A stretch of 61,555 nucleotides of DNA from Oscillibacter sp. Its GTDB lineage: Bacteria > Bacillota > Clostridia > Oscillospirales > Oscillospiraceae. Made by a program: the position numbers and the translations under genes. The notes under the pieces were generated by a model. It was not told the origin of the DNA and made no database searches. It saw only the letters and a list, made by a program, of their open reading frames with translations. Shown piece after piece: positions 1 through 61,555 of the stretch. The DNA lies in contig JAFUNB010000009.1 in the NCBI GenBank assembly GCA_017482345.1, positions 1 through 61,555 on the forward strand, in the 5' to 3' direction. How positions within the stretch are numbered: position 1 is the stretch's first letter; each line of letters opens with the position of its first letter.

Positions 1-252
1 AAGGTGACACAGCGGTCCAGAAAGCTCTGCATGTCCGTCAGCCCCTCCACCGCCTCCGGCTTCAGGCTCAGCCAGAAGGCTCCCATCCGCTCCAGAATGG
101 CGTCGCCGCCGAAGCCGTCCACCACCCAGACCCGCGCCCGCTTTCCGCCGATCCGCAGATCCCGGCTCACCATATCGCAGCTGCGGCCCACACCCAGCGT
201 CCGGTCGAACCACTGCACATTTTCCTGATAGTTGTTTCCGATCTGTTCCATG
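1..252 (-). CDS. Spore germination protein, GerA/SpoVAF type (N-terminal fragment)
   Basis: The reading frame starts at an ATG at 252, 5-6 bases after a GGAGG-type ribosome binding site, and runs off the left edge, so only the first 84 residues are visible. They contain the stretch 'LRIGGKRARVWVVDGFGGD', which resembles the N-terminal cytoplasmic part of SpoVAF/GerA-A-type proteins (a lysine/arginine-rich strand followed by a hydrophobic strand ending in DGF). Family knowledge: these are membrane proteins of spore germinant receptors or SpoVA channels. The fragment has no membrane segment yet, as expected for this end of the protein. The assignment rests on one short region and could be wrong in detail. 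Confidence 0.6.
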
Positions 253-315
253 CTCCACCTCCGGCAATACTGTCAGTTTGTCCCGTTCCGGCACTGCTAT
301 TCCCGGGATTGGCAG

Positions 316-344
316 TTGCGCCGGCGGCCGCTTTGCGGTACACT
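316..344 (+). promoter_or_regulatory. Predicted sigma-A-type promoter for the hydroxypyruvate-isomerase-like gene
   Basis: TTGCGC, 17-base spacer, TACACT, ending 29 bases before the start codon at 373. The -35 is weak; the spacing and position are right. Confidence 0.4.
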
Positions 345-372
345 GGAAAAAACGCCGCCGGGAGGAACCGCC

Positions 373-1158
373 ATGAAACCGAAATTCTGCGCCTGCATCG
401 AAACGCTGTATACGGACTTGCCCTTCCTGGACCGCTTCCGCGCCGCAGCCAGGGACGGCTTTGATGCCGTGGAGTTCTGGAGCTGGACGGACAAGGATCT
501 GCCCGCCGTAAAGGCCGCCGCGGAGGCGGCGGGCATCGCCATCGCCGGCTTCAACGGCGACGCGGAGCTGTCCATGATCGACCCCGCCCAGCAGGCGGAC
601 TATCTGGCCTTCCTGCGCCGCAGCGCCGAGGCCGCCAAAGCCGTGGGCGCCAGAGCTCTCACCATCCACTCCAACGGTTTGGGCGAGGGCGGCGTGGTGG
701 TCAACGCCTACGAGGAGCTGTCCCACACCGTGAAGCTGTGCACCATGTTTGACACCCTCCGCCAGTGCGCCGCCATCGCCGAGCAGGCGGGCGTGGCCAT
801 GAATCTGGAGGCCCTGAACATCACCACCGACCACGCGGGCAACTTCCTCCAGACCACGCAGATGGCGGCGGAGCTGACCCGGATGGTGGGCTCTCCCCTG
901 CTGAAGATCCTCTACGACGCTTATCACATGCAGCTCAACGAGGGCAGCCTGTGCGACAATCTCCGCGCCTACGCCGACCAGCTGGGCCACGTCCATATCG
1001 CGGACGCCCCCGGCCGCCACGAGCCGGGCACCGGCGAGATCAACTACGCCTCGGTTTTCGCCTGTCTGGAGGAGATCGGCTACACGGGCCTTGTGGGCTG
1101 CGAGCTGTTTCCCAAAACCACCACAGCCGAGGCAGTGCGGGCCATTCTGAACACATGA
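373..1158 (+). CDS. hyi: Hydroxypyruvate isomerase family TIM-barrel protein
   Basis: A 261-residue protein of the sugar-phosphate isomerase-like TIM-barrel fold. The metal and catalytic positions of the Hyi family are visible: Glu146 (NLEALN), Asp182 (YDAYHMQ), His208 followed by the family signature GRHEPGTGEINY, and Glu244 (GCELFP). Family role: interconversion of hydroxypyruvate and tartronate semialdehyde or a related keto-sugar isomerisation in the cytoplasm; close relatives act on other keto acids or sugars, so the substrate is not certain. The ATG at 373 follows GGAGGA at 361 with correct spacing; upstream in-frame codons lack a binding site. It is a single-gene unit, transcribed away from the germination gene and ended by a strong terminator. 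Confidence 0.8.
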   Translation: MKPKFCACIETLYTDLPFLDRFRAAARDGFDAVEFWSWTDKDLPAVKAAAEAAGIAIAGFNGDAELSMIDPAQQADYLAFLRRSAEAAKAVGARALTIHSNGLGEGGVVVNAYEELSHTVKLCTMFDTLRQCAAIAEQAGVAMNLEALNITTDHAGNFLQTTQMAAELTRMVGSPLLKILYDAYHMQLNEGSLCDNLRAYADQLGHVHIADAPGRHEPGTGEINYASVFACLEEIGYTGLVGCELFPKTTTAEAVRAILNT

Positions 1159-1160
1159 GA

Positions 1161-1200
1161 AAAGCGGACTTTGGAACATTCCAAAGTCCGCTTTCTTGTT
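1161..1200 (+). terminator. Intrinsic terminator
   Basis: Perfect 16-base inverted repeat (AAAGCGGACTTTGGAA and its complement, 1161-1176 and 1179-1194) with a 2-base gap, followed by TCTTGTTT. It lies 2 bases after the hyi-like stop codon and between convergent genes. Confidence 0.85.
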
Positions 1201-1206
1201 TCGGTG

Positions 1207-1866
1207 TTACAGCAGCAGCTGGCCGTTGATGACCAGGCGGAACTTCAATCCCAGATGCTCCGCCGCCTTGCGGCACAGCAGCATCCGCTGCATGAAGATC
1301 TCGAAGTAGTCCATGATGGAGCTGTATTCCGTGTCGACGGTCAGCTCCAGCTTGATCTCCGTGCGGTCCTCGCTGATCTCCAGCCGGGAATGAGTGACGG
1401 AGTAGTTGACCCGGTCATGGATATCGAAGGTGGATTTGTCCTGATTGCGGACACGGCTGCGGCGCACGTCCGCCTTGTCCGCCAGGATCAGCGCCGCCGC
1501 CACGGCGTTCACCGGCTGGCCGGTGCCCTCGTCGTGGTTGCCGATGGCGGTGATGATGGTGGCGATCTCCTCGGGGTCGCAGTCCATGTGGTCCAGCAGG
1601 CGGAAGGCCATGATGGCGCCGGACTGGGAGTGCTCCACCCGGTTCACCACGTTGCCGATGTCGTGGAGATAGGCGGCGATCTTGCCCACCTCCACCGTCC
1701 GCTCCGGATAGTTCATCGTCTTCAAAATATAGCCGGCGGTCTCCGCCACATGGGTCACATGGCCGAAGCTGTGCTCCGTGTAGCCAAGCGCCACAAGAGA
1801 CTCGTCCGCCCGCTGGATGTAGGTGCGGATAACCACGTTGTTCTTGACGTCCTGAAAGGTCAGCAT
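1207..1866 (-). CDS. HD-domain phosphohydrolase
   Basis: A 219-residue soluble protein with the HD superfamily metal ligands in order: an N-terminal His in EHSFGHVTHV, the YLHDIGN doublet near residue 70, an AIGNHDE motif and ADKADVRRSRVRN. Family role: metal-dependent hydrolysis of phosphate esters, often nucleotides or cyclic dinucleotides; the substrate here is unknown. The C-terminal third (about residues 140-219) has no motif I recognise. I start at ATG 1866, preceded by GGAGGAG, instead of an upstream in-frame codon. It lies downstream of the alpha-glucosidase but a terminator separates them. Confidence 0.75.
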   Translation of the reverse strand: MLTFQDVKNNVVIRTYIQRADESLVALGYTEHSFGHVTHVAETAGYILKTMNYPERTVEVGKIAAYLHDIGNVVNRVEHSQSGAIMAFRLLDHMDCDPEEIATIITAIGNHDEGTGQPVNAVAAALILADKADVRRSRVRNQDKSTFDIHDRVNYSVTHSRLEISEDRTEIKLELTVDTEYSSIMDYFEIFMQRMLLCRKAAEHLGLKFRLVINGQLLL

Positions 1867-1951
1867 AAGCGCTCCTCCTGTGATCGGGTTTTTCCTTCTG
1901 TCTACCAGTATACCCGTTTTTTCCAACCTCCGCAACGGATAAATCCCCACA

Positions 1952-1988
1952 GAAAAAACCGGGAAGCAGCGTCGCTTCCCGGTTTTCT
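1952..1988 (-). terminator. Intrinsic terminator of the alpha-glucosidase gene
   Basis: Inverted repeat AAAACCGGGAAGC (1955-1967) and GCTTCCCGGTTTT (1974-1986) with a 6-base loop, ending in a U run on the minus strand. It starts directly after the stop codon at 1989. Confidence 0.8.
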
Positions 1989-3659
1989 TCACAGCAAAAT
2001 GACCGCGCTCTCGCAGGACGCCAGCGTCAGGGCCGTTCCCGCGGGCAGCTCCTCCCTGCCCAGGTTGCTCAGCAGCAGCTCCCTGGCGGGGGCGGGCAGC
2101 GTCACGGTGCGGGCCTCCGGGCCGTAGTTACCGGCCACCAGAATGGTATGGGCCTCGTCCCGGCGGAGATAGGCCAGAATGTCCGGCTCCGTCTCCCACA
2201 CCGGCTCGAAGGCGCCGTAGGTGAAGGTCTCACCGTAGACAGCAGACTTGCGCAGGGCCACCAGACGGCGGTAGTGGTTCAGCACGGAGTCCTCCCGGCC
2301 CTCCTGCTCCGCCACGTTGATCGTTGTATAATTGGGATTCACCGCCAGCCACGGCTGGCCGGTGGTGAAGCCGCCGTGGGGGGCGTCAGACCACTGCACG
2401 GGGGTGCGGGCGTTGTCCCGGCTGTTGACATAGCAGGCCTCCAGCGCCTGCTCCACGGTGCAGCCGGCGTCCAGCGCCACCTGATACTGGTCCTTCGTGT
2501 TGATGTCGTCGTACTGGCTGATGTCCGTCCGGCGGCAGTTGGTCATGCCGATCTCCTGGCCCTGGAAGATGAACGGGATGCCCCGCAGCAGCAGGGACGT
2601 GGTGCCCAGCATTTTGGCGCCGGCCTCGTTCTGGGCATGGGACGGCAGATAGCGGCTGACGCCCCGGGGCTCGTCGTGGTTTTCAATAATATTGGCCCAG
2701 AAGCCCACGTTCTCCACCTTTTTCTGGGCGGCGAACAGTGTCCGGCGCCAGTCCTCGAAGCGGAGGGGCTTGCTGTCATACCAGCCGTTTTCGCCGAAGG
2801 TCAGCTCATGGGCGCTGAAATCGAACATGGTGGAGAAGTGGCCCTCGTCGCCGATGAATTCCGCCAGCTCGTTCTCCTTCATATTGAACACCTCGCCCAC
2901 GGTGAAGGCGTCGTGTTTGGCGAAGGTCTCCCGCTTCAGCTCCTGCAGGAAGCCGCCCACGCCCTTCGCCGCCTCCACCATCTTCGTGCAGGAGGCGAGG
3001 CCGTCGGGGCCGTCCACCGGGTAGTCGGGGAAGCCGGGCACCTTTTTGATGTTGATGATGGCGTCGATGCGGAAGCCGGCCAGCCCCTTTTCCAGCCACC
3101 AGTTCACCATATTGTAGATCTTCTGCCGCACCACCGGGTTCTCCCAGTTGAGATCCGGCTGCTCCTTAGCAAACATATGCAGGTAGTACAGCTCCGTGCC
3201 TGGCACCGGTTCCCAGGTGCTGCCGCCGAAGTAGCCCCGGTAGTTGCTGGGAGGGCCTCCGTCCCGGCCGGGCAGGAAGTAAAACCGCTCCGCATACTCG
3301 CCGTGCGGGTCCGCCAGCGCCTTTTGAAACCAATCGTGCTGGTCGGAGCAGTGGTTCACCACCAGGTCCATGATGATGTGCATGCCCCGCTTCTTCGTCT
3401 CGGCCAGCAGCCGGTCAAACTCCTCCATGGTGCCGAACTCCTCGGCGATGGCGTAGTAATCGGCGATGTCATAGCCCTGATCCACGAAGGGGGACTTATA
3501 GATGGGTGACAGCCACAGGATGTCCACGCCCAGCGCCTGCAGATAGTCCAGCTTGCTGAGGATACCCTGCAGATCGCCGATGCCGTCGCCGTTGGCGTCG
3601 CAGAAGCTCTTGGGCCAGATCTGATAGGCCACCTTGCCGTTCCACCAGTTCTTTTTCAT
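1989..3659 (-). CDS. Alpha-glucosidase, GH13 (oligo-1,6-glucosidase / MalL type)
   Basis: A 556-residue cytoplasmic glycoside hydrolase of the GH13 alpha-amylase family, in the size range of oligo-1,6-glucosidases. The catalytic barrel runs from about residue 10 to 460, with nucleophile Asp199 (GFRIDAI), acid/base Glu256 (GEVF) and transition-state stabiliser Asp329 (ENHDEPR); DLVVNH lies near 98-103. A small beta-sandwich domain follows. It probably releases glucose from alpha-1,6- or alpha-1,4-linked oligosaccharides, sucrose or isomaltose; phosphotrehalose cannot be excluded. No signal peptide is present. The ATG at 3659 follows AAGGAAGG. No sugar transporter is adjacent, and an intrinsic terminator sits just upstream of its start. 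Confidence 0.85.
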   Translation of the reverse strand: MKKNWWNGKVAYQIWPKSFCDANGDGIGDLQGILSKLDYLQALGVDILWLSPIYKSPFVDQGYDIADYYAIAEEFGTMEEFDRLLAETKKRGMHIIMDLVVNHCSDQHDWFQKALADPHGEYAERFYFLPGRDGGPPSNYRGYFGGSTWEPVPGTELYYLHMFAKEQPDLNWENPVVRQKIYNMVNWWLEKGLAGFRIDAIINIKKVPGFPDYPVDGPDGLASCTKMVEAAKGVGGFLQELKRETFAKHDAFTVGEVFNMKENELAEFIGDEGHFSTMFDFSAHELTFGENGWYDSKPLRFEDWRRTLFAAQKKVENVGFWANIIENHDEPRGVSRYLPSHAQNEAGAKMLGTTSLLLRGIPFIFQGQEIGMTNCRRTDISQYDDINTKDQYQVALDAGCTVEQALEACYVNSRDNARTPVQWSDAPHGGFTTGQPWLAVNPNYTTINVAEQEGREDSVLNHYRRLVALRKSAVYGETFTYGAFEPVWETEPDILAYLRRDEAHTILVAGNYGPEARTVTLPAPARELLLSNLGREELPAGTALTLASCESAVILL

Positions 3660-3676
3660 GTTCCTTCCTTCTTTCC

Positions 3677-3715
3677 AAAAAAACGGCGCGTGGCGAGATC
3701 CGCCGCGCGCCGTTT
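3677..3715 (-). terminator. Intrinsic terminator between DUF401 gene and alpha-glucosidase
   Basis: Inverted repeat AAACGGCGCG (3681-3690) and CGCGCCGTTT (3706-3715), followed on the minus strand by seven U. It lies 60 bases after the DUF401 stop and only about 20 bases before the alpha-glucosidase start, so it either ends the upstream operon or acts as an attenuator in the glucosidase leader. Confidence 0.75.
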
Positions 3716-3775
3716 GCAGGTTCTTCGTCGTTTGACAGTATAGCGGTTCCTCCGCCAAAAATCAATCCATTCCGC

Positions 3776-5005
3776 TTACAGAAGCAGCAGGGTCAGCAAA
3801 CCGTAGATGGCCACCACATCCACCAGCAGCAGGAGGATCATGGGGATGTAGGTGCGGTAGCGCTCCCCAATGGTGCAGCCGCACTCCTGATCGCTGAGGA
3901 TCTGGCACATATGGAGGGGGGAGAACACATAGCCGATGTAGCTCCAGCAGAACACATAGAACATATTCACCAGCAGCGGCATACCGCCCCCGGAGACCGA
4001 CACGATGATGGGCGCCAGAATACCCAGAGACGTATACATCAGGCCGCTGGCCAGACCGAACAGTACAGCCGCCAGCGCAATGACCGCCATGAACACCACT
4101 TCGGAGCCGTTGGTCAGCAGCTGATAGACCAACTGCTGCAGCTCCGCCATGTTTTTGATGACGTTCTGGAAAAAGTAGATGCCCACGATCATAATGGTCA
4201 GCTTCAAATTATAGGAAGCGGCCAGGTTTTTCAGGAAATCCTTTCTGTCGCACAGCAGGTACACCACCAGCACGCCGACAGGCACCGCCAGCGTATAGTG
4301 CAGGCCGAAGACCAGCTTCAGCGCCACGACCACCCAGATGGGGGAGATCATCAGGAAGAACACGCCCAGCTGTCTGGCCCGCTCCGCGGCGGGCACCCGG
4401 GGCAGCTGGATCTCCTTGCTCTTCCGCAGGAAAAACACATAGTTGCCCAGCAGCATGACGGCCGTAAAGGCGATGGTGGTCAGCAGAAACAGCGGCAGAT
4501 TCAGCTGCGGGGCAAGGCCGGTCACGATGAGCACGCTGGTGGAAAACGGCGCGCACATCATAAACACATGACGGCAGATGACGTTGGTATTGGCCCGCTG
4601 GCTGCGGGTCAGTCCCATATCGCTGCCCAGATTGTTGCAGAAGGGGGCGGACAGCGCCGCGCCGCCGGGCACCTGCAGCATACCGATGACGCTGGGCAGC
4701 AGCATGATGATGAGTCTCGGGCGGGGCAAAATGGCCTTCAGCGCCTCCTCGGCCCGCTTGAACAGGCCGTAGCGGGTCATCAGCGCGCCCATGGTGGCGA
4801 TCTCAATGATGATCAGCACGGAGGAGAGATTGCTCCACTCCGTAAACACCTGCAGGAAGGACTGGAGCACCGTCATCAGCGGCAGCCGCCCCAAAATGCC
4901 CGCGGCCGCGGCCGCTATGATCAGCGCCCAGCCGTTGGGCACCTTGCATTTGAGCAAAATCGGGATCAAAATCAGTGCGAACAGCACAGCAGCTACCTGA
5001 AACAT
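3776..5005 (-). CDS. DUF401-like integral membrane protein
   Basis: A 409-residue protein with about ten strongly hydrophobic segments along its length. The central part LPSVIGMLQVPGGAALSAPF and RHVFMMCAPF resembles the conserved loops of DUF401 proteins, which look like GntP/CitM-type carriers. No function is established for the family; a transport role is inferred from topology. It starts at ATG 5005 after GGAGAA and follows the YczE-like gene by 16 bases, so it is the third gene of an alr-led operon. This context suggests, without proving, a link with D-alanine or cell-wall precursor handling. Confidence 0.6.
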   Translation of the reverse strand: MFQVAAVLFALILIPILLKCKVPNGWALIIAAAAAGILGRLPLMTVLQSFLQVFTEWSNLSSVLIIIEIATMGALMTRYGLFKRAEEALKAILPRPRLIIMLLPSVIGMLQVPGGAALSAPFCNNLGSDMGLTRSQRANTNVICRHVFMMCAPFSTSVLIVTGLAPQLNLPLFLLTTIAFTAVMLLGNYVFFLRKSKEIQLPRVPAAERARQLGVFFLMISPIWVVVALKLVFGLHYTLAVPVGVLVVYLLCDRKDFLKNLAASYNLKLTIMIVGIYFFQNVIKNMAELQQLVYQLLTNGSEVVFMAVIALAAVLFGLASGLMYTSLGILAPIIVSVSGGGMPLLVNMFYVFCWSYIGYVFSPLHMCQILSDQECGCTIGERYRTYIPMILLLLVDVVAIYGLLTLLLL

Positions 5006-5021
5006 AGTTGTTCTCCTTCTC

Positions 5022-5687
5022 TTATTGCTTTCCAAGGGCGCGCATGGTCTCACCCAGGCTCTCCTGTTTCAGTCCCTTCGGAGACAGCTTGGCCAGGCGG
5101 AATGTAAATTCGATGAACGTTCCCGCCCCCACCATAGGGATGATGGTGCCGATGCCCACCTGCCCTCCCAGGAGCCAGCCAACAACGCAAACCACGGCGT
5201 CCAGACAGACACGGCAGAAGCCGGCCGTCCGGCCGGTCTTGCGGGCCAGCGCCACCATCAGAGAATCCCGCGGGCCGGAGCCAAGCTCCTCCCGCATATA
5301 CACCAATGTACTCAGCGCCAGCACTTCCACGCCTGCAAACATCATGAGAATACCACCAAAAATCGTTTTCTGCAAGGGGATCAGGTCAAACCAGAGGATC
5401 AAATCGATGATAGGGCCGGGGATGAACACGGAAAATACGGAGCCAAAACCGATGCGCTCGCCCAGAAGCATCGCCGTGGAAATGACCGCCACATTGATCA
5501 GAACATCGATGGTGCCAAAGCTCATACCCGTCACGTTGGTCAGTCCCTGCTTCAGGACATTCCACGGAGAAACACCGATATTGGCCTGCAGCATCATCAC
5601 GATGCTGACCGCGCACAGGATCTGGCCGGTCATCGCGCTGTGGAAAAAGCGCTTGATATACGGGCGTTTTCCGGATCGTTTCACCAT
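5022..5687 (-). CDS. YczE/YyaS/YitT family membrane protein
   Basis: A 221-residue protein with five or six membrane segments. The N-terminal QANIGVSPWNVLKQGL and the central MREELGSGPRDSLM are typical of the COG2364 family (YczE, YyaS), whose role is unknown. An in-frame TTG at 5699 overlaps the ribosome binding site TTTGGAGGGG, so I choose ATG 5687. It sits 22 bases after alr and 16 bases before the DUF401 gene and is surely cotranscribed with both. Confidence 0.7.
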   Translation of the reverse strand: MVKRSGKRPYIKRFFHSAMTGQILCAVSIVMMLQANIGVSPWNVLKQGLTNVTGMSFGTIDVLINVAVISTAMLLGERIGFGSVFSVFIPGPIIDLILWFDLIPLQKTIFGGILMMFAGVEVLALSTLVYMREELGSGPRDSLMVALARKTGRTAGFCRVCLDAVVCVVGWLLGGQVGIGTIIPMVGAGTFIEFTFRLAKLSPKGLKQESLGETMRALGKQ

Positions 5688-5709
5688 AGACCCCTCCAAA
5701 GTTACAGGC

Positions 5710-6861
5710 TCACTCGTTCAGATAGATATACTGCACCCGCTGCCGCACGCTGCAGGTGATAGAGCTGGGGCCGGAGTCCAGCGGCTTATACAGCCACTCG
5801 CAGGGAACGCCCTCCTCCCCGCCGCCCAGCAGGATCACTTCGTCGCCCTCCCGGATATCCGGGAAGTCCGTCACGTCCACCATGAACATATCCATGCACA
5901 CACGGCCCACCACCGGGCACACATGGCCGCGGATGCGGACCTTGCCCCGGTTGGTCAGCTGGCGGAAGTAGCCGTCGGCGTCGCCGGCGGAGATGACCGC
6001 CAGCGTCATATCCCGCTCGGCCACGGCCAGCCGGTTGTAGCTGACGGACGTGCCCTCCGGCGCGGGACGCAGCATGGCCACCCGGGCCTTCCACGTCATG
6101 ACCGGCCGGAACGGTACCGGACGCCGCTTCACCGTCTCCGGCAGCAGACCGTACAGCACCGTGCCCGTGCGGCACATGTCCAGCGCGTACTCCGGGGAGT
6201 TTACCGTGGACGCGGAGTTGCAGCAGTGCCGCAGTCCGGGGTCAATGCCCCGCTCCCGTAGTCCCTCGCACACCGCCATAAACCGCCGGAACTGCTGTTC
6301 CGTATAGGCGTCGTCCTCCTCTCCCCGCAGATAGGAGCTGGAGAAGTGGGTGAAAATGCCGGTCACGCGCAGATGCTCGTTCCGATAGGCGGCCTCCGCC
6401 GCCTCCATGGTCTGCTCAAAATCAGGGCCGTAGGCCAGATAGCCGATGCGGGTCATGCCGGAATCCACCTTCAGGTGGCAGGGCACCACCACGCCGGCCT
6501 CTGCGGCGCATTTGGCCAGCGCCTCCGCGTAGGACGGCGAGATCAGTGCCTGGGTGATGCGCTTCTCCGCCAGAACGGGAGCCGCCTCCGCCGGCGTGGG
6601 GCCCAGGATCAGGATCTCCTGCCGGATGCCCGCCTCCCGCAGCTCCAGCGCCTCCGACAGGCAGGCAACGCCCATCCAGTCCTCCGGAAAGGCCTCCGCC
6701 AGCGCTCTGGCCACCGGCAGGGCGCCGTGGCCGTAGGCGTTGGCCTTCAGAATATTCATGAGGCGGCCGCCCTCGGGCAGAAGGCGGTGCAGCTGGGCAC
6801 AGTTATCTCTCAGCGCCGCCAGGTCGATCTCCGCCCAGCAGCGGCTTGTTGTCAAATTCAT
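5710..6861 (-). CDS. alr: Alanine racemase
   Basis: A 383-residue PLP enzyme that makes D-alanine for peptidoglycan. The PLP lysine is Lys39 in ILKANAYGHG, the fold-III barrel carries DSGMTRIG and HCCNSAST, and the C-terminal domain contains VGRVCMDMFMVDVTD with the usual substrate-binding residues. Length and start are normal: ATG 6861 follows GAGGAGGAAGAAC. In spore formers a second racemase often acts in spores, so paralogues may exist elsewhere. It leads an operon with two membrane protein genes. Confidence 0.95.
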   Translation of the reverse strand: MNLTTSRCWAEIDLAALRDNCAQLHRLLPEGGRLMNILKANAYGHGALPVARALAEAFPEDWMGVACLSEALELREAGIRQEILILGPTPAEAAPVLAEKRITQALISPSYAEALAKCAAEAGVVVPCHLKVDSGMTRIGYLAYGPDFEQTMEAAEAAYRNEHLRVTGIFTHFSSSYLRGEEDDAYTEQQFRRFMAVCEGLRERGIDPGLRHCCNSASTVNSPEYALDMCRTGTVLYGLLPETVKRRPVPFRPVMTWKARVAMLRPAPEGTSVSYNRLAVAERDMTLAVISAGDADGYFRQLTNRGKVRIRGHVCPVVGRVCMDMFMVDVTDFPDIREGDEVILLGGGEEGVPCEWLYKPLDSGPSSITCSVRQRVQYIYLNE

Positions 6862-6892
6862 GTTCTTCCTCCTCTCGTTGAACCAGGGGGAA

Positions 6893-6942
6893 TGTGAAAA
6901 AAAGGACACTGCCGGCCAACCAAATCGGGTGGCCGGCAGTCG
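6893..6942 (-). terminator. Intrinsic terminator of the NhaC-like gene
   Basis: Perfect 10-base inverted repeat ACTGCCGGCC (6908-6917) and GGCCGGCAGT (6931-6940), followed on the minus strand by GTCC and seven U. Confidence 0.85.
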
Positions 6943-6998
6943 TTCCTAAGGGGAATAGAAAAGTTTTTAAGAAAAAACCGTTTGAACTGTCAGATGAT

Positions 6999-8372
6999 TT
7001 ACTTGTTCAGAGCGATAACTTCCTGGTTCTCGTCGTACATGGGGATGCCTTCCTTCTCTTCCTTGGTGCGGCCCAGACCGAACTGGATGGTGACGATGGA
7101 GACCACAGCCAGGATCATGCAGTAGAAGTTGGCGCCCATGATGGGGAAGGGATTCAGGCCGGTCAGGGTCATGCACAGCAGGACCTGGCCGCCGTGGGGG
7201 ATGAAGCCCTGGACAACGCAGGAGAAGATATCCAGCAGAGAGGCCATACGCTTGGGAGCGATGTTGTGCTCGGCAGCCATGGGGCGAACCAGAGGAGCAG
7301 ACATCAGAATGGCGATGGTGTTGTTGGCCAGGCACAGGTCGAACACGGAGACCATTGCAGCGGTCATGTACTCGGCGCCCTTGCGGCTCTTGACCTGAGA
7401 AGTCATCTTGCCGACCATCCAGTCGACACCGCCCAGCTCCTCGGCGATCTTGCCGCAGCCGCGCATCAGGATGGACACCATAGAGATCTCATACATACCG
7501 GCCATACCGTTGGTAACGGACTGAGCAAACTGGATGACCGTAAACTCGGGAACCACGACCAGGCCGATCACACCGGCCACGATGATGCCGCCCAGCAGCA
7601 GGATGAACACGTTGACGCCGGTCAGAGCGAAGATCAGAACGAACAGGTAGGGAACAGACAGGATGACCTGATAGGGGAAGTCGCCGGTCAGAGGAGCACT
7701 GTCACTGACCACGGTGAACACGATGATGGCCAGAATGGCAGACACAGCGGCGATGGCGCCGTTCATCTTGAACTTGTCGCGCATCTCGCAGCCGCAGCCG
7801 CGGGTGGCAGCGATGGTGGTATCGGAAATAACGGACAGGTTGTCGCCGAACATAGCGCCGCCCAGAACTGCGCCGATGGCGAAGGCCATGTTCAGACCGG
7901 CGCCCTCAGCCACGGTGACGGCGATGGGGCCGATGGCGGAAATGGTACCCATGGAGGTACCCATTGCGGTGGCGATAAATGCGGAGATCAGGAAAATACC
8001 AGCCAGCAGGAACTGGGGGGGAACCAGAGACAGACCCAGGTTGGCGGTGGAAACACGGGCGCCGATGTCGGTACAAACCTGAGAGAAGGCACCGGAGAGC
8101 AGGAACACGCCCACCATGATCATGGTACCGTCGTTGGCCATGCCCTTACAGAAGGTATCCATCCGGTATTCCATGCTGCGCTCCTTGCCGCCCATACACA
8201 TAACGACCAGCAGAGCAACGACCAGGCCGAAGACACGGGGGATCTGCTTGAAGGACTGAGCGCCGTAGCCCAGGGCAGTGAACATCAGGCCGCTGCCCAG
8301 GTAGACGATCAGGAATGCAAGCAGGGGCGCAAAACCTAACCAGCCATAGTTCTTCTTGTTATTGTTTGACAT
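6999..8372 (-). CDS. NhaC-family sodium-coupled carrier
   Basis: A 457-residue protein with about twelve membrane segments. The NhaC signature GGAMFGDNLSVISDTT occurs near residues 172-187, and paired loops 'IATAMGTSMG' and 'CLANNTIAI' are present. NhaC proteins are annotated as Na+/H+ antiporters, but members in Firmicutes and proteobacteria are also proposed methionine or other amino-acid carriers (MetT). Here the gene lies 151 bases downstream of the methionine-gamma-lyase-like gene on the same strand, so import or exchange of a sulfur amino acid is a reasonable inference. ATG 8372 follows GGGAGGAAAAAC. Confidence 0.8.
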   Translation of the reverse strand: MSNNNKKNYGWLGFAPLLAFLIVYLGSGLMFTALGYGAQSFKQIPRVFGLVVALLVVMCMGGKERSMEYRMDTFCKGMANDGTMIMVGVFLLSGAFSQVCTDIGARVSTANLGLSLVPPQFLLAGIFLISAFIATAMGTSMGTISAIGPIAVTVAEGAGLNMAFAIGAVLGGAMFGDNLSVISDTTIAATRGCGCEMRDKFKMNGAIAAVSAILAIIVFTVVSDSAPLTGDFPYQVILSVPYLFVLIFALTGVNVFILLLGGIIVAGVIGLVVVPEFTVIQFAQSVTNGMAGMYEISMVSILMRGCGKIAEELGGVDWMVGKMTSQVKSRKGAEYMTAAMVSVFDLCLANNTIAILMSAPLVRPMAAEHNIAPKRMASLLDIFSCVVQGFIPHGGQVLLCMTLTGLNPFPIMGANFYCMILAVVSIVTIQFGLGRTKEEKEGIPMYDENQEVIALNK

Positions 8373-8445
8373 AAATGTTTTTCCTCCCTCTATTTATTTC
8401 CGCAGTGCATCTATAGGTGCATCTCTCCTTTTTTGTTTCCTGTCC

Positions 8446-8474
8446 GGGAACCGCCTGTCATCAGAGCGGTTCCC
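8446..8474 (-). promoter_or_regulatory. Stem-loop between the lyase and the NhaC-like gene
   Basis: Inverted repeat GGGAACCGC (8446-8454) and GCGGTTCCC (8466-8474), which can be extended outward with further pairs. It is not followed by a U run on the minus strand, so it looks more like an mRNA processing or stabilising hairpin than a terminator. Confidence 0.5.
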
Positions 8475-8523
8475 CGGCAGGCGCAAATCAGAAAAGGAGA
8501 AACGGCTGGGATTCAACGGGGGA

Positions 8524-9747
8524 TCAGATGGCGGCGAATGCGCGCTCGAAGTCAGCGATCAGGTCCTTGGCAGACTCCAGGCCAACAGACAGGCGGACCA
8601 GACCGTCGGTGATGCCGGCAGCCAGACGGGCCTCGGGAGCCACACCGGCGTGGGTCATGCTGGCAGGATGCTCGATCAGGGTATCGGGGTCGCCCAGGGA
8701 CACGGCGATAGCGGGGATGGTCAGGTTGTTCAGCAGCTTCTTGCCGGCCTCGAAGCTGCTCAGGCCCTTCACGTCGTCGTTCAGCTCGAAGCTAACCATG
8801 CCGCCGAACATACCGTTCTCCATCTGCTTGCAGGCCAGCTCGTGGCTGGGATCGCTCTCCAGACCGGGATAGTACACGGTCTTGACATAGGGGTTGGCCT
8901 GCAGGTACTTGGCGATCTCCATGGCGTTGGCGCAGTGCTTCTCCATACGGACAGCCAGCGTCTTCATGCCGCGCAGCACCAGATAGCTGTTGAAGGGAGA
9001 GGGCGGGCAGCCGTTGATCTTGGTCATGCAGTTGGCACGGATCACGCCCATATCGGCGGCGGAACCGACCACAACACCGCCCAGAGCGTCGCCATGGCCG
9101 TTGATGTACTTGGTAATGGAGTGCAGAACGATGTCAGCGCCCAGCTTCAGAACGTGCTGAATGGGAGGAGGAGCGAAGGTAGCGTCCACCACCACACGGA
9201 TATCGGGACCGACGGCGGCCTTGACGGCGGCCACGTCGGTGACCTTGATCATGGGGTTGTTGGGCGTCTCAAAGTAGACGATCTTGGTGTTGGGACGGAT
9301 GGCAGCCTTCAGAGCCTCGATATTGGCAGTATCCACGCGGGAGACCTCGATGCCCAGAGGAGGCAGGTTGCTCTCCGCCACGAAGTTGGTGCCGCCGTAA
9401 ACGGAGTCGTCGAAAATGATGTGGTCGCCGGTCTTCAGGAAGGCCAGCATCACAGAACCGACAGCGCCCATACCGGAAGCCGTGGCGACGGCGTCCTCGC
9501 CGCCCTCCATGGCTGCGCACTTCAGCTCGAAGGCGCGGGTGGTGGGGTTGCCGCTGCGGGAATACACGGGATGATAACCGGGGATCTGCTTGGCGAACTT
9601 GGCCGCGCCCTCTTCCACGGTGTCAAAGCAGAAGGTAGAGGTCTGATAGATCGGGGTTGCCAGAGCGCCGTATGCGGGATCGTGTTCCTGGCCTGCATGG
9701 ACGATCAAAGTTTCAAAATCCACATTGCTGAAATCAATCTTGCTCAT
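8524..9747 (-). CDS. Methionine gamma-lyase-like PLP enzyme (trans-sulfuration family)
   Basis: A 407-residue Cys/Met-metabolism PLP enzyme. It shows YSRSGNPT, the TASGMGA phosphate-binding turn, the PLP lysine in HSITKYINGHGD and the C-terminal RLSVGLE arginine. Family role: elimination from methionine or cystathionine-type substrates giving an alpha-keto acid, ammonia and a thiol. Two departures from typical methionine gamma-lyases are visible: the active-site cysteine position in the VYGGT loop is glycine, and the usual DNTFATP has become DATFAPPP. The substrate could therefore differ (homocysteine, cystathionine, cysteine or O-acyl-homoserine). ATG 9747 follows GGGAGG. The promoter carries an operator shared with the reductoisomerase-like gene. 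Confidence 0.8.
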   Translation of the reverse strand: MSKIDFSNVDFETLIVHAGQEHDPAYGALATPIYQTSTFCFDTVEEGAAKFAKQIPGYHPVYSRSGNPTTRAFELKCAAMEGGEDAVATASGMGAVGSVMLAFLKTGDHIIFDDSVYGGTNFVAESNLPPLGIEVSRVDTANIEALKAAIRPNTKIVYFETPNNPMIKVTDVAAVKAAVGPDIRVVVDATFAPPPIQHVLKLGADIVLHSITKYINGHGDALGGVVVGSAADMGVIRANCMTKINGCPPSPFNSYLVLRGMKTLAVRMEKHCANAMEIAKYLQANPYVKTVYYPGLESDPSHELACKQMENGMFGGMVSFELNDDVKGLSSFEAGKKLLNNLTIPAIAVSLGDPDTLIEHPASMTHAGVAPEARLAAGITDGLVRLSVGLESAKDLIADFERAFAAI

Positions 9748-9765
9748 ATTTACCTCCCAAATTAA

Positions 9766-9784
9766 TATAACATCAGATGTCTTA
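9766..9784 (-). promoter_or_regulatory. Operator copy 1 (imperfect TAAGACATCAGATGTCTTA palindrome)
   Basis: The right half GATGTCTTA is exact and the left half has two mismatches. The 19-base string ACATCAGATGTCTTATGTC (9770-9788) is identical to 14480-14498 upstream of the reductoisomerase-like gene. It lies between the predicted -10 and the start codon of the lyase, as expected for repression. Confidence 0.7.
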
Positions 9785-9799
9785 TGTCCTGTTTCTTAA

Positions 9800-9828
9800 A
9801 TTTTATGGCGGAATCCGCTGTTTGTCAA
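9800..9828 (-). promoter_or_regulatory. Predicted promoter of the lyase gene
   Basis: TTGACA, 17-base spacer, TAAAAT on the minus strand, about 50 bases before the start codon; the operator at 9766-9784 lies just downstream of the expected transcription start. Confidence 0.75.
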
Positions 9829-9862
9829 TCTCGCAAAAACCGCCAAGATGCGCATTTGCCTT

Positions 9863-9879
9863 TTGTATAAAAAATACAT
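9863..9879. promoter_or_regulatory. Palindrome TTGTAT-N5-ATACAT
   Basis: Matches 11 of 12 arm positions of the TTGTAT-N5-ATACAA palindrome found over the larA promoter start at 12727-12743. It lies between the UxaA-type gene end and the lyase promoter. Being AT-rich, it could be chance. Confidence 0.45.
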
Positions 9880-9896
9880 TTTTGGTTCAGACGGTG

Positions 9897-11063
9897 TTAA
9901 ATCACCGGGCCCATGCACCAGATATCCATGGATTTGCTGTAATAAATGCTCTCGCCCTTGCACTGTTCACCGGACAGGGAGCGCACCACCTTGGCATACA
10001 GCTCCTCGCCGACCTCCTCAATGCTCTTCTCACCCAGAATGATCCGGCCGGCGTTGAGATCCATATCGTCGGACATGCGTTCATAGGTGTTGGGGTTGCC
10101 GCAGATCTTGATGACCGGCAGGATGGGGAAGCCCTGGGGCGCGCCGCGGCCGGTGGAGAAGGTGATGCACTGGGCGCCGCTGGCGGCCATGCCGGTCAGG
10201 ATCTCGATCTCACGACCCGGGGTATCCTTGATCCAGAGGCCCTTGCCCCGGCTCATCTCCGGATACTCCAGCACGCCCTCGATGGTGCGGGAGCCGGACT
10301 TCATGATGGCGCCGAGGGATTTTTCCTCGATGGTGGTCAGGCCGCCCTCGATGTTGCCGGGCGTAGGCTGGCCCTTGCGCATATCGCAGCCCAGAGACTT
10401 GGCGCGGTTCTCCATCTCCTCCACCTTCTGAAGGATCTTCGCGCCCACCTCCGGCGTGCGGCCCCGGCGGGCCAGGATATGCTCGGCGCCGATGAACTCC
10501 GTCACCTCGCCGAAGATGACCGTGCCGCCCTGATCCACGATCTTGTCGGCCACATAGCCGATGGCGCAGTTGCTGGCAAGGCCGGAGGTGGCGTCGGAGC
10601 CGCCGCACTTGATGCCCATGATGAAATGGGTCAGATCAAAGGCCTTGCGCTGCATGCCGGAGATGGCCATAGACAGCCGCTGAGCCTTTTGGATACCGTC
10701 GGCGATGGCCTTGGCCGTGCCGCCGATTTCCTGGATCCGCACGATGTTATAGGGTTTGCCGGTCTGCTCGATGGCTGCCAGCAGGCGGTCCACATCTGTG
10801 CCCTCGCAGCCCAGACTGACCACCAGCACGGCGCCGGCGTTGGGATGGCAGGCCAGGGAGATCAGGGTATCCGTCACCCGCTCCAGATCCGGCGGCAGCT
10901 GGCAGCAGCCCTGATGATGCAGCAGGGCGCGGCAGTTCATGACCTGGCCGCAGATGGCCTCCACCACTTCGTTGGCGCAGACGACGCTGGGGATCACCGC
11001 CACATAGTTGCGGGAACCGACCTTGCCGTCGGGCCGCTCATAGCCGTAAAACAGATCTGCCAT
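9897..11063 (-). CDS. UxaA-family dehydratase/lyase, large (catalytic) subunit
   Basis: A 388-residue protein matching the C-terminal domain of altronate/galactarate dehydratases: N-terminal YERPDGKVGSRNYVAVIP, HHQGCCQ, IKCGGSDATSG, PTPGNIEGGLTTIEEK and the C-terminal DDMDLNAG. Cysteines in these motifs are those expected for the iron site. In classical UxaA this domain is fused to a small SAF domain; here the SAF part is a separate gene 4 bases upstream, the arrangement also known for (R)-sulfolactate sulfo-lyase SuyAB. Substrate therefore remains open: a sugar acid, sulfolactate or another 2,3-substituted acid. ATG 11063 follows AAGGAG. It ends the larA operon. Confidence 0.85.
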   Translation of the reverse strand: MADLFYGYERPDGKVGSRNYVAVIPSVVCANEVVEAICGQVMNCRALLHHQGCCQLPPDLERVTDTLISLACHPNAGAVLVVSLGCEGTDVDRLLAAIEQTGKPYNIVRIQEIGGTAKAIADGIQKAQRLSMAISGMQRKAFDLTHFIMGIKCGGSDATSGLASNCAIGYVADKIVDQGGTVIFGEVTEFIGAEHILARRGRTPEVGAKILQKVEEMENRAKSLGCDMRKGQPTPGNIEGGLTTIEEKSLGAIMKSGSRTIEGVLEYPEMSRGKGLWIKDTPGREIEILTGMAASGAQCITFSTGRGAPQGFPILPVIKICGNPNTYERMSDDMDLNAGRIILGEKSIEEVGEELYAKVVRSLSGEQCKGESIYYSKSMDIWCMGPVI

Positions 11064-11067
11064 ACGC

Positions 11068-11370
11068 TCACTCCTTCCAGTCGCCGCGGGCGCGGGCGCT
11101 GTCCAGATTGTGGACATGCACATAGTCGCCCCGCTTGATGTCCATGGTCGCGATGCCGATGGACTCGCCGTACTTCAACACCGTTTCGCCTTTGGGAATA
11201 TCCCGCAGCGCCAGCTTGTGGCCGTAGGGGATCTCCTCATGGACGCCGATGGGATCGATGCTGCCGTTTCGGGCCATGACCTCCACGGTGTCGCCGGCGT
11301 TCACCTCCGCAAAGATGGACGCCACATTGTCGATGGGCTGCACCTGCACAGCCAGTTTCCGTTCGCTCAT
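11068..11370 (-). CDS. UxaA-family dehydratase/lyase, small SAF-domain subunit
   Basis: A 100-residue protein with the SAF fold of the UxaA N-terminal domain: NVASIFAEVNAGD, GHKLALRDIPKGE and VLKYGESIGIAT. The motif containing a histidine (YGHKLAL) is conserved in altronate dehydratase and SuyA small subunits. A TTG at 11376 lies too near the ribosome binding site AAGGAGG, so ATG 11370 is the better start. It lies between larA (11 bases away) and the large subunit (4 bases away) and is certainly cotranscribed with both. Confidence 0.85.
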   Translation of the reverse strand: MSERKLAVQVQPIDNVASIFAEVNAGDTVEVMARNGSIDPIGVHEEIPYGHKLALRDIPKGETVLKYGESIGIATMDIKRGDYVHVHNLDSARARGDWKE

Positions 11371-11381
11371 ATCCAACCTCC

Positions 11382-12653
11382 TTAACTTCTCACGATCACA
11401 GAGACGCCGTCCGGGATCACCGTCACCGACGCGTCCCTGCCCTTCAGCTCAAAGGCCTTTTCCAGCGCCTCGTCAAAGCTGGCAAACGCCAGGAAGCCCA
11501 TGCTCTCCAGCTCCCGGAGATCCATGTGCTGGGTGACGATGATCACCGTGTACTGCAGCATGATCTTGGCGTACGTCTGGGCACACCACTGCTCCGGAAT
11601 GGACTCCTTGGGTGGGATAGCCTCCACCGTCTCCTTGATCTTCTGAGCAGAGCCAAGCCGCATCAGCTTCTCGAAATTCGTGCCGCCGATGCCGTCGCAC
11701 AGGGAGGCGCCCAGGATCAGCACCGCCCCCTCCGCCGCGCAGGCCGCCGCCGTGGAGACGCCCTTGGGGGTCTGATACAGGTTCTGATCCAGCGGATAGC
11801 CGCTGTTGGTGGTGATGACGATGTCAGACTGCACCTTGTCCACGCCGCACATATCGGAGACAAACGCGCAGCCCTTGGCGTGGGCCTCCACACAGTCGCC
11901 GGCAAAAGCCGCCACGATATGCTTCTCCGCGTCCATGGCCACGTTCAGAATGAACGCAAGGCCCACCTTCCGGGCCGCGTAGTCCATATCCTCGTGGATG
12001 GGGTTGCCCTTCAGCACGCCGGTGGCGGCGTAGGGACTGGCGATGGCCTTGGCGGAGTGGTTTTCATTGACGGTCTCCTGGGAGGCAATGCCCGGCAGGA
12101 TGCTCTTGCGGCCGCCGCTGAAGCCGGCGAAGAAATGGGGCTCGATAAAGCCTTCCGACACGATGAGGTCGCTCTCCAGCGCCCGGTAGTTGATGCTCAG
12201 ATCCGCGCCGGAGGGCAGCTTGCAGACGTAGCGCATTTCATCCGCCGCAAAGGCGTTGTGCACCACGATCCGCTCCTTCTCCACCAGCTCGGCGCCGAAG
12301 CGCTCCACCTGCTCCTGGTGGGTCATGGCCCGGTGCAGACCGGTGGCGATCATGATGGTGATCTCCGCGTCCGGCGCGCCGGCACGGATCTCCTCCAGCA
12401 GGATGGGCATTGTGATGCCGGAGGGCATGCTGCGGGTGTGGTCCGAGGTGATGACCATGATCTTGTTCTTGCCGGTCGCCAGCTCCCGGAGCTTCGGCGT
12501 GCCGATGGGCGCCGCCAGCGCATCCCGGACGATATCCGCCTCCGAACGGTCGCTTTTGAATTCCTCCGCCCGGTTGGTCAGCACATGACTGAGATTTGCG
12601 TCAGGCACATGCAGCGGCAGGGTTCCTTTGTGATAGGGAAGCTGAAATTCCAT
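11382..12653 (-). CDS. LarA-family nickel-dependent 2-hydroxyacid racemase/epimerase
   Basis: A 423-residue LarA homologue. The nickel-pincer ligands of Lactobacillus plantarum LarA (His174, Lys184, His200) map here to His173 (EPHFFAGFSGG), Lys183 (GGRKSILPG) and His199, with exactly conserved spacing, and the catalytic-region histidines His72 (SDHTRS) and His107 (ATGLH) are also present. It should therefore bind the nickel-pincer nucleotide; the LarB, LarC and LarE cofactor-making genes are not in this window. Family members racemise lactate, malate, phenyllactate or hydroxyglutarate, or epimerise gluconate. First gene of the operon with the split UxaA-type lyase, for which it probably supplies the right stereoisomer. 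ATG 12653 follows AGAAGGAGG. Confidence 0.85.
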   Translation of the reverse strand: MEFQLPYHKGTLPLHVPDANLSHVLTNRAEEFKSDRSEADIVRDALAAPIGTPKLRELATGKNKIMVITSDHTRSMPSGITMPILLEEIRAGAPDAEITIMIATGLHRAMTHQEQVERFGAELVEKERIVVHNAFAADEMRYVCKLPSGADLSINYRALESDLIVSEGFIEPHFFAGFSGGRKSILPGIASQETVNENHSAKAIASPYAATGVLKGNPIHEDMDYAARKVGLAFILNVAMDAEKHIVAAFAGDCVEAHAKGCAFVSDMCGVDKVQSDIVITTNSGYPLDQNLYQTPKGVSTAAACAAEGAVLILGASLCDGIGGTNFEKLMRLGSAQKIKETVEAIPPKESIPEQWCAQTYAKIMLQYTVIIVTQHMDLRELESMGFLAFASFDEALEKAFELKGRDASVTVIPDGVSVIVRS

Positions 12654-12726
12654 ACATACCTCCTTCTGTGACCGAAGTCCATGTCCCGGCTGGTCAGCTA
12701 CACCGCCAGCCGCAAATGTTTTTATT

Positions 12727-12743
12727 TTGTATTTTTAATACAA
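12727..12743 (-). promoter_or_regulatory. Operator palindrome TTGTAT-N5-ATACAA at the larA promoter
   Basis: Perfect 6-base arms, abutting the predicted -10 of the larA promoter and covering the expected transcription start. GntR/FCD proteins bind short palindromes of this kind; the convergently read GntR gene at 12861-13532 is the likely owner. Confidence 0.65.
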
Positions 12744-12771
12744 TCATATCGATTTTGCTCCTGTAATGCAA
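12743..12771 (-). promoter_or_regulatory. Predicted promoter of the larA-uxaA operon
   Basis: TTGCAT, 17-base spacer, TATGAT on the minus strand, about 90 bases upstream of the larA start codon. Confidence 0.6.
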
Positions 12772-12814
12772 TTCACAAATGCGCTAAAATTTTGTGTGCT
12801 TTTTCATAAATCCA

Positions 12815-12849
12815 TATAAAAATACCCGACAGACCGTGATCTGCCGGGC
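12815..12849 (-). terminator. Intrinsic terminator of GntR regulator 1
   Basis: Inverted repeat CCCGACAGA (12825-12833) and TCTGCCGGG (12840-12848) with one G-U pair, followed on the minus strand by UAUUUUUAUAU. Confidence 0.75.
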
Positions 12850-12860
12850 ATTTCCCTGTT

Positions 12861-13532
12861 TTAAGCCATATTTTTCTGATTTGCCAGAATAAAGCGCACC
12901 TTTTCCTCGGCGCCTTCCAGATGGACACGCAGAGCGCGCTCGGCACCCTCCACGTCGCCGCTGAGCATGCAGTCGATGATCTCGATATGCCGCTGGGTAG
13001 ACGTGATGTTATGCTCGTCCACCGACAGAGACAGCAGTCGTGCCGCCTGCAGGATACTGTAAACGCGGTCGGACAGCTCCGGCAGGAAGCGGTTGCCGGA
13101 AAAGCGGATGATGGCGCTGTGGAATTCCGTATCCAGGCGGACATACTCCTCCGCGTCGTAATCCGTATAGAAATACTCGAACTTGGCCCGCATTTCGATC
13201 ATATAGCGGCGCTGTTCCGGCGTCATTTCCTTCGCGGCGATGCGGATGGCGTAGAGCTCCAGCAGAGAGCGGACCGCAAAGATATCCTTGGAGTTCTCCT
13301 CGGTCAGCGTTCTGACCACCAGGCCCTTTCCGGCGCCTGTCTCCAGCAGTCCGTCGTCCTTCAGGCTTTTCAGTGCCTCCCGCACCGGCGTGCGGCTGAC
13401 CTTGAACATCTCGGCCAGATCGTTTTCCTGCAGCCGGGTCCCCTGGGGAAGCTGGCCGCTGATGATCAGCATTTTGATCCCCTCGTACACCTGCTCCCGA
13501 ACGGATTTGATTTTTGGTATGTTCACACTCAT
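12861..13532 (-). CDS. GntR-family transcriptional regulator 1 (FCD domain)
   Basis: A 223-residue DNA-binding protein. The N-terminal winged helix (about residues 10-75) contains LAEMFKVSRTPVREALKSL. The C-terminal all-helical FCD domain has RLDTEFHSAI, RHIEIIDCML and RVHLEGA, which provide the Asp and three His of the usual metal site where the effector (commonly a small organic acid) binds. ATG 13532 follows AGGAG. The gene is transcribed toward larA and diverges from a second FCD regulator, so it is the best candidate to control the larA-uxaA operon through the TTGTAT-N5-ATACAA palindrome. Confidence 0.85.
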   Translation of the reverse strand: MSVNIPKIKSVREQVYEGIKMLIISGQLPQGTRLQENDLAEMFKVSRTPVREALKSLKDDGLLETGAGKGLVVRTLTEENSKDIFAVRSLLELYAIRIAAKEMTPEQRRYMIEMRAKFEYFYTDYDAEEYVRLDTEFHSAIIRFSGNRFLPELSDRVYSILQAARLLSLSVDEHNITSTQRHIEIIDCMLSGDVEGAERALRVHLEGAEEKVRFILANQKNMA

Positions 13533-13563
13533 ATCAAAACTCCTGCACGATATAGTTAAGTAT

Positions 13564-13592
13564 ATTATATATGACAATCGGACCGGATTCAA
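13564..13592 (-). promoter_or_regulatory. Predicted promoter of GntR regulator 1
   Basis: TTGAAT, 17-base spacer, TATAAT on the minus strand, about 32 bases before the start codon. Confidence 0.7.
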
Positions 13593-13600
13593 GAAAATGG

Positions 13601-13629
13601 TTGTGAAATGCTGGCAAATATGCTAAAGT
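13601..13629 (+). promoter_or_regulatory. Predicted promoter of GntR regulator 2
   Basis: TTGTGA, 17-base spacer, TAAAGT, 45 bases before the start codon and back-to-back with the promoter of regulator 1. Confidence 0.55.
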
Positions 13630-13673
13630 AAATATATATTCTTTTATTACAATGTCTGGGAGCGTGATTTCGT

Positions 13674-14378
13674 TTGCATTTGAGCCCCCTCCATTCTTCG
13701 CAGAAAAGTTTGTCCCGTCAGGTGATGGATTCCATTGAGCAGATGATCCGGGAGCAGCAGCTGGTGCCCGGCGACGTCCTCCCCACTGAAACGCAGATCG
13801 CGGAGGAGCTGCAGGTCAGCAAAAGCAGCGTGCGGGAAGCCGTTAAAATGCTGGAGGCACTGGGTATCGTGGAGATCCGCCGCGGCCTGTGCACCGTGAT
13901 CAGTGCCAATACCGAGCAGGGCTACCTCAACGTCATGCTGTCCCAGCTGTATATCAACAGCGGCAGCAGCGAGGAGCTGCAGATTTTCCGCCGCACCATC
14001 GAGACCGCCTATACCTCTCTGGCCATCGACGTGGCCACCGAGGCAGATCTGAAGCTCATTGGTGAGGCACTGGAGACATTCAAAACCAAGGTTGCCGCCG
14101 GAGAGCAGAGCTCTGCTGACGATCTGGCCTTCCACAACAGTATCCTGCAGGCGACCCATAACGCCTTCCTCATCAGTCTCGGAACCGCCCTGAATGAGAT
14201 GTTCCGGGAAACCATCGGTATTTCCATCGATGTGAATCCCGCCACCGCCGTGTCTGACCACGAAAAGATCTACACCGCCATCGTCAACCGGGATAAGGAT
14301 GCCGCCACGGCCGCCATTGCCGCCAGTTCCCGGGAATGGGCCGCTGCGTTTCGCATCAAAGAAAGCCGCAATCCCTGA
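13674..14378 (+). CDS. GntR-family transcriptional regulator 2 (FCD domain)
   Basis: A 234-residue protein with a winged helix (about residues 10-80; TEIAEELQVS-type helix-turn-helix followed by KSSVREAVKMLEALGI) and an FCD ligand-binding domain. The first two metal-site elements (DDLAFHNSI and DHEKIYTAI) are present, but the third histidine expected in the last helix is replaced by serine-rich sequence (AASSREW), so metal or ligand binding may differ from regulator 1. No ATG fits; TTG at 13674, 11 bases after GGGAG, is the most likely start, but it is uncertain. The reductoisomerase-like gene follows on the same strand after a terminator and carries a 19-base operator that this protein probably binds. 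Confidence 0.8.
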   Translation: MHLSPLHSSQKSLSRQVMDSIEQMIREQQLVPGDVLPTETQIAEELQVSKSSVREAVKMLEALGIVEIRRGLCTVISANTEQGYLNVMLSQLYINSGSSEELQIFRRTIETAYTSLAIDVATEADLKLIGEALETFKTKVAAGEQSSADDLAFHNSILQATHNAFLISLGTALNEMFRETIGISIDVNPATAVSDHEKIYTAIVNRDKDAATAAIAASSREWAAAFRIKESRNP

Positions 14379-14385
14379 ACACCGC

Positions 14386-14420
14386 CTGCGGGGAGCAAGC
14401 TCCCCGCAGATTTTTTTATT
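14386..14420 (+). terminator. Intrinsic terminator of GntR regulator 2
   Basis: Perfect 11-base inverted repeat CTGCGGGGAGC (14386-14396) and GCTCCCCGCAG (14399-14409), then A and a long U run. Confidence 0.9.
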
Positions 14421-14447
14421 TTTTGCAGAAAACTTTTCCGCCGCCCA

Positions 14448-14475
14448 TTGACAACGCCCTCACATCTGTTATACT
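14448..14475 (+). promoter_or_regulatory. Predicted promoter of the reductoisomerase-like gene
   Basis: TTGACA, 16-base spacer, TATACT; the operator palindrome begins at the next base, so a bound repressor would cover the transcription start. Confidence 0.8.
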
Positions 14476-14494
14476 TAAGACATCAGATGTCTTA
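14476..14494 (+). promoter_or_regulatory. Operator copy 2: perfect palindrome TAAGACATCAGATGTCTTA
   Basis: A 19-base palindrome with 9-base arms around a central A. The overlapping string 14480-14498 recurs exactly at 9770-9788 before the methionine-gamma-lyase-like gene, linking both genes to one regulator, most likely GntR regulator 2 encoded just upstream. Confidence 0.8.
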
Positions 14495-14546
14495 TGTCTA
14501 ATATGATTCCATATTTTATTTCGTCATTTTGAGGAGGGTCCTTTCC

Positions 14547-15545
14547 ATGGGTAAAGTATATTACGATCATGACGGCAATATCGAGGTCATTCAGGACAAG
14601 GTAGTCGCGATCATCGGTTACGGCAATCAGGGCCGCTCCCAGGCGCTGAATATGCGTGATTCCGGCGTCAAGAACATCATCGTCGGCAGTGTCCGCGACG
14701 AGTCCTGGAACACCGCCAACTCCGACGGCTTCCAGACCTATTCCATTGCCGAAGCCTCCAAGCAGGCTGATATCATTTTCCTGCTGCTGCCCGACGAAGT
14801 CGCTCCCGAGATCTACGAGCGCGACATCGCTCCCAACCTGCATCCCGGCGCAGCCCTGAACTTCGCCTCCGGCTACAACATCACCTACGGCTTCATCAAG
14901 CCCGCCGCTGATCTGGACGTCATCATGGTGGCTCCCCGCATGATCGGCAAGGGCGTGCGCGAGACCTATGAGAACGGCACTGGCTTCCCCACCTTCGTGG
15001 TCATCAACCAGGACGCCACCGGCCATGCCAAGGACATCGCCGTGGGTCTGGCCAAGGCTCTGGGCTCCACCAAGGCCGGCGCCATCGAGGTCACCTTCAA
15101 CGACGAGACCTATCTGGACCTGATGAGCGAGCAGGCTATCTGGCCCCTGATCATGAACGTATTTGTGACCGCATTCGACTTCTTCATCGAAAAGGGTCTG
15201 CCCGCCGAGGCAATCCTGACCGAGATGTACATGTCCAAGGAACCCATGGTCATGCTGGAAAAGATGGCCGACATGGGCCTGTTCAAGCAGCTGCCTCTGC
15301 ACAGCCGCACCAGCCAGTATGGCCAGATGTCCCGTTTCAAGATGGTGGACAACTCCTCCATGCGCAAGTTCATTGAAGAGCAGTATGAAAACATCGTCAA
15401 CGGCGGCTTCGCCCAGGAGTGGGAGGCTGTCAAGGCCGACGGCCTGAAGAAGTTTGACGAGCTGCGCGCCGAGACCGAGTTGCTGCCCATCTCCGTGGTG
15501 GAGGCCGAGGTCCGCAAGAACCTCTCCGGCGGCAAGACCGAGTAA
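14547..15545 (+). CDS. Ketol-acid reductoisomerase-like NAD(P)-dependent protein with altered active site
   Basis: A 332-residue class-I-length member of the IlvC superfamily. It has an N-terminal Rossmann fold (IGYGNQGRSQALN near 24-35) and the knotted helical domain with the metal acidic residues Asp191, Glu195 (LDLMSEQ) and Glu232. Key residues of true ketol-acid reductoisomerases are changed: the HG of the loop near residue 107 is Ser-Gly (ASGY) and the APKGPG segment is APRMIG, so the conserved His and Lys are lost. It is not next to other ilv genes, and its promoter is controlled by a catabolic-type operator. I infer a reductase or isomerase for another branched or hydroxy acid, not valine synthesis. 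ATG 14547 follows GAGGAGGG. Confidence 0.75.
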   Translation: MGKVYYDHDGNIEVIQDKVVAIIGYGNQGRSQALNMRDSGVKNIIVGSVRDESWNTANSDGFQTYSIAEASKQADIIFLLLPDEVAPEIYERDIAPNLHPGAALNFASGYNITYGFIKPAADLDVIMVAPRMIGKGVRETYENGTGFPTFVVINQDATGHAKDIAVGLAKALGSTKAGAIEVTFNDETYLDLMSEQAIWPLIMNVFVTAFDFFIEKGLPAEAILTEMYMSKEPMVMLEKMADMGLFKQLPLHSRTSQYGQMSRFKMVDNSSMRKFIEEQYENIVNGGFAQEWEAVKADGLKKFDELRAETELLPISVVEAEVRKNLSGGKTE

Positions 15546-15558
15546 GTCCATAAACAAC

Positions 15559-15596
15559 AAAAAAGTTCTCACATCTTTCGATGTGAGAACTTTTTT
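15559..15596. terminator. Bidirectional intrinsic terminator
   Basis: Inverted repeat GTTCTCACATC (15565-15575) and GATGTGAGAAC (15580-15590) with a TTTC loop, flanked by A6 and T6, between convergent genes. Confidence 0.9.
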
Positions 15597-15603
15597 GTCT
15601 GTT

Positions 15604-16278
15604 TCAGCCCCGGATCTCCAGCGCGCGGGCCAGAGAACGGGTGGTCACGTTGTAAGCGCCGCGGGAGAGGAAGTAGCTGATGGCCTGTCCCTCGTTGACC
15701 GTCCAAACGGACACGCCGATGCCCTCCGCCGCCAGCAGCTGGATAAAGCGGCGGGTGACCAGGTTGTAGTTGACGTTCACCACGCGGACGTTGTTTTCCC
15801 TGCAGACGCGGCAGATGGTCTCCGCCGCCGTCAGCTCGAAGTTGGGAATGTCCCTGTAGTTGATATACAGGTCCTCCACATACTCCTCCAGGTTCAAAAA
15901 CACCTCCACGCCCTCCAGCTCCGGACGGGACTTCATAATATCCACGGACACGGTGCCGGAATAGATGAGGCGGTCGGTGACGCCCAGCTCCGCCGCCAGC
16001 TGATAAACCGGCCACTCCAGGCCGGCGGGCTTCAGATCGCAGTTGATGCGCATTGCGGGATGCTGGGCCAGCAGGGCAAACACCTCCCGCAGGCGGGGGT
16101 ATTCGCCGTTCAGCGTCTCGTCGTGAGTGATGATCAGCTCGCCGCTGACGGGATCCGCCTGGATGTCTACTTCCAGAGCGTCAGCCCGGCTCTCCAGCGC
16201 GTAGCGCACAAACTCCAGAGAGTTGTCCGGCCGCTTGTCGGCGCCGGAGTGGGCGGTGATCATAGTTGCTCGAGTCAT
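15604..16278 (-). CDS. Glycerophosphodiester phosphodiesterase family protein 1
   Basis: A 224-residue GDPD/PI-PLC-fold protein. It has AHSGADKRPDNSLEF, ALEVDIQ and ITHDETL, that is, the catalytic first histidine, metal Glu/Asp pair and second histidine. The family's HRG is HSG here, an unusual change beside the catalytic histidine. Family role: hydrolysis of glycerophosphodiesters to glycerol-3-phosphate and an alcohol. No signal peptide. The gene is downstream of the ABC operon but after a terminator. Two in-frame ATGs (16284 and 16278) share the site GGAGG; 16278 has the better spacing. Confidence 0.75.
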   Translation of the reverse strand: MTRATMITAHSGADKRPDNSLEFVRYALESRADALEVDIQADPVSGELIITHDETLNGEYPRLREVFALLAQHPAMRINCDLKPAGLEWPVYQLAAELGVTDRLIYSGTVSVDIMKSRPELEGVEVFLNLEEYVEDLYINYRDIPNFELTAAETICRVCRENNVRVVNVNYNLVTRRFIQLLAAEGIGVSVWTVNEGQAISYFLSRGAYNVTTRSLARALEIRG

Positions 16279-16301
16279 GTTCATTTTCCTCCAGACACAC
16301 G

Positions 16302-16333
16302 AAAACAAGGGAGGCTCTCGCCTCCCTTGTTTT
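16302..16333 (-). terminator. Intrinsic terminator of the glycerophosphodiester ABC operon
   Basis: Perfect 14-base inverted repeat AAAACAAGGGAGGC (16302-16315) and GCCTCCCTTGTTTT (16320-16333), directly after the permease stop codon. Confidence 0.85.
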
Positions 16334-16340
16334 AAGTTGC

Positions 16341-17186
16341 TTAGTGCTCCCAGTCCTTCTCTTTCAGGTTGGTGTAGATATACACCGCGGCGGAAACAGA
16401 GCAGATCAGGAACATGATGACCGACAGTGCGGCCGCACGCTCGTAGCGCAGGTACTTGTTGAACTGGTCAAACAGAGCGATACCCAGCATCTTGGGAGCG
16501 TTGCCACCCATCAGATAGGGGGTGGTGAAGGAGCCCACGTTGGACATGAAGACGAACGTGGAGGCCACGACCACGTCCTTATAGGACAGGGGCAGGATCA
16601 TGGAAGTGAAGGTCTTCCACTTGGTTGCGCCCACGTCGCGGGCACCCTCGATGATGGAATCGGGGATGGCACCCAGGCCGGCCGTGATCATCAGTGCTGC
16701 GAAGGGGATGTTGAACCACAGGTTCATGGTGATCATACCGCTGGCATGATACATCATGCCCAGCTTCACATCCGCGCCGAACAGCAGGGAGATACGGTTG
16801 ATGAGACCGGAGTCACGGATGATGGTGATCATCGCGTAAACGGCCACCAGGCTGGGAACGAAACGGGGGATCAGGTACAGGTTACCGATCAGCCGTGCGA
16901 CGGGGGACTTCACGAAACGCAGATACAGAGCCAGCAGGTATGCCACCACAATGGCGATGGCCACCGTAGCAAAGCACACGAACATCGTGAAGAAGATATT
17001 CTTCAGCTGGTTGGGATCCGTGAAGAAATACAGATAGTTGTCGAACGTGAAACCGCCTGTCTCCGGGTCGGTGAAGCTCTTCTGGACGGCGGTAACGATC
17101 GGCCATGCGACGACCAGCATAACCACAAGGAATGCGGGCATAACGAGGGCATAGCCGAATGCCATTCTTTTCTTTTCTTTACTCAT
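16341..17186 (-). CDS. ABC transporter permease (PotB/PhnU-like)
   Basis: A 281-residue inner-membrane permease with six predicted membrane segments and the EAA-type loop (IIEGARDVGATKWKTF) that contacts the ATPase. It is the last gene of a four-gene operon: permease, ATPase, lipoprotein, permease. The architecture is that of spermidine/putrescine, Fe3+ or phosphonate-type importers. Context with two GDPD enzymes, GlpP and glycerol-3-phosphate oxidase points to uptake of glycerol-3-phosphate or glycerophosphodiesters. The start ATG 17186 has a weak upstream GAGG; coupling to upstream translation is possible. Confidence 0.8.
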   Translation of the reverse strand: MSKEKKRMAFGYALVMPAFLVVMLVVAWPIVTAVQKSFTDPETGGFTFDNYLYFFTDPNQLKNIFFTMFVCFATVAIAIVVAYLLALYLRFVKSPVARLIGNLYLIPRFVPSLVAVYAMITIIRDSGLINRISLLFGADVKLGMMYHASGMITMNLWFNIPFAALMITAGLGAIPDSIIEGARDVGATKWKTFTSMILPLSYKDVVVASTFVFMSNVGSFTTPYLMGGNAPKMLGIALFDQFNKYLRYERAAALSVIMFLICSVSAAVYIYTNLKEKDWEH

Positions 17187-17223
17187 AACGCAATCAACCT
17201 CGGATACAGGAGATTTTTTAGAG

Positions 17224-17247
17224 GGGGAGGAGGATCCTCTCCTCCCC
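17224..17247 (-). promoter_or_regulatory. Intercistronic stem-loop after the solute-binding lipoprotein gene
   Basis: Inverted repeat GGGGAGGA (17224-17231) and TCCTCCCC (17240-17247) without a U run. Such hairpins protect the 3' end of abundant binding-protein mRNA inside ABC operons. Confidence 0.5.
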
Positions 17248-17266
17248 GCCCGCAGAGTTCAGGAAA

Positions 17267-18433
17267 TTAGCCCAGGGTAGCGATCTCGTTATCCCAGCGC
17301 TCGTTGAAGGTGGTGGACAGGTCGCCGATGGACAGGATGCGGAAGTTGGAGACGTCCAGGGTCTGCAGATCCTCATAGCCGGTCATATCCATGTTGGCGG
17401 TATCGACCAGGGGGATAGCGGCCATCTGGGTCACCAGCAGGCTCTGAGCCTCCTCAGACAGCATGTAGTCGATGAAGGCCTTGGCACCCTCGGGGTTAGA
17501 GCCGATGGTGGGGATGGACAGGGACTGGACGGAGCCGGTGAAGGAGGGCTGGATGGTGGTGATCTTGATGGAATCGGGGATGGAGCCGGCAGCGCGCTGA
17601 GACAGGACCATGTCAGCCCAGTTGGGGCACATGTCGATCTCGCCCTGAGCCAGCAGATCCAGGGTGCCCTGGTTCTTGTTGGGATAGACGATGGAACCGC
17701 CGGACTGATACATGTAGGGGTGCAGCTCCTCCAGCAGAGCGAAGCCCTCGTCCCACTGCTCGGCCCACTTGGCATCAGCGGAGGTCATAGCGGCCTCGTC
17801 ATCGATGAAGTTGTAAACAGAGGTACGGACGAAGGAGTCGCCGGCGCCGCCGGTGCCGGGGGTGTTGTAAGCGAAGCGGCCGGGATGCTCCTTGATCCAG
17901 GTCTTCAGCTCTTCATAGGTGGTGGGGACGTTGTCAACCTTGTCGGCGTTGTAGGCCAGGATGACGGTGGTGCCGCGGTAGGGCTGGCTGTACTCGGGAG
18001 AGACAGCGCACTTAGCCTCGACGGAAGCAGCGTTGGGGATCTCGGAAGCGTCGATCTTGTGGAAGGCCTCCTCGCCGACCAGAGCGATGATCTTGGACCA
18101 GTCGTCGCCGCTGAAGTCGACCAGGTCATAGTCGGTGTTGGTCTGGCCGGCCTTCTGGGCGGCAACGATCATATCGACCATGGTCTGGGTGCCGGTACCG
18201 GACAGCATGAAGTTCAGCTTGACTTCATAGGTATCCTGGCTGGCGTTGAACTTCTCGGTCAGGGTCTCGAAGATCTCACGAACGTTGTCGGAGCCGGTAG
18301 CCCACAGGTTGACTTCCTTGATGACCTCGGACTCACCGCCGCTCTGAGCAGGGGCCTCTTCCTTCTTGCCGCCGCAGGCAGCCAGGGACAGAACCATTGC
18401 CAGAGTCAGGAGCAGGGCAAATAACTTCTTCAT
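17267..18433 (-). CDS. ABC transporter solute-binding lipoprotein
   Basis: A 388-residue lipoprotein: signal peptide with lipobox LSLAAC (cleavage before Cys near residue 20), then a two-lobe periplasmic-binding fold with NTPGTGGAGDSFVRT and PTIGSNPEGAKAFIDY, as in family-1 binding proteins of the PotD/FutA/PhnS type. It captures the substrate outside the membrane for the permeases at 16341 and 19495. The start is ATG 18433 after GAGGAAAAGAA; an upstream in-frame start would spoil the signal peptide. Its signal sequence is nearly the same as that of the second binding protein at 41548. Confidence 0.85.
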   Translation of the reverse strand: MKKLFALLLTLAMVLSLAACGGKKEEAPAQSGGESEVIKEVNLWATGSDNVREIFETLTEKFNASQDTYEVKLNFMLSGTGTQTMVDMIVAAQKAGQTNTDYDLVDFSGDDWSKIIALVGEEAFHKIDASEIPNAASVEAKCAVSPEYSQPYRGTTVILAYNADKVDNVPTTYEELKTWIKEHPGRFAYNTPGTGGAGDSFVRTSVYNFIDDEAAMTSADAKWAEQWDEGFALLEELHPYMYQSGGSIVYPNKNQGTLDLLAQGEIDMCPNWADMVLSQRAAGSIPDSIKITTIQPSFTGSVQSLSIPTIGSNPEGAKAFIDYMLSEEAQSLLVTQMAAIPLVDTANMDMTGYEDLQTLDVSNFRILSIGDLSTTFNERWDNEIATLG

Positions 18434-18457
18434 TTCTTTTCCTCTTTTCTTCAAATT

Positions 18458-19471
18458 TTAAAAAACATGGTGCTTGGCAAACTTCAGATTCACCTTGTCA
18501 CCAACGTTCACACCTTCAATGTCCTCGCGCTGAACGTAGCACTTGATGACGTTCTCGCCGCACTGGACGTTGGTCTCCACATAGTGGCCCAGCAGCATGA
18601 TGGTACGGATGGTACCGGACATGTCGCAGGCTTCGCCGTCCTTCACCAGGAACACTTCCTCGGGACGGACAGCCATGGTGGAGCCGTCAGCCTGGGGAAT
18701 GAAGTTCATCTCGCCGATGAAGGATGCCACATAGCGGCTTGCGGGGTTGTCGTAGATCTCGCTGGGGGTGCCCACCTGCTCGAACTTGCCCTTGTTCATG
18801 ACAACGATGCGGTGGGACAGGGCCATGGCCTCTTCCTGGTCATGGGTAACGAAGACGATGGTGATACCCAGCTCGCTCTGGATCTTCTTCACCTCTTCGC
18901 GCATCTGCTGACGGATCTTGGCGTCCAGAGCGGAGAAGGGCTCATCCAGCAGCAGCACGGAGGGCTTCAGCAGCAGAGAACGGGCGATGGCAACACGCTG
19001 CTGCTGGCCGCCGGACAGCTGGCTGGGATACTTGGTCTCCATGCCGCTGATGCCGACCATCTCCAGATGACGCTTGATCTCGCGATCCATCTCGTCCTTG
19101 GGGGTCTTGCGCAGCTTCAGGCCGAAGGCCAGGTTTTCATAGACGGTCATGTGGGGCCAGAGGTTGTAGCTCTGGAACACCATGGCGGTGGGGCGCTTCT
19201 CGGGGGGCAGGTTCACGATGGACTTGCCGTCGATCTGGATGTCGCCGCTGGTGACGTCCAGGAAGCCGCCGATGGTACGCAGGATGGTGGACTTGCCGCA
19301 GCCGGAGGGGCCCAGCATGGTGACGATCTCACCTTCGTAGATGTCCAGGTCAATGTGCTCGACGCCGTCGCCGTTGTCGTACTTCTTGGTCATGTCCTTG
19401 ATCTGCAGCTTGATGACGCGATCGGGGGCCGCAGACTTCACAGTTTCATTTGTCAGAATCTTTTCTTCCAT
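18458..19471 (-). CDS. ABC transporter ATP-binding protein (PotA/FbpC type)
   Basis: A 337-residue ATPase with Walker A GPSGCGKST, Q-loop QSYNLWPHM, signature LSGGQQQRVA, Walker B VLLLDEP and switch histidine VTHDQ, followed by a C-terminal TOBE-type domain (about 240-337). It powers the importer of this operon. ATG 19471 follows AAGGGAG; the gene is 23 bases after the upstream permease and 24 bases before the lipoprotein gene. Confidence 0.9.
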   Translation of the reverse strand: MEEKILTNETVKSAAPDRVIKLQIKDMTKKYDNGDGVEHIDLDIYEGEIVTMLGPSGCGKSTILRTIGGFLDVTSGDIQIDGKSIVNLPPEKRPTAMVFQSYNLWPHMTVYENLAFGLKLRKTPKDEMDREIKRHLEMVGISGMETKYPSQLSGGQQQRVAIARSLLLKPSVLLLDEPFSALDAKIRQQMREEVKKIQSELGITIVFVTHDQEEAMALSHRIVVMNKGKFEQVGTPSEIYDNPASRYVASFIGEMNFIPQADGSTMAVRPEEVFLVKDGEACDMSGTIRTIMLLGHYVETNVQCGENVIKCYVQREDIEGVNVGDKVNLKFAKHHVF

Positions 19472-19494
19472 GTCATTAACTCCCTTACACTCGA

Positions 19495-20337
19495 TCATTT
19501 CATCTTGAAGCCGCCGGCGATAGCCTCGGGGCCGATGTATTTACGCATAGCGAAGATCATAACCACAGCGGGGATGATCAGCAGGATGGCGAACACGGCG
19601 CCCACCTGCACGGGGTAGTCCATGATAACGCCGAACATCTCGACGGGCATGGTCTTGATGCGGGCCAGGCCAACCAGCATGGTGCCCTGCGCCTCTTCCA
19701 TGGAGCCCAGGAAGGTATACAGCGTTGCAACTGCGATACCGGGCATTGCCATGGGCAGGGTGACCTTGAAGAAGGTACGGATGGGACCGGCGCCCACGTC
19801 GCGGGCGGCCTCCTCCTGCTGACGGTGGACAGAGCGGAAAGCGGAGGACGGCAGCCAGACCATGAACATCATCGAATTGATCATATGGATGATGACGACG
19901 CCCAGCAGAGAGCCCATCAGGTTGTACTTATAGAACAGGATTGCGATGGAGGTGTAGATGCCCAGCTTGGGGAAGGCGTTGGTCAGCAGGAAGGACAGCA
20001 TGAACACCTTGCGGCCGGGATACTTGAACCGGGCCAGAGAATATGCAGCCGGAATACACAGCAGCATGGAGGCGATGGTGGTGATGATGGCCACCACAAA
20101 GGACTGCACGATGGAGGACACCAGATTGTCCTGCTCAAAAACAAACTTCCACCACTTCAGACCCCACTCCTGCGGCAGAACCGCGGGGACCTCATATGTA
20201 TTGGCGAAGGCCAGCATACACATATTCAGCATAGGGCCGTAGAAAAACAGAATAAAGACTGCCAGGATGATGAATTCCCAGAATTTCTGTTTTCCCACCG
20301 CGTGGTAGAAGCGCCGTGGATTCAGCATTTTAAACAT
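19495..20337 (-). CDS. ABC transporter permease (PotC/PhnV-like)
   Basis: A 280-residue permease with six membrane segments and the EAA loop (QQEEAARDVGAGPIRTF). First gene of the operon. ATG 20337 lies after GGGTGGGAAG; an in-frame ATG at 20328 is an alternative. It is preceded by a long leader with a terminator-like stem and a motif shared with the glycerol-3-phosphate oxidase leader, which suggests antitermination control by GlpP. Confidence 0.85.
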   Translation of the reverse strand: MFKMLNPRRFYHAVGKQKFWEFIILAVFILFFYGPMLNMCMLAFANTYEVPAVLPQEWGLKWWKFVFEQDNLVSSIVQSFVVAIITTIASMLLCIPAAYSLARFKYPGRKVFMLSFLLTNAFPKLGIYTSIAILFYKYNLMGSLLGVVIIHMINSMMFMVWLPSSAFRSVHRQQEEAARDVGAGPIRTFFKVTLPMAMPGIAVATLYTFLGSMEEAQGTMLVGLARIKTMPVEMFGVIMDYPVQVGAVFAILLIIPAVVMIFAMRKYIGPEAIAGGFKMK

Positions 20338-20410
20338 TACTTCCCACCCTTTCGTTCCGTGTCGTGCTCAACCGAAAGTGGAGTTGGGCACAAAAGCAGC
20401 TTGCAAAGAC

Positions 20411-20498
20411 AAAAAAATAGCCAAGCGCAACGAAAAATAATCCCACTATTCCCTTCATAGTGAAACACTTTAGGTCGCCTTGACTCTCATCTCTCAAG
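20411..20498 (-). promoter_or_regulatory. Leader RNA with terminator and shared GlpP-type motif (ABC operon)
   Basis: Reading the minus strand, TGCTTGAGAGAT then GAGTCAAGGCG (20476-20499 region) is followed by an internal hairpin CACTAT/ATAGTG (20444-20462), then CGCTTGGCT (20419-20427), which pairs back with AGTCAAGGCG, and then a U-rich end. The first motif closely matches TGCTTAGAGAT..GAGTCAAAGC in the glycerol-3-phosphate oxidase leader at 21495-21515. The 427-base gap 20338-20764 also contains the ABC promoter and the glpP upstream region; no gene is seen in it. Confidence 0.7.
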
Positions 20499-20520
20499 CA
20501 ACGCTTATTAAGTTACTACG

Positions 20521-20549
20521 AATATACCACACCGGTCATTTTCTGGCAA
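20521..20549 (-). promoter_or_regulatory. Predicted promoter of the ABC operon
   Basis: TTGCCA, 17-base spacer, TATATT on the minus strand, giving a leader of about 175 bases before the first permease. Confidence 0.65.
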
Positions 20550-20689
20550 GGTTAAATTTACGCAAAACGCATTTTCAACATTTTCGCCAGTTACTTCACA
20601 TTGTTTTTGTTCGTTTTGCCCTTATCATTTTTTGAAGGCCCCCGTGCAAAACGCAAAAAACTGTGCTACAATAGCACTATTAAATTATG

Positions 20690-20735
20690 CATTCTGCCCT
20701 CTCTCATCCCCTTTTCAGGGCCAATCAGCAGAATG
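20690..20735 (+). promoter_or_regulatory. Stem-loop in the glpP leader
   Basis: Outer arms CATTCTGC (20690-20697) and GCAGAATG (20728-20735) with an inner CCCT/AGGG pairing, just before the glpP ribosome binding site. A TACAAT box lies upstream at 20667-20672, with a poor -35. Function unknown. Confidence 0.4.
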
Positions 20736-20764
20736 ACTATCTAATATAGTATGGAGAAACCACT

Positions 20765-21337
20765 ATGGCCAATCCGAATACGCTTGCCTTTCTGGACGCG
20801 CTGCAAGACGCTCCCGTGATCGCCGCGGTGAAATCCGACGAGGATCTCTCCCGTGCCATGACTTCAGACTGTGCGGCGATTTTCTTTTTGTACGGTACAA
20901 TATTAAATATCGCCGCTCTGGTGAAGACCGCCAAGGACGGCGGCAAGATGGCGCTGGTCCACGTGGATCTGGTGGAGGGTCTGGCCGGCCGGGACATCGC
21001 CGTGGACTTCCTGGCGGAGAACACCCAGGCCGACGGTGTCATTTCCACCCGTCCCAATCTGATCCGCCGGGCCAAGGAGCTGAAGCTCATCTCCGTCCAG
21101 CGCTTCTTCCTGCTGGACTCCATCGCCTATGAAAACGTGCTGCGGCAAAGCTCCAACGCCGACGTGATCGACATTCTGCCGGGCACCATGCCCCGGGTCC
21201 TGGCCCGTCTGTCCTCCCAGCTGCGCCAGCCTCTCATCGCCAGCGGCCTGCTGGCGGACAAGCAGGACGTCATCAGCGCGCTGGGCGCCGGTGCCATCGC
21301 CGTGTCCACCACCAGCGAGTCCCTCTGGTTCGCGTAA
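20765..21337 (+). CDS. glpP: Glycerol-3-phosphate-responsive antiterminator GlpP
   Basis: A 190-residue soluble protein of the GlpP family. Visible conserved stretches are PVIAAVKSDEDL, LVHVDLVEGLAG, DGVISTRPNLIRRAKEL, QRFFLLDSIA, DILPGTMPRVL and PLIASGLL. Known role in Bacillus subtilis: with glycerol-3-phosphate bound, it prevents termination in the leaders of glp mRNAs. Here it stands just upstream of the glycerol-3-phosphate oxidase genes, whose leader has an intrinsic terminator, and divergent from an ABC operon with a similar leader. ATG 20765 follows GGAGAAA. Confidence 0.9.
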   Translation: MANPNTLAFLDALQDAPVIAAVKSDEDLSRAMTSDCAAIFFLYGTILNIAALVKTAKDGGKMALVHVDLVEGLAGRDIAVDFLAENTQADGVISTRPNLIRRAKELKLISVQRFFLLDSIAYENVLRQSSNADVIDILPGTMPRVLARLSSQLRQPLIASGLLADKQDVISALGAGAIAVSTTSESLWFA

Positions 21338-21340
21338 ACC

Positions 21341-21367
21341 AAAACAGCCGCGCCCCGCGGCTGTTTT
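21341..21367 (+). terminator. Intrinsic terminator of glpP
   Basis: Perfect 12-base inverted repeat AAAACAGCCGCG (21341-21352) and CGCGGCTGTTTT (21355-21366, one base shared at the loop side) directly after the stop codon. Confidence 0.8.
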
Positions 21368-21443
21368 CCGCATTTGCGCAAATCCAACAAAACGCCTTAC
21401 TTTTTTTCGTATAAGTGCCAGTGGCCTTTTGCGGTTTTCCCTC

Positions 21444-21473
21444 TTGCCTTTTCTCGTGTCTCTGTGATATCAT
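21444..21473 (+). promoter_or_regulatory. Predicted promoter of the glycerol-3-phosphate oxidase operon
   Basis: TTGCCT, 18-base spacer, TATCAT, placing the transcription start near 21480 and the leader motif right at the 5' end of the mRNA. Confidence 0.5.
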
Positions 21474-21494
21474 GAAGCCATAAATGAATATCTG

Positions 21495-21560
21495 CTTAGA
21501 GATATGAGTCAAAGCTAACATCGCCGTTTTTCAGACGGTTATTTTGCTTTGGCTTTTTTT
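21495..21560 (+). promoter_or_regulatory. Leader terminator with shared GlpP-type motif (glycerol-3-phosphate oxidase operon)
   Basis: AGTCAAAGC (21507-21515) pairs with GCTTTGGCT (21546-21554) around an internal CCGT/ACGG hairpin, and seven U follow, 36 bases before the start codon. It is an intrinsic terminator inside a leader and so needs antitermination for expression; GlpP is the obvious candidate. The 5' flank TGCTTAGAGAT..GAGTCAAAGC recurs in the ABC operon leader. Confidence 0.8.
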
Positions 21561-21595
21561 ATTTATGTAATGCAGATAGCGAAAGGAGTATTGCT

Positions 21596-23038
21596 ATGTT
21601 TGACGTAACGATCATCGGCTGCGGTGTCATCGGTGCATCTGTCGCATACTCCCTCTCCAAGTACGACCTGAAGGTCCTGGTTCTGGAGCGGGAGAACGAC
21701 GTTGCCATGGGTACCACCAAGGCCAACAGCGCCATCGTCCACGCCGGCTACGATCCCGAGCCCGGCACTCTGATGGCCAAGCTCAACGTTCGCGGCAGCG
21801 AAATGATGGAGGATCTGTGCAAGGAGCTCTCCGTAAAGTACAACCGCATCGGCTCCTTTGTGCTGGCCTTCGACGAGGAAAATCTGGCACATCTGCAGAA
21901 GCTGTACAACAACGGCGTGGAGAACGGCGTTCCCGGCATGAAGATGCTCTCCGCTGAGGAAGTCCATACTATGGAGCCCAACCTGGCCGACAATGTCTGC
22001 GGCGCTCTGTATGCTCCCTCCGCCGCCGTCATCGATCCCTGGGGCCTGTGCATTGCCGAGGCCGAGGTGGCCGTCCGCAACGGCGTGGAGCTGAAGCTCA
22101 ACAGCGCCGTCACCGGCATGGAGGACAAGGGCGACCACGTCCTGCTGCACACCGCTTCCGGCGACTATGAGACCCGCTACATCATCAACTGCGCCGGCGG
22201 CTGGGCTCACGAGATGAGTGCCATGGTTGGCGCTCAGGAGTGGGAAGCCTTCCCCTCCCGCGGCGAGTACTATCTGCTGGACAAGTCCAGCGGTGACATC
22301 GTCAACCACGTCATCTTCCAGTGCCCCTCCGCCGTCGGCAAGGGCGTTCTGGTCGCCCCCACCGTCCACGGCAACCTGATCGTCGGCCCCAACGCCCAGA
22401 ACGTTGCCACTCCCGGCGACAAGGCCACCTCTCTGGCCGGCCTGGACGAGGTCGCCCTGGTCAGCCGTAAGAGCGTGCCCGGCGTCGACCTGCGCCAGTC
22501 CATCCGGAACTTCGCCGGCGTCCGCGCCAACACCTCCGAGGCCGATTTCATCATCCGTCCCTCTGCCAACTGCGCACGCATGCTGCATGTGGCCGGCATC
22601 AAGTCCCCCGGCCTGTCCGCCGCTCCCGCCATCGGCGAGTACGCCGTGGAGAAGCTGGTGGAGATGGGCGTGGAGCTGACCGCCCGCGAGGGTTGGGACG
22701 GCAAGCGCGAGCAGATCCGCTTCAAGGAGCTGTCCATCGAGGAGAAGGCCGCCATGATCGCCAAGGATCCCCGCTACGGCCGCGTGATCTGCCGCTGCGA
22801 GACCATCACCGAGGGTGAGATCGTGGCCGCGATCCACTCCCCCATTACCCCCTGCTCTGTGGACGCCATCAAGCGCCGTGCCGGCGCCGGTATGGGCCGC
22901 TGCCAGGGCGGTTTCTGCGGCCCCCGCGTGCTGGACATCCTGTCCCGCGAGCTGGGCTGTGATCCCATGCAGATCCCGCAGGACGGTGCCGGCACCGAAC
23001 TGCTCACCGGTGTGACCAAGGGAGGTAACAAGGCATGA
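21596..23038 (+). CDS. Glycerol-3-phosphate dehydrogenase, GlpA-like FAD protein with BFD-type [2Fe-2S] domain
   Basis: A 480-residue FAD oxidoreductase. The FAD site IIGCGVIGASVAY lies at residues 6-18, and the DAO-type domain extends to about 365 with TTKANSAIVHAGYD. The C-terminal domain (about 385-470) has a CRCE pair and a GRCQGGFCG pair, the four-cysteine BFD-like [2Fe-2S] motif. It is the catalytic subunit of anaerobic glycerol-3-phosphate oxidation to dihydroxyacetone phosphate. ATG 21596 follows AAAGGAG. It overlaps the next gene by 4 bases. Other amino-acid or hydroxyacid oxidases share this fold, but the glpP/GDPD context supports glycerol-3-phosphate. Confidence 0.85.
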   Translation: MFDVTIIGCGVIGASVAYSLSKYDLKVLVLERENDVAMGTTKANSAIVHAGYDPEPGTLMAKLNVRGSEMMEDLCKELSVKYNRIGSFVLAFDEENLAHLQKLYNNGVENGVPGMKMLSAEEVHTMEPNLADNVCGALYAPSAAVIDPWGLCIAEAEVAVRNGVELKLNSAVTGMEDKGDHVLLHTASGDYETRYIINCAGGWAHEMSAMVGAQEWEAFPSRGEYYLLDKSSGDIVNHVIFQCPSAVGKGVLVAPTVHGNLIVGPNAQNVATPGDKATSLAGLDEVALVSRKSVPGVDLRQSIRNFAGVRANTSEADFIIRPSANCARMLHVAGIKSPGLSAAPAIGEYAVEKLVEMGVELTAREGWDGKREQIRFKELSIEEKAAMIAKDPRYGRVICRCETITEGEIVAAIHSPITPCSVDAIKRRAGAGMGRCQGGFCGPRVLDILSRELGCDPMQIPQDGAGTELLTGVTKGGNKA

Positions 23039-24294
23039 AATATGATCTGGTAATTATCGGCGGTGGCCCTGCCGGCCTGTCTGCCGCAAACGCCGCCTGG
23101 GAAGACGGCTGCCGTTCCATCTGCATCGTGGAGCGTGACCGTGAGCTGGGTGGTATCCTGAACCAGTGCATCCACAACGGCTTCGGTCTGCATTTCTTCA
23201 AGGAAGAGCTGACCGGCCCCGAGTATGCCGGCCGCTTCGTGGAGATGCTGAAGAACACCGGCGTGGACGTCCGTCTGGACGCCATGGTCCTGGACGTGAC
23301 TCCCGAGAAGGAAGTCCACATCGTCTCCTCCGCCTCCGGCTATGAGGTCCTGGAGGCCAAGGCCGTGGTTCTGGCCATGGGCTGCCGCGAGCGTACCCGC
23401 GGCGCCATCGCCATCCCCGGCACCCGCCCCGCCGGCGTGTTCACCGCCGGTACCGCCCAGCGTTACCTGAACATCGAGGGTTACATGGTGGGCAAGCGCG
23501 TCGTCATCCTGGGCTCCGGCGACATCGGCCTGATCATGGCCCGCCGTATGACTCTGGAAGGCGCCAAGGTTCTGGCCTGCGTGGAGGTCATGCCCTATTC
23601 CGGCGGCCTGACCCGCAACATCGTCCAGTGCCTGAACGACTTTGACATTCCCCTGTACCTGTCCCACACCATCACTGACATCCAGGGCAACGAGCGCGTG
23701 GAGCGCGTGGTGGTTTCCGAGGTCGGCCCCGACCGCCGTCCCATCCCCGGCACCGAGATGGTCTTCGACTGCGACACCGTGCTGCTGTCCGTCGGCCTGA
23801 TCCCCGAGAACGAGCTGTCCCGCGCTGCCGGCATCGAGATGGATGCCCGTACCAACGGCCCCGTGGTCTTTGAGAACATGGAGACCTCCATCCCCGGCGT
23901 GTTCGCCTGCGGCAACGTGCTGCACGTCCACGATCTGGTGGACTTCGTCACCGCCGAGTCCGCCCGCGCCGGCAAGGCCGCCGCTGCCTACTGCGCCGGC
24001 GTCAGCCTGAAGAACGAGAACGTTCTGGACATCAAGAACGGCAACCTCGTTGGCTACACCGTTCCCCAGCACATCCACATGGACGCCGAGTTCAAGGCCG
24101 TGGACGTGTTCTTCCGCGTCCGCGCCATCTGCCACCAGAGCAAGATCGTCGTGAAGGACGAGAACGGCACTCAGATCGCCGCCTTCAGCCGTGAGCATCT
24201 GGCTCCCGGCGAGATGGAGAACATCAAGCTGCCTCGCGTGCTGCTGGACAAGGCCGTGGGCTCCATCACCGTTTCCATTGAGGAGGAGAAGTAA
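23035..24294 (+). CDS. FAD/NAD(P)-dependent oxidoreductase subunit of the glycerol-3-phosphate module
   Basis: A 419-residue pyridine-nucleotide-disulfide-type flavoprotein: FAD motif IIGGGPAGLSAA at residues 7-18, a second dinucleotide fold VVILGSGDIGLIMARR near 157-172, and the FAD-closing ETSIPGVFACGN near 285. There is no redox-active CxxC. It is coupled by a 4-base overlap to the GlpA-like gene and followed by the DUF1667 gene, a conserved trio in clostridia thought to pass electrons from glycerol-3-phosphate to a soluble acceptor or NAD(P). The exact acceptor is unknown. Confidence 0.85.
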   Translation: MKYDLVIIGGGPAGLSAANAAWEDGCRSICIVERDRELGGILNQCIHNGFGLHFFKEELTGPEYAGRFVEMLKNTGVDVRLDAMVLDVTPEKEVHIVSSASGYEVLEAKAVVLAMGCRERTRGAIAIPGTRPAGVFTAGTAQRYLNIEGYMVGKRVVILGSGDIGLIMARRMTLEGAKVLACVEVMPYSGGLTRNIVQCLNDFDIPLYLSHTITDIQGNERVERVVVSEVGPDRRPIPGTEMVFDCDTVLLSVGLIPENELSRAAGIEMDARTNGPVVFENMETSIPGVFACGNVLHVHDLVDFVTAESARAGKAAAAYCAGVSLKNENVLDIKNGNLVGYTVPQHIHMDAEFKAVDVFFRVRAICHQSKIVVKDENGTQIAAFSREHLAPGEMENIKLPRVLLDKAVGSITVSIEEEK

Positions 24295-24295
24295 C

Positions 24296-24640
24296 ATGAC
24301 CAACATCATTTGCATTACCTGCCCCAAGGGCTGCCATCTCAGTGTTGACGAGAACAACGATTACGCCGTCACCGGCAACGCCTGTCCCCGCGGCGAGGCC
24401 TACGGCAAGAACGAGCTGAAGAACCCCGTCCGCGTCGTCACCTCCACCGTCCGCGTGGAGGGCGCCGATATCCCCCGCCTGCCTGTGAAGACCGACCGTC
24501 CTCTGCCCAAGGGCAAGATGATGGAGTGCATGGCTCTGCTGGACACCATCACCGCTCAGGCTCCCATCAAGGTGGGCACCGTTCTGGCCGCCAACATTCT
24601 GGACACCGACGTGAACATCGTCGCCACCAAGACCCTGTAA
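24296..24640 (+). CDS. DUF1667 iron-sulfur-type protein
   Basis: A 114-residue protein. Its N-terminus has CITCPKGC and then GNACPRG, the four-cysteine pattern of DUF1667, expected to bind an Fe-S cluster. The rest is a small beta-rich domain. It is always found with GlpA-like and FAD subunits and probably takes part in their electron transfer; the precise role is not established. It starts 1 base after the preceding stop codon, with AGGAGGAG inside the upstream gene as ribosome binding site. Confidence 0.8.
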   Translation: MTNIICITCPKGCHLSVDENNDYAVTGNACPRGEAYGKNELKNPVRVVTSTVRVEGADIPRLPVKTDRPLPKGKMMECMALLDTITAQAPIKVGTVLAANILDTDVNIVATKTL

Positions 24641-24660
24641 CACAGGAAGGAGCGCAACCT

Positions 24661-25407
24661 ATGAAAAAGCCTCTGCTGTTTGCTCACCGCGGCTTCTCCG
24701 GCCGCTATCCCGAAAACAGTCCCATCGCCTTCCAGGCCGCTCTGGAAAAGACCGCCTCTGACGGCATCGAGAGCGACGTCCACATCACCAAGGACGGCAA
24801 GCTGGTCATCTTCCATGACGCCTCCGTGGAGCGCACCTCCAACGGCAAGGGCTTCATCAAGGACCACACCTTCGAGGAGATGCTGCAGCTGGACATCGGC
24901 TCCTGGATGTCTCCGGAGTTCGCCGGCCAGCACGTCTGGGACCTGGGTCAGCTGCTGGACTTCTGCAAGGAGTCTAAGCTGCTGCTGAATATGGAGCTGA
25001 AGAACTACGAGGTCTTTTATGAGGGCCTGGAGCAGATGGTCGCCGACGAGATCTGCAAGCGCCAGATGCAGGACCAGGTGTTCGTCTCCTCCTTCAACCA
25101 CATCTCCATGCAGCAGTTCAAGAACCTCTGCCCGGAGATCGCCACCGGCCTGCTGTACGACAAGCCGTTCCTGGATATCGACCACTATATCCAGCGCTCC
25201 AACGCCGACAACATGCATCCCCGCTATATGCTGCTGCAGTATCAGCCCGAGCTGATGGATCTGTATCACGGCCGGGGCATGAAGGTCAACACCTGGACGG
25301 TCAACGAAGAGGCCGACATGCGTGACATGATCACCCGCGGCGTGGACTGCATCATCTCCAACTATCCCGATCTGCTGTGCCAGGTTGCGGACGAGATGTG
25401 CAAGTAA
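24661..25407 (+). CDS. Glycerophosphodiester phosphodiesterase 2
   Basis: A 248-residue cytoplasmic GDPD enzyme with all canonical elements: FAHRGFSGRYPENS, GIESDVHITKDGKLVIFHD and the C-terminal KVNTWTVNEE. It releases glycerol-3-phosphate from phospholipid-derived glycerophosphodiesters and so feeds the oxidase genes just upstream. ATG 24661 follows AAGGAG, 20 bases after the DUF1667 gene; it is the last gene of the operon. Unlike the paralogue at 15604, the HRG motif is intact. Confidence 0.9.
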   Translation: MKKPLLFAHRGFSGRYPENSPIAFQAALEKTASDGIESDVHITKDGKLVIFHDASVERTSNGKGFIKDHTFEEMLQLDIGSWMSPEFAGQHVWDLGQLLDFCKESKLLLNMELKNYEVFYEGLEQMVADEICKRQMQDQVFVSSFNHISMQQFKNLCPEIATGLLYDKPFLDIDHYIQRSNADNMHPRYMLLQYQPELMDLYHGRGMKVNTWTVNEEADMRDMITRGVDCIISNYPDLLCQVADEMCK

Positions 25408-25425
25408 TCTCACCTTTTACATCCG

Positions 25426-25460
25426 AAAAGGGGCACGATTGTCTGATCGCGCCCTTTTTC
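25426..25460 (+). terminator. Intrinsic terminator of the glycerol-3-phosphate operon
   Basis: AAAAGGGGCACGAT pairs with ATCGCGCCCTTTT (25426-25458) with a short bulge, ending in a U run. Confidence 0.7.
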
Positions 25461-25542
25461 TCTACCCAATTTCGCCAAAACAGCCCATTTTTCTACAAAT
25501 TTCGGGCAAAATCGGCATCAAAACAGAGTTCGAGGTGGTTCT

Positions 25543-26268
25543 ATGACCGAGTTTTTTGAATACCTGCGGGAGCTGAATACCGCATCTGTTCTGCTCCGCC
25601 TGACCCTGTCCATGCTCTGCGGCGGCATGATCGGACTGGAGCGGGGCCGCAAACGCCGCCCCGCCGGCTTCCGCACCTATATGCTGGTGTGCCTGGGCGC
25701 CACGCTGACCATGCTGCTGGGCCAGTATGAGTATGTGATGCTCGCGGGCCCGTGGGCCTCCACCGCCGCCGAGATCGGCACCCGGGTGGACGTGTCCCGC
25801 TTCGGCGCGCAGGTCATCAACGGCATCGGTTTCCTGGGCGCCGGCACCATCATCGTCACCGGCCGTCAGGAGGTCAAGGGCCTGACCACCGCTGCCGCCC
25901 TGTGGGCCTCCGCCTGCATGGGTCTGGCCGTGGGCGCCGGCTTCTACGAGTGCGTGCTGCTGGGCTTCATCCTCATCTTCCTGTCCATCCGTGTGCTGCC
26001 CGCCATCGAGAGCATCATCGTGGAGAGTGCCCGGAACATCAACCTGTATGTGGAGTTCCGCTCCCTGGACGATGTGGGTGTCATCATCAACCGCATCAAG
26101 GCCCAGGGCGCTCAGATCTTTGAGGTGGACATTGACCGGGGCCGCGATGAGAATATGCGCCGCCCCAGCGCCGTGTTCAGCATCCGTCTGAGCCAGCGCC
26201 TGCCCCACACGAAGGTCATCGCCGCCATCTCCGGTCTGGAGGGCGTCTATACCATCGAGGAGATCTGA
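25543..26268 (+). CDS. MgtC/SapB family membrane protein 1A
   Basis: A 241-residue protein with the MgtC domain in residues 10-145: GGMIGLERGRKRRPAGFRTYMLVC, GIGFLGAGTIIV and GLTTAAALWASACMGLA. A soluble C-terminal ACT-like domain (about 160-241) ends in YTIEEI. MgtC proteins act in Mg2+-limited growth or as regulators of membrane ATPases; transport is not proven. It is paired with a 230-residue MgtC gene 18 bases downstream. The same two-gene pair recurs inverted at 37770-39202; this copy is very similar to the 38477 gene. ATG 25543 follows GAGGTGG. Confidence 0.85.
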   Translation: MTEFFEYLRELNTASVLLRLTLSMLCGGMIGLERGRKRRPAGFRTYMLVCLGATLTMLLGQYEYVMLAGPWASTAAEIGTRVDVSRFGAQVINGIGFLGAGTIIVTGRQEVKGLTTAAALWASACMGLAVGAGFYECVLLGFILIFLSIRVLPAIESIIVESARNINLYVEFRSLDDVGVIINRIKAQGAQIFEVDIDRGRDENMRRPSAVFSIRLSQRLPHTKVIAAISGLEGVYTIEEI

Positions 26269-26286
26269 CAGAAAGGAGTCACCCAC

Positions 26287-26979
26287 ATGTTATCTTTCTT
26301 TGACGGACTGCGGAATCTGTCCATGCTGTCTATTTCCGTGCGGATGATCCTGGCTGTCCTCTACGGCGGCGTCATCGGCGTGGAACGTGAATTCAAGCGC
26401 CGTCCCGCCGGCTTCCGCACCCATATCCTCATCTGCCTGGGCGCAGCCATGACCACGCTGACCAGCCAGTATCTGTACCTGCACATGCACTATTTCACCG
26501 ATATGGCCCGTCTGGGCGCCCAGGTGGTGGCCGGTATCGGCTTCATCGGCGCCGGCACCATCATCGTTACCCGCCAGCAGCGGGTCAAGGGCCTGACCAC
26601 GGCAGCCGGTCTGTGGACCGCGGCCATCGTGGGCCTGTGCCTGGGCGGCGGCTTCTATGAGGGCGCTCTGTTCGCCACCGCCCTCGTCCTGATCGCAGAG
26701 CTGCTGTTCTCCCGCCTGGAGTACCGCATGCTGGACCGCGCACCGGAGGTCAACCTGTATATGGAGTACCGGGACCGGGATACGCTGGAGGCGGTCCTGG
26801 TGCTGTTCCGGGAGCTGAACCTGAAGGTCCTGAACATGGAGATCACCCGCTCCACCGGCAGCGAGCACCACAACGCCTGCGCCATCTTCTCCCTGCGGCT
26901 GAACAAGAAATGCCGTCCGGAACAGCTTTTGTCGGCCCTGAACGGCACGGACGGCGTCCTGTCCGTGGAAGAGCTGTAA
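26287..26979 (+). CDS. MgtC/SapB family membrane protein 1B
   Basis: A 230-residue MgtC protein with EREFKRRPAGFRTHILICLG and GIGFIGAGTIIVTRQQRVKG, followed by a C-terminal ACT-like domain ending in SVEEL. It differs from 1A in lacking the longer loop after the second membrane helix, so the pair is made of two distinct subfamilies, perhaps a heteromer. Its closest relative in the window is the 230-residue protein at 37770. ATG 26287 follows AAAGGAG. Confidence 0.85.
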   Translation: MLSFFDGLRNLSMLSISVRMILAVLYGGVIGVEREFKRRPAGFRTHILICLGAAMTTLTSQYLYLHMHYFTDMARLGAQVVAGIGFIGAGTIIVTRQQRVKGLTTAAGLWTAAIVGLCLGGGFYEGALFATALVLIAELLFSRLEYRMLDRAPEVNLYMEYRDRDTLEAVLVLFRELNLKVLNMEITRSTGSEHHNACAIFSLRLNKKCRPEQLLSALNGTDGVLSVEEL

Positions 26980-27006
26980 GCCGCAAAACGCGCTTAAAAC
27001 GCTTAA

Positions 27007-27045
27007 AAACCCCTCTCGCGGCCATTCGCCGCAAGAGGGGTTTCT
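27007..27045 (+). terminator. Intrinsic terminator of MgtC pair 1
   Basis: AAACCCCTCT-C-GCGGC (27007-27022) pairs with GCCGC-A-AGAGGGGTTT (27028-27043) around a 5-base loop with one mismatch. Confidence 0.8.
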
Positions 27046-27062
27046 CCTTTATCCAGATGCAA

Positions 27063-27100
27063 CAAAAAAACAACAGGACTTTTTCAAGTCCTGTTGTTTT
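27063..27100 (-). terminator. Intrinsic terminator of the tRNA operon
   Basis: Arms AAAACAACAGGACTT (27067-27081) and AAGTCCTGTTGTTTT (27086-27100) with a TTTC loop, then a U run on the minus strand, right after the CCA end of tRNA-Cys. Confidence 0.9.
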
Positions 27101-27175
27101 TGGAGGTGACACCCGGATTTGAACCGGGGAATCAGGGTTTTGCAGACCCTTGCCTTACCACTTGGCTATGTCACC
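27101..27175 (-). tRNA. tRNA-Cys (GCA)
   Basis: Acceptor GGTGACA/TGTCACC, anticodon loop CTGCAAA, T-arm GGTTCAAATCC, discriminator U and encoded CCA. Fifth and last gene of the operon. Confidence 0.95.
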
Positions 27176-27267
27176 ATCTGGGGTATTTATATTATATGCG
27201 ACTTTTCGGAAAAAGTCTACATTTATTTTTGATTTCGATGCCCACACTTTCGTGTGGGCATCGAATC

Positions 27268-27343
27268 TGGAGCGGGCTACGAGGCTCGAACTCGCTACCT
27301 CCACCTTGGCAAGGTGGCGCTCTACCAGATGAGCTAAGCCCGC
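27268..27343 (-). tRNA. tRNA-Gly (GCC)
   Basis: Acceptor GCGGGCT/AGCCCGC, anticodon loop TTGCCAA, T-arm GAGTTCGAGCCTC, encoded CCA. The 92-base gap to tRNA-Cys holds a small GATGCCCACA-type inverted repeat (27238-27262) and no gene. Confidence 0.95.
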
Positions 27344-27346
27344 AAA

Positions 27347-27422
27347 TGGTGCCCAGAGCCGGAATCGAACCAGCGACACGTGGATTTTCAGTCCACTGCT
27401 CTACCAACTGACCTATCTGGGC
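27347..27422 (-). tRNA. tRNA-Phe (GAA)
   Basis: Acceptor GCCCAGA/TCTGGGC, anticodon loop CTGAAAA, T-arm CTGGTTCGATTCCGG, encoded CCA; 3 bases from tRNA-Gly. Confidence 0.95.
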
Positions 27423-27505
27423 AAATCTTTCGCCGCACCGTAGGTGCGGTGGGGAATTTCAACCCCAAAAGGGACCCACGAGATGCAAATCCATCTCGTG
27501 GGAGA

Positions 27506-27582
27506 TGGCGACCCGGAACGGGCTCGAACCGTCGACCTCTAGCGTGACAGGCTAGCGTTCTAACCAACTGAACTACCGGGCC
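27506..27582 (-). tRNA. tRNA-Asp (GTC)
   Basis: Acceptor GGCCCGG/CCGGGTC with one G-U pair, anticodon loop CTGTCAC, discriminator G and encoded CCA. The 83-base spacer to tRNA-Phe contains an inverted repeat of CCCACGAGATG with CATCTCGTGGG (27475-27502), probably an RNA processing stem. Confidence 0.95.
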
Positions 27583-27591
27583 ATGTGAGTT

Positions 27592-27668
27592 TGGTGGGAA
27601 CAACTGGACTCGAACCAGTGACCCCCTGCTTGTAAGGCAGGTGCTCTAACCAGCTGAGCTATGCTCCC
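27592..27668 (-). tRNA. tRNA-Val (TAC)
   Basis: Acceptor GGGAGCA/TGTTCCC, anticodon loop CTTACAA, T-arm CTGGTTCGAGTCCAG, encoded CCA. First gene of the operon. Confidence 0.95.
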
Positions 27669-27700
27669 GAGTTCGTCGTCATCGCCAGACGACAAAAGTT

Positions 27701-27729
27701 ATTATACTCACGATGGCCCGGTATGTCAA
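27701..27729 (-). promoter_or_regulatory. Consensus promoter of the tRNA operon
   Basis: TTGACA (27724-27729), 17-base spacer, TATAAT (27701-27706): a perfect sigma-A promoter 33 bases upstream of tRNA-Val. Confidence 0.95.
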
Positions 27730-27737
27730 CACTTTTT

Positions 27738-28637
27738 TTACTTTTTTTTAACTTTTTTCTCCATGGCCTGCAGCAGCTCTTCCAGCTGCTCCCGGGAGAA
27801 ATTCTGCACGTTGTCGCAGAACTGACAGCACAGCTCCGCGCTGCCCTGCTCGTCGATGAGACTTTTCAGCTGCTCGGGTCCGAGGCTGATCAGGGCGCGT
27901 TCCATGCGCTCCCGGCTGCAATAGCAGCGGTACTCGATGGGGCGCTTTTCCAGGATCTCCAGATCAAAGTCGCTCATGACGCGGCGGAGCAGAGACTCAG
28001 GGTCACTGTCCTCCTTCAGCAGCTCGGTCACAGGGCCGGCGGCGTAGATGCCGCCCTCCACCATGGTGATGACGTCCTCGCTGGCGCCGGGCAGCAGCTG
28101 GATCAAATAGCCGCCGGCGGTCAGAACGCTCTGATCCCGGTCCACCAGCACGCCCAGGCCGCAGGCCGTGGGGATCTGCTCGGACTCCACGAAATAGGCT
28201 GCCAGATCCTCGGCGATCTCGCCGCCCAGAAGACCCACGCTGCCCACATAGGGCTCCTTCATGTTCAGGTCGCGGATGACGGTCAGGGTGCCGTCCATGC
28301 CCACGGCGCTGCCCACATCCAGCTTTCCGTCGGCTCTCAGGGGGATATCCACGGCGGGGTTATCCACGGTACCCCGGACGTTGCCCTCGTTGTCAGAGAC
28401 CGCCAGAATACGGCCCAGAGGGCCGTCGCCCTTGATCTGCAGGGTGACGCTGGCGCCCTCACCCTTCAGGGCGTTGCCCATCATGGAGGCGGCGGCCAGC
28501 GTGCGGCCCAGCGCGGCCGTGCCCACCGGCAGCGTGCGGTGGATCTGGCGTGCGTGCTCCGTCAGTTCACGGGTGGACACAGCCACCGCTTTTACGTAGC
28601 CATCCTTGCTGATGGCACGAACCAGTTGATCGCTCAT
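27738..28637 (-). CDS. hslO: Hsp33 redox-regulated chaperone
   Basis: A 299-residue cytoplasmic holdase chaperone activated by oxidation. The N-terminal domain has HRTLPVGTAALGRTLAAASMMG and GDGPLGRILAVSD. The C-terminal zinc switch has CYC near residue 237 and CCQFC near 270, the four cysteines that bind zinc when reduced. Length and order are normal. ATG 28637 follows GAGGAGAAC. It is the third gene of a likely yerC - methyltransferase - hslO operon, with a 15-base gap from the methyltransferase gene. Confidence 0.95.
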   Translation of the reverse strand: MSDQLVRAISKDGYVKAVAVSTRELTEHARQIHRTLPVGTAALGRTLAAASMMGNALKGEGASVTLQIKGDGPLGRILAVSDNEGNVRGTVDNPAVDIPLRADGKLDVGSAVGMDGTLTVIRDLNMKEPYVGSVGLLGGEIAEDLAAYFVESEQIPTACGLGVLVDRDQSVLTAGGYLIQLLPGASEDVITMVEGGIYAAGPVTELLKEDSDPESLLRRVMSDFDLEILEKRPIEYRCYCSRERMERALISLGPEQLKSLIDEQGSAELCCQFCDNVQNFSREQLEELLQAMEKKVKKK

Positions 28638-28652
28638 GATAAATTGTTCTCC

Positions 28653-29408
28653 TCAAGTCTCAATGGGTTTTTCCGCCCGGATGATCCAGCGGTCCTCGTC
28701 CTGACGGGCCTTGCGGCTGGTCAGGTCGCCGCTGAAGCGGATGTTCACGAAGCCGGCCTCGGTCAGATAGCTTCTCAGCTGTTCCTCGCTCCAGGCCCGC
28801 TCCCGGTGCTCCTCGAACTCCCGGTCCCAGCTGCCGTCCTCGTTCAGGCTGAACAGATCCACCTGATAGGTACAGATCTGCCGCTTTTCCGAGAAGAAGG
28901 TCCGCCAGACGCAGAAGCTCCCCTCCGTCTCATCCATATACATCTGCCCGTCCATACGGCGCAGCTTATAGGGCGTGTTTACATCAAACACAAAGGCGCC
29001 GCCGGCCCTCAGCCAGCGGTGCACACGGCGGAAGGTCTCCCGAATGTCGGCCTCCCGGGTGAGATAGTTGATGGCGTCCACCGTGGAGATGACCGCGTCC
29101 ACCGGCTCCACCAGCCGCAGCCGGGGCATGGACTGGCACAGAAACACCGGCGCGCGCTCCTCCAGCGGGGCAGCCTTGCAGGCCGCCTGGGTCAGCATCT
29201 CCTCCGACAGGTCGGTGGCGATGACGTCATAGCCCCGCTCTGCCAGCAGGCACGCGATGGTGCCGGTGCCGCAGCCCAAGTCCAGCACAGTCTGTACCGG
29301 GATGGCGCTTTTGCGGAAAGCGCGCTCCAGCCAGTCCGCCCGCTTCACATGCTCCGCGTCCAGCATCAGCTGGTCGTAGCTGCCGGCCAGAGCGTTATAG
29401 CTGCTCAT
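28653..29408 (-). CDS. Class I SAM-dependent methyltransferase
   Basis: A 251-residue protein with the SAM-binding glycine loop VLDLGCGTGTIACLL (about residues 42-56), motif II TDLSEEML and the post-motif VDAVISTVDAINYL. The methyl acceptor is unknown; the N-terminal YNALAGSYDQLM is common in small-molecule and RNA methyltransferases alike. The start ATG overlaps the yerC stop by 4 bases, so translation is coupled. Confidence 0.85.
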   Translation of the reverse strand: MSSYNALAGSYDQLMLDAEHVKRADWLERAFRKSAIPVQTVLDLGCGTGTIACLLAERGYDVIATDLSEEMLTQAACKAAPLEERAPVFLCQSMPRLRLVEPVDAVISTVDAINYLTREADIRETFRRVHRWLRAGGAFVFDVNTPYKLRRMDGQMYMDETEGSFCVWRTFFSEKRQICTYQVDLFSLNEDGSWDREFEEHRERAWSEEQLRSYLTEAGFVNIRFSGDLTSRKARQDEDRWIIRAEKPIET

Positions 29409-29710
29409 TCCTTGTCTTCCTTCTGGCCCTTCATGCGGGCAAAGATCTTGTCATAAGCGCCGGTGCCGTAGCTCAGAGAGCGGTTCACGCGGCTGATGGT
29501 GGCGCTGGATGCGCCGGTACGCTCCAGGATCTCGTTATAGATCATGCCGTCATCCAGCAGGGAGGCCACTTCAAAGCGCTGTTCCATGGACCGCAGCTCA
29601 GAAACCGTACACAGATCCTGGAAAAACTCATAGCACTCCTGCTCGTCCTTCAGCATCAGGATCGCCTTATACAGCTGGTCGCTCTTTTCCTTCTTTCCGA
29701 TCTTGACCAT
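29405..29710 (-). CDS. YerC/YecD family TrpR-like DNA-binding protein
   Basis: A 101-residue all-helical protein of the TrpR-related YerC family. The N-terminal helix bundle has CYEFFQDLCTVSELRSMEQRFEVA and the helix-turn-helix is in IYNEILERTGASSATISRVNRSL near residues 56-78. Family members are predicted repressors, but their ligand is unknown. ATG 29710 is followed in operon by a methyltransferase and hslO. Confidence 0.85.
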   Translation of the reverse strand: MVKIGKKEKSDQLYKAILMLKDEQECYEFFQDLCTVSELRSMEQRFEVASLLDDGMIYNEILERTGASSATISRVNRSLSYGTGAYDKIFARMKGQKEDKE

Positions 29711-29768
29711 ATCCGTATCCTTTCTATGATCACTACATATTTCATCCGCATACTGCAGACTCCATTGT

Positions 29769-29797
29769 ATTTTAACACTCTATTTCGTGAAAGTAAA
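29769..29797 (-). promoter_or_regulatory. Predicted promoter of the yerC operon
   Basis: TTTACT, 17-base spacer, TAAAAT on the minus strand, about 60 bases before the yerC start. Confidence 0.6.
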
Positions 29798-29909
29798 TAG
29801 CATTTCGAAGAATATTTTTCGCACACTAAAGCGTGACATATCGGAACCAGCCTCCTGTCCCCGCCATATGCTGGTGCAGTACAGCGTTTGGCAGGAGGGA
29901 GCGGCGTCC

Positions 29910-30608
29910 ATGAAACATCATCTCACACAGCTGCACATCGAGTCGTTCACCGCGGAGCGGGAGTGGACCGTGGACGAGATCCCCGTGCTCTCCGCCGCCC
30001 TCTCCCTGCCCCGTCCTGTGGACGAGGGGCGGGTGGCCGGCCGGATCCGCCGGTATTACCAGCTGCAGGGCCGCGCCTTTCTTCGCTACTGTGAGAGCTT
30101 CCTGCTGCCGGCCGCGGCGGCGGAATATCGTCTGGCGCTGGAGGCCAGCCGGCCCCTCCCTCACTTTCACGCAGAGCTGGGATACTATATTACATATAAT
30201 AAGGACGGCTTTTTCAGCCTGTATACCCAGTCCCGGGAGCCGGCGCCCGGCGCGCCGCCGCTGCTGCAGCGGCGGGGCGACACCTGGGACCTCACCGCCG
30301 GCTATCCGGTGCCGCTGCAGAGCTTCTTCCCCCGGGGCAGCCGGTGGCGGCAGCGGCTGTGGGACACGGCGGCAGCGGAGATCCGGCGGCAGGAGGCCGC
30401 CGGCGTCGCCCGCTATCACGAGGGCTGGCAGCGGCTGCTGCGCCGCCGGTTCGATCCGGACCACTACTATCTGACCGAAAACGGTCTTTCCTTTTTCTAC
30501 TCCATGTATGCCCTTGGCCCTGCGGCGGAGGGCATCCCCGTCTTCTCCCTGCCCTGCGGCGATCTGTTTTCCGGCCTGTCAGGACAGAAAAAGACCCCGG
30601 CGCCATAA
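29910..30608 (+). CDS. DUF3298-like protein
   Basis: A 232-residue protein of unknown role. The C-terminal part DPDHYYLTENGLSFFYSMYALGPAAEGIPVF matches the end of DUF3298, as in RsiV-type anti-sigma factors, where the domain senses lysozyme. Here no membrane anchor or signal peptide precedes it, and there is no sigma factor beside it, so it would be cytoplasmic. The N-terminal half has basic, arginine-rich stretches (RRYYQLQGRAFLRY). I start at ATG 29910 after AGGAGGG; the in-frame extension to 29787 lacks a ribosome binding site. Its stop codon lies in the loop of the terminator. Confidence 0.6.
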   Translation: MKHHLTQLHIESFTAEREWTVDEIPVLSAALSLPRPVDEGRVAGRIRRYYQLQGRAFLRYCESFLLPAAAAEYRLALEASRPLPHFHAELGYYITYNKDGFFSLYTQSREPAPGAPPLLQRRGDTWDLTAGYPVPLQSFFPRGSRWRQRLWDTAAAEIRRQEAAGVARYHEGWQRLLRRRFDPDHYYLTENGLSFFYSMYALGPAAEGIPVFSLPCGDLFSGLSGQKKTPAP

Positions 30609-30622
30609 ACGCCGGGGTCTTT
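30590..30622. terminator. Bidirectional intrinsic terminator
   Basis: Perfect 13-base inverted repeat AAAGACCCCGGCG (30590-30602) and CGCCGGGGTCTTT (30610-30622) between the DUF3298 gene and the hydrogenase operon, which converge. Confidence 0.85.
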
Positions 30623-30632
30623 GGGAACCGAT

Positions 30633-32330
30633 TTACTTGTGATCGTAGTGGACGTGCAGCAGCTCGTGGGTGCGGCCCTTCAGCATACCCTCCAGCATCT
30701 CCACAGCAATGGGGTTGCTCTCGGAGCGCTTGATGAGGGCGGTGCGGTCGGCCTCGTACAGGCCCTCGCCACGCTGACGCTTGACGGGGATCAGGCCGCG
30801 GGGCTGGCCTGCGCCGCCGACGCAGCCGGTCTTGCAGGTCATGACCTCGATCAGGTCATAATAGGCCTCGCCGGACTCGATGTCGGCCAGCAGCTTCTTG
30901 GCGTTCACCAGGCCGTGGACCACGGCGATGCGCAGCACGCGGTCGCCCACGGGCAGGCTCACCTCGCGGATGACGCCGGCGTCACGCAGGCCGGAGAACT
31001 GGATGGCCTGCATGGTGTTCTTGCTCTTGTCCTCCACAACGCGGCGGGCAACAGCCTCGGCCACGCCGCCGGTGGTGCCGAAGATCACGGCAGCGCCGGT
31101 GCCCATGCCGAAGGGCAGGTCGGGAGACTCGCCTTCCAGCTCGGTGAAGCGGATACCGGCCTCCTTGATCATGGTGATGATCTCCTGGGTGGTCAGGACC
31201 AGATCCACGTCGGGCTTGCCGTCATGCTGGAACTCCTCGCGCTTGGCCTCCATCTTCTTGGCGGTGCAGGGCATGATGGCGATGTGGTAGGTGGTCTTGC
31301 CGTCCTCGGCATCCTTGGCCTTGTACTGGTCCTTCAGGATGGCGCCAAACATCTCCATGGGAGACTTGCAGGTGGAGACATTCTTCAGATACTTGGGCTT
31401 CTCGTTCTCCAGGTACTTGATCCAGGCGGGGCAGCAGCTGGTGAACATGGGGAAGGGACCGCCGTTCTTCAGGCGGGCCAGGAACTCGGCAGACTCCTCC
31501 AGAACGGTCAGGTCAGCGCCGAAGTTGGTGTCATAGACCTCGTCGGCACCCATCATCTTCAGGGCAGCCACCAGCTTGTCCAGGCAGTTGACACCGGGCT
31601 CCAGGCCAAAGGCCTCGCCCACGGCCACGCGGACGGCGGGAGCGATCTGGAACACGACGCGGACGTCGGAAGCATACAGCTTCTGCCAGGCCTTGCCGAT
31701 CTCATCACGGATGGTGATGGCGCCGGTGGGGCAGGCGGCGGCGCACTGGCCGCAGCTGATGCAGTTGGTCTGAGCCAGCTTTCTGTCGAATGCGGGCATA
31801 ACCTGCAGATCGCTGCCGCGGTGGGCGAAGTTCAGAACGCCCATGCCCTGCATCTCCTCGCACACGCGGACGCAGTCGCCGCACAGAATGCACTTGTTGG
31901 GATCGCGGACGATGGCGGGAGAGGAGTGGTCCTTCTCATACTCGGGACGGGTATCGGGGAAGCGGACCTTGCGGACGCCGAACTGCAGCGCCAGCTCCTG
32001 CAGGTGGCACTTGCCGCTCTTCTCGCAGGTGGTGCAGTCGCGGCAGTGGGAGGCCAGCATCAGCTCCAGGATCATACGGCGGTGCTTCAGCAGCTTGGCC
32101 GTATTGGTGCGGATGACCATACCGTCACGGGGCTCCATGGAGCAGGAGGTATCGATCTTGCCGCGCTCGTCCTCGACGACGCACATACGGCAGGCGCCGA
32201 AGGTAGACAGCTCAGAATAATAGCAGAAAGTGGGCATGTCGATGCCGGCTTTCCGGATCACAGCCAGGACGTTCTTCTCACCGTCGAAGGGCACTCTCTG
32301 GCCGTCGATGTACATAATTCCCTTTGCCAT
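30633..32330 (-). CDS. hydA: [FeFe]-hydrogenase catalytic subunit, HydA type
   Basis: A 565-residue hydrogenase. The N-terminal [2Fe-2S] ferredoxin domain (STFGACRMCVVED) is followed by the His-ligated [4Fe-4S] site (HCRDCTTCEKSGKC near 94-107) and two [4Fe-4S] sites (CILCGDCVRVC; CISCGQCAAACP). The H-cluster motifs are TSCCPAW, MPCTAKKMEAKREE and EVMTCKTGCVGGAGQP. It lacks the extra C-terminal [2Fe-2S] domain seen in Thermotoga HydA. With the NuoF- and NuoE-like subunits it forms a soluble HydABC complex that couples H2 to NAD(H) and, in the known bifurcating members, ferredoxin. H-cluster maturases are not in the window. Confidence 0.95.
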   Translation of the reverse strand: MAKGIMYIDGQRVPFDGEKNVLAVIRKAGIDMPTFCYYSELSTFGACRMCVVEDERGKIDTSCSMEPRDGMVIRTNTAKLLKHRRMILELMLASHCRDCTTCEKSGKCHLQELALQFGVRKVRFPDTRPEYEKDHSSPAIVRDPNKCILCGDCVRVCEEMQGMGVLNFAHRGSDLQVMPAFDRKLAQTNCISCGQCAAACPTGAITIRDEIGKAWQKLYASDVRVVFQIAPAVRVAVGEAFGLEPGVNCLDKLVAALKMMGADEVYDTNFGADLTVLEESAEFLARLKNGGPFPMFTSCCPAWIKYLENEKPKYLKNVSTCKSPMEMFGAILKDQYKAKDAEDGKTTYHIAIMPCTAKKMEAKREEFQHDGKPDVDLVLTTQEIITMIKEAGIRFTELEGESPDLPFGMGTGAAVIFGTTGGVAEAVARRVVEDKSKNTMQAIQFSGLRDAGVIREVSLPVGDRVLRIAVVHGLVNAKKLLADIESGEAYYDLIEVMTCKTGCVGGAGQPRGLIPVKRQRGEGLYEADRTALIKRSESNPIAVEMLEGMLKGRTHELLHVHYDHK

Positions 32331-32333
32331 GGA

Positions 32334-34238
32334 TCAGCCCTCCTTTGCCGGCTCGATGGCGCCGAAGGGGCAGTTGCCCACGCAGGCGCCGCAGTTGATG
32401 CACTTTTCAGCGTCGATGGTATGGACCTGCTTCACGGCGCCGTTGATGGCCTCCATGGGGCAGTTCTTGCGGCACTTGCCGCAGCCCTTGCACTTATCGG
32501 CAACGATGGTGGGATGGGGCTTTTCCTTATTGCAGATGGGGCAGTGGTGATCGACCACGTGACGCAGATAGTCCTGACGGAAATGCTTCAGGGTGCTCTG
32601 CACGGGCTTGCAGGCGCTCTGGCCCAGGCCGCACAGGGCGGTGTTGGTGATGGTGTCTGCCAGCTCCTCCAGCAGATCCAGATCCTCCAGAGTACCCTTG
32701 TTGTCCACGATGCGGTTCAGGGTCTCCAGCATACGCTTGGTACCCTCACGGCAGGGCACGCACTTGCCGCAGGATTCCTTCTGGGTGAACTCCATGAAGA
32801 AGCGGGCGGTCTCCACCATGCAGGTGTCCTCGTCCATAACGACCAGGCCGCCGGAGCCGATCATGGCACCGATGCTCTTCAGAGAATCGAAGTCCAGAGG
32901 CAGGTTCAGGTGCTCCTCACTGCCGGTGGTGGCGCCGCCGGAGGGGCCGCCGATCTGGACGGCCTTGAACTTCTTGCCATTGGGGATGCCGCCGCCGATG
33001 TCGAAGACGACTTCCTTGATGGTGGTGCCCATGGGGACCTCGATGAGGCCGGTGTTCACCACGTTGCCGGTCAGGGCGAAGGCCTTGGTGCCGGGGCTCT
33101 TCTTGGTGCCGATGTTCTGATACCAGTCAACGCCCTTCAGAATGATCTGGGGAACGTTGGCGAAGGTCTCAACGTTGTTCAGTACGGTGGGCTTTGCCCA
33201 CAGGCCCTTCTCGATGGTACGGGGAGGCTTGACGCGGGGCATACCGCGGTTGCCCTCGATGGAGGCGGTCAGAGCGGAGCCCTCGCCGCAGACGAAGGCG
33301 CCGGCGCCCTTGTTCACATGCATGTGGAAGCAGAACTTGGTGCCCATGATGTTGTCGCCCAGCAGACCGTACTGCTCCGCCTTGGCAATGGCGGTCTTCA
33401 GACGGTTGACAGCCAGAGGATACTCGGCGCGGACGTAGATATAGCCCTCGGAGGAACCGGCGGCCAGACCCGCGATCATCATGCCCTCCAGCACGCTGTG
33501 GGGGTTGCCCTCCATGATGGAGCGGTCCATGAATGCACCGGGGTCGCCCTCGTCGCCGTTGCAGACGATGTACTTCACATCGGACTTCTGCTTGCGGGCG
33601 CCGTCCCACTTGCGGCCGGCGGGGAAACCGCCGCCGCCGCGGCCGCGGAGGCCGGAATCGATGATGGTCTTGCAGATCTCCTCGTCGGTCATCTCAAACA
33701 GAGCCTTCTCAAAGGCAGCGTAGCCGCCCTTGGCGATGTACTCCTCGATGTCCTCGGCGTCGGAGGTGCCGCAGTTCTCCAGAACGACACGCTTCTGGCC
33801 CTTGTAGAAGGGGATGTCCTCCTGACGGGGGTAGGCCACGCCGTCCAGATGATACACCAGACGGTCGATGATCTCGCCGCCCAGGACGGTCTTTTCGATG
33901 ATCTCGTGGCAGTCCTCAGGCTTGACGTGGATGTACAGGATGCCCATGGGCTCGATGTGGACCAGGGGGCCCATCTCGCAGAAGCCGTGGCAGCCGCTCA
34001 TCTTCACATGGAGGCTCTTCTCCTCCTCGTTGTCGTGCTTCAGGCCGACATAAACGGGCAGGCCGCGCTCTTCGCACTCGGCCTTGATGTTCTCATAGAT
34101 CTTCATGGAGCCGCCGGCGATACAGCCGGTACCGGCGCAGATCAGGACAGAGGGCACCTGCTCACTCTGCTTCAGGGCGTTTTTGGCGTTTGCCTGGAAC
34201 ACATGGAAGGTATCCCGGGTCAGTTTGGTCTTGATCAT
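32334..34238 (-). CDS. hydB: Hydrogenase NADH/FMN subunit, HydB (NuoF-like)
   Basis: A 634-residue flavin/iron-sulfur protein. The N-terminal thioredoxin-like [2Fe-2S] domain has CAGTGC and GCHGFC. The NuoF core has GRGGGGFPAGRKW (NADH/FMN glycine loop), CNGDEGDPGAF and the [4Fe-4S] site ESCGKCVPCREG. The C-terminus has two ferredoxin-type clusters, CKGCGKCRKNCP and CINCGACVGNCP. It moves electrons between NAD(H) and the clusters of HydA. It overlaps hydC by 4 bases and ends 3 bases before hydA. Confidence 0.95.
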   Translation of the reverse strand: MIKTKLTRDTFHVFQANAKNALKQSEQVPSVLICAGTGCIAGGSMKIYENIKAECEERGLPVYVGLKHDNEEEKSLHVKMSGCHGFCEMGPLVHIEPMGILYIHVKPEDCHEIIEKTVLGGEIIDRLVYHLDGVAYPRQEDIPFYKGQKRVVLENCGTSDAEDIEEYIAKGGYAAFEKALFEMTDEEICKTIIDSGLRGRGGGGFPAGRKWDGARKQKSDVKYIVCNGDEGDPGAFMDRSIMEGNPHSVLEGMMIAGLAAGSSEGYIYVRAEYPLAVNRLKTAIAKAEQYGLLGDNIMGTKFCFHMHVNKGAGAFVCGEGSALTASIEGNRGMPRVKPPRTIEKGLWAKPTVLNNVETFANVPQIILKGVDWYQNIGTKKSPGTKAFALTGNVVNTGLIEVPMGTTIKEVVFDIGGGIPNGKKFKAVQIGGPSGGATTGSEEHLNLPLDFDSLKSIGAMIGSGGLVVMDEDTCMVETARFFMEFTQKESCGKCVPCREGTKRMLETLNRIVDNKGTLEDLDLLEELADTITNTALCGLGQSACKPVQSTLKHFRQDYLRHVVDHHCPICNKEKPHPTIVADKCKGCGKCRKNCPMEAINGAVKQVHTIDAEKCINCGACVGNCPFGAIEPAKEG

Positions 34239-34714
34239 TCGGCGCTCTCCTCCTTTCGGATCTGCTCCAGCAGAGCCAGGGCGGCGTCAGGGGTCATCTT
34301 GGCGTGGACCTCACCGTCGATGGTCATGACGGGGGCCAAACCGCAGGCGCCCAGGCAGGCGACGGTCTCCAGGGTGAACAGCCCATCGTCAGAGGTCTTT
34401 TTCTTACCGGTCAGGTTCAGATAGTCACGGATGGCATCATAGATGGGGCCGGACTTGCGGACGTGGCAGGCGGTACCTGCGCAGACCTTGATGATGTGCT
34501 TGCCCTTGGCTTCCAGAGAGAAGTTCTCATAGAAGGTGGCAACACTGTAGACCTTGGCGGTGCTGACGCCCAGCTTTTCCGCCACCAGGGTCAGAGCTGC
34601 TTCGCTGAGGTAGTTGTACTCTGCCTGGATCTCCTGCAGGATGGCAATGAGATTGGACTGCTCACAATTGTAGCTGTCAATGATCTCGCTTGCCCGAGTC
34701 AGTGCATTGCTCAT
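34235..34714 (-). CDS. hydC: Hydrogenase NuoE-like subunit, HydC
   Basis: A 159-residue [2Fe-2S] thioredoxin-fold protein: helical N-terminus (LIAILQEIQAEYNYLSEAAL), then CAGTACHVR and CLGACGLAP, the four cysteines of the NuoE cluster. First gene of the hydCBA operon. ATG 34714 follows AAAGGAG; the longer in-frame extension would cover the promoter. Confidence 0.95.
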   Translation of the reverse strand: MSNALTRASEIIDSYNCEQSNLIAILQEIQAEYNYLSEAALTLVAEKLGVSTAKVYSVATFYENFSLEAKGKHIIKVCAGTACHVRKSGPIYDAIRDYLNLTGKKKTSDDGLFTLETVACLGACGLAPVMTIDGEVHAKMTPDAALALLEQIRKEESAE

Positions 34715-34774
34715 TGGCTTTTCTCCTTTTTTCTTTCTGCGTCCTTTGCGGACACTCAGTTCCCTTGCCGAAAT

Positions 34775-34804
34775 ATTATACAATATAACCTTATTCAGTG
34801 TCAA
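34775..34804 (-). promoter_or_regulatory. Predicted promoter of the hydrogenase operon
   Basis: TTGACA, 18-base spacer, TATAAT on the minus strand, 60 bases before hydC. A small GTCC/GGAC hairpin lies in the leader. Confidence 0.85.
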
Positions 34805-34854
34805 AAGCTTTCCGGTTTTTTGTACCGTTTCTTGTCAAAAATCATATATTTTTG

Positions 34855-34902
34855 CAAAAACAAGCATGACCGCCGCCCGGGGCTGCCGGACGGCGGTCAT
34901 TT
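34855..34902 (-). terminator. Intrinsic terminator of the amino-acid symporter gene
   Basis: Arms ATGACCGCCG (34866-34875) and CGGCGGTCAT (34891-34900), followed on the minus strand by GCTTGUUUUUG-type sequence. Confidence 0.75.
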
Positions 34903-34937
34903 CCTGTATTTGGAATTTCAGTTTTTTGCACAGCGCG

Positions 34938-36350
34938 TTATTTCAGATTCTTGGAATCGCTGAAATACTTCTTCGTCTCTGCTGCCACAACGCCGGACAG
35001 GGCAAACAGGGCGATGAAGTTGGGGATAGCCATCAGGCCGTTGAAGGTATCGGCCAGATCCCACACCACGCTGAGGGGAGACACGCAGCCAACCACCACG
35101 ATCATAACAAAGATGACCTGGAACACGCGGATCGCCTTGTCGCCGAACAGATACTGCACACAACGGGTGCCGTACAGGGACCAGCCCAGAACCGTGGAGA
35201 ATGCAAACAGAGACAGGGCCACAGCCACAAACAGTGCCGCAAACTTTGCACCGAACACTGTTGCCAGCGCAGAAGTGATCAGTTCACTGCCGGGCTTGGT
35301 GCCAAAGCCGATATCCACGCCGCTGATGATGATGGTAATGGCCGTCAGACTGCAGATCACGATAGTATCAACAAACACTTCGAAAATGCCGTACAGACCC
35401 TGATGCACGGGGCCCTTGGTGTCAGCCGCCGCATGGGCGATGGCTGCGGAACCCAGGCCAGCCTCGTTGGAGAAGGCGCTGCGGCGCAGGCCCCAAACGA
35501 TAGTCTCCTTCAGGATGATGCCGGTGGATGCGCCGAACATGGCGCGGGGAGTAAAGGCAGTGCTGAAGATCTTCACGAAAACGTCGCCCAGATTGCCGAT
35601 ATGGGAGAAGATCACGACCAGAGTGAACACGATGTAGAACGCGCTCATGAAGGGGACCAGCATCTCGTTGACAGCGCCGATACGCTTGATGCCGCCAATG
35701 AGGATGACTGCCACCAGAATGGCCATGAACACACCCATGACCCACTTCAGAGCCAGCTCCGTACCGGCGGAAACCTCAGTGAATGCAGAAACAGCGCCGA
35801 TGACGGAACCGGTGATGCTGTTCACCTGGGACATATTGCCGATACCGAAGGATGCCAGAATGGCAAAGATGGCAAACAGAACCGCCAGCCACTTCCACTT
35901 CTTGCCCAAACCATTGGTGATGTAGTACATGGGGCCGCCGACCCAGTCGCCCTTGGAGTCGCGCTCGCGATACTTGATGGCCAGAACGATCTCAGCGTAC
36001 TTGGTGCACATACCCACCAGAGCAGCCAGCCACAGCCAGAACACAGCGCCGTAGCCGCCCATGGCGATGGCCTGAGAGGTACCCACGATGTTGCCAGTAC
36101 CGACCGTTGCGGAAAGGGCCGTGGCCACAGCCTGACGGGGCGTAACAGCACCGGCGCCGGCTTCCTGCTTCTGGAAGACCTTGCCGATGGTATTCTTCAT
36201 GGCGTGACCGAAATGGGTGAACTGAACGCCACCGTTACGGACGGTCAGATAAGCGCCGCCGACGATCGCGAACGGCAAAAAGGTGTACATCCACGCGAAC
36301 GTATTCAGCGGGCCGGACATAAACGCTACGATACTGTTTAAGAATTCCAT
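34938..36350 (-). CDS. Alanine/glycine:cation symporter (AGCS family)
   Basis: A 470-residue membrane protein with about eleven helices. AGCS motifs are visible: ATALSATVGTGNIVGTSQAIAMGGYGAVFW and WGLRRSAFSNEAGLGSA (first 20 residues of each conserved block shown in part). It imports alanine or glycine with Na+ or H+. ATG 36350 follows AGGAGG. Its long leader carries a tandem glycine riboswitch and a terminator, so the cell adjusts import to glycine level, which favours glycine as a substrate. Confidence 0.9.
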   Translation of the reverse strand: MEFLNSIVAFMSGPLNTFAWMYTFLPFAIVGGAYLTVRNGGVQFTHFGHAMKNTIGKVFQKQEAGAGAVTPRQAVATALSATVGTGNIVGTSQAIAMGGYGAVFWLWLAALVGMCTKYAEIVLAIKYRERDSKGDWVGGPMYYITNGLGKKWKWLAVLFAIFAILASFGIGNMSQVNSITGSVIGAVSAFTEVSAGTELALKWVMGVFMAILVAVILIGGIKRIGAVNEMLVPFMSAFYIVFTLVVIFSHIGNLGDVFVKIFSTAFTPRAMFGASTGIILKETIVWGLRRSAFSNEAGLGSAAIAHAAADTKGPVHQGLYGIFEVFVDTIVICSLTAITIIISGVDIGFGTKPGSELITSALATVFGAKFAALFVAVALSLFAFSTVLGWSLYGTRCVQYLFGDKAIRVFQVIFVMIVVVGCVSPLSVVWDLADTFNGLMAIPNFIALFALSGVVAAETKKYFSDSKNLK

Positions 36351-36370
36351 AATTTTTTCCTCCTGAAAAA

Positions 36371-36401
36371 TAAACGGAACAGCTGGCATGCCAGCTGCTC
36401 C
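36371..36401 (-). terminator. Riboswitch expression-platform terminator
   Basis: Arms GGAACAGCTGGCA (36376-36388) and TGCCAGCTGCTCC (36389-36401) form a 13-pair stem with one G-U; on the minus strand GUUUAUUUUU follows, just before the symporter ribosome binding site. Confidence 0.8.
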
Positions 36402-36454
36402 AAAGAAGAAAACACAGATAGACGACAACAGCCGCACCGGGCTGCTCCCGCTTT

Positions 36455-36622
36455 CTCCACTCTGTCCTTTTACCTGAGAGATTCAGCGGCCGAAACCGCC
36501 TTGCACCTTCGGTACTCATTTCTGAGCTTCTCCAGAGCCACATCCATCTATAGTCCCCACCCGTAACCCGGGCGCCTGAGAGTGTTACTCCTTCGGCAGG
36601 CTTTCGCCGTTCCCCTACAGAC
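36455..36622 (-). promoter_or_regulatory. Tandem glycine riboswitch
   Basis: Reading the minus strand, two aptamers are seen. The first (about 36549-36622) has GCCTGCCGAAGGAGTAAC and CTCTCAGGCGCC. The second (about 36462-36548) has TACCGAAGGTGCAAGG and CTCTCAGGTAAAAGGACAGAG. These CCGAAGG and CTCTCAGG boxes are the hallmark of the gcvT-type glycine element. The remaining gap to 36803 holds the promoter and the terminator of the downstream kinase gene, no coding sequence. Confidence 0.95.
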
Positions 36623-36652
36623 TTCGTTTGCCGTTATTTATGTTGTGCTATT

Positions 36653-36682
36653 ACCTTACCACTTCTGTATTTGTACTGTCAA
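36653..36682 (-). promoter_or_regulatory. Predicted promoter of the riboswitch-symporter unit
   Basis: TTGACA, 18-base spacer, extended -10 TGGTAAGGT on the minus strand, about 30 bases before the first aptamer. Confidence 0.6.
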
Positions 36683-36752
36683 TTACGTTTTCTACAAATT
36701 GTCCGCTCTGCGCGCACCATTATTTTTGGTTTATGGACAAATTTACTGAAAT

Positions 36753-36794
36753 TCCCAAAAGAACAGCGCCGCCTGCCATGCGGCGGGCGGCGCT
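36753..36794 (-). terminator. Intrinsic terminator of the PfkB kinase gene
   Basis: Arms AGCGCCGCC (36765-36773) and GGCGGCGCT (36786-36794), then GUUCUUUUGGG on the minus strand. Confidence 0.7.
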
Positions 36795-36803
36795 GAGGGA
36801 TCC

Positions 36804-37685
36804 TTAATAGAATTCCTTGATATAGTCCAGAACGTCCTGGCGGGTGCCCTGGAAGGGGCCGGGGGTCTCCATCTTCAAAGACACCAGAGCGGTGCAGTAC
36901 TGCAGAGCCTCGGGAATGTCGGCGCGCTGACGCTCGGTGATATAGCCGGCGAAGGTGGTGTCGCCGCGGCCGGTGCGGCCGGACAGATTCCGGGCCTTGA
37001 TGGGGCAGGTATAGATTTCCTTGCCGTCGTAGATCAGCACCTCGGTGTTGTGGGTAATCATGATCTCCTTGGCGCCCCAGCTGTACAGCAGCTTTGCAGC
37101 CTCGGCGCGGTCGGTGAGACCGGTGAGGATCTCCGCCTCGGCGGCGTCGGTCTTGAGGTAGTCGATATAAGGCAGGTACTCCTTCTTCTCCGCCCAGTCG
37201 TGGAAGGCCATGGTCTTGTCAGGCTCCACATGGCGCAGCAGGCACTGGACGTCCACGGCCACCTTGCCGTGCTTGGCGGCTTCCTTGAACAGCTCGCCGT
37301 CAAAGTCGCCGTACACAAGGCCGGCGAAGTGGTAGATCTTCGTGTCGATATCGGGCAGCTCCTCGAACTTGAAGCCGTCGCACACGCCCATGGAGGTGCA
37401 GGCGCGCTTCTCCTTGTCGGCGGTGAAATACTGGTTGCGGATGGAGCAGGTGGCGGCGGACTCGGCCCAGTACAGGTCGGCGCCGGAGGCAGCGAAGCGC
37501 TCCTCCACGTCGGCATCGGCGGGGTTCAGCTTGGTGAACAGGGCGGTTGCGTTGCCGCTCTTGGCAGCGGCGAAGCCGGAGGCCACCACGGCGCCGCCCA
37601 GCTCCTTGCGCTCGTTGCCCAGATAGTCAATGTTGTGGTCCAGAGACACGGGGCCAATGACCAGCACATCGTATGCCTTCTTCAT
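36804..37685 (-). CDS. PfkB-family carbohydrate or nucleoside kinase
   Basis: A 293-residue ribokinase-fold protein. N-terminal DVLVIGPVSLDHN and KELGGAVVASGFAAAKSG correspond to substrate-binding strands; the C-terminal phosphate/catalytic motif is GRTGRGDTTFAGY, where the catalytic Asp is kept but the usual DTxGAGD has Arg in place of the small residue. The substrate (sugar, nucleoside or other polyol) cannot be read from sequence. Two ATGs, 37694 and 37685, follow GGAGG; the second has better spacing. It stands alone between the riboswitch unit and MgtC pair 2. Confidence 0.75.
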   Translation of the reverse strand: MKKAYDVLVIGPVSLDHNIDYLGNERKELGGAVVASGFAAAKSGNATALFTKLNPADADVEERFAASGADLYWAESAATCSIRNQYFTADKEKRACTSMGVCDGFKFEELPDIDTKIYHFAGLVYGDFDGELFKEAAKHGKVAVDVQCLLRHVEPDKTMAFHDWAEKKEYLPYIDYLKTDAAEAEILTGLTDRAEAAKLLYSWGAKEIMITHNTEVLIYDGKEIYTCPIKARNLSGRTGRGDTTFAGYITERQRADIPEALQYCTALVSLKMETPGPFQGTRQDVLDYIKEFY

Positions 37686-37769
37686 ATGTATCATATCCTC
37701 CTGTCAGTCGTTCAGATTTATCTCCAGTTGATTATTATACCGCACTCCCCGGAAGGAGTAAACAAAATC

Positions 37770-38462
37770 TCACAGCTCCTCCACGGAAAATACGCCGTCC
37801 ACGGCGTTCATCCGGTGCAGCAGGCTCTCCACCTTGCACCGCTTGTTCAGCCGCAGGGAAAAGATGGCGCAGGCATTGTGGGTCTCGCTGCCGGTGGAGC
37901 GGGTGATCTCCATGCCCAGCACCTTCAGGTTCAGCTCCCGGAACAGCTTCAGCAGCTCCTCCAGGCACTCCTTATCCCGGTACTCCACATACAGGTTGAT
38001 CTCCGGGGCGTTCTCCATCATGCGGTATTCCATCTTGGAGAACACCAGCTCCGCCAGGAGGATCAACGCCGTGGTCAGGATGCCGCCCTCGTAGAAGCCG
38101 CCGCCCAGAGAAAGACCCACGATGGCGGCCGCCCACAGGCCGGCCGCAGTGGTCAGGCCCTTGACCCGCTGCTTGCGGGTGACGATGATGGTGCCGGCGC
38201 CGATGAAGCCGATGCCCGCCACCACCTGGGCGCCCAGACGGGCCATATCGGTGTAGTAGTGCATATGCAAATACAGGTACTGGCTGGTCAGGGTGGTCAT
38301 GGCGGCGCCCAAGCAGATGAGGATATGGGTGCGGAAACCGGCCGGACGGCGCTTGAATTCACGCTCCATGCCGATGAGACCACCGCACAGGGTGGCCAGC
38401 AGCATCCGCACGGTGACAGACAGCACGGTCACGTCCCGCAGGCCGTCAAACAGGGACAACAT
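37770..38462 (-). CDS. MgtC/SapB family membrane protein 2B
   Basis: A 230-residue MgtC protein with the same domains as the protein at 26287 (EREFKRRPAGFRTHILICLG and GIGFIGAGTIIVTRKQRVKG) and long identical stretches to it, the C-terminal ACT-like part being the most divergent. It lies 14 bases after the 241-residue partner. ATG 38462 follows AAAGGAGG. Confidence 0.85.
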   Translation of the reverse strand: MLSLFDGLRDVTVLSVTVRMLLATLCGGLIGMEREFKRRPAGFRTHILICLGAAMTTLTSQYLYLHMHYYTDMARLGAQVVAGIGFIGAGTIIVTRKQRVKGLTTAAGLWAAAIVGLSLGGGFYEGGILTTALILLAELVFSKMEYRMMENAPEINLYVEYRDKECLEELLKLFRELNLKVLGMEITRSTGSETHNACAIFSLRLNKRCKVESLLHRMNAVDGVFSVEEL

Positions 38463-38476
38463 ATCAGCGCCTCCTT

Positions 38477-39202
38477 TCAGATCTCTTCAATGGTGTAGAC
38501 CGTCTCCAGCTCGGAGATGGACGTCAACACCGTGGTATGGGGCTGACCTTTCTGCAGGCGGATAGTCAGCACCGCGCTGGGGTGACCGAACCGGTTTTCA
38601 TGTCCCCGGTCGATATCCACCTCAAAGATCTGGATACCCAAAAACTTGATCCGGTTGATGATGGCGCCCACGTCGTCCAGCGTCTGGAACTCCACATAGA
38701 TGTTCATGTTTCGGGCGCTTTCCACGATGGCCACCTCGATGGCCGGCAGGACGCGGATGGCCAGGAAGATCAGCGCAAAGCCCAGACCCACACACTCATA
38801 GAAGCCGGCGCCGATGGCAAGACCCATGCAGGCGGAGGCCCACAAACCGGCAGCAGTGGTCAAACCCTTGACCTCCTGACGGCCGGTGACGATGATGGTG
38901 CCTGCACCCAGGAAGCCGATGCCGTTGATGACCTGCGCGCCGAAGCGGGACACGTCAACCCGGGTGCCGATCTCAGCAGCGGTCTCTGCCCAGGGGCCGG
39001 TGAGCATCTGGTATTCATACTGACCCAACAGCATGGTCAGCGTGGCGCCCAGACACACCAGCATATAAGTACGGAAGCCGGCGGCGCGCCGCTTTCTGGC
39101 CCGCTCGAAGCCGATAAAGCCGCCAAACAGCATAGCCAGCGTCAGCCGCAGGAACACGGACAGAAAGCCCAACTCCCGCAGGCCGTCCAGAATCTCCAGC
39201 AT
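38477..39202 (-). CDS. MgtC/SapB family membrane protein 2A
   Basis: A 241-residue MgtC protein nearly collinear with the one at 25543: GFERARKRRAAGFRTYMLVC, GIGFLGAGTIIVTGRQEVKG and YTIEEI at the end. The order long-then-short is the same as in pair 1, while the whole pair is inverted relative to it. ATG 39202 follows GAGGGGAGGGG. A possible promoter (TTGACA, 17 bases, TACATA) lies at 39300-39328; the rest of the 276-base upstream gap is AT-rich and includes a palindrome AAACGC-TT-GCGTTT at 39250-39263. Confidence 0.85.
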   Translation of the reverse strand: MLEILDGLRELGFLSVFLRLTLAMLFGGFIGFERARKRRAAGFRTYMLVCLGATLTMLLGQYEYQMLTGPWAETAAEIGTRVDVSRFGAQVINGIGFLGAGTIIVTGRQEVKGLTTAAGLWASACMGLAIGAGFYECVGLGFALIFLAIRVLPAIEVAIVESARNMNIYVEFQTLDDVGAIINRIKFLGIQIFEVDIDRGHENRFGHPSAVLTIRLQKGQPHTTVLTSISELETVYTIEEI

Positions 39203-39440
39203 GAAACCCCTCCCCTCAAATCACGAATTTTCACAAACAGATATTTCGAAAACGCTTGCGTTTACAAAAATTTACGATCAGCCACATTTTATTCTACTAT
39301 ATGTACCACCAGTGCAGTAAAATGTCAATTACTTTGTATGAGTCACGAAATTTTTTTGGCTATTTAGACAACCCTCTTAGCGGTTCTTTAGCAACTTTTT
39401 TCGCCGATTCCCGCTTATTCAGGCAAACGTTTGTCTTTGT

Positions 39441-39472
39441 CAAAATTCCCCGGGCCAAAGGGGCCCGGGGAC
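39441..39472 (-). terminator. Intrinsic terminator of the sugar ABC operon
   Basis: Perfect inverted repeat CCCCGGGCC (39448-39456) and GGCCCGGGG (39462-39470), followed on the minus strand by AAUUUUG. Confidence 0.75.
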
Positions 39473-39478
39473 CGTGAT

Positions 39479-40480
39479 TCACACGCCAGCAATGTATGCC
39501 GCCGTCAGACCGCCATCGGCATCCACAGCGAATTCCAGCGCCTGATGGGGCGCTGCGCCGTCCACCCCGTCAGGGACGGGAGGACAGTCGGAAAAATACA
39601 CGCGGCTGCCCCGTCGGGCGATCATCCGCAGGGTATCGGGATGGGCACTGTTGTACCGGCGGTCACTGGACGCACAGCACACCACCGCCCGGGGCTGCAC
39701 CTTGTCCATCAGCGCTTCGTCAGCGCCGTCACGCTGGCCGTGGTGGCCCACCTTGAAGAGATCCGCACGCAGCTCTTCCGCAGAAATGTCGCCGTAGCCG
39801 ACACCGTTGGTGTCGCCGGGCAGCAGCACCCGCAGGCCGCAGATCTCCAGACGCAGGATCAGGCTATAGTTGTTCAGGCTGCCATCCAAGGCAGACAGGA
39901 GCTTTGAAAATGTTTTCCGGTCTTTCTCAGCCATCAGGCCCTCAAAGCACGCCTGCAGCTCCTGCATCTGCTTCACAGAAGGAGCCAGTGCCTGGCATGT
40001 CACATTCGGGCAGAGCACACCGCAGTCGCCGGCTCCCAGACGGCGGATAACACCGCCGCGTTCGCGCACCAGCGCACACAGGATCTGATAGTCGTTGATG
40101 GCCTGGATAAACTTTCTCTGGGAGGCATTTTCCGCCAGAGAGAGCTCCAGCGGCCGCATATTCGACAAATCAAAGTCTGCAGGCAGCGTCTGCCACAGCT
40201 CCGCAGGCGGGCACAGCCGCGCCGCCTCCACCAGACCACAGATGTGGTCCTCGTGGATGTGGGTACAAACCATACAGTCAATATGGTCGATACCTTTCGC
40301 CTGCAGATACTCCGCCAGCGTAATCCGTCCGCCGGAGCGGTCCGCATACTCCTCCGCCTCGCCGCTGCCGCCGTCAATGACCATGACGAACACACCGCCG
40401 GGGCGTTTCGGTGCCGGACACTCCAGCACCATAGCCTCGCCGTAACCTACATTTACAAATGTCAGTTTCACATTCTCCAT
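39479..40480 (-). CDS. Metallo-beta-lactamase-fold hydrolase (ComEC/Rec2-like)
   Basis: A 333-residue soluble protein with the zinc motif THIHEDH (about residues 74-80), LLPGDTN near 220 and KVGHHGQRDGADEAL near 242, as in the MBL domain of ComEC-type and related phosphodiesterases. No membrane domain and no signal peptide are seen, so it is cytoplasmic. It lies 19 bases after the last ABC permease and is cotranscribed; it probably hydrolyses a phosphodiester or ester bond of the imported compound, but the substrate is unknown. ATG 40480 follows GGAAAGG. Confidence 0.75.
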   Translation of the reverse strand: MENVKLTFVNVGYGEAMVLECPAPKRPGGVFVMVIDGGSGEAEEYADRSGGRITLAEYLQAKGIDHIDCMVCTHIHEDHICGLVEAARLCPPAELWQTLPADFDLSNMRPLELSLAENASQRKFIQAINDYQILCALVRERGGVIRRLGAGDCGVLCPNVTCQALAPSVKQMQELQACFEGLMAEKDRKTFSKLLSALDGSLNNYSLILRLEICGLRVLLPGDTNGVGYGDISAEELRADLFKVGHHGQRDGADEALMDKVQPRAVVCCASSDRRYNSAHPDTLRMIARRGSRVYFSDCPPVPDGVDGAAPHQALEFAVDADGGLTAAYIAGV

Positions 40481-40499
40481 AGGCTACCTTTCCAAAGGT

Positions 40500-41405
40500 T
40501 TATTGAATGGCCCGCTTGATATACACGCTGGACAGGATCAGTACCATCAGCGTCATGACAATGGCGCCGGCAGAGCCGAAGCCGAACTCCATGTTGCGGA
40601 TACCATAGTTATACAGATACTGCGTAATGGTGGAGGTGGTGCCGGCCGGACCGCCGCCAGTCAGGATATTGACCTTCTCGAACAGGCGGAACGTGTCGAT
40701 GGTACGCAGCAGAGCGCACAGCGCCAGACCATTTTTGATATTGGGGATCGTCACATACCAGAACTGCTGGATCACACCGGCGCCGTCGATACGGGCAGCC
40801 TCATACTGGCTCTCCGATACAGACTGGAGGGATGCATACAGCAGCAGGAATACGAACGGGACGTTTTGCCAGATATCAATCAGCAAAACGGTTCCAAAGG
40901 CGGTCTTGGTATCCATAAACCAGTTGAACACCGGCAGTCCCAGCGTTTCAAACAGCTGGTTCACAATACCATAGTTAGAGGAAAGCATCATGCGCCAGCT
41001 CAGAGCGACCGTAACTGCGGGCAGCAGATAGGGCAGCAGAAGCAGGGTGCGCATAACTTTCTGACCACGCTTCAGACTATTGATAAAAACCGCGATGAAC
41101 AGTCCGATCACCATTTCAAACACCACTGCCAGCAGGGTGAATTTCACGGTGTTCATGACCGCCTGGCGGAAATAGCCGTTTCCAAAGAGTTCGATGTAGT
41201 TTTCAAGCTGGATAAAGTCAGCAGCCTTGTGGGCATGCTTCAGATAATGATAATCCGTAAAGCTATAAAAGAAGGTAAACAGCAGCGGATACGCCGTCAG
41301 CACAAGCATGACGATCAGCGTAGGCGCCAGCATCAGTCTGGGGAACGCGCGCTCGCCCAGGTGGGGCTCCCTGGTGCGGTTTACTTTTAAAGCGGCTTGT
41401 TTCAT
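40500..41405 (-). CDS. Sugar-type ABC transporter permease (MalF/UgpA-like)
   Basis: A 301-residue permease with six membrane segments, the N-terminal FPRLMLAPTLIVMLVLTAYP and the EAA loop EAARIDGAGVIQQFWYVTIP, as in carbohydrate CUT1 importers. It follows the binding protein after a strong hairpin. ATG 41405 has a weak AGAGGG site. No ATPase gene is present in the operon; a shared MsmX-type ATPase encoded elsewhere is the likely partner. Confidence 0.85.
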   Translation of the reverse strand: MKQAALKVNRTREPHLGERAFPRLMLAPTLIVMLVLTAYPLLFTFFYSFTDYHYLKHAHKAADFIQLENYIELFGNGYFRQAVMNTVKFTLLAVVFEMVIGLFIAVFINSLKRGQKVMRTLLLLPYLLPAVTVALSWRMMLSSNYGIVNQLFETLGLPVFNWFMDTKTAFGTVLLIDIWQNVPFVFLLLYASLQSVSESQYEAARIDGAGVIQQFWYVTIPNIKNGLALCALLRTIDTFRLFEKVNILTGGGPAGTTSTITQYLYNYGIRNMEFGFGSAGAIVMTLMVLILSSVYIKRAIQ

Positions 41406-41468
41406 TCTTGCCCTCTCGATCTGGGACGTATATCCCGAAGTTCTCTTCCAGTTAGTTTGGGTGATTCT

Positions 41469-41499
41469 CCCCGGCGCCGCGTTTTCCGCGGCGCCGGGG
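41469..41499 (-). promoter_or_regulatory. Strong intercistronic hairpin after the sugar-binding protein gene
   Basis: Perfect 13-base inverted repeat CCCCGGCGCCGCG (41469-41481) and its complement (41487-41499) with no U run; likely lowers permease expression and stabilises the binding-protein mRNA. Confidence 0.65.
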
Positions 41500-41547
41500 T
41501 GCGTATGTCAATTGTCCAAAGTGTTGCCGGTTTTGTCGCAGAAACGC

Positions 41548-42807
41548 TTAGCTCAGCAGATCCTCCAGAGCAGCCTGAGCATCGGCCAGACCGGTATCCA
41601 TATCCTTCACGCCCTGGATGACAGCGTCCATCTCAGTGCCCAGGATGTTGGTGAACTCGGCCCACTCAGCGATGACGGGGCGATACACGCCGGTCTCCAG
41701 AGCGCCGCAGACCTGCTCCAGGTGGGGATACTTAGCCAGGACTTCCTCGTCCAGCAGGCTGGAATAACGGCAGGGAACGCCGCCCAGCTCGACAGACTCC
41801 TTCTGGACCTCGGGATCCATCAGATACTTCAGCAGTTCCAGAGTCAGCTCCTTGTTCTGGCTGTTCTCGCAGATACCGATGGTCCAAACGCCCTGCATGG
41901 AGGTCTTCTTGGCGGAATCGGCATCGTTCAGCTTGCCGGGCATAACGGTGTAGTCAGCAGCGCCGTCAGCAGTGGGAACATACCAGCCGGGCCAGCCCAG
42001 ACCCAGAGCGGCGTTGCCGCCGTCGATGGCTGCCACGATGTCGTCCTTGTCCATGGTGTCGCCCAGCTTGTACAGCTCAATGTAGTTCTGGAAGGCAGCC
42101 TTGAACTCGTCAGTGGTAACGGTGGGCATGTTGTTTTCATCCACGACCCAGCCGCCGTAGGCCAGCAGGTGGGGGATGAAGTCAGAGACGATGTTGTCGC
42201 CAGAGCCGCCGCGGACCAGATAACCCATCTTACCGGCAGCGTTGGTCTTCTGAGCAATGTCCATCAGGTCTTCCATGGTGTCCACGTCCTCGATGGCGTA
42301 ACCGGCGTCAGCCAGCAGCTGCTTGTTGTACAGCAGAACGGTCACGTTGCCGAAGTAGGGAGCCAGATAGGTGGAGCCGTCCACCTGGCCGATGGTAGCG
42401 GTTGCGGGGATGATGTCGTCGTCGATCTCATAGCCCATGTCGGACAGGTTGGCCAGAACGCCGTTCTCGGTGAACTCAGCCATCCAGGAGCCGTCGACCA
42501 TGCACAGGTCGTACTCACCCTTGGGGTTGGGAGCATTCAGAGCGATCTTGGTGTGCAGATCGTCAAAGCTCAGGTCCAGGACCTCGCACTTGACATTGTG
42601 CTCAGCCTCGAAAGCGGGCAGAGCGGCCTTGATGACGTCACCATAGGTGCCGCCGCGCAGGATCAGAGTCAGCTTGGTGGGTTCTGCAGCAGGGGTCTCA
42701 GCAGGGGTCTCAGAGGGAGTCTCGGCAGGCTTCTCTTCCTTGCCGCCGCAGGCAGCCAGAGAGAGGACCATTGCCAGAGTCAGGATCAGTGCAAACAGCT
42801 TTTTCAT
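41548..42807 (-). CDS. Sugar-type ABC transporter solute-binding lipoprotein
   Basis: A 419-residue lipoprotein: signal peptide ending in lipobox LSLAAC, a threonine/proline/glutamate-rich linker with three PAETP-like repeats (residues 25-43), then an extracellular solute-binding family-1 fold. WPGWYVP and TSMQGVWTIGI in the C-terminal half are typical of CUT1 binding proteins. ATG 42807 follows AGGAGG. It lies between the two permease genes of the operon. The substrate is not evident; glycerol-3-phosphate or oligosaccharide are possible. Confidence 0.85.
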   Translation of the reverse strand: MKKLFALILTLAMVLSLAACGGKEEKPAETPSETPAETPAAEPTKLTLILRGGTYGDVIKAALPAFEAEHNVKCEVLDLSFDDLHTKIALNAPNPKGEYDLCMVDGSWMAEFTENGVLANLSDMGYEIDDDIIPATATIGQVDGSTYLAPYFGNVTVLLYNKQLLADAGYAIEDVDTMEDLMDIAQKTNAAGKMGYLVRGGSGDNIVSDFIPHLLAYGGWVVDENNMPTVTTDEFKAAFQNYIELYKLGDTMDKDDIVAAIDGGNAALGLGWPGWYVPTADGAADYTVMPGKLNDADSAKKTSMQGVWTIGICENSQNKELTLELLKYLMDPEVQKESVELGGVPCRYSSLLDEEVLAKYPHLEQVCGALETGVYRPVIAEWAEFTNILGTEMDAVIQGVKDMDTGLADAQAALEDLLS

Positions 42808-42853
42808 TTCTTTTCCTCCTAATCTGAATTTGATATTTTTGCGTATATTTTTG

Positions 42854-43693
42854 TTACTCCTTGACAGCGCCACTTGACAAACCGGAGATCAAGTAGTTCT
42901 GCGCAAAGATCACAAACAGGGTAATGGGAATGACGGAAATCACGCCACCGGCGGCCACCAGGCCGAAGTTGGTCAGGTTATCCTCCGTGTTCAGAACGGC
43001 CAGTGCCAGAGGCACGGTGTAGTTGCTGGGAGACTGGACGAAGATGATGCTGTAGGTATACTCATTCCAGGCGTACATAAAGCTCAGCATGGCGATGGCG
43101 GCAATGCCGGGAGCCACTAACGGCAGCACGATCTTGCGGAACAGCTGCCATTCCGTAGCGCCGTCGATCCGTGCGGATTCTTCGATATCCACGGGAAGAT
43201 CCTGGAAGAAGCTGATCATAAACCAAATGATCAGCGGGATATTGATGAGGATACAGGCCAGCACCACGGGGATCTTGGTGTACAGGATGCCCATCTTGGT
43301 AAACATGCTGTACAGGGGGATCGTGAACGCCACCGGAGGCAGAACACGCACCAGCAGCACCCAGTAGGTCAGCGGCTTTTTGATGCCCAGACGGAAACGG
43401 CTGCGGGCGATGATGTATGCAGCACACAGGCCGATCACCAGAGAAATGACCGTGGAGATCAGCGTGGTCTGCAGACTGTTCATAACAGCGATATCAAAGC
43501 CCTTTTCCGTAAACAGCTGGACAAAATGCTCCGTCGTCAGGGAATTGGGAATGATGGAGATATGACCCGTCATCTCACTGGTGGGCCGAATTGCCATGGC
43601 CACCAGCCAATAGATGGGGAACAGCGTCACCAGCAGCAATATCACGCAAACCACACCTTTTGCCACGGTGCTTCCCTTGAATTTCTTTTTCAT
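42854..43693 (-). CDS. Sugar-type ABC transporter permease (MalG/UgpE-like)
   Basis: A 279-residue permease with six membrane segments, the N-terminal LLLVTLFPIYWLVAMAIRP and the EAA loop EESARIDGATEWQLFRKIVLP. First transporter gene after the LacI gene. GTG 43699 is too close to AAGGAGG; ATG 43693 is preferred. The 117-base gap to lacI contains a 10-base palindrome GGTCCGGACC (43730-43739) and a TATACT box on the minus strand, perhaps a second promoter. Confidence 0.85.
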   Translation of the reverse strand: MKKKFKGSTVAKGVVCVILLLVTLFPIYWLVAMAIRPTSEMTGHISIIPNSLTTEHFVQLFTEKGFDIAVMNSLQTTLISTVISLVIGLCAAYIIARSRFRLGIKKPLTYWVLLVRVLPPVAFTIPLYSMFTKMGILYTKIPVVLACILINIPLIIWFMISFFQDLPVDIEESARIDGATEWQLFRKIVLPLVAPGIAAIAMLSFMYAWNEYTYSIIFVQSPSNYTVPLALAVLNTEDNLTNFGLVAAGGVISVIPITLFVIFAQNYLISGLSSGAVKE

Positions 43694-43810
43694 TCGCACG
43701 CCTCCTTGCGCTCGTCAGAGGTTTCTGGTCCGGACCTCTTGAGTATATCGGTTCTTTTCGTTGCAAACTACCAGAGTTTGTTAAAATCCATGTAAAATCA
43801 GTTTTTACAT

Positions 43811-44797
43811 TCAGGTGCTGCCCCGCACCTTCAACTCCACAGGCACCACGGTGACGGAGGGACAAGTCTCTCCTGCCAGCAGTGCCCGCAGGTGCTCCAT
43901 ACCCAATTCTCCCATGCGCTGGCAGTTGATGTGTACGCTGGTCAGCTCCGGCTCCAGCATGGTGCAGACGGCGGAATCGTCGAAGCCCACAACAGCCACA
44001 TCCTCCGGCACCCGCAGTTTCAGCCGCCGCGCCGCCTTCATAACGCCGGCGGCAATCACATCGTTTGCGCCGAAAACTGCCGTGGGGCGGTTTTTCTGGC
44101 GCAGCAGCTCCTCCGCCGCCTGGGCCGCGCTCTCCACGTCGGCGTCGCACATCTTCACGTTCTGCGCGCTCACCTTCAGTCCGAACTCCTTGGTCACAGA
44201 CAAAAACGCATTGTACCGCTCGCCCACGATGTAGGGAGAAAACCGGCCGGCCAGCATAGCAATGTTTTTGTGGCCCCGGCTTGCCAGATGCTCCACCACC
44301 AGGCGGACGCCGCCATATTCGTCGGAGAGGACATAGGGCACATCCACACCGGGCAGGCGGTTGTTGACCATGACCACAGCCGTGTTCCGGCTCTGGAACT
44401 CCGTCACCAGGTCCGCCGAGGCACTGCCGCCCAGGATCACACCCTCGATCTGGCGGCTCTGGGCTGTGTTGGGGGTCTGATTCCAGTCGCTGGCGGTGGA
44501 GATCACCAGCTGATAGTCGGAGCGGTTGCTCTCCTTCATAATGGACTCACAGATACTGGCGTAGAATTCATCCAGGATCGTGGCATCCTTCTTGCAGATG
44601 AGGAAAGCGATCTTGTCCGTCCGCTGACGGGCCATGGCCCGGGCGATGGCGTTGGGGTAGTAATGCAGCACCTCCGCTGCTTCAAATACCTTGCGGCGGG
44701 TGGATTCCCGCACCTTATCCGGGTCGGAAAATGCCCGGGATACCGTGGCTGTGGATACGCCAGACAGACGGGATACGTCATAAATCGTAGGGTTCAA
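43811..44797 (-). CDS. LacI-family transcriptional regulator
   Basis: A 328-residue regulator. The N-terminal helix-turn-helix TIYDVSRLSGVSTATVSRAF (residues 4-23) and hinge helix (NAIARAMA) are followed by a periplasmic-binding-like sensor domain (VFGANDVIAAGVM, VAVVGFDDS). The start is TTG 44797, 7 bases after GGAG; no ATG fits. It probably controls the transporter operon downstream and the divergent DUF624 gene. Two matching operators lie upstream (44814-44827 and 44977-44994). Confidence 0.9.
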   Translation of the reverse strand: MNPTIYDVSRLSGVSTATVSRAFSDPDKVRESTRRKVFEAAEVLHYYPNAIARAMARQRTDKIAFLICKKDATILDEFYASICESIMKESNRSDYQLVISTASDWNQTPNTAQSRQIEGVILGGSASADLVTEFQSRNTAVVMVNNRLPGVDVPYVLSDEYGGVRLVVEHLASRGHKNIAMLAGRFSPYIVGERYNAFLSVTKEFGLKVSAQNVKMCDADVESAAQAAEELLRQKNRPTAVFGANDVIAAGVMKAARRLKLRVPEDVAVVGFDDSAVCTMLEPELTSVHINCQRMGELGMEHLRALLAGETCPSVTVVPVELKVRGST

Positions 44798-44813
44798 AGG
44801 TTGTCTCCTTTCG

Positions 44814-44827
44814 TGTAAGCGGTTACA
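44814..44827. promoter_or_regulatory. LacI/cre-like operator TGTAAGCGGTTACA
   Basis: A 14-base near-perfect palindrome with the central CG, just before the lacI ribosome binding site; same core as the site at 44977. Confidence 0.65.
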
Positions 44828-44976
44828 AAACCCAGAAACGAGACAAGCGCCACGGTTTCCCGCAACGCTTTCTAATGCCAAATTACCATTTAATTAACAA
44901 AAAAGCAACCCCGTTTTGGAAAATTGTACGATTCAAATAGTTTGGCCGGTGGGTTTTTGTGCATCTTATCCTTCGC

Positions 44977-44994
44977 ATTGTAAGCGCTTACAAT
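44977..44994. promoter_or_regulatory. LacI/cre-like operator ATTGTAAGCGCTTACAAT
   Basis: A perfect 18-base palindrome with the LacI/CcpA-type CG centre, 34 bases upstream of the -35 box of the DUF624 gene. It could bind the neighbouring LacI protein, CcpA, or both. Confidence 0.75.
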
Positions 44995-45027
44995 TTATTT
45001 TCATTATCATATCACAATTTTTCGGCG

Positions 45028-45056
45028 TTGACAACTGCTTTTTTCTCTCTTATACT
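45028..45056 (+). promoter_or_regulatory. Predicted promoter of the DUF624 gene
   Basis: TTGACA, 17-base spacer, TATACT, 40 bases before the start codon. Confidence 0.85.
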
Positions 45057-45095
45057 GGCGATATTGCAACTTTATTGACGAAAGGGTTTGTTCGC

Positions 45096-45743
45096 TTGAA
45101 ACAGAAATCCTCCCTGCTCCACCGCCTTTTCTCCCTTGCCGGCGACTCCTCTCCCCTCATGACCGCCGTGGGAAAGGCAATGCTGTTGGTGGTGCTGAAT
45201 CTCTGCTGGCTGCTGTGCAGTTTGCCACTGGTCACCGTGGGAGCCGCCTCCACCGCACTGTACAGCATATTGCTGGAGCGTGGGGAGCACTCCTATCTCT
45301 CCGCCGTTCCCGCCTTTTTCCGCGCCTTCCGCCGGTGTTTTCGAACCGCCACCTGCCTGTGGCTGCCTTATCTGCTCACCGGCGCCGCCTTGCTGTTCGA
45401 TTTCTCCCTCCTTCTGCAGCACGAAGCCGTCAACAACCCTCTGCTGCTGACGCCATTGCTGCTCTCCGCCGCCCTGTGGGGCATGACCCAGCTGTGGCTG
45501 CATCCCCTGCTGGCACTGAACAGCGAGCTTCGCCCCGTTTCCGCTCTGCGGGAATCCTTCCTCGCCGCCCTGCGGGAGCTTTGGCGCTCTTTGGCGGGTC
45601 TCGCGATCCTGGCTGTTCCGCTGGTAGTCTTCCTCCTATACGGCAAGCTGTTCGTCCAGCTGCTGCCCCTGTGGGTGTTGGCAGGGTCCTCCCTATCCGC
45701 CCGGCTGGCTCTCCTGCTGACAGAACCCGTATTAAAACCCTGA
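45096..45743 (+). CDS. DUF624 (YesL-like) membrane protein
   Basis: A 215-residue protein with five or six hydrophobic helices; LLVVLNLCWLLCSLPLVTVGAAS near residues 30-52 is the DUF624 signature. Family members stand beside CUT1 sugar transporters, as here, but have no known activity. There is no good ATG upstream: TTG 45096 after AAAGGG is the best start and the first in-frame ATG is 45159. The predicted promoter at 45028-45056 leaves no room for the longer frame. Confidence 0.7.
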   Translation: MKQKSSLLHRLFSLAGDSSPLMTAVGKAMLLVVLNLCWLLCSLPLVTVGAASTALYSILLERGEHSYLSAVPAFFRAFRRCFRTATCLWLPYLLTGAALLFDFSLLLQHEAVNNPLLLTPLLLSAALWGMTQLWLHPLLALNSELRPVSALRESFLAALRELWRSLAGLAILAVPLVVFLLYGKLFVQLLPLWVLAGSSLSARLALLLTEPVLKP

Positions 45744-45751
45744 ACACGCAA

Positions 45752-45786
45752 AAAACCTCCCGGATGCGATGCATCCGGGAGGTTTT
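45752..45786. terminator. Bidirectional intrinsic terminator
   Basis: Perfect 16-base inverted repeat AAAACCTCCCGGATGC and its complement with a GAT loop, between convergent genes. Confidence 0.9.
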
Positions 45787-45799
45787 GGTCTGTTTGGTT

Positions 45800-47077
45800 T
45801 TACTGGCCCACCATGATGTGGAGGATCTCCTCATCGGTACGGCGCATGCCCTCGCGGGCCAGACGGCCCACGTTGCCGATGGTGTTTTCAACACCCTTCT
45901 TGATGATGCCCTCGCCATCCAGGAACTGGCGCTTGCCGTGCATATACATGTGGTAGCCCATGAGGCCGGCGTCCACAGCGGCGGCGATCTTGGCCGCGCA
46001 GGAGGGCTTGGCGCCGTCGCAGATCATGCCGGAGCAGATGCCCAGCGCGTTGACGATGGTGTGGGCGATGACCTCGTAATCGCCGCCCTTCAGATAGGCG
46101 ATACCGGCGGCGGCACCGCAGCCGGCGCTGACAGCGCCGCAGAAGGCGGACAGGCGGCCAATGCTGGTCTTCTGGTGGATGGTCACCAGGTCAGCCACCA
46201 CCAGAGCGCGGATCAGCTGCTCCTCGGTGGCATTCATGTCGCGGGCGTACTCAATGACAGGCAGAGAGGTGGTCATGCCCTGGTTGCCGCTGCCGGAGAC
46301 GATCACGACCGGCATTTCACAGCCGCTCATACGGGCGTCGGAACCGGCAGCTGCCGCGGCCTTGGCGCGGATGGCCACATCGTCGCCGTACACAGCGCGG
46401 ATGGTCTTGCCCACTTCGGCGCCCCAGCCGCCCTTGAGACCCTCGGCGGAGATGGCGGTGTTATACTCCACCTGACGCAGGATCATCTCAGACACGTCGC
46501 TGATGTCCACGCAGTCGGCGAACTTGATGATCTCCTCCACGCTCAGCACGGAGCGGTCGCTCTGGTCGTTCTTGGGGGTGTCGCTGACCTCAGCCTGGAA
46601 CAGGACCTCGTTATCCTTGCGCAGGCAGGTGACGTTGGTGTGGAAATCCATGATCTCGCAGCTGGCAGAGTGTCCGCCGCCGCTGACGGTGACACGGATG
46701 TAGAACACGCGGTCGCCCAGCGCGGGCTCCACGGTCATATCGCACTCCTTGAGGAAAGCGGCCATAGCGGCGATCTCCTCGGAAGTGACCTGAGAGAGAA
46801 CCTCCAGATCCAGGTCTGCCTTGCCGGCCACGATACCGGCGGCGGTGGCAGCCTCGATGCCCTTCAGACCGCCGGTGTTGGGCACCGTGACAGCCTTGAC
46901 GTTTTTGATGATGTTGCCGCTGACCTCCACATGGCAGGACAGGGGCTTGGCACCCAGTGCTTCCCGGGCCTTGGCTGCTGCCAGAGCGATGGCGATGGGT
47001 TCCGTGCAGCCCATGGCAGGGATCAATTCCTCCTTCAGGATCTGCACATAACAGTCATAGTTGGGCGTTTTCTCCAT
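45800..47077 (-). CDS. cyuA: L-cysteine desulfidase family protein (UPF0597, CyuA/YhaM type)
   Basis: A 425-residue member of UPF0597, related to the archaeal L-cysteine desulfidase and E. coli CyuA. The catalytic-cluster cysteine is Cys24 in AMGCTEPIA, matching Cys25 of the archaeal enzyme, and further cysteines are in AFCGAVSAGCG and GICSGMICDGAKPSC. It converts cysteine to pyruvate, ammonia and sulfide with a [4Fe-4S] cluster; a serine dehydratase activity is possible since the fold is shared. ATG 47077 follows AAAAGGAG. A palindrome lies just after the promoter, so it is regulated. Confidence 0.85.
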   Translation of the reverse strand: MEKTPNYDCYVQILKEELIPAMGCTEPIAIALAAAKAREALGAKPLSCHVEVSGNIIKNVKAVTVPNTGGLKGIEAATAAGIVAGKADLDLEVLSQVTSEEIAAMAAFLKECDMTVEPALGDRVFYIRVTVSGGGHSASCEIMDFHTNVTCLRKDNEVLFQAEVSDTPKNDQSDRSVLSVEEIIKFADCVDISDVSEMILRQVEYNTAISAEGLKGGWGAEVGKTIRAVYGDDVAIRAKAAAAAGSDARMSGCEMPVVIVSGSGNQGMTTSLPVIEYARDMNATEEQLIRALVVADLVTIHQKTSIGRLSAFCGAVSAGCGAAAGIAYLKGGDYEVIAHTIVNALGICSGMICDGAKPSCAAKIAAAVDAGLMGYHMYMHGKRQFLDGEGIIKKGVENTIGNVGRLAREGMRRTDEEILHIMVGQ

Positions 47078-47102
47078 AGCTTAGTTCTCCTTTTTACTGC
47101 TT

Positions 47103-47122
47103 TTAAGCATTGCATTGCTTAA
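47103..47122 (-). promoter_or_regulatory. Palindromic operator TTAAGCA-N6-TGCTTAA
   Basis: Seven-base arms with perfect symmetry, starting at the expected transcription start of cyuA. Regulator unknown. Confidence 0.6.
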
Positions 47123-47129
47123 TGGGTAA

Positions 47130-47158
47130 ATTATAAGCCTATTCCCCTGTCAATTCAA
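47130..47158 (-). promoter_or_regulatory. Predicted promoter of cyuA
   Basis: TTGAAT, 17-base spacer, TATAAT on the minus strand. Confidence 0.75.
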
Positions 47159-47180
47159 CCCCGGCCCATCAAATTTATCC

Positions 47181-47975
47181 TCAGCCCAGCACCACATCCA
47201 ACAGCATCATCACCAGAAAACCAGCCATCACGCTGGCCGTGCCGGCGTGGGAGTGCTCGCCCAGCTGCGCCTCGGGGATCAGCTCCTCCACCACCACATA
47301 GATCATGGCTCCGGCGGCAAAGGCCAGGATCCAGGGCATGATACCGGTGATGCTGCCAGCCACCAGTACCGTCAGCAGGCCGAAAACCGGCTCCACGATG
47401 CCGCTGACCGCGCCGCAGAGGAAGGCCCGCTTCGCCGGAACGCCCTGGGACTTCATGGGCAGGGACACCGCCGCGCCCTCGGGGAAGTTCTGCAGGCCCA
47501 TGCCGATGGCCAGCGCCAGCGCGCCCGCCAGTGCGCCGGGGGCCGGGTCGAGGGCTGCCACGGAGAAGGTCAGGCCCACGGCCATACCCTCCGGGATATT
47601 GTGCAGCGTCACCGCCAGAACGATCATAGTGGTGCGCTTCCAGTTGGCGTGCAGGCCCTCCGGCTCCTCGCTGCCGATGTGCAGATGGGGCAGCACGGCG
47701 TCCAGCGCCATGAGAAACAGCCCGCCCAGGGCAAAGCCGCCGCCCACCGGCAGCAGGATGTTCCCTCCGGCGGCTTCCGCCAGATCCATGGCGGGGATCA
47801 GCAGCGACCACACGGACGCGGCGATCATCACGCCGGCGGCAAAGCCCAGAAACACCTTCTGGGTGGTGTGGGACAGATCCTTTTTGAAGAAAAATACCAT
47901 GGCGGCGCCGAGAATCGTGGCAAAGCAGGTAAAGCCCGTGCCCATCGCCGCGTACAGCAGCTCTCTCTGCAGCAT
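47181..47975 (-). CDS. ZIP-family metal transporter
   Basis: A 264-residue protein with eight membrane segments. The ZIP metal-site helices are clear: HNIPEGMAVG (helix IV) and QNFPEGAAVS (helix V), plus EELIPE and a variable loop containing HLHIGSEE between helices III and IV. It imports a divalent metal such as Zn2+, Fe2+ or Mn2+ into the cytoplasm. ATG 47975 follows AAGGAGGG. It may be cotranscribed with the tiny CxxC gene 93 bases upstream. Confidence 0.9.
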   Translation of the reverse strand: MLQRELLYAAMGTGFTCFATILGAAMVFFFKKDLSHTTQKVFLGFAAGVMIAASVWSLLIPAMDLAEAAGGNILLPVGGGFALGGLFLMALDAVLPHLHIGSEEPEGLHANWKRTTMIVLAVTLHNIPEGMAVGLTFSVAALDPAPGALAGALALAIGMGLQNFPEGAAVSLPMKSQGVPAKRAFLCGAVSGIVEPVFGLLTVLVAGSITGIMPWILAFAAGAMIYVVVEELIPEAQLGEHSHAGTASVMAGFLVMMLLDVVLG

Positions 47976-48068
47976 AGAACGCCCTCCTTCCTGTTTCAGT
48001 TTGATTTTATAATATTAGAATATCCTGATATCGCAGATTCATCAGTTGCATTTATCACTTTTCAGAGG

Positions 48069-48236
48069 TTATTCTTTCTGTTCCAGCGGCTCGTAATGCT
48101 GGCAGGCCGGCGTAATGTTTCTCCGGGGCTTGATCCGCGGCTTGACGCAGTGCCCGATCCCGGCCAGGCTGTATCGTTTTCCCATTTTAACATAGTGCTT
48201 CCGAAAATGCTTGCAGTTTTCGCACATTGCTTGCAT
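48069..48236 (-). CDS. Small CxxC protein (55 residues)
   Basis: A short gene with a strong AGGAGGTGAGG ribosome binding site before ATG 48236. The protein begins MQAMCENCKHF and has further cysteines at positions 30 (GHCVKPR) and 45 (PACQHYE), giving a C-x2-C...C...C pattern that should bind zinc. It is very basic in the middle. I know similar small proteins from gut clostridia but no function. It has its own consensus promoter, read divergently from the ribbon-helix-helix gene, with palindromes in between. Confidence 0.75.
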   Translation of the reverse strand: MQAMCENCKHFRKHYVKMGKRYSLAGIGHCVKPRIKPRRNITPACQHYEPLEQKE

Positions 48237-48256
48237 GGTCCTCACCTCCTAGCGTT

Positions 48257-48284
48257 ATTATACACTAAATAGCACTATTTGCAA
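48257..48284 (-). promoter_or_regulatory. Predicted promoter of the small CxxC gene
   Basis: TTGCAA, 16-base spacer, TATAAT on the minus strand; the palindrome AAATAG-CA-CTATTT lies in the spacer. Confidence 0.75.
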
Positions 48285-48291
48285 CTAGTTG
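48267..48291. promoter_or_regulatory. Two adjacent palindromes in the divergent promoter
   Basis: AAATAG-CA-CTATTT (48267-48280) and CAACTAGTTG (48282-48291). They sit inside the promoter of the CxxC gene and touch the -35 of the ribbon-helix-helix gene. Their size and clustering fit binding by a dimeric ribbon-helix-helix protein. Confidence 0.6.
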
Positions 48292-48317
48292 TTTTTATGA
48301 TTTCAAAATTTTATACT
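48289..48317 (+). promoter_or_regulatory. Predicted promoter of the ribbon-helix-helix gene
   Basis: TTGTTT, 17-base spacer, TATACT, about 32 bases before the start codon. Confidence 0.6.
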
Positions 48318-48348
48318 AATTACAGTTAATTGCATAAGGTGGTGCATA

Positions 48349-48519
48349 ATGATGGCAGAGCCTTTGTTGGTAAACCGAACCCGTTTCACCTCTTCTCTGA
48401 AAAACGAATTGATGGCCAGCTTCAACGATTTGGCGGCAGAGACCCGCATCCCCAAATCCCGCCTGATGGACGAGGCCATCGAGGACCTGCTGAAAAAGTA
48501 CGAAAAAAAGAACGGCTGA
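48349..48519 (+). CDS. Ribbon-helix-helix (CopG/Arc-like) DNA-binding protein, 56 residues
   Basis: A short gene. The protein has a beta strand (VNRTRFTSSL) followed by two helices (KNELMASFNDLAAETR and PKSRLMDEAIEDLLKKYE), the ribbon-helix-helix pattern with the IPKSRL turn. Such dimers bind palindromes and often regulate their own promoter. Two consecutive ATGs (48349, 48352) follow AAGGTGG. No toxin gene is beside it on the same strand, so it is more likely a stand-alone regulator of the divergent CxxC gene than an antitoxin. Confidence 0.8.
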   Translation: MMAEPLLVNRTRFTSSLKNELMASFNDLAAETRIPKSRLMDEAIEDLLKKYEKKNG

Positions 48520-48539
48520 TTTTCAGCCGTTCTTTTTTG
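48509..48539. terminator. Bidirectional intrinsic terminator
   Basis: AGAACGGCTGA (48509-48519) and TCAGCCGTTCT (48523-48533) with a TTT loop and U run; the stem includes the stop codon of the ribbon-helix-helix gene and also faces asnS. Confidence 0.9.
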
Positions 48540-48551
48540 TTGCGTTGTAAA

Positions 48552-49946
<1,395 letters not shown>

Positions 49947-50000
49947 GTAAATTCACCCGTTTTCTTGTTTTTCGTGGGAAAGTTCGCACAATATTGAAGT

Positions 50001-50029
50001 ATTGTATCTCATTTCCGGAGGTTTTACAA
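50001..50029 (-). promoter_or_regulatory. Predicted promoter of asnS
   Basis: TTGTAA, 17-base spacer, TACAAT on the minus strand. An inverted repeat ACAATA-N6-TATTGT follows the -10. No T-box is seen in the short leader. Confidence 0.65.
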
Positions 50030-50088
50030 GGGGTAAGGCGTTTTTTATTGGCAGAATTGATGTTTTCTGCCGTTTTCGCCAAAAAACG

Positions 50089-50129
50089 GCCGCAAACGGA
50101 AAGCCGCTCCCCGGATTTGGGAAGCGGCT
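50089..50129 (-). terminator. Intrinsic terminator of the lipoprotein gene
   Basis: AGCCGCTCCCC (50102-50112) pairs with GGGAAGCGGCT (50119-50129) with one wobble pair; a moderate U-rich stretch follows. Confidence 0.6.
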
Positions 50130-50135
50130 GATTTT

Positions 50136-50942
50136 TTATGAGATCATTTCAGAGCCGATCTGGTAGCCGCCCCACTCGCCCAGGGCGGACTGGACGCTGG
50201 TGCAGTTGCCGAAGAAATAGGCCCCCAGACTGCTGCGCCATTTCTGGGCGTCGAAGGCGATGGGCTTTAAGCTGTAGCTGCCCGTCACCGGCTTTTCCTG
50301 AATGGTGAAGTGGCAGCCGTTGTCCCAGTAGTAGAAATAGCCCGTAGGCTCGTCCGTGCCGGAGCCGGTGCTGCTCAGCGGCTCCGCCGCGATGTCGCCC
50401 CGCTCCACCAGCTCGTTCCAGGTGCCGCTGACCGCCTCCGCGCCGTGACGGCCGGCGAACAGATGGCTGACTGCGGCCCGCTCGCTCTCGCTGAGGCTGG
50501 TCTCGCTGAGATCCACGCCCACATAGTCCACACCGCTCTCATTGAGGCCCTTATCCACCTCCCACAGGTCCTCCAGCACCGTCAGATACAGGCCGGACAG
50601 ATCGTCGAAGCCGTAGTCCAGCTCCTGGATCTCCGTGATGTCCACCAGTCTGCCGGGGTAGGTCTCCTGCACGGCTCCGCTCCACGTCACTTCCACCAGC
50701 TCGCCGCCGCGAAAGCCCCTGGCCCAGTCCTCCGGCAGGGTGAAGATCTCACCCGCGCCGCCATCCTGCTTCGCCAGCAGAAAGCCCTCCGCATCACCCA
50801 CCACCCGGAAGATATCCATGGCTTTGGGCAGTTCCTCAGTCGGCTCCTCCGGCAGCTGCTCCGTGGGGGCGGCGGTCATGCTGCAGGCGGCCAGCAGGCA
50901 GACGCAGAGATAGAGTCCTAAAAACAACGACCATTTTTTCAT
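50136..50942 (-). CDS. Hypothetical lipoprotein
   Basis: A 268-residue secreted protein with a signal peptide and lipobox CLLAAC (Cys21), then a proline/glutamate-rich linker. The body has no motif I recognise; EDWARGFRGGELVEVTWSG suggests a small beta domain (DUF3221-like) and the C-terminal part contains YFYYWDNGCHFTI. It is anchored outside the membrane. ATG 50942 follows AAGGAG. A longer in-frame extension upstream overlaps the divergent promoter of DUF1294 and is not real. Confidence 0.65.
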   Translation of the reverse strand: MKKWSLFLGLYLCVCLLAACSMTAAPTEQLPEEPTEELPKAMDIFRVVGDAEGFLLAKQDGGAGEIFTLPEDWARGFRGGELVEVTWSGAVQETYPGRLVDITEIQELDYGFDDLSGLYLTVLEDLWEVDKGLNESGVDYVGVDLSETSLSESERAAVSHLFAGRHGAEAVSGTWNELVERGDIAAEPLSSTGSGTDEPTGYFYYWDNGCHFTIQEKPVTGSYSLKPIAFDAQKWRSSLGAYFFGNCTSVQSALGEWGGYQIGSEMIS

Positions 50943-51039
50943 GCCGATCAGCTCCTTTGCCTGTTCAGACGGATTCTTTCTCCGTCCGGTTCCTCCCTTG
51001 TACCATATTTTTCTTGAAATTTTCTGAAAACCGCCGCTC

Positions 51040-51068
51040 TTGTCAGCGTCTTTCTTTTCTGCTACACT
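51040..51068 (+). promoter_or_regulatory. Predicted promoter of the DUF1294 gene
   Basis: TTGTCA, 17-base spacer, TACACT, 48 bases before the start codon. Confidence 0.6.
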
Positions 51069-51116
51069 GGTTCCGCCGGTGCCTCCGGTCATTTTTTCAG
51101 TTTCGAGGTCTTTCCT

Positions 51117-51458
51117 ATGCGTTCTCTGTATCTGCCCACCGCCACCAATGATTTTGTCTTTTTCCTGGTCGGTTCTCCCTGGGCCCTGCTGGGTCTGTGG
51201 GTGCTGCTGGCCAGCATCGTCACCTTTTTTGTCTTTGGCATCGACAAGTGGAAGGCCAAACGGGGCGCCCGGCGCATCCGGGAGCGGACGCTGTTCCTGC
51301 TGGCCGCCATGGGCGGCAGCATCGGCGCACTGTTCGGCATGAAGGTCTGGCGCCACAAAACGCTGCACAAGTCCTTCCGCTTCGGCATCCCCGCCATTTT
51401 GATCCTGCAGATCGCGCTGGCGGCGGGTCTGTTCGTCTATTTCAACTTCATTCGGTAA
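51117..51458 (+). CDS. DUF1294 membrane protein
   Basis: A 113-residue protein with two or three membrane helices around the DUF1294 core: FGIDKWKAKRGARRIRERTL, GGSIGALFGMKVWRHKT and FRFGIP. Role unknown; in other bacteria the domain may be fused to a cold-shock domain, which is absent here. ATG 51117 follows GAGG. It is a single-gene unit closed by a terminator. Confidence 0.8.
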   Translation: MRSLYLPTATNDFVFFLVGSPWALLGLWVLLASIVTFFVFGIDKWKAKRGARRIRERTLFLLAAMGGSIGALFGMKVWRHKTLHKSFRFGIPAILILQIALAAGLFVYFNFIR

Positions 51459-51495
51459 AAAAGAGGAAGAAGCTGGTGCTTCTTCCTCTTTTTTT
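51457..51495 (+). terminator. Intrinsic terminator
   Basis: AAGAGGAAGAAGC (51461-51473) and GCTTCTTCCTCTT (51478-51490) with a 4-base loop and U run, overlapping the DUF1294 stop codon. Confidence 0.9.
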
Positions 51496-51571
51496 GCGTA
51501 TACTTCGCCTTTTCCGGCGCAGACTAATTCCCGGCGAGAGCCATCATTTTTTCACGCAGGAGGAGTTACGC

Positions 51572-51736
51572 ATGAACAACGTTCCCAACCAGAGCATCAA
51601 GTGTACCGTCAGCAACTGCACCCACCACTGCCAGGACAAGGACTACTGCAGCCTGAGCTCCATTCAGGTGGGTACCCACGAGGCCAACCCCACCGAGATC
51701 AAGTGCACCGACTGCGAGAGCTTCAAGCTGAAGTAA
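51572..51736 (+). CDS. DUF1540 four-cysteine protein
   Basis: A 54-residue protein with cysteines in IKCTVSNCTHHC, YCSLSSIQVG and IKCTDCESF, the DUF1540 pattern, probably a metal-binding knuckle. Such proteins are common in clostridia and unstudied. ATG 51572 follows AGGAGGAG. It stands 46 bases upstream of the first half-TauE gene and may be cotranscribed with it. Confidence 0.8.
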   Translation: MNNVPNQSIKCTVSNCTHHCQDKDYCSLSSIQVGTHEANPTEIKCTDCESFKLK

Positions 51737-51782
51737 GGCGGGAGGGAGAAGTCTCCCTCTCTACATAAAAGGAGGTGGGCGC

Positions 51783-52136
51783 GTGGAAAAACGGTGGCCG
51801 GCCCGGCTGGCCGGCGGACTGGCGGGACTTGCCAACGGGTTGTTCGGCGGTGGCGGAGGCATGGTATTTCTGCCCATTCTGGCCCGATGGGGCGACCTTG
51901 ACCAGCGTAAGCTGTACGCCACCTGCGTGGCGGTCATCTTTCCGGTGTGTCTGGTATCCGCCGCCGTGTATCTGCTGCGGGGCGGCGTGGCGCTGGCGGC
52001 GGCTCTCCCCTACCTCTGCGGCGGACTGGCCGGCGGCTTCTTAGGCGGAAAGCTGTACGGAAAAGTGCCCACAAAATGGCTGAAATGGCTGTTCGCCGTC
52101 TTTTTATTCTACGCGGGGGTGAAATATCTGCTGTGA
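51783..52136 (+). CDS. TauE/SafE-family half protein 1
   Basis: A 117-residue membrane protein with four hydrophobic segments. It corresponds to the N-terminal repeat of TauE/SafE exporters: GLANGLFGGGGGMVFLPIL is the glycine-rich first-helix motif, and GGKLYGKVPTKWLKWLFAVFL the end of the repeat. Full TauE proteins (about 250 residues) have two such repeats; here each is a separate gene. GTG 51783 follows GGAGG. The stop overlaps the start of the second half by 4 bases. Family role: export or import of sulfite, sulfonates or other small anions. Confidence 0.8.
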   Translation: MEKRWPARLAGGLAGLANGLFGGGGGMVFLPILARWGDLDQRKLYATCVAVIFPVCLVSAAVYLLRGGVALAAALPYLCGGLAGGFLGGKLYGKVPTKWLKWLFAVFLFYAGVKYLL

Positions 52137-52492
52137 ACTTCCTCATACCCGCCCTGTGCGGCTTCGGCTGCGGCATCATCTCCGCCTGGGGCGTGGGCGG
52201 CGGGACGCTGCTGCTTCTGGTGATGACACTGGTGCTGGGCGTGGACCAGCGGACGGCCCAGGGCATCAATCTGTTGTTCTTCCTACCCACCGCCCTCTCC
52301 GCCCTTCTCTGCCACATCCGCAGCGGCTTTGTGGATAAACCCACGCTGAAGGCCGCCGCAGTGCCGGCGGTGCTGCTGGCCCTGGCCGGGGCCTGGGCCG
52401 CCACGGCGCTGGACGTGGAGCTTTTGCGAAAGCCCTTTGGCGTGTATCTGCTGCTGTCCGGCGTCAGCCTGCTGTGGCCGCAAAAAAAGTGA
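52133..52492 (+). CDS. TauE/SafE-family half protein 2
   Basis: A 119-residue membrane protein with four hydrophobic segments and the second-repeat motif FGCGIISAWGVGGGTLLLLVM, then QRTAQGINLLFFLPTA and a closing LLSGVSLLW. It starts with GTG 52133, inside the GTGA overlap with the first half, so it is translated by coupling. The two products most likely assemble as a heterodimer equal to one TauE. A frameshifted full-length gene is less likely because both halves have proper starts and the first ends in normal family sequence. Confidence 0.8.
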   Translation: MNFLIPALCGFGCGIISAWGVGGGTLLLLVMTLVLGVDQRTAQGINLLFFLPTALSALLCHIRSGFVDKPTLKAAAVPAVLLALAGAWAATALDVELLRKPFGVYLLLSGVSLLWPQKK

Positions 52493-52515
52493 CTGCCGCT
52501 CGGCAGTCACTTTTT
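52484..52515. terminator. Bidirectional intrinsic terminator
   Basis: Perfect 15-base inverted repeat AAAAAGTGACTGCCG (52484-52498) and CGGCAGTCACTTTTT (52501-52515) between convergent genes. Confidence 0.9.
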
Positions 52516-52516
52516 G

Positions 52517-53791
52517 TTATTCCGTTGCCGCCTGATCCAGCACCAGCGTCAGCTCCACCAGCTCGCCGCCGCGCCAGACGGTCATGGGCATCTCGTCGCC
52601 CACATGGTACTGCTGGCGGGCCCGCAGCAGATCCCGGCTGGCGGTGATATCCAGCCCGCCGGCCTCCAGAATGAAGTCGCCCAGCAGGACGCCGGCCTTG
52701 TCAGCGGGAGAGCCGGGCACGATCTCCACGACCTCCACGCCCCACAGTCCGTCGCCCACTTCGTCGCCCACTTCCCAGACGCTGACGCCCAGCAGCGGCT
52801 CCGGCTGGATCTCGCCGTGGGTCAGCAGGTCGTTCACCAGGCGCCGGATGGAGCCGGAGGGAATGGCGAAGCCAAGGCCCTCGATATTGGAGTAGGAAGA
52901 GCTCATTTTGATGGTGTTAATACCCACCACCTGACCGTACTCATTGATGAGGGGGCCGCCGGAGTTGCCGGTGTTCAGGGCCGCGTTGGTCTGGATGAGG
53001 TTCATGGTGCGGCCGTCCACCTCCACATCACGGTTGATGGCGGAGACGATGCCGTCCGTCATGGTGCCCCGCAGCTCATAGCCCAGGGGGTTGCCGATGG
53101 CGTACACCTTGTCGCCCACCACCAGGGCTTCCGAGTCGCCGAACTCCGCCGCCGTCATGCCGGTCAGATCCGTTTTCAAAACGGCCAGATCGCTGTCGGC
53201 GTCGCCGGCCACATATTGGGCGGCGTAGCTGTGCTCGTTGTCCAGATAGATGGTGCAGTCGACGGTGCCCTCCAGGACATGGTAGTTGGTGAGGATGTAG
53301 CCGTCCTCCGTGAATACCACGCCGGTGCCGACGGAGGCCCACTCCTCATTTTCATGGGCCATGACCGTCACCACCGCCGGATTTACCCGGCGGTAGATCT
53401 CCTGGGCGGAGAGCGTTTCTCCGTGCTCCGTTTCCACACGGAGCTCCGCCCCCTGTCCGTAGGGGTACGTGGGGATCGTGATGTCCTGCGTCCGGCCGCT
53501 GTGGACCGGCTCGCCGGGGATATGCTCAAAGGGGTCCCGGGGGCCTCTGTGCTCCCGGCTCCAAAGCCAGGCGCCAAGGGCCACCGCCAAAATGAGGACG
53601 AACACCAGCAGGAAGATCCAAAGGCCCCTGCGGCCCATCCGGCGGCGTTTTTTCACCTCCGGCTCCGGCTGCCGGGGCGCAAGACGGGAAGGCAGAGGCC
53701 GTTCATAGACCTCCACCACCTCCCGGCATAAAGGCCGGCTGTATACCTCCACCACCTCAAAGGGGTGGCGTTCCTGCTTCTGCTCGTTCAT
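52517..53791 (-). CDS. HtrA/DegP-type membrane-anchored serine protease with PDZ domain
   Basis: A 424-residue protease. A cytoplasmic N-terminus carries a duplicated VVEVYxRPL element (about residues 13-33); one membrane helix follows (57-77). The trypsin-like domain has His171 (TNYHVL), Asp201 (SDLAVLK) and Ser277 (NTGNSGGP); one PDZ domain ends the protein (about 320-424). It degrades misfolded proteins outside the membrane. ATG 53791 follows GTGAGGA, 7 bases after the histidine kinase gene, so the protease is the output gene of an envelope-stress type two-component operon. Confidence 0.9.
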   Translation of the reverse strand: MNEQKQERHPFEVVEVYSRPLCREVVEVYERPLPSRLAPRQPEPEVKKRRRMGRRGLWIFLLVFVLILAVALGAWLWSREHRGPRDPFEHIPGEPVHSGRTQDITIPTYPYGQGAELRVETEHGETLSAQEIYRRVNPAVVTVMAHENEEWASVGTGVVFTEDGYILTNYHVLEGTVDCTIYLDNEHSYAAQYVAGDADSDLAVLKTDLTGMTAAEFGDSEALVVGDKVYAIGNPLGYELRGTMTDGIVSAINRDVEVDGRTMNLIQTNAALNTGNSGGPLINEYGQVVGINTIKMSSSYSNIEGLGFAIPSGSIRRLVNDLLTHGEIQPEPLLGVSVWEVGDEVGDGLWGVEVVEIVPGSPADKAGVLLGDFILEAGGLDITASRDLLRARQQYHVGDEMPMTVWRGGELVELTLVLDQAATE

Positions 53792-53798
53792 GCAGTCC

Positions 53799-55256
53799 TC
53801 ACTTCATGCGCAGGGAGAACGAAAACGCGGTGACACCGTTCTCGCTGGTCACATCGATTTTTTCCTTATGCTGCTCCAGAATGGTCTTGACGATATACAG
53901 GCCCAGACCCACGCCGTCCTTGTCCTCGCTGCGGGATTTGTCGCTCTTGTGGAAGCGCTCAAACAGCAGCGGCAGCTCCTCCGGCGAGATGGTGTCGCCG
54001 TGGTTGCGCACCGTCACACGGGCCTTGCCGTCGATGGTGCTGACGCCCAGATACAGGGCGGAGCCGGAGCGGGCGAACTTGGTGGCGTTCTCCAGCAGGT
54101 TATAGATGACCTGGGTGATGAGGTCGTTGTCGCCCAGCACGCGGATGGGCTCCTCGGGAATGTCGGCCTCCACGTCCAGATCACGGTCGGTGATCTTCTT
54201 CTCCATGGAGATCAGCACCCGGCGCATACTCTCGCACAGGTCGAAATAGTTGTTGTTTTTCAGGGGGTCGATGGCCTGCAGCTGACTCACGTCCAGCATG
54301 CGGCGCACCAGACGGGACAGGCGGCGGCTCTCGTCGGAGATGATCTGCAGATACTGCCGCTCCTTCTCCGGCGGGATGGTGCCGTCCAGAATACCGTCCG
54401 TGTAGCCGGCGATGGTGGTCATGGGGGTTTTCAGCTCGTGGGAGATGTTGGCAATGAACTCCCGCCGCTGCCGTTCGGACTCCTGCAGCGCCTCCGCCAT
54501 GTCGTTGAAGGAGGCGGCCAGCTCGCCGATCTCGTCGTCCCGGCCGTAGTCGTACATGCGGATGTCAAAGTCGCCCTCCGCATAGCGGCGGGTGGCCTGG
54601 GCCATCTCGCGGATGGGCTGCACCTGACGCATGGTGAACACGGAGGAGGCCATGAAGGACACCATCAGGACCACCAGCGCCGTCATGAAGAACAAGCCGA
54701 TGAAGCCCTGCCACATGGAGTCCAGGGAGGCGGAGGTGGACACGGCGTACACAACGCCTACCGCGCCGCCGGTGACGGCGTTCACCGCGGACACGCCCAC
54801 CACAAAGCGCTTTTGCTCATACAATCCGCCCAGATCGTCCCGCCGGGAGGCCTCGCCCTCCCGCAGGATCTCCTCGGTCATATCCGCCGGCATGGTGACC
54901 ACCTGACCGTCCAGACCTCTGTCCGTGGTCAGCAGCACATGGCCGTTGGTGTCGCAGATCATGAACTGCACGTCCGACACTGTGGCGGCGAAGGAGGCCA
55001 GCTGGCGGAAGTCCGGGTCGCTCTGCAGCTCCTCCAGCTCCAGGAAGCGGCCGTTTTCCAGATAGCTGACGGACAGCTGGCCCAGCACGCGGGCGCGGCT
55101 CTGGATCTCCTGCACCTTCTGCTCTCTGGCGTAGTTATAGCTCAGCGCGAAGAAGGACGCGCCCAGAAGGCTCAGCGTCAGCAGCACCATGCCCACCGTG
55201 ATGATCAGCTGGCGCCAGTACAGACCCTGAAAGTGTGCCTGGAATCGCTTTTTCAT
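53799..55256 (-). CDS. Sensor histidine kinase
   Basis: A 485-residue membrane kinase: helix 1 (about 16-38), an extracellular sensor region of some 145 residues, helix 2 (about 184-205), HAMP (206-260), HisKA with phospho-acceptor His273 (ISHELKTP) and HATPase with NLLENATKFA, DGVGLGLYI. The signal sensed is unknown. It overlaps the response regulator gene by 4 bases. With HtrA downstream it resembles CssS-type secretion-stress kinases, which is an inference from gene order only. Confidence 0.9.
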   Translation of the reverse strand: MKKRFQAHFQGLYWRQLIITVGMVLLTLSLLGASFFALSYNYAREQKVQEIQSRARVLGQLSVSYLENGRFLELEELQSDPDFRQLASFAATVSDVQFMICDTNGHVLLTTDRGLDGQVVTMPADMTEEILREGEASRRDDLGGLYEQKRFVVGVSAVNAVTGGAVGVVYAVSTSASLDSMWQGFIGLFFMTALVVLMVSFMASSVFTMRQVQPIREMAQATRRYAEGDFDIRMYDYGRDDEIGELAASFNDMAEALQESERQRREFIANISHELKTPMTTIAGYTDGILDGTIPPEKERQYLQIISDESRRLSRLVRRMLDVSQLQAIDPLKNNNYFDLCESMRRVLISMEKKITDRDLDVEADIPEEPIRVLGDNDLITQVIYNLLENATKFARSGSALYLGVSTIDGKARVTVRNHGDTISPEELPLLFERFHKSDKSRSEDKDGVGLGLYIVKTILEQHKEKIDVTSENGVTAFSFSLRMK

Positions 55257-55957
55257 GCCTTGGCGCCCTTCTCTGCGCCCAGCAGTTCAAACTTGTAGCC
55301 GACGCCCCAGACGGTTTTCAGCGCCCACTGGTCGGAGATGTTCTCCACCTTCTCGCGCAGACGCTTGATATGCACATCCACGGTGCGGCTGTCGCCGAAG
55401 TAGTCGAAGCCCCACACCTCGTCCAGCAGCTGGTTGCGGGTATAGACCCGGTTGGGGGTGGAGGCCAGATGGTACAGCAGCTCCAGCTCCTTGGGCGGCG
55501 TGTCGATCTTCTTGCCGTCCACGATCAGCTCGTAGGAGTCCAGATTGATGACCAGCTTGTCGAACGCCAGCTTCTTGGAGGTGTCGTTGGGAATCTCCGT
55601 CCGGCGCAGCACGGCGTTGATGCGGGCGATGAGCTCCTTCATCTCGAAGGGCTTGACGATGTAGTCGTCAGCGCCCATCTCCAGACCCTGGATGCGGTCG
55701 AACACCTCGCTCTTGGCGGTCAGCATGATGATGGGCACCTTGGAGGTCTCGCGGATCTTGGCGCAGACGGCCCAGCCGTCCATCACCGGCAGCATGATAT
55801 CCAGCAGGATCAGATCCGGCTCCTGCTTCTGAAATTCCTCGACCGCGCGCCCGCCGTCAGCGGCCGCACGCACATCGAAGCCCTCTTTTACCAGATACAT
55901 CTGGATCAGTTCCGAGATATTCCGATCGTCTTCTACCACCAGAATATTACGAGCCAT
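55253..55957 (-). CDS. OmpR/PhoB-family response regulator
   Basis: A 234-residue regulator: receiver domain with acidic pocket EDD (9-11), phospho-acceptor Asp53 and Lys (VKPF) near 102, then a winged helix (about 130-230) with RVYTRNQLLDEVWG and DVHIKRLREKV. It pairs with the kinase by a 4-base overlap. A direct repeat of TTCACAG/TTCAACA with 11-base spacing lies at its own promoter, the usual type of site for this family, so positive autoregulation is likely. ATG 55957 follows GGAGGGAG. Confidence 0.92.
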   Translation of the reverse strand: MARNILVVEDDRNISELIQMYLVKEGFDVRAAADGGRAVEEFQKQEPDLILLDIMLPVMDGWAVCAKIRETSKVPIIMLTAKSEVFDRIQGLEMGADDYIVKPFEMKELIARINAVLRRTEIPNDTSKKLAFDKLVINLDSYELIVDGKKIDTPPKELELLYHLASTPNRVYTRNQLLDEVWGFDYFGDSRTVDVHIKRLREKVENISDQWALKTVWGVGYKFELLGAEKGAKA

Positions 55958-56008
55958 GATGCTCCCTCCTCGTGTGTTGTGGAATATGTTTCTATGATCT
56001 CAATTCAT

Positions 56009-56050
56009 ATTATAGTCATTCTGCAGGCAGGGTGTTGAATTTTCTGTGAA
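56009..56050 (-). promoter_or_regulatory. Promoter of the two-component operon with direct-repeat activator site
   Basis: On the minus strand TTCACAG-AAAA-TTCAACA (56033-56050) places two similar heptamers 11 bases apart over the -35 region; TATAAT follows at 56009-56014. The -35 itself is poor (CAACAC), consistent with activator dependence. Confidence 0.65.
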
Positions 56051-56058
56051 TTCCCCGT

Positions 56059-57198
56059 TTACGCCACGGTTTCCACCAGCGCCACGCAGGCGTCCTCCGC
56101 CTGATAGGCCGCCGTCAGGAAGGCATTCAGGCCCACAGAGCTGACGTTTTCCCCCAGCCACACGGAGATATCGCCCCGCTGGGAGGAGATCTTCTGCAGC
56201 AGCGCAGACGCGTTTCCGGAGGACAGCAGTCCCTGATTCTTATAATCCATACCCGGCTGCAGGCACACATAGCCCGCCAGCGTCAGCTCCTCCAGCGCCT
56301 GCGGCTCGGCATTTTCCGCCCAGATCAGGCGGGTCATGCCGCAGGTAGCCCGGTACAGAGCCACGTTGCCCTGCACCACCTGGTCCAGCAGCGGGGTCTC
56401 CAGGCTGCCGTCCACGCAGATGCCCACGGACTGGCCCATGGCGGTCATCCGCCGCAGCAATCCGCCCTCCGTCCGCAGGAATTCCTCCGTGCAGAAAAAG
56501 GCGCCCTGGCTGCGCTGCCGGTCCAGAATGTCCAGCAGGCCGGTGACGTGCAGCGGCTCCGCCGCCCGGAAATTCAGATAGATGCGTTTCCCCGCAAAGA
56601 CCTCGCCGCCCTCCGGTGCGTTGGGCAGCTGGGACTGGGCCTGATTCTTCAGGTAATCCTCGTAGCGGTCCTGCATGGTATAGGAGGCGGCGTCGGCGAA
56701 CATGGCGTCGTTCAGCGGACTTTCCTTCGGCGTCCGCAGGCGCACCAGATGGCCGCCCTCCACGCCGATGACCGAATAGGTCAGGTCAAAATATTCCGCC
56801 ACCAGCGCCGCGGGCACGAACACCTCGCTGCCCCGCTTGATGGCCGGGCGGTTGGCGTACAGGGTGCCCAGACGATCCTGAGTCTGGCCGGTGGCCAGAT
56901 CGAAGACCAGCGACTTGTTGGACTTGCCCACCGCGTACAGCGCCGCGATCTGCTTGGAGCTGTTGTAGGTGTAGGACACGCCGATGCTCTCGCGCAGGTA
57001 GCCGGTGAACACGGAGCCGGAGATATAGAGGAAGCCGCCGGACCAGAAGGGCATGGTGGCGTCGGTCAGGGGCATGATATTGTCGTTGATGGCGGTGAAA
57101 TACACGCTCTTGGCCGCCTTCGCGCCGGTGGGCGGCACCGTCTGCACCAGCATCAGCACTGCCAGCACCACGGCCGCCAGCTTCGTTTTCCACTTCAT
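56059..57198 (-). CDS. Secreted protein with degenerate polysaccharide-deacetylase-like domain
   Basis: A 379-residue exported protein. A signal peptide (1-28) ends in TGAKA; residues 30-160 resemble the copper amine oxidase N-terminal (stalk-like) domain that binds cell walls in clostridia. From about 205 the sequence resembles the NodB deacetylase barrel (QGAFFCTEEFLR, LLRRMTAMGQSVGICVDG), but the catalytic DDG and metal His-x3-His are not present, so it may have no deacetylase activity. It is 53 bases downstream of spoIID on the same strand; a role at the spore or cell envelope is an inference. Confidence 0.6.
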   Translation of the reverse strand: MKWKTKLAAVVLAVLMLVQTVPPTGAKAAKSVYFTAINDNIMPLTDATMPFWSGGFLYISGSVFTGYLRESIGVSYTYNSSKQIAALYAVGKSNKSLVFDLATGQTQDRLGTLYANRPAIKRGSEVFVPAALVAEYFDLTYSVIGVEGGHLVRLRTPKESPLNDAMFADAASYTMQDRYEDYLKNQAQSQLPNAPEGGEVFAGKRIYLNFRAAEPLHVTGLLDILDRQRSQGAFFCTEEFLRTEGGLLRRMTAMGQSVGICVDGSLETPLLDQVVQGNVALYRATCGMTRLIWAENAEPQALEELTLAGYVCLQPGMDYKNQGLLSSGNASALLQKISSQRGDISVWLGENVSSVGLNAFLTAAYQAEDACVALVETVA

Positions 57199-57251
57199 GG
57201 GCCAGCCTCCTCTCTTGGTTGTTGGAATAGGTTATTTTATCATGGTTTCCG

Positions 57252-58286
57252 TCAGTTTGTAAAGCTGTTCAGCCCCCGCCACGGCCCGATGGTGACGCCG
57301 GTGTAGTAGTGGGTCAGGATCTCCCGCCAGTCTTTCCCTGCCGCCGCCATGGCGTTGGCGCCGTACTGGCTCATGCCCACGCCGTGGCCGTAGCCGGTGA
57401 CGAAGAACACCACTGTGTCCTCCTCCGCCTCCCAGGTAAAGCAGGCGGAGCGCAGGCCCAGGGCTGTCCGTACGTCGGCGCCCTTCACTTTCACGCCGCC
57501 CACCTCCACAGTGCGCACACTGCCGGCCTCGTCCACATCCGCGCGGCGCAGCCAGTCCTTCGCAGGGCCGGACAGCTCCGCCTCCGGAAAGGCCGCCAGC
57601 AGCGTTTCCCGCAGCGCCTTTGTGGAAAACTCCACCCGGCTGTAATAGTCCGGCGCCGCGCTCTCCCCCTCCGGGGAGGCCACCGCCTGCAGGTACGGCA
57701 GATCGTTCTGCCACACCTCGCCCGCCGGGCGGGTCTGGCCGGCGGAGGCCGCGTGGAACACCGCCAGCACCGGCTCGTCCTCCCACAGGATCAGCTGGCC
57801 GTCCGTCTCCCGGACGGCGGCGGCGATCTTCTGCTCATACTCCGCCGCCTGCTTGCCCCAGCCGCGCCAAGCGGCCTCCTTGTCCACATAAGCCTGGCAG
57901 CAGGTGTGGTCCGTGCAGACGTGGGCGGTATCGCCGTGGTTCCCACCGCCGGATAGCTTGTACATGGTATAGGTACGGGCCGCGGCGGCCTGGGCCTTCA
58001 GGGCCTCCGGCTCAAAGGAGGCGGGCATCTCCGCCCGCACCACGCCCAGCAGATACTCGCCCAGCGTCATCTCCGTGACGGTCTCCCCGTCCAGCACCCG
58101 CAGCAGGATGCTGCCGTCCGTCTCGCCGGGGACAAAGGGCTCGTCCCCGCTCTCGTCTACCGTCTCAACCCGGGCAAACAGCTCCTCCCGGAAGGGCACG
58201 ATCACCGCCAGCGGCAGCAGAAACAACAGCAGCATCAGCACCGCGGACGCCGCGGCGCTCTGCCGGACCTGTTTTTTTCGTCCCAT
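57252..58286 (-). CDS. spoIID: Stage II sporulation protein D, lytic transglycosylase
   Basis: A 344-residue membrane-anchored peptidoglycan lytic transglycosylase of engulfment. One N-terminal helix (12-32) is followed by the SpoIID domain: GVVRAEMPASFEPEALKAQA with the catalytic Glu, CTDHTCCQAY, and GYGHGVGMSQYGANAMA. Compared with the Bacillus protein the length is normal. ATG 58286 follows GGAGGAGG. The other engulfment proteins are not in the window. Confidence 0.9.
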   Translation of the reverse strand: MGRKKQVRQSAAASAVLMLLLFLLPLAVIVPFREELFARVETVDESGDEPFVPGETDGSILLRVLDGETVTEMTLGEYLLGVVRAEMPASFEPEALKAQAAAARTYTMYKLSGGGNHGDTAHVCTDHTCCQAYVDKEAAWRGWGKQAAEYEQKIAAAVRETDGQLILWEDEPVLAVFHAASAGQTRPAGEVWQNDLPYLQAVASPEGESAAPDYYSRVEFSTKALRETLLAAFPEAELSGPAKDWLRRADVDEAGSVRTVEVGGVKVKGADVRTALGLRSACFTWEAEEDTVVFFVTGYGHGVGMSQYGANAMAAAGKDWREILTHYYTGVTIGPWRGLNSFTN

Positions 58287-58368
58287 GACGTACCTCCTCC
58301 CTTCCGCGGCCCATGGCCGCTTTTTCCACTGTATGTCCTATTGGGGCGAAACATGCCCGCAGTCGCCG

Positions 58369-58397
58369 TGGACAAATGTTCTGCTCCGTGATATACT
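58369..58397 (+). promoter_or_regulatory. Predicted promoter of the membrane protein gene at 58439
   Basis: TGGACA, 17-base spacer, TATACT, 41 bases before the start codon. Confidence 0.65.
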
Positions 58398-58438
58398 GAT
58401 TGGGTATTGTTTGATCGCTTTTTGAAAGGATCTCTCCT

Positions 58439-59290
58439 ATGAAAAGAAAGTTTCTGTTCCCCGCGCTGGCCTTCGCCGGCGGCGGGTTCACCTATATCTT
58501 GCGGCTGATGCAGAATCTCACCGGCTTCGAGGCCGACACTGGCCTTCCTGTGGCCGGCAACCTGTGGAGCATGCTGCTGCCGGCGGCTCTGGCGCTGGTG
58601 CTGGCGGCAGCACTGCTGCTGGCCCACCGCGCACCCGTCTGCAAATGGGCGCCCAGCGGCTTTGAGGCCTCGTTCTCCTCCTCCAGCACCGGCTTTCTCA
58701 TGCTGCTGACGGCAGGCGTCTTCCTGCTGGGCATCTCCGGTCTTCTGCAGCTGGCCATGAATCTGGGCCTGCTGCCCGACGCCGTGGTGCTGACCGCCTC
58801 CGGTCTCAGCGCCCGCTCCGTGTCCACCGGTTCCAGCGGACTGATCGAGGGCGCGCTGACGCTGCTGACCGCCGGCTGCCTGTTTTCCACGCTCCCCGCC
58901 TGCCGCCGCTCCGGCAGCCGCGAGGCCGGCCGAAGCGCCGCGCCCGCCGCCAGTGTGAACGGCCTGCTTCTGGTGCTGCCCGTCATCGCAATGGTGGTGC
59001 GGCTGGTGCTGCGCTACCGGCAGGATTCTGTAAACCCCACGCTGATCGCCTATTACATTCCGCTGCTGGCGCTGGTGCTGGTGACCATGGCCCTGTATCT
59101 GCTGGCCGGCTTCGCCTTTCAGTCCGGAAACAGCCGCACCTTCCTGCTGTGCGCCATGGCCGCCGTCGTGCTGTGCATCACCGCTCTGGCGGACGACCAG
59201 CCCCTCTACAGCTCCCTGTTCCACGCCGGCTTCTCGCTGACTCTCTCCGGCTATCTGTGCCTGCACGTCAGCCGTCTCCGTATGATTTGA
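58439..59290 (+). CDS. Hypothetical integral membrane protein
   Basis: A 283-residue protein with about seven membrane helices (near residues 8-22, 42-62, 83-105, 138-150, 173-192, 205-228, 236-250). A Ser/Ala-rich soluble loop with arginines (157-170) lies in the middle. I recognise no family motif. ATG 58439 follows GAAAGGA. It is a single-gene unit between spoIID and tadA, closed by a strong terminator. Confidence 0.7.
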   Translation: MKRKFLFPALAFAGGGFTYILRLMQNLTGFEADTGLPVAGNLWSMLLPAALALVLAAALLLAHRAPVCKWAPSGFEASFSSSSTGFLMLLTAGVFLLGISGLLQLAMNLGLLPDAVVLTASGLSARSVSTGSSGLIEGALTLLTAGCLFSTLPACRRSGSREAGRSAAPAASVNGLLLVLPVIAMVVRLVLRYRQDSVNPTLIAYYIPLLALVLVTMALYLLAGFAFQSGNSRTFLLCAMAAVVLCITALADDQPLYSSLFHAGFSLTLSGYLCLHVSRLRMI

Positions 59291-59303
59291 CAGTTTACCA
59301 CAA

Positions 59304-59347
59304 GACCCCTGCCGAAAAAAGAGCTTTCGGCAGGGGTCCCGTTTTTA
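59304..59347 (+). terminator. Intrinsic terminator
   Basis: Perfect 14-base inverted repeat GACCCCTGCCGAAA (59304-59317) and TTTCGGCAGGGGTC (59325-59338), then CCGUUUUU. Confidence 0.9.
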
Positions 59348-59359
59348 TGGATGGACGAG

Positions 59360-59389
59360 AACAGGGCCAGCCTGCGGGCTGGCCCTGTT
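59360..59389. repeat. Perfect 13-base inverted repeat without U run
   Basis: AACAGGGCCAGCC (59360-59372), TGCG loop, and its complement (59377-59389). It may be a second hairpin for the tadA or membrane-protein transcripts. The rest of the gap to 59526 is AT-rich; I see no gene in it. Confidence 0.6.
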
Positions 59390-59526
59390 CCCTATAGTTT
59401 GGAAGATTGGATGAAAAGAAGTTTTGTCTCTTGCAATTATTAAGATACAGGAGAGTTGTTAACCAAACCAGCAGGAATTGTTACAAAAGTTTTAAATCTC
59501 CAACATTTCTTCGCTAAATTTTTATG

Positions 59527-59988
59527 TCAACCTTTCTTTTCCCGCAGTCCGGCGAAAAAATCCGCCAGCACCCGGCGGCATTCCTCCGCCAGGATACCCC
59601 CCACCAGGGCGGGCCGGTTGGGGAAGGATTCCATGAACAGATTGGTCACGCCGCCGCAGGCGCCCATGGCCTCGTCCCGGGCGCCGTACCACACCCGGCG
59701 GATGCGGGCGTTCAGGATCGCGCCGGCACACATGGGGCAGGGCTCCAGCGTCACATACAGCTCGCAGTCGTCCAGCCGCCAGGAGCCGAGGGTCTCATTG
59801 GCCTGGGCGATGGCCTCCATCTCCGCGTGGGAGGCGGTGGACTGCTTCTCCTCCCGGCGGTTGCGGCCCCGGCCCACGATCTCGCCCTCCCGGACGATGA
59901 CGCATCCCACCGGCACCTCGCCGGCGGCAGCGGCCTCGGCCGCCAGCGCCAGGGCCTCTCTCATATATCGTTCCCGCTCCACTGTCAT
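59527..59988 (-). CDS. tadA: tRNA-specific adenosine deaminase
   Basis: A 153-residue zinc deaminase that converts A34 of tRNA-Arg(ACG) to inosine. The catalytic motif is HAEMEA (His54, Glu56) and the zinc pair is PCPMCAGA (Cys84, Cys87). The C-terminal RIRRVWYGARDEAMGACGG is typical of TadA as distinct from cytidine deaminases. ATG 59988 follows AAAGGAG. It diverges from the yaaL-like/bofA pair, as part of a region that in Bacillus also contains dnaX and recR. Confidence 0.92.
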   Translation of the reverse strand: MTVERERYMREALALAAEAAAAGEVPVGCVIVREGEIVGRGRNRREEKQSTASHAEMEAIAQANETLGSWRLDDCELYVTLEPCPMCAGAILNARIRRVWYGARDEAMGACGGVTNLFMESFPNRPALVGGILAEECRRVLADFFAGLREKKG

Positions 59989-60066
59989 GGGTTTTTCTCC
60001 TTTCGGAATGAAATCTGGCATATTTGTCCAAACTCTCCATAGAAATGGAATCAGGAGGACGCTGCC

Positions 60067-60306
60067 ATGAAAACTGCTTTCTTTATGAAAAAAACGGAAC
60101 CGGACCGGGAGCTGCTGCTCCTGAAGTCCGAGCTGCTCACGGCCCAGAATGAGCTGGCCTTTGCCTACCGCCAGTTCAACGAGGCACTGGCCCCGGAGCT
60201 GGTGGAGTGCTGCGTGTATCAGATCAGCGCCGCCAAGGCCCGCTGCAACTATCTCATCCGCGCCATCAAGGAACACGCTCCCGGGGAGGACGTCACATGG
60301 ACATAA
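60067..60306 (+). CDS. DUF2508 (YaaL-like) protein
   Basis: A 79-residue helical protein of the DUF2508 family: LLLLKSELLTAQNELAFAYRQFNEAL followed by YQISAAKARCNYLIRAIKE (each shown in part). Function unknown; in Bacillus the gene sits before bofA, as here. ATG 60067 follows CAGGAGGA. Its end overlaps the bofA start by 10 bases, so the two are translationally coupled. Confidence 0.8.
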   Translation: MKTAFFMKKTEPDRELLLLKSELLTAQNELAFAYRQFNEALAPELVECCVYQISAAKARCNYLIRAIKEHAPGEDVTWT

Positions 60307-60560
60307 ACCAGACGGCACTGGCCGTCCTCATCGGGCTGTTTCTCTTTGCCTCTCTGGTGCGGATCTTCAGCGCGCCGCTGCGGCTGGCGCTGCGGCTTCT
60401 GCTCCATACGCTGCTGGGATTTTTGGCCCTGTGGCTGGTGCAGAAAACCGCCGGAATCACCGGTTTTTCTCTGGGTTTGAACCTCTGGAATGCCCTGGTC
60501 ATTGGCTGTCTGGGGGTGCCCGGACTGGGCCTTTTACTGCTGGTGCAGTGGGTGTTGTGA
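60297..60560 (+). CDS. bofA: BofA-family pro-sigma-K processing inhibitor
   Basis: An 87-residue membrane protein with two or three helices and the C-terminal LNLWNALVIGCLGVPGLGLLLL, the BofA signature. In Bacillus BofA holds the SpoIVFB protease inactive in the outer forespore membrane until the checkpoint signal. Some clostridia keep BofA although their sigma-K control differs, so the role here is less certain. ATG 60297 follows GGGGAGGA inside the upstream gene. Confidence 0.85.
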   Translation: MDINQTALAVLIGLFLFASLVRIFSAPLRLALRLLLHTLLGFLALWLVQKTAGITGFSLGLNLWNALVIGCLGVPGLGLLLLVQWVL

Positions 60561-60580
60561 GTACATATGTGCGTGCCGGG

Positions 60581-60606
60581 CGGAGGGGTAAAACCCTCCG
60601 TTTTTC
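60581..60606 (+). terminator. Intrinsic terminator of bofA
   Basis: CGGAGGG (60581-60587) and CCCTCCG (60594-60600) with a 6-base loop, then five U. Confidence 0.85.
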
Positions 60607-60695
60607 GGTTTTAAAAGTCGCATTTGAGATTTCAAGAGAAAAAACGAGATAATCGAAGAAAAAACGAGCTTTCCAAATAGTAAATTAAATTGGTG

Positions 60696-60724
60696 TTGAC
60701 ACTTTTTGTACCCTGTGTTATAAC
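60696..60724 (+). promoter_or_regulatory. Predicted promoter of rplM-rpsI
   Basis: TTGACA, 17-base spacer, TATAAC, about 75 bases before rplM. Confidence 0.85.
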
Positions 60725-60731
60725 TAGTCTT

Positions 60732-60752
60732 GCTCCGATTTTAACCCGGAGC
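60732..60752 (+). promoter_or_regulatory. Leader hairpin before rplM (candidate L13 autoregulatory leader)
   Basis: GCTCCG pairs with CGGAGC around ATTTTAACC at the very 5' end of the mRNA. L13 leaders with a hairpin at this place are known in Firmicutes, but I cannot match the full consensus by eye. Confidence 0.4.
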
Positions 60753-60799
60753 TCTTGATTTGTAAAGCAATGCAAATATATATGTACGGAGGAAACACC

Positions 60800-61228
60800 A
60801 TGTCCACTTTTATGGCAAACAATGCCAACATCGAGCGTAAGTGGTACATCCTGGACGCTGCCGGTAAGCCCCTGGGCAAGACCGCTGTCCGGGCTGCTGA
60901 CCTGCTGCGCGGCAAGACCAAGCCCACCTACACTCCCAACGCTGACTGCGGCGACAACGTGATCATCATCAACGCTGGCAAGGCAGTTCTGACCGGCAAG
61001 AAGGCCGAGCAGAAGTTCTATCGTCACCACTCCGGTTGGGTTGGCGGTCTGAAGGAGACCCCCTACCGCATCCTGATGCAGGAGAAGCCCGAGCTGGCCA
61101 TGCAGGTGGCTGTTAAGGGCATGATGCCCAAGAACACCCTGGGCAAGAATTCTCTGAAGCGCCTGCACATCTATGCTGACGCCAACTATGAGCAGCAGGC
61201 TCAGAAGCCCGTCGAGCTGGACGTCTAA
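60800..61228 (+). CDS. rplM: 50S ribosomal protein L13
   Basis: A 142-residue protein of normal length. [26 protein letters not shown], the [11 protein letters not shown] strand and [19 protein letters not shown] are L13 signatures. It is an early 50S assembly protein bound to 23S rRNA. ATG 60800 follows GGAGGAAACACC; the longer frame upstream covers the leader and has no ribosome binding site. It is cotranscribed with rpsI 17 bases downstream. Confidence 0.97.
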
Positions 61229-61245
61229 TAAGGAGGAGTAAGAGA

Positions 61246-61555
61246 ATGTATCAGTCTAAGAAGCCTTATCTGTATGGCACCGGCCGCCGCAAGTCTTCCG
61301 TGGCCCGCGTCCATCTGTTCCCCAACGGCACCGGCTCCATCACCATCAACGGCCGTGACATCGAGGAGTACTTCGGTCTCGACACCCTGAAGATGGTCGT
61401 CCGTCAGCCCCTGGAGGCTACCGGCAACACCGGCAAGATGGACATCGTTGCCACCGTCACCGGCGGCGGCGTTTCCGGCCAGGCCGGCGCCCTGCGCCAC
61501 GGCATCTCCCGTGCCCTGCTGCTGGCCAGCGATGACAACCGCCCCATCCTGAAGA
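61246..61555 (+). CDS. rpsI: 30S ribosomal protein S9 (partial, cut by the window end)
   Basis: The first 103 codons of S9: [19 protein letters not shown] at the N-terminus, [21 protein letters not shown], and [20 protein letters not shown]. The gene continues beyond 61555, where the basic C-terminal tail that reaches the P site would lie. ATG 61246 follows AGGAGGAG. Confidence 0.97.

Follow-up and report, generated by a model that had tools for sequence, protein, structure and literature searches.

A gene block in Oscillibacter sp. that may combine two adjacent, separately regulated catabolic modules, one with a Cys-type LarA racemase and one with a KARI-like reductase

Several described enzyme groups lie close to the proteins of this locus. 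The KARI-2 of Saccharolobus solfataricus is an active acetolactate KARI, and the His and Lys positions of KARI are taken here to be catalytic residues; D-apionate oxidoisomerase is, presumably, a possible model for a KARI-like enzyme of altered sequence. Methionine gamma-lyases (MGLs) carry the motif YGCT, the Cys of which we assume to be their active-site Cys. For the nickel-pincer 2-hydroxyacid racemase LarA, position 359 is usually Glu or Gln in lactate racemases and is Lys in malate racemases (PMC11770544). LarAH42 of Enterocloster asparagiformis has a Cys at the same position, prefers 2-hydroxybutyrate, which it handles at low efficiency, and is poor on glycerate and 4-deoxythreonate (PMC11770544); the physiological role of such racemases was left open by the authors of the LarA survey. 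The terms 'UxaA' and 'dehydratase' are absent from the main texts of PMC11770544 and PMC7583248, and a link between the two families could be listed in the supplementary neighbourhood table of the latter.

The locus lies in a 61,555-nt stretch of Oscillibacter sp. DNA, referred to as the window, in which seven genes form a block at 8524..15545. Gene order, conservation, two sets of sites, enzyme families and signature residues were computed, and the explanation we favour, at slightly better than even, is that the block comprises two adjacent, separately regulated catabolic modules. Module A consists of a lyase-like PLP enzyme, a KARI-like reductase, the regulator GntR2 and usually an NhaC-type carrier; module B consists of LarA, a UxaA pair and the regulator GntR1. 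Domain searches support the enzyme classes and the FCD regulator assignment proposed in a first-pass annotation of this DNA, and its observations are confirmed. The GntR wHTH and the FCD domain (PF00392 and PF07729) are present in both GntR1 (12861..13544, minus strand) and GntR2 (13674..14378, plus strand), which do stand back-to-back. Likewise, larA and both UxaA genes are close-packed as claimed, with gaps of 11 and 4 bases from LarA to the small and on to the large UxaA subunit, so the three genes fit, and would form, a single operon.

The genes are conserved together in relatives, as the annotation's interpretation requires: the complete gene order is kept in the window and five of nine close loci. 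Each module is also seen without the other beside it. Module A stands without module B alongside in two 21-kb loci (L035 and L040), an arrangement for which Oscillibacter valericigenes An411 is an example, and module B without an adjoining module A in eight same-class genomes from other families, four of which also encode a GntP-like permease and a regulator resembling GntR1. The two were seen side by side only in the window, L034, L036, L037, L038, L042 and L041, the last cut by a contig end. Beyond the own genome, orthologues of the KARI-like, UxaA-large and lyase proteins with more than 80% identity occur in only the same three same-genus genomes of a 60-genome sample (the own genome, 36 of the same genus and 23 of the same order). 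This distribution would suit a possible but doubtful explanation that overlaps the two-module layout and denies any functional tie, namely that two unrelated cassettes happen to be neighbours in one lineage; the separate occurrences and the short list of joint ones speak for it, and it is opposed by an order kept across the window and five loci despite 50-91% protein identity and by a module B palindrome that precedes the module A lyase gene in two of these, the window and L034. Under the two-module explanation, and with the same slight lean in its favour as a part of it, both modules would be passed on together, as one block, among a minority of the Oscillibacter-type bacteria.

The promoter sites fall into two sets. 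The 19-base site reported earlier at the lyase and reductoisomerase promoters is identical at both (ACATCAGATGTCTTATGTC): it lies at 14480..14498 on the plus strand at the KARI-like promoter, directly 3' of a -10-like box (by eye), and at 9770..9788 on the minus strand at the lyase-gene promoter. No other exact copy occurs in the 1.63-Mb assembly (72% complete by estimate), and 100 shuffles of the window gave no match with up to three mismatches allowed; a third match in the window, with three mismatches, overlaps the 14480-14498 copy on the opposite strand. The core CATCAGATGTC is found 5' of the KARI-like gene in 10 of 10 loci, and motif A at all eight lyase promoters, each with a score reached by none of 200 shuffles, although three of these matches are weak (15.6-16.8 versus 15.1 for the best shuffle of any lyase promoter). 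At larA, all seven promoters score below the best of 200 shuffles for motif A, which leaves the larA operon without a module A site; in L034 and L037 the best score there is equalled by only four of 200 shuffles. The larA promoter has the palindrome TGTATTAAAAATACA (12727..12743, no strand assigned, exact in the own genome), and this module B site recurs at seven of seven larA promoters with 0-2 mismatches and at none of ten KARI-like promoters. One common site for all genes was accordingly considered and rejected, since motif A is absent from the larA promoters and these have their own palindrome. A second exact copy of the palindrome (9863..9878, also without strand) lies upstream of the lyase gene; at this promoter it is exact in the window and L034, has two mismatches in L035 and is absent from the other five loci, which may mean that the two modules are in part connected. 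The one-mismatch module B sites at C13 and C8 of the own genome (G000) are near background. The regulators follow the same division: GntR2 adjoins the KARI-like gene in all nine close loci, including L035 and L040, from which GntR1 is missing together with LarA and UxaA, and GntR1-like proteins with 35-38% identity are encoded near LarA-UxaA in L153, L154, L155 and L157.

These results bear on the earlier interpretation, which is partly supported. It proposed one co-regulated island with five enzymes and a carrier that together break down one hydroxy- or sulfur-containing acid, with pyruvate or 2-oxobutyrate as the product. The order of the block in the window and five of nine close loci, the motif B copies that both the window and L034 carry 5' of the lyase gene, and a possible read-through from UxaA-large into the lyase gene, given that no hairpin between them is among the 25 longest inverted repeats listed, all speak for such a pathway. 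It is nevertheless judged unlikely: in L035 and L040 the lyase and KARI-like genes are present with no LarA, UxaA or GntR1 gene beside them, LarA-UxaA turns up elsewhere with neither the lyase nor the KARI-like gene, and the sites of the two modules are separate. Because the modules are found apart, a single five-enzyme pathway is not established, and the sulfur-acid idea for LarA and UxaA finds no direct support here. The statement that no pathway with this gene set has been described fits the open-access literature searched.

Within module A, the Cys/Met-metabolism PLP enzyme (8524..9747, minus strand; PF01053) is MGL-like, but its identification as a methionine gamma-lyase is not supported. 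It scores 460, 454, 427 and 374 bits against the four listed MGL cut-offs of 666, 549.7, 666 and 617, and has YGGT in place of YGCT, with Gly for the MGL Cys in all seven aligned cluster members. A paralogue in L095 keeps YGCT and has RidA-, 2-oxoacid:ferredoxin oxidoreductase- and NhaC-like neighbours (by eye); for the L150 lyase, the coenzyme M enzyme XcbD is the second-best model (515.5 bits, under a cut-off of 600). The NhaC-family carrier, which had been counted as part of the island, is present at 6999..8372 on the minus strand, outside 8524..15545. It reaches the Pfam superfamily cut-off (PF03553, 74.7 bits over 23) and stays far under the curated antiporter score (TIGR00931, 58 versus 370 bits); it adjoins the lyase gene in L034-L038 and L042 and not in L040, and lyase paralogues adjoin NhaC-like carriers (by eye) in three of the four block-bearing genomes of the genus. 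The carrier is likely the importer of module A. Next to the NhaC gene in L034, L036, L037, L038 and L042 is an alanine-racemase-like gene (5710..6861, minus strand, in the window; family by eye), possibly a member of the block.

The KARI-like NAD(P)H reductase (14547..15545, plus strand; PF07991 and PF01450) scores 256 bits over the TIGR00465 cut-off of 226 and 290 bits under the PRK05479 cut-off of 336. Its signature is FASGYN / APRMIG / SRTSQYG, and in the tree it is split from canonical IlvC together with Saccharolobus KARI-2 (100/100), in a deep KARI sister family whose other members in this analysis are mainly archaeal. In all seven aligned cluster members Ser replaces His, Arg replaces Lys and two extra residues stand between the two glutamates. 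The KARI-like enzyme reads TSQYG in place of TAEYG; His, Lys and TAEYG are present in each of the 15 canonical rows. His-to-Ser was rejected as a defining KARI-2 trait, as His is kept in three of 23 rows (L133-L135). Since S. solfataricus KARI-2 is an active KARI, the enzyme of the window may, for all its changes, be an ordinary one. In a further proposal module A serves isoleucine or propionate metabolism, with the lyase making 2-oxobutyrate from methionine-like amino acids and the KARI-like protein acting as a second, working KARI on 2-aceto-2-hydroxybutyrate. This proposal fits the two-module layout and differs in chemistry. It draws on the placement of the lyase within the MGL family, on a KARI-2 clade that includes the Saccharolobus enzyme deposited as KARI and on the neighbours of the YGCT paralogue in L095, yet it appears improbable in view of the residue changes in seven of seven cluster members, the canonical ilvC elsewhere in the own genome and the lack of an acetolactate synthase gene recognisable by eye near the block; nor were ilv genes recognised beside the KARI-like gene.

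In module B, LarA (11382..12653, minus strand) scores 566.5 bits over the NF033504 cut-off of 460. By eye, in the alignment to 5huq, His108, His174 and the NPN-binding residues of LarA1 are identical in the window protein, which has F, F, W and C at positions 175, 176, 358 and 359 and so departs from the lactate-racemase set of F, F, W and E/Q. Cys occupies the LarA1 T359 position in all 14 aligned LarAs, and for 13 of these UxaA is in view as well. Among 59 LarA matches from 391 same-class genomes, Cys-type LarA is linked to UxaA in nine of nine cases, counting L167, whose UxaA lies in L154, and other LarAs in none of 50 within the stretches seen. Of the proteins needed for the nickel-pincer cofactor, LarC is found in five of 12 genomes and LarE over its cut-off in six of 12, the sets differing by two genomes each. 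Neither is over cut-off in the own genome (G000, 72% complete) or in the LarA-bearing genomes to which L036 and L037 belong, which counts against the two-module explanation. The UxaA-type dehydratase is encoded as a small SAF subunit (11068..11370, minus strand; PF08666, 24.3 bits over 21, with an N-terminal match to TIGR03248) and a large subunit (9897..11063, minus strand; PF20629 and PF04295), whose sole PDB match is GarD (6u7l, 193 bits). All three UxaA/GarD superfamily domains (SAF, second and C-terminal) exceed their cut-offs, and the curated GarD score, from a model built for an undivided protein, is not reached (229 and 45 versus 731 bits). All 318 plasmid records matched by UxaA-large fall under 60% identity.

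Several substrates were weighed for module B. The likeness of UxaA-large to GarD and the tartronate semialdehyde reductase of L157 brought aldarates and hexonates into consideration; they were ranked low as LarA substrates because the F, F, W pocket is of the small-acid type. For sulfolactate, no sulfolactate dehydrogenase or sulfite gene was recognised nearby (by eye) and LarA has no Lys at 359, yet it may still be a substrate, given the XcbD match of the L150 lyase. More distant UxaA relatives (51-54%) adjoin KdgT, DUF1537 and PdxA2 genes by eye (L159-L162), and L151 groups UxaA with two PanB genes, a PanE-like gene and a formate-THF ligase gene; threonate and erythronate are for these reasons candidates, though tentative ones given the poor activity of LarAH42 on glycerate and 4-deoxythreonate.

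For the two-module explanation we infer from sequence the pairing of regulators with sites, repression, the direction of flow and the reaction types. In module A, an amino acid would be imported by the NhaC-type carrier and split to a 2-oxo acid by the MGL-like lyase, and the KARI-2-type enzyme would reduce an oxo acid with NAD(P)H; GntR2 would repress the KARI-like and lyase promoters through ACATCAGATGTCTTATGTC-like sites just past the -10 box. In module B, Cys-type LarA with its nickel-pincer cofactor would invert C2 of a short 2-hydroxy acid, from which the UxaA pair would then eliminate a leaving group at C3 to give a 2-oxo acid, under the control of GntR1 through TGTATTnwwwATACA. Racemisation followed by beta-elimination in module B, and splitting of an imported amino acid and reduction of an oxo acid in module A, are the likely functions.

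Such a residue-marked LarA subgroup, with one dehydratase partner in every case seen, offers a direct route to a substrate. One proposal, which we regard as quite improbable, links the modules: the KARI-2-type enzyme would yield a 2,3-dihydroxy acid, Cys-type LarA would invert its C2 and the UxaA pair would dehydrate it to a 2-oxo acid, so that the block would parallel the IlvC-IlvD pair in a catabolic and nickel-dependent form, with an oxo acid supplied by the lyase. In its narrower form Cys-type LarA and UxaA would be a new, dedicated racemase-dehydratase pair, which would explain the physiological role, so far unassigned, of LarAH42-like enzymes. A KARI sister family in a catabolic-looking setting in Oscillospiraceae-type bacteria also means that the name KARI, where it is given on the curated score alone, may be misleading.

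Compared with known systems, the window LarA matches the LarA group and LarAH42 in curated family and in catalytic and cofactor-binding residues, and differs from the usual lactate racemases (Glu/Gln) in its Cys and its joined UxaA-type dehydratase. At the level of domains, the dehydratase shares with GarD, UxaA and SuyAB the SAF small part and the GD_AH second and C-terminal domains, and unlike GarD it is split into two chains and scores far below the GarD cut-off. In L157 (and by eye L154) the same LarA-UxaA trio and an FCD-like regulator come with genes for a GntP-like permease, a tartronate semialdehyde reductase and a glycerate kinase-like protein; no counterparts of these three were recognised in the block of the window. 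The lyase belongs to the PLP family of methionine gamma-lyase, and MGLs are its top matches in both NCBIfam and the PDB, whereas its scores under all four listed cut-offs and its Cys-to-Gly change set it apart. The reductase has the KARI_N and KARI_C domains of IlvC without the canonical HGF / APKxPG / ExxHE / TAEYG signature, and its gene keeps company with PLP lyase and FCD regulator genes; the KARI-2 signature is common to the window enzyme and S. solfataricus KARI-2 (PDB 6jcv).

The block spans positions 6999-15545 of the window. According to the window gene calls, it runs first on the minus strand, with genes for a NhaC-type carrier, an MGL-like PLP enzyme, UxaA large, UxaA small, LarA and an FCD-type GntR regulator (GntR1), and then on the plus strand, with a second FCD-type GntR regulator (GntR2) and a KARI-like protein. 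Spacers of 11 and 4 bases separate LarA, UxaA small and UxaA large. The exact 19-mer ACATCAGATGTCTTATGTC is located at 9770 and 14480, and no further exact copy exists in the genome's own 1.63-Mb assembly, which is ~72% complete by estimate. In 100 shuffles of the window there were zero matches. The observation made in the first-pass annotation is correct and beyond chance. The accompanying proposal that all of these genes serve a single pathway finds support only in part: the gene order is kept together in relatives, but the promoter sites fall into separate sets, and two modules are also found apart. Module A comprises the lyase, the KARI-like reductase, GntR2 and usually the carrier, and module B comprises LarA, the UxaA pair and GntR1. 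The competing explanations for the block are not mutually exclusive.

A perfect 19-base inverted repeat (15557-15598) lies between the block and a group of genes at 15604-24294, which by eye encode a glycerophosphodiesterase-like protein, an ABC sugar-type importer and FAD-dehydrogenase-like proteins and suggest glycerol phosphate use. Two tandem MgtC-like gene pairs are visible by eye at 25543-26979 and 37770-39202.

A contig search with the KARI-like protein as the query returned 12 loci, nine of them at 83-91% identity in records titled Oscillospiraceae, Oscillibacter, Anaerotruncus or Heteroruminococcus. The check for co-occurrence in relatives, suggested along with the pathway, recovered the full gene order in L034, L036, L037, L038 and L042, where the KARI-like gene is cut by the end of the stretch. 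L041, which is cut by the contig end, has LarA, GntR1, GntR2 and the KARI-like gene. L035 and L040 keep the lyase, GntR2 and the KARI-like gene (L035 also NhaC), and LarA, UxaA and GntR1 are absent within these 21-kb loci. The 3.3-kb L039 contains GntR2 and the KARI-like gene only; the 1.49 kb ahead of GntR2 holds no lyase. Among 60 genomes (the window's own, 36 of the same genus and 23 of the same order), the only ones other than the own genome with close orthologues (>80% identity) of the KARI-like protein, UxaA large and the lyase are G008, G011 and G033, which match the records of L034, L038 and L036, so the orthologue and locus counts are not independent. The own genome is also the sole match to an exact KARI-2 DNA pattern among 398 phylum genomes, a type of matching that overlooks variants. 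In L035 (O. valericigenes An411), the carrier is followed by a cyclase-family gene (5463-6143) that is weakly arylformamidase-like (53.8 bits, cut-off 223).

Footprinting places the CATCAGATGTC core 53-101 bases upstream of the KARI-like start in 10/10 loci, directly downstream of what looks by eye like a -10 box. A site related to this element (motif A) is found upstream of the lyase in 8/8 loci, with scores reached by 0/200 simple 2-mer shuffles each, although L035, L038 and L040 score just 15.6-16.8. Motif A scores at seven larA promoters and seven GntR1-GntR2 spacers are under the best of their own shuffles; those of the L034 and L037 larA promoters are reached by 4/200. The larA promoters instead carry motif B, the palindrome TGTATTnwwwATACA (four exact, two with one mismatch and one with two), which was not found upstream of any of the 10 KARI-like genes. 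Motif B also precedes the lyase in the window and L034, with a two-mismatch match in L035 and none at the other five lyase promoters. Its presence at the lyase promoter of two genomes points to a degree of joint control of the modules and counts against reading them as separate. A palindrome one mismatch off motif B lies directly upstream of an AEC-family-permease-like gene elsewhere in the genome (G000:C13:55675-55691), with a count near background. GntR2 is assigned to module A since it persists with the motif in L035 and L040, two loci that lack GntR1 and LarA/UxaA, and GntR1 to module B since GntR1-like regulators (35-38% identity) accompany LarA-UxaA at four loci from other families. GntR2 is predicted to repress the module A promoters by binding motif A, and GntR1 to control module B through motif B.

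For module B, a class-level search with UxaA large (391 genomes, own included, E up to 1e-112) identified relatives in 14 other genomes. Nine of these are 59-71% identical, and in eight the genes for LarA, UxaA small and UxaA large are consecutive; the ninth, L151, has a UxaA pair without this LarA, and in L154 a reading frame taken by eye for a transposase is inserted between LarA and UxaA. Five further relatives are at 51-54%, and this LarA adjoins none of the four examined (L159-L162, leaving out G1053). Companion genes vary from locus to locus; profiles were run on them in L150, L151 and L157. L157 encodes tartronate semialdehyde reductase (424 over 397 bits), a GntP-like permease (250 bits, below the cut-off of 293), a glycerate 2-kinase-like protein (249 bits, below 550) and an FCD-like regulator. 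Judged by eye, L154 resembles L157 in this set, while L155 has the permease, kinase and regulator and L153 the permease and regulator. L150 encodes fumarase (781 over 665 bits), a malic-enzyme-like protein (393 bits, below 1178) and an adenylosuccinate-lyase-type protein above the purB cut-off, and L152 has the same companions by eye. The second-best model for the adenylosuccinate-lyase-type protein, beside LarA-UxaA at L150 12943-14307, is XcbD, the coenzyme M enzyme 3-sulfopropionylcysteine synthase (515.5 bits, below 600). In L151 (4655-10748), the UxaA pair is accompanied by PanE-like, two PanB and formate-THF ligase genes, each above cut-off, a set that suggests breakdown of an acid with a hydroxymethyl group.

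LarA1 positions 175, 176, 358 and 359 are described as setting specificity, with lactate racemases usually having F, F, W and E/Q (PMC11770544). The same article reports Cys at position 359 for the E. asparagiformis enzyme LarAH42, whose preferred substrate is 2-hydroxybutyrate (610 M-1 s-1), ahead of lactate (200) and glycerate (12). The window LarA has F, F, W and C, as do 14/14 LarAs aligned, of which 13 have UxaA in view and one, in L041, is where the contig ends inside LarA. All 59 matches (57 genomes) from a class-level LarA search of 391 genomes (E up to 1e-90) were examined. Nine are Cys-type and 9/9 are UxaA-linked, eight within the fetched stretch and L167 with UxaA 1.65 kb further on, visible in L154; none of the other 50 (27 Glu, 20 Gln, 2 Met, 1 Thr) has UxaA in its fetched 2.9-6 kb stretch. 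The 59 sequences are related by descent and do not represent 59 independent trials. The link to UxaA may already appear in the neighbourhood table that supplements a 2020 LarA survey (PMC7583248). The cofactor genes count against the proposed reading of module B: neither LarC nor LarE is above cut-off in the window's genome (72% complete by estimate) or in the L036 and L037 genomes, both with LarA, and LarE is not above cut-off in G734, which is rated 100% complete and has two LarA matches. Any substrate put forward for the modules would be a prediction.

The module A lyase falls short of two MGL models (460 bits for a cut-off of 666, 454 for one of 549.7), and it has YGGT in 7/7 cluster members versus YGCT in 4/4 aligned paralogues. 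In the window genome, G008 and G011, paralogues at 55-60% identity adjoin carriers that look NhaC-like by eye, which supports carrier and lyase as a working pair. The window genome's pair is in L092 (G000:C13), at 9215-10438 and 7685-9118. A large regulator, seemingly sigma-54-dependent by eye, lies beside this pair and likewise in L093 and L094. In L095 (G011:C7, 8022-12149), a YGCT-motif lyase lies near genes that by eye are RidA-, 2-oxoacid:ferredoxin oxidoreductase-, LysR- and NhaC-like, an arrangement suggestive of methionine catabolism.

The KARI-2 enzyme of S. solfataricus is active on acetolactate. In a midpoint-rooted tree of 38 rows, 23 KARI-2-type rows, including the KARI-like protein, stand apart from 15 canonical rows with support of 100/100; one canonical row with no motif match was dropped, and L037, L039, L042, L045 and L123 were left out. 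All 23 KARI-2-type rows have APRM for APK, TSQYG for TAEYG and a two-residue insertion separating the two glutamates, and 20/23 have Ser in place of the canonical His. The window genome encodes a separate canonical IlvC. Four genomes from the phylum of the Bathyarchaeota record (L126-L129) have KARI-2 in a row with glyoxylate reductase, IMPase (phosphatase)-like, Fe-alcohol-dehydrogenase-like and DUF89-type genes, with an HpaI-like aldolase nearby; in L127, the sole locus of these profiled, glyoxylate reductase alone passes its cut-off. Two parts are worth pursuing: the pairing of a Cys-type LarA with UxaA, and the KARI-2 enzyme, whose setting here looks catabolic. The crystal paper classes the S. 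solfataricus enzyme as a KARI (PMC8615647). The KARI-like protein scores equally to 7q03 and to 6jcv (Saccharolobus KARI-2), and with 6jcv it has the signature in common.
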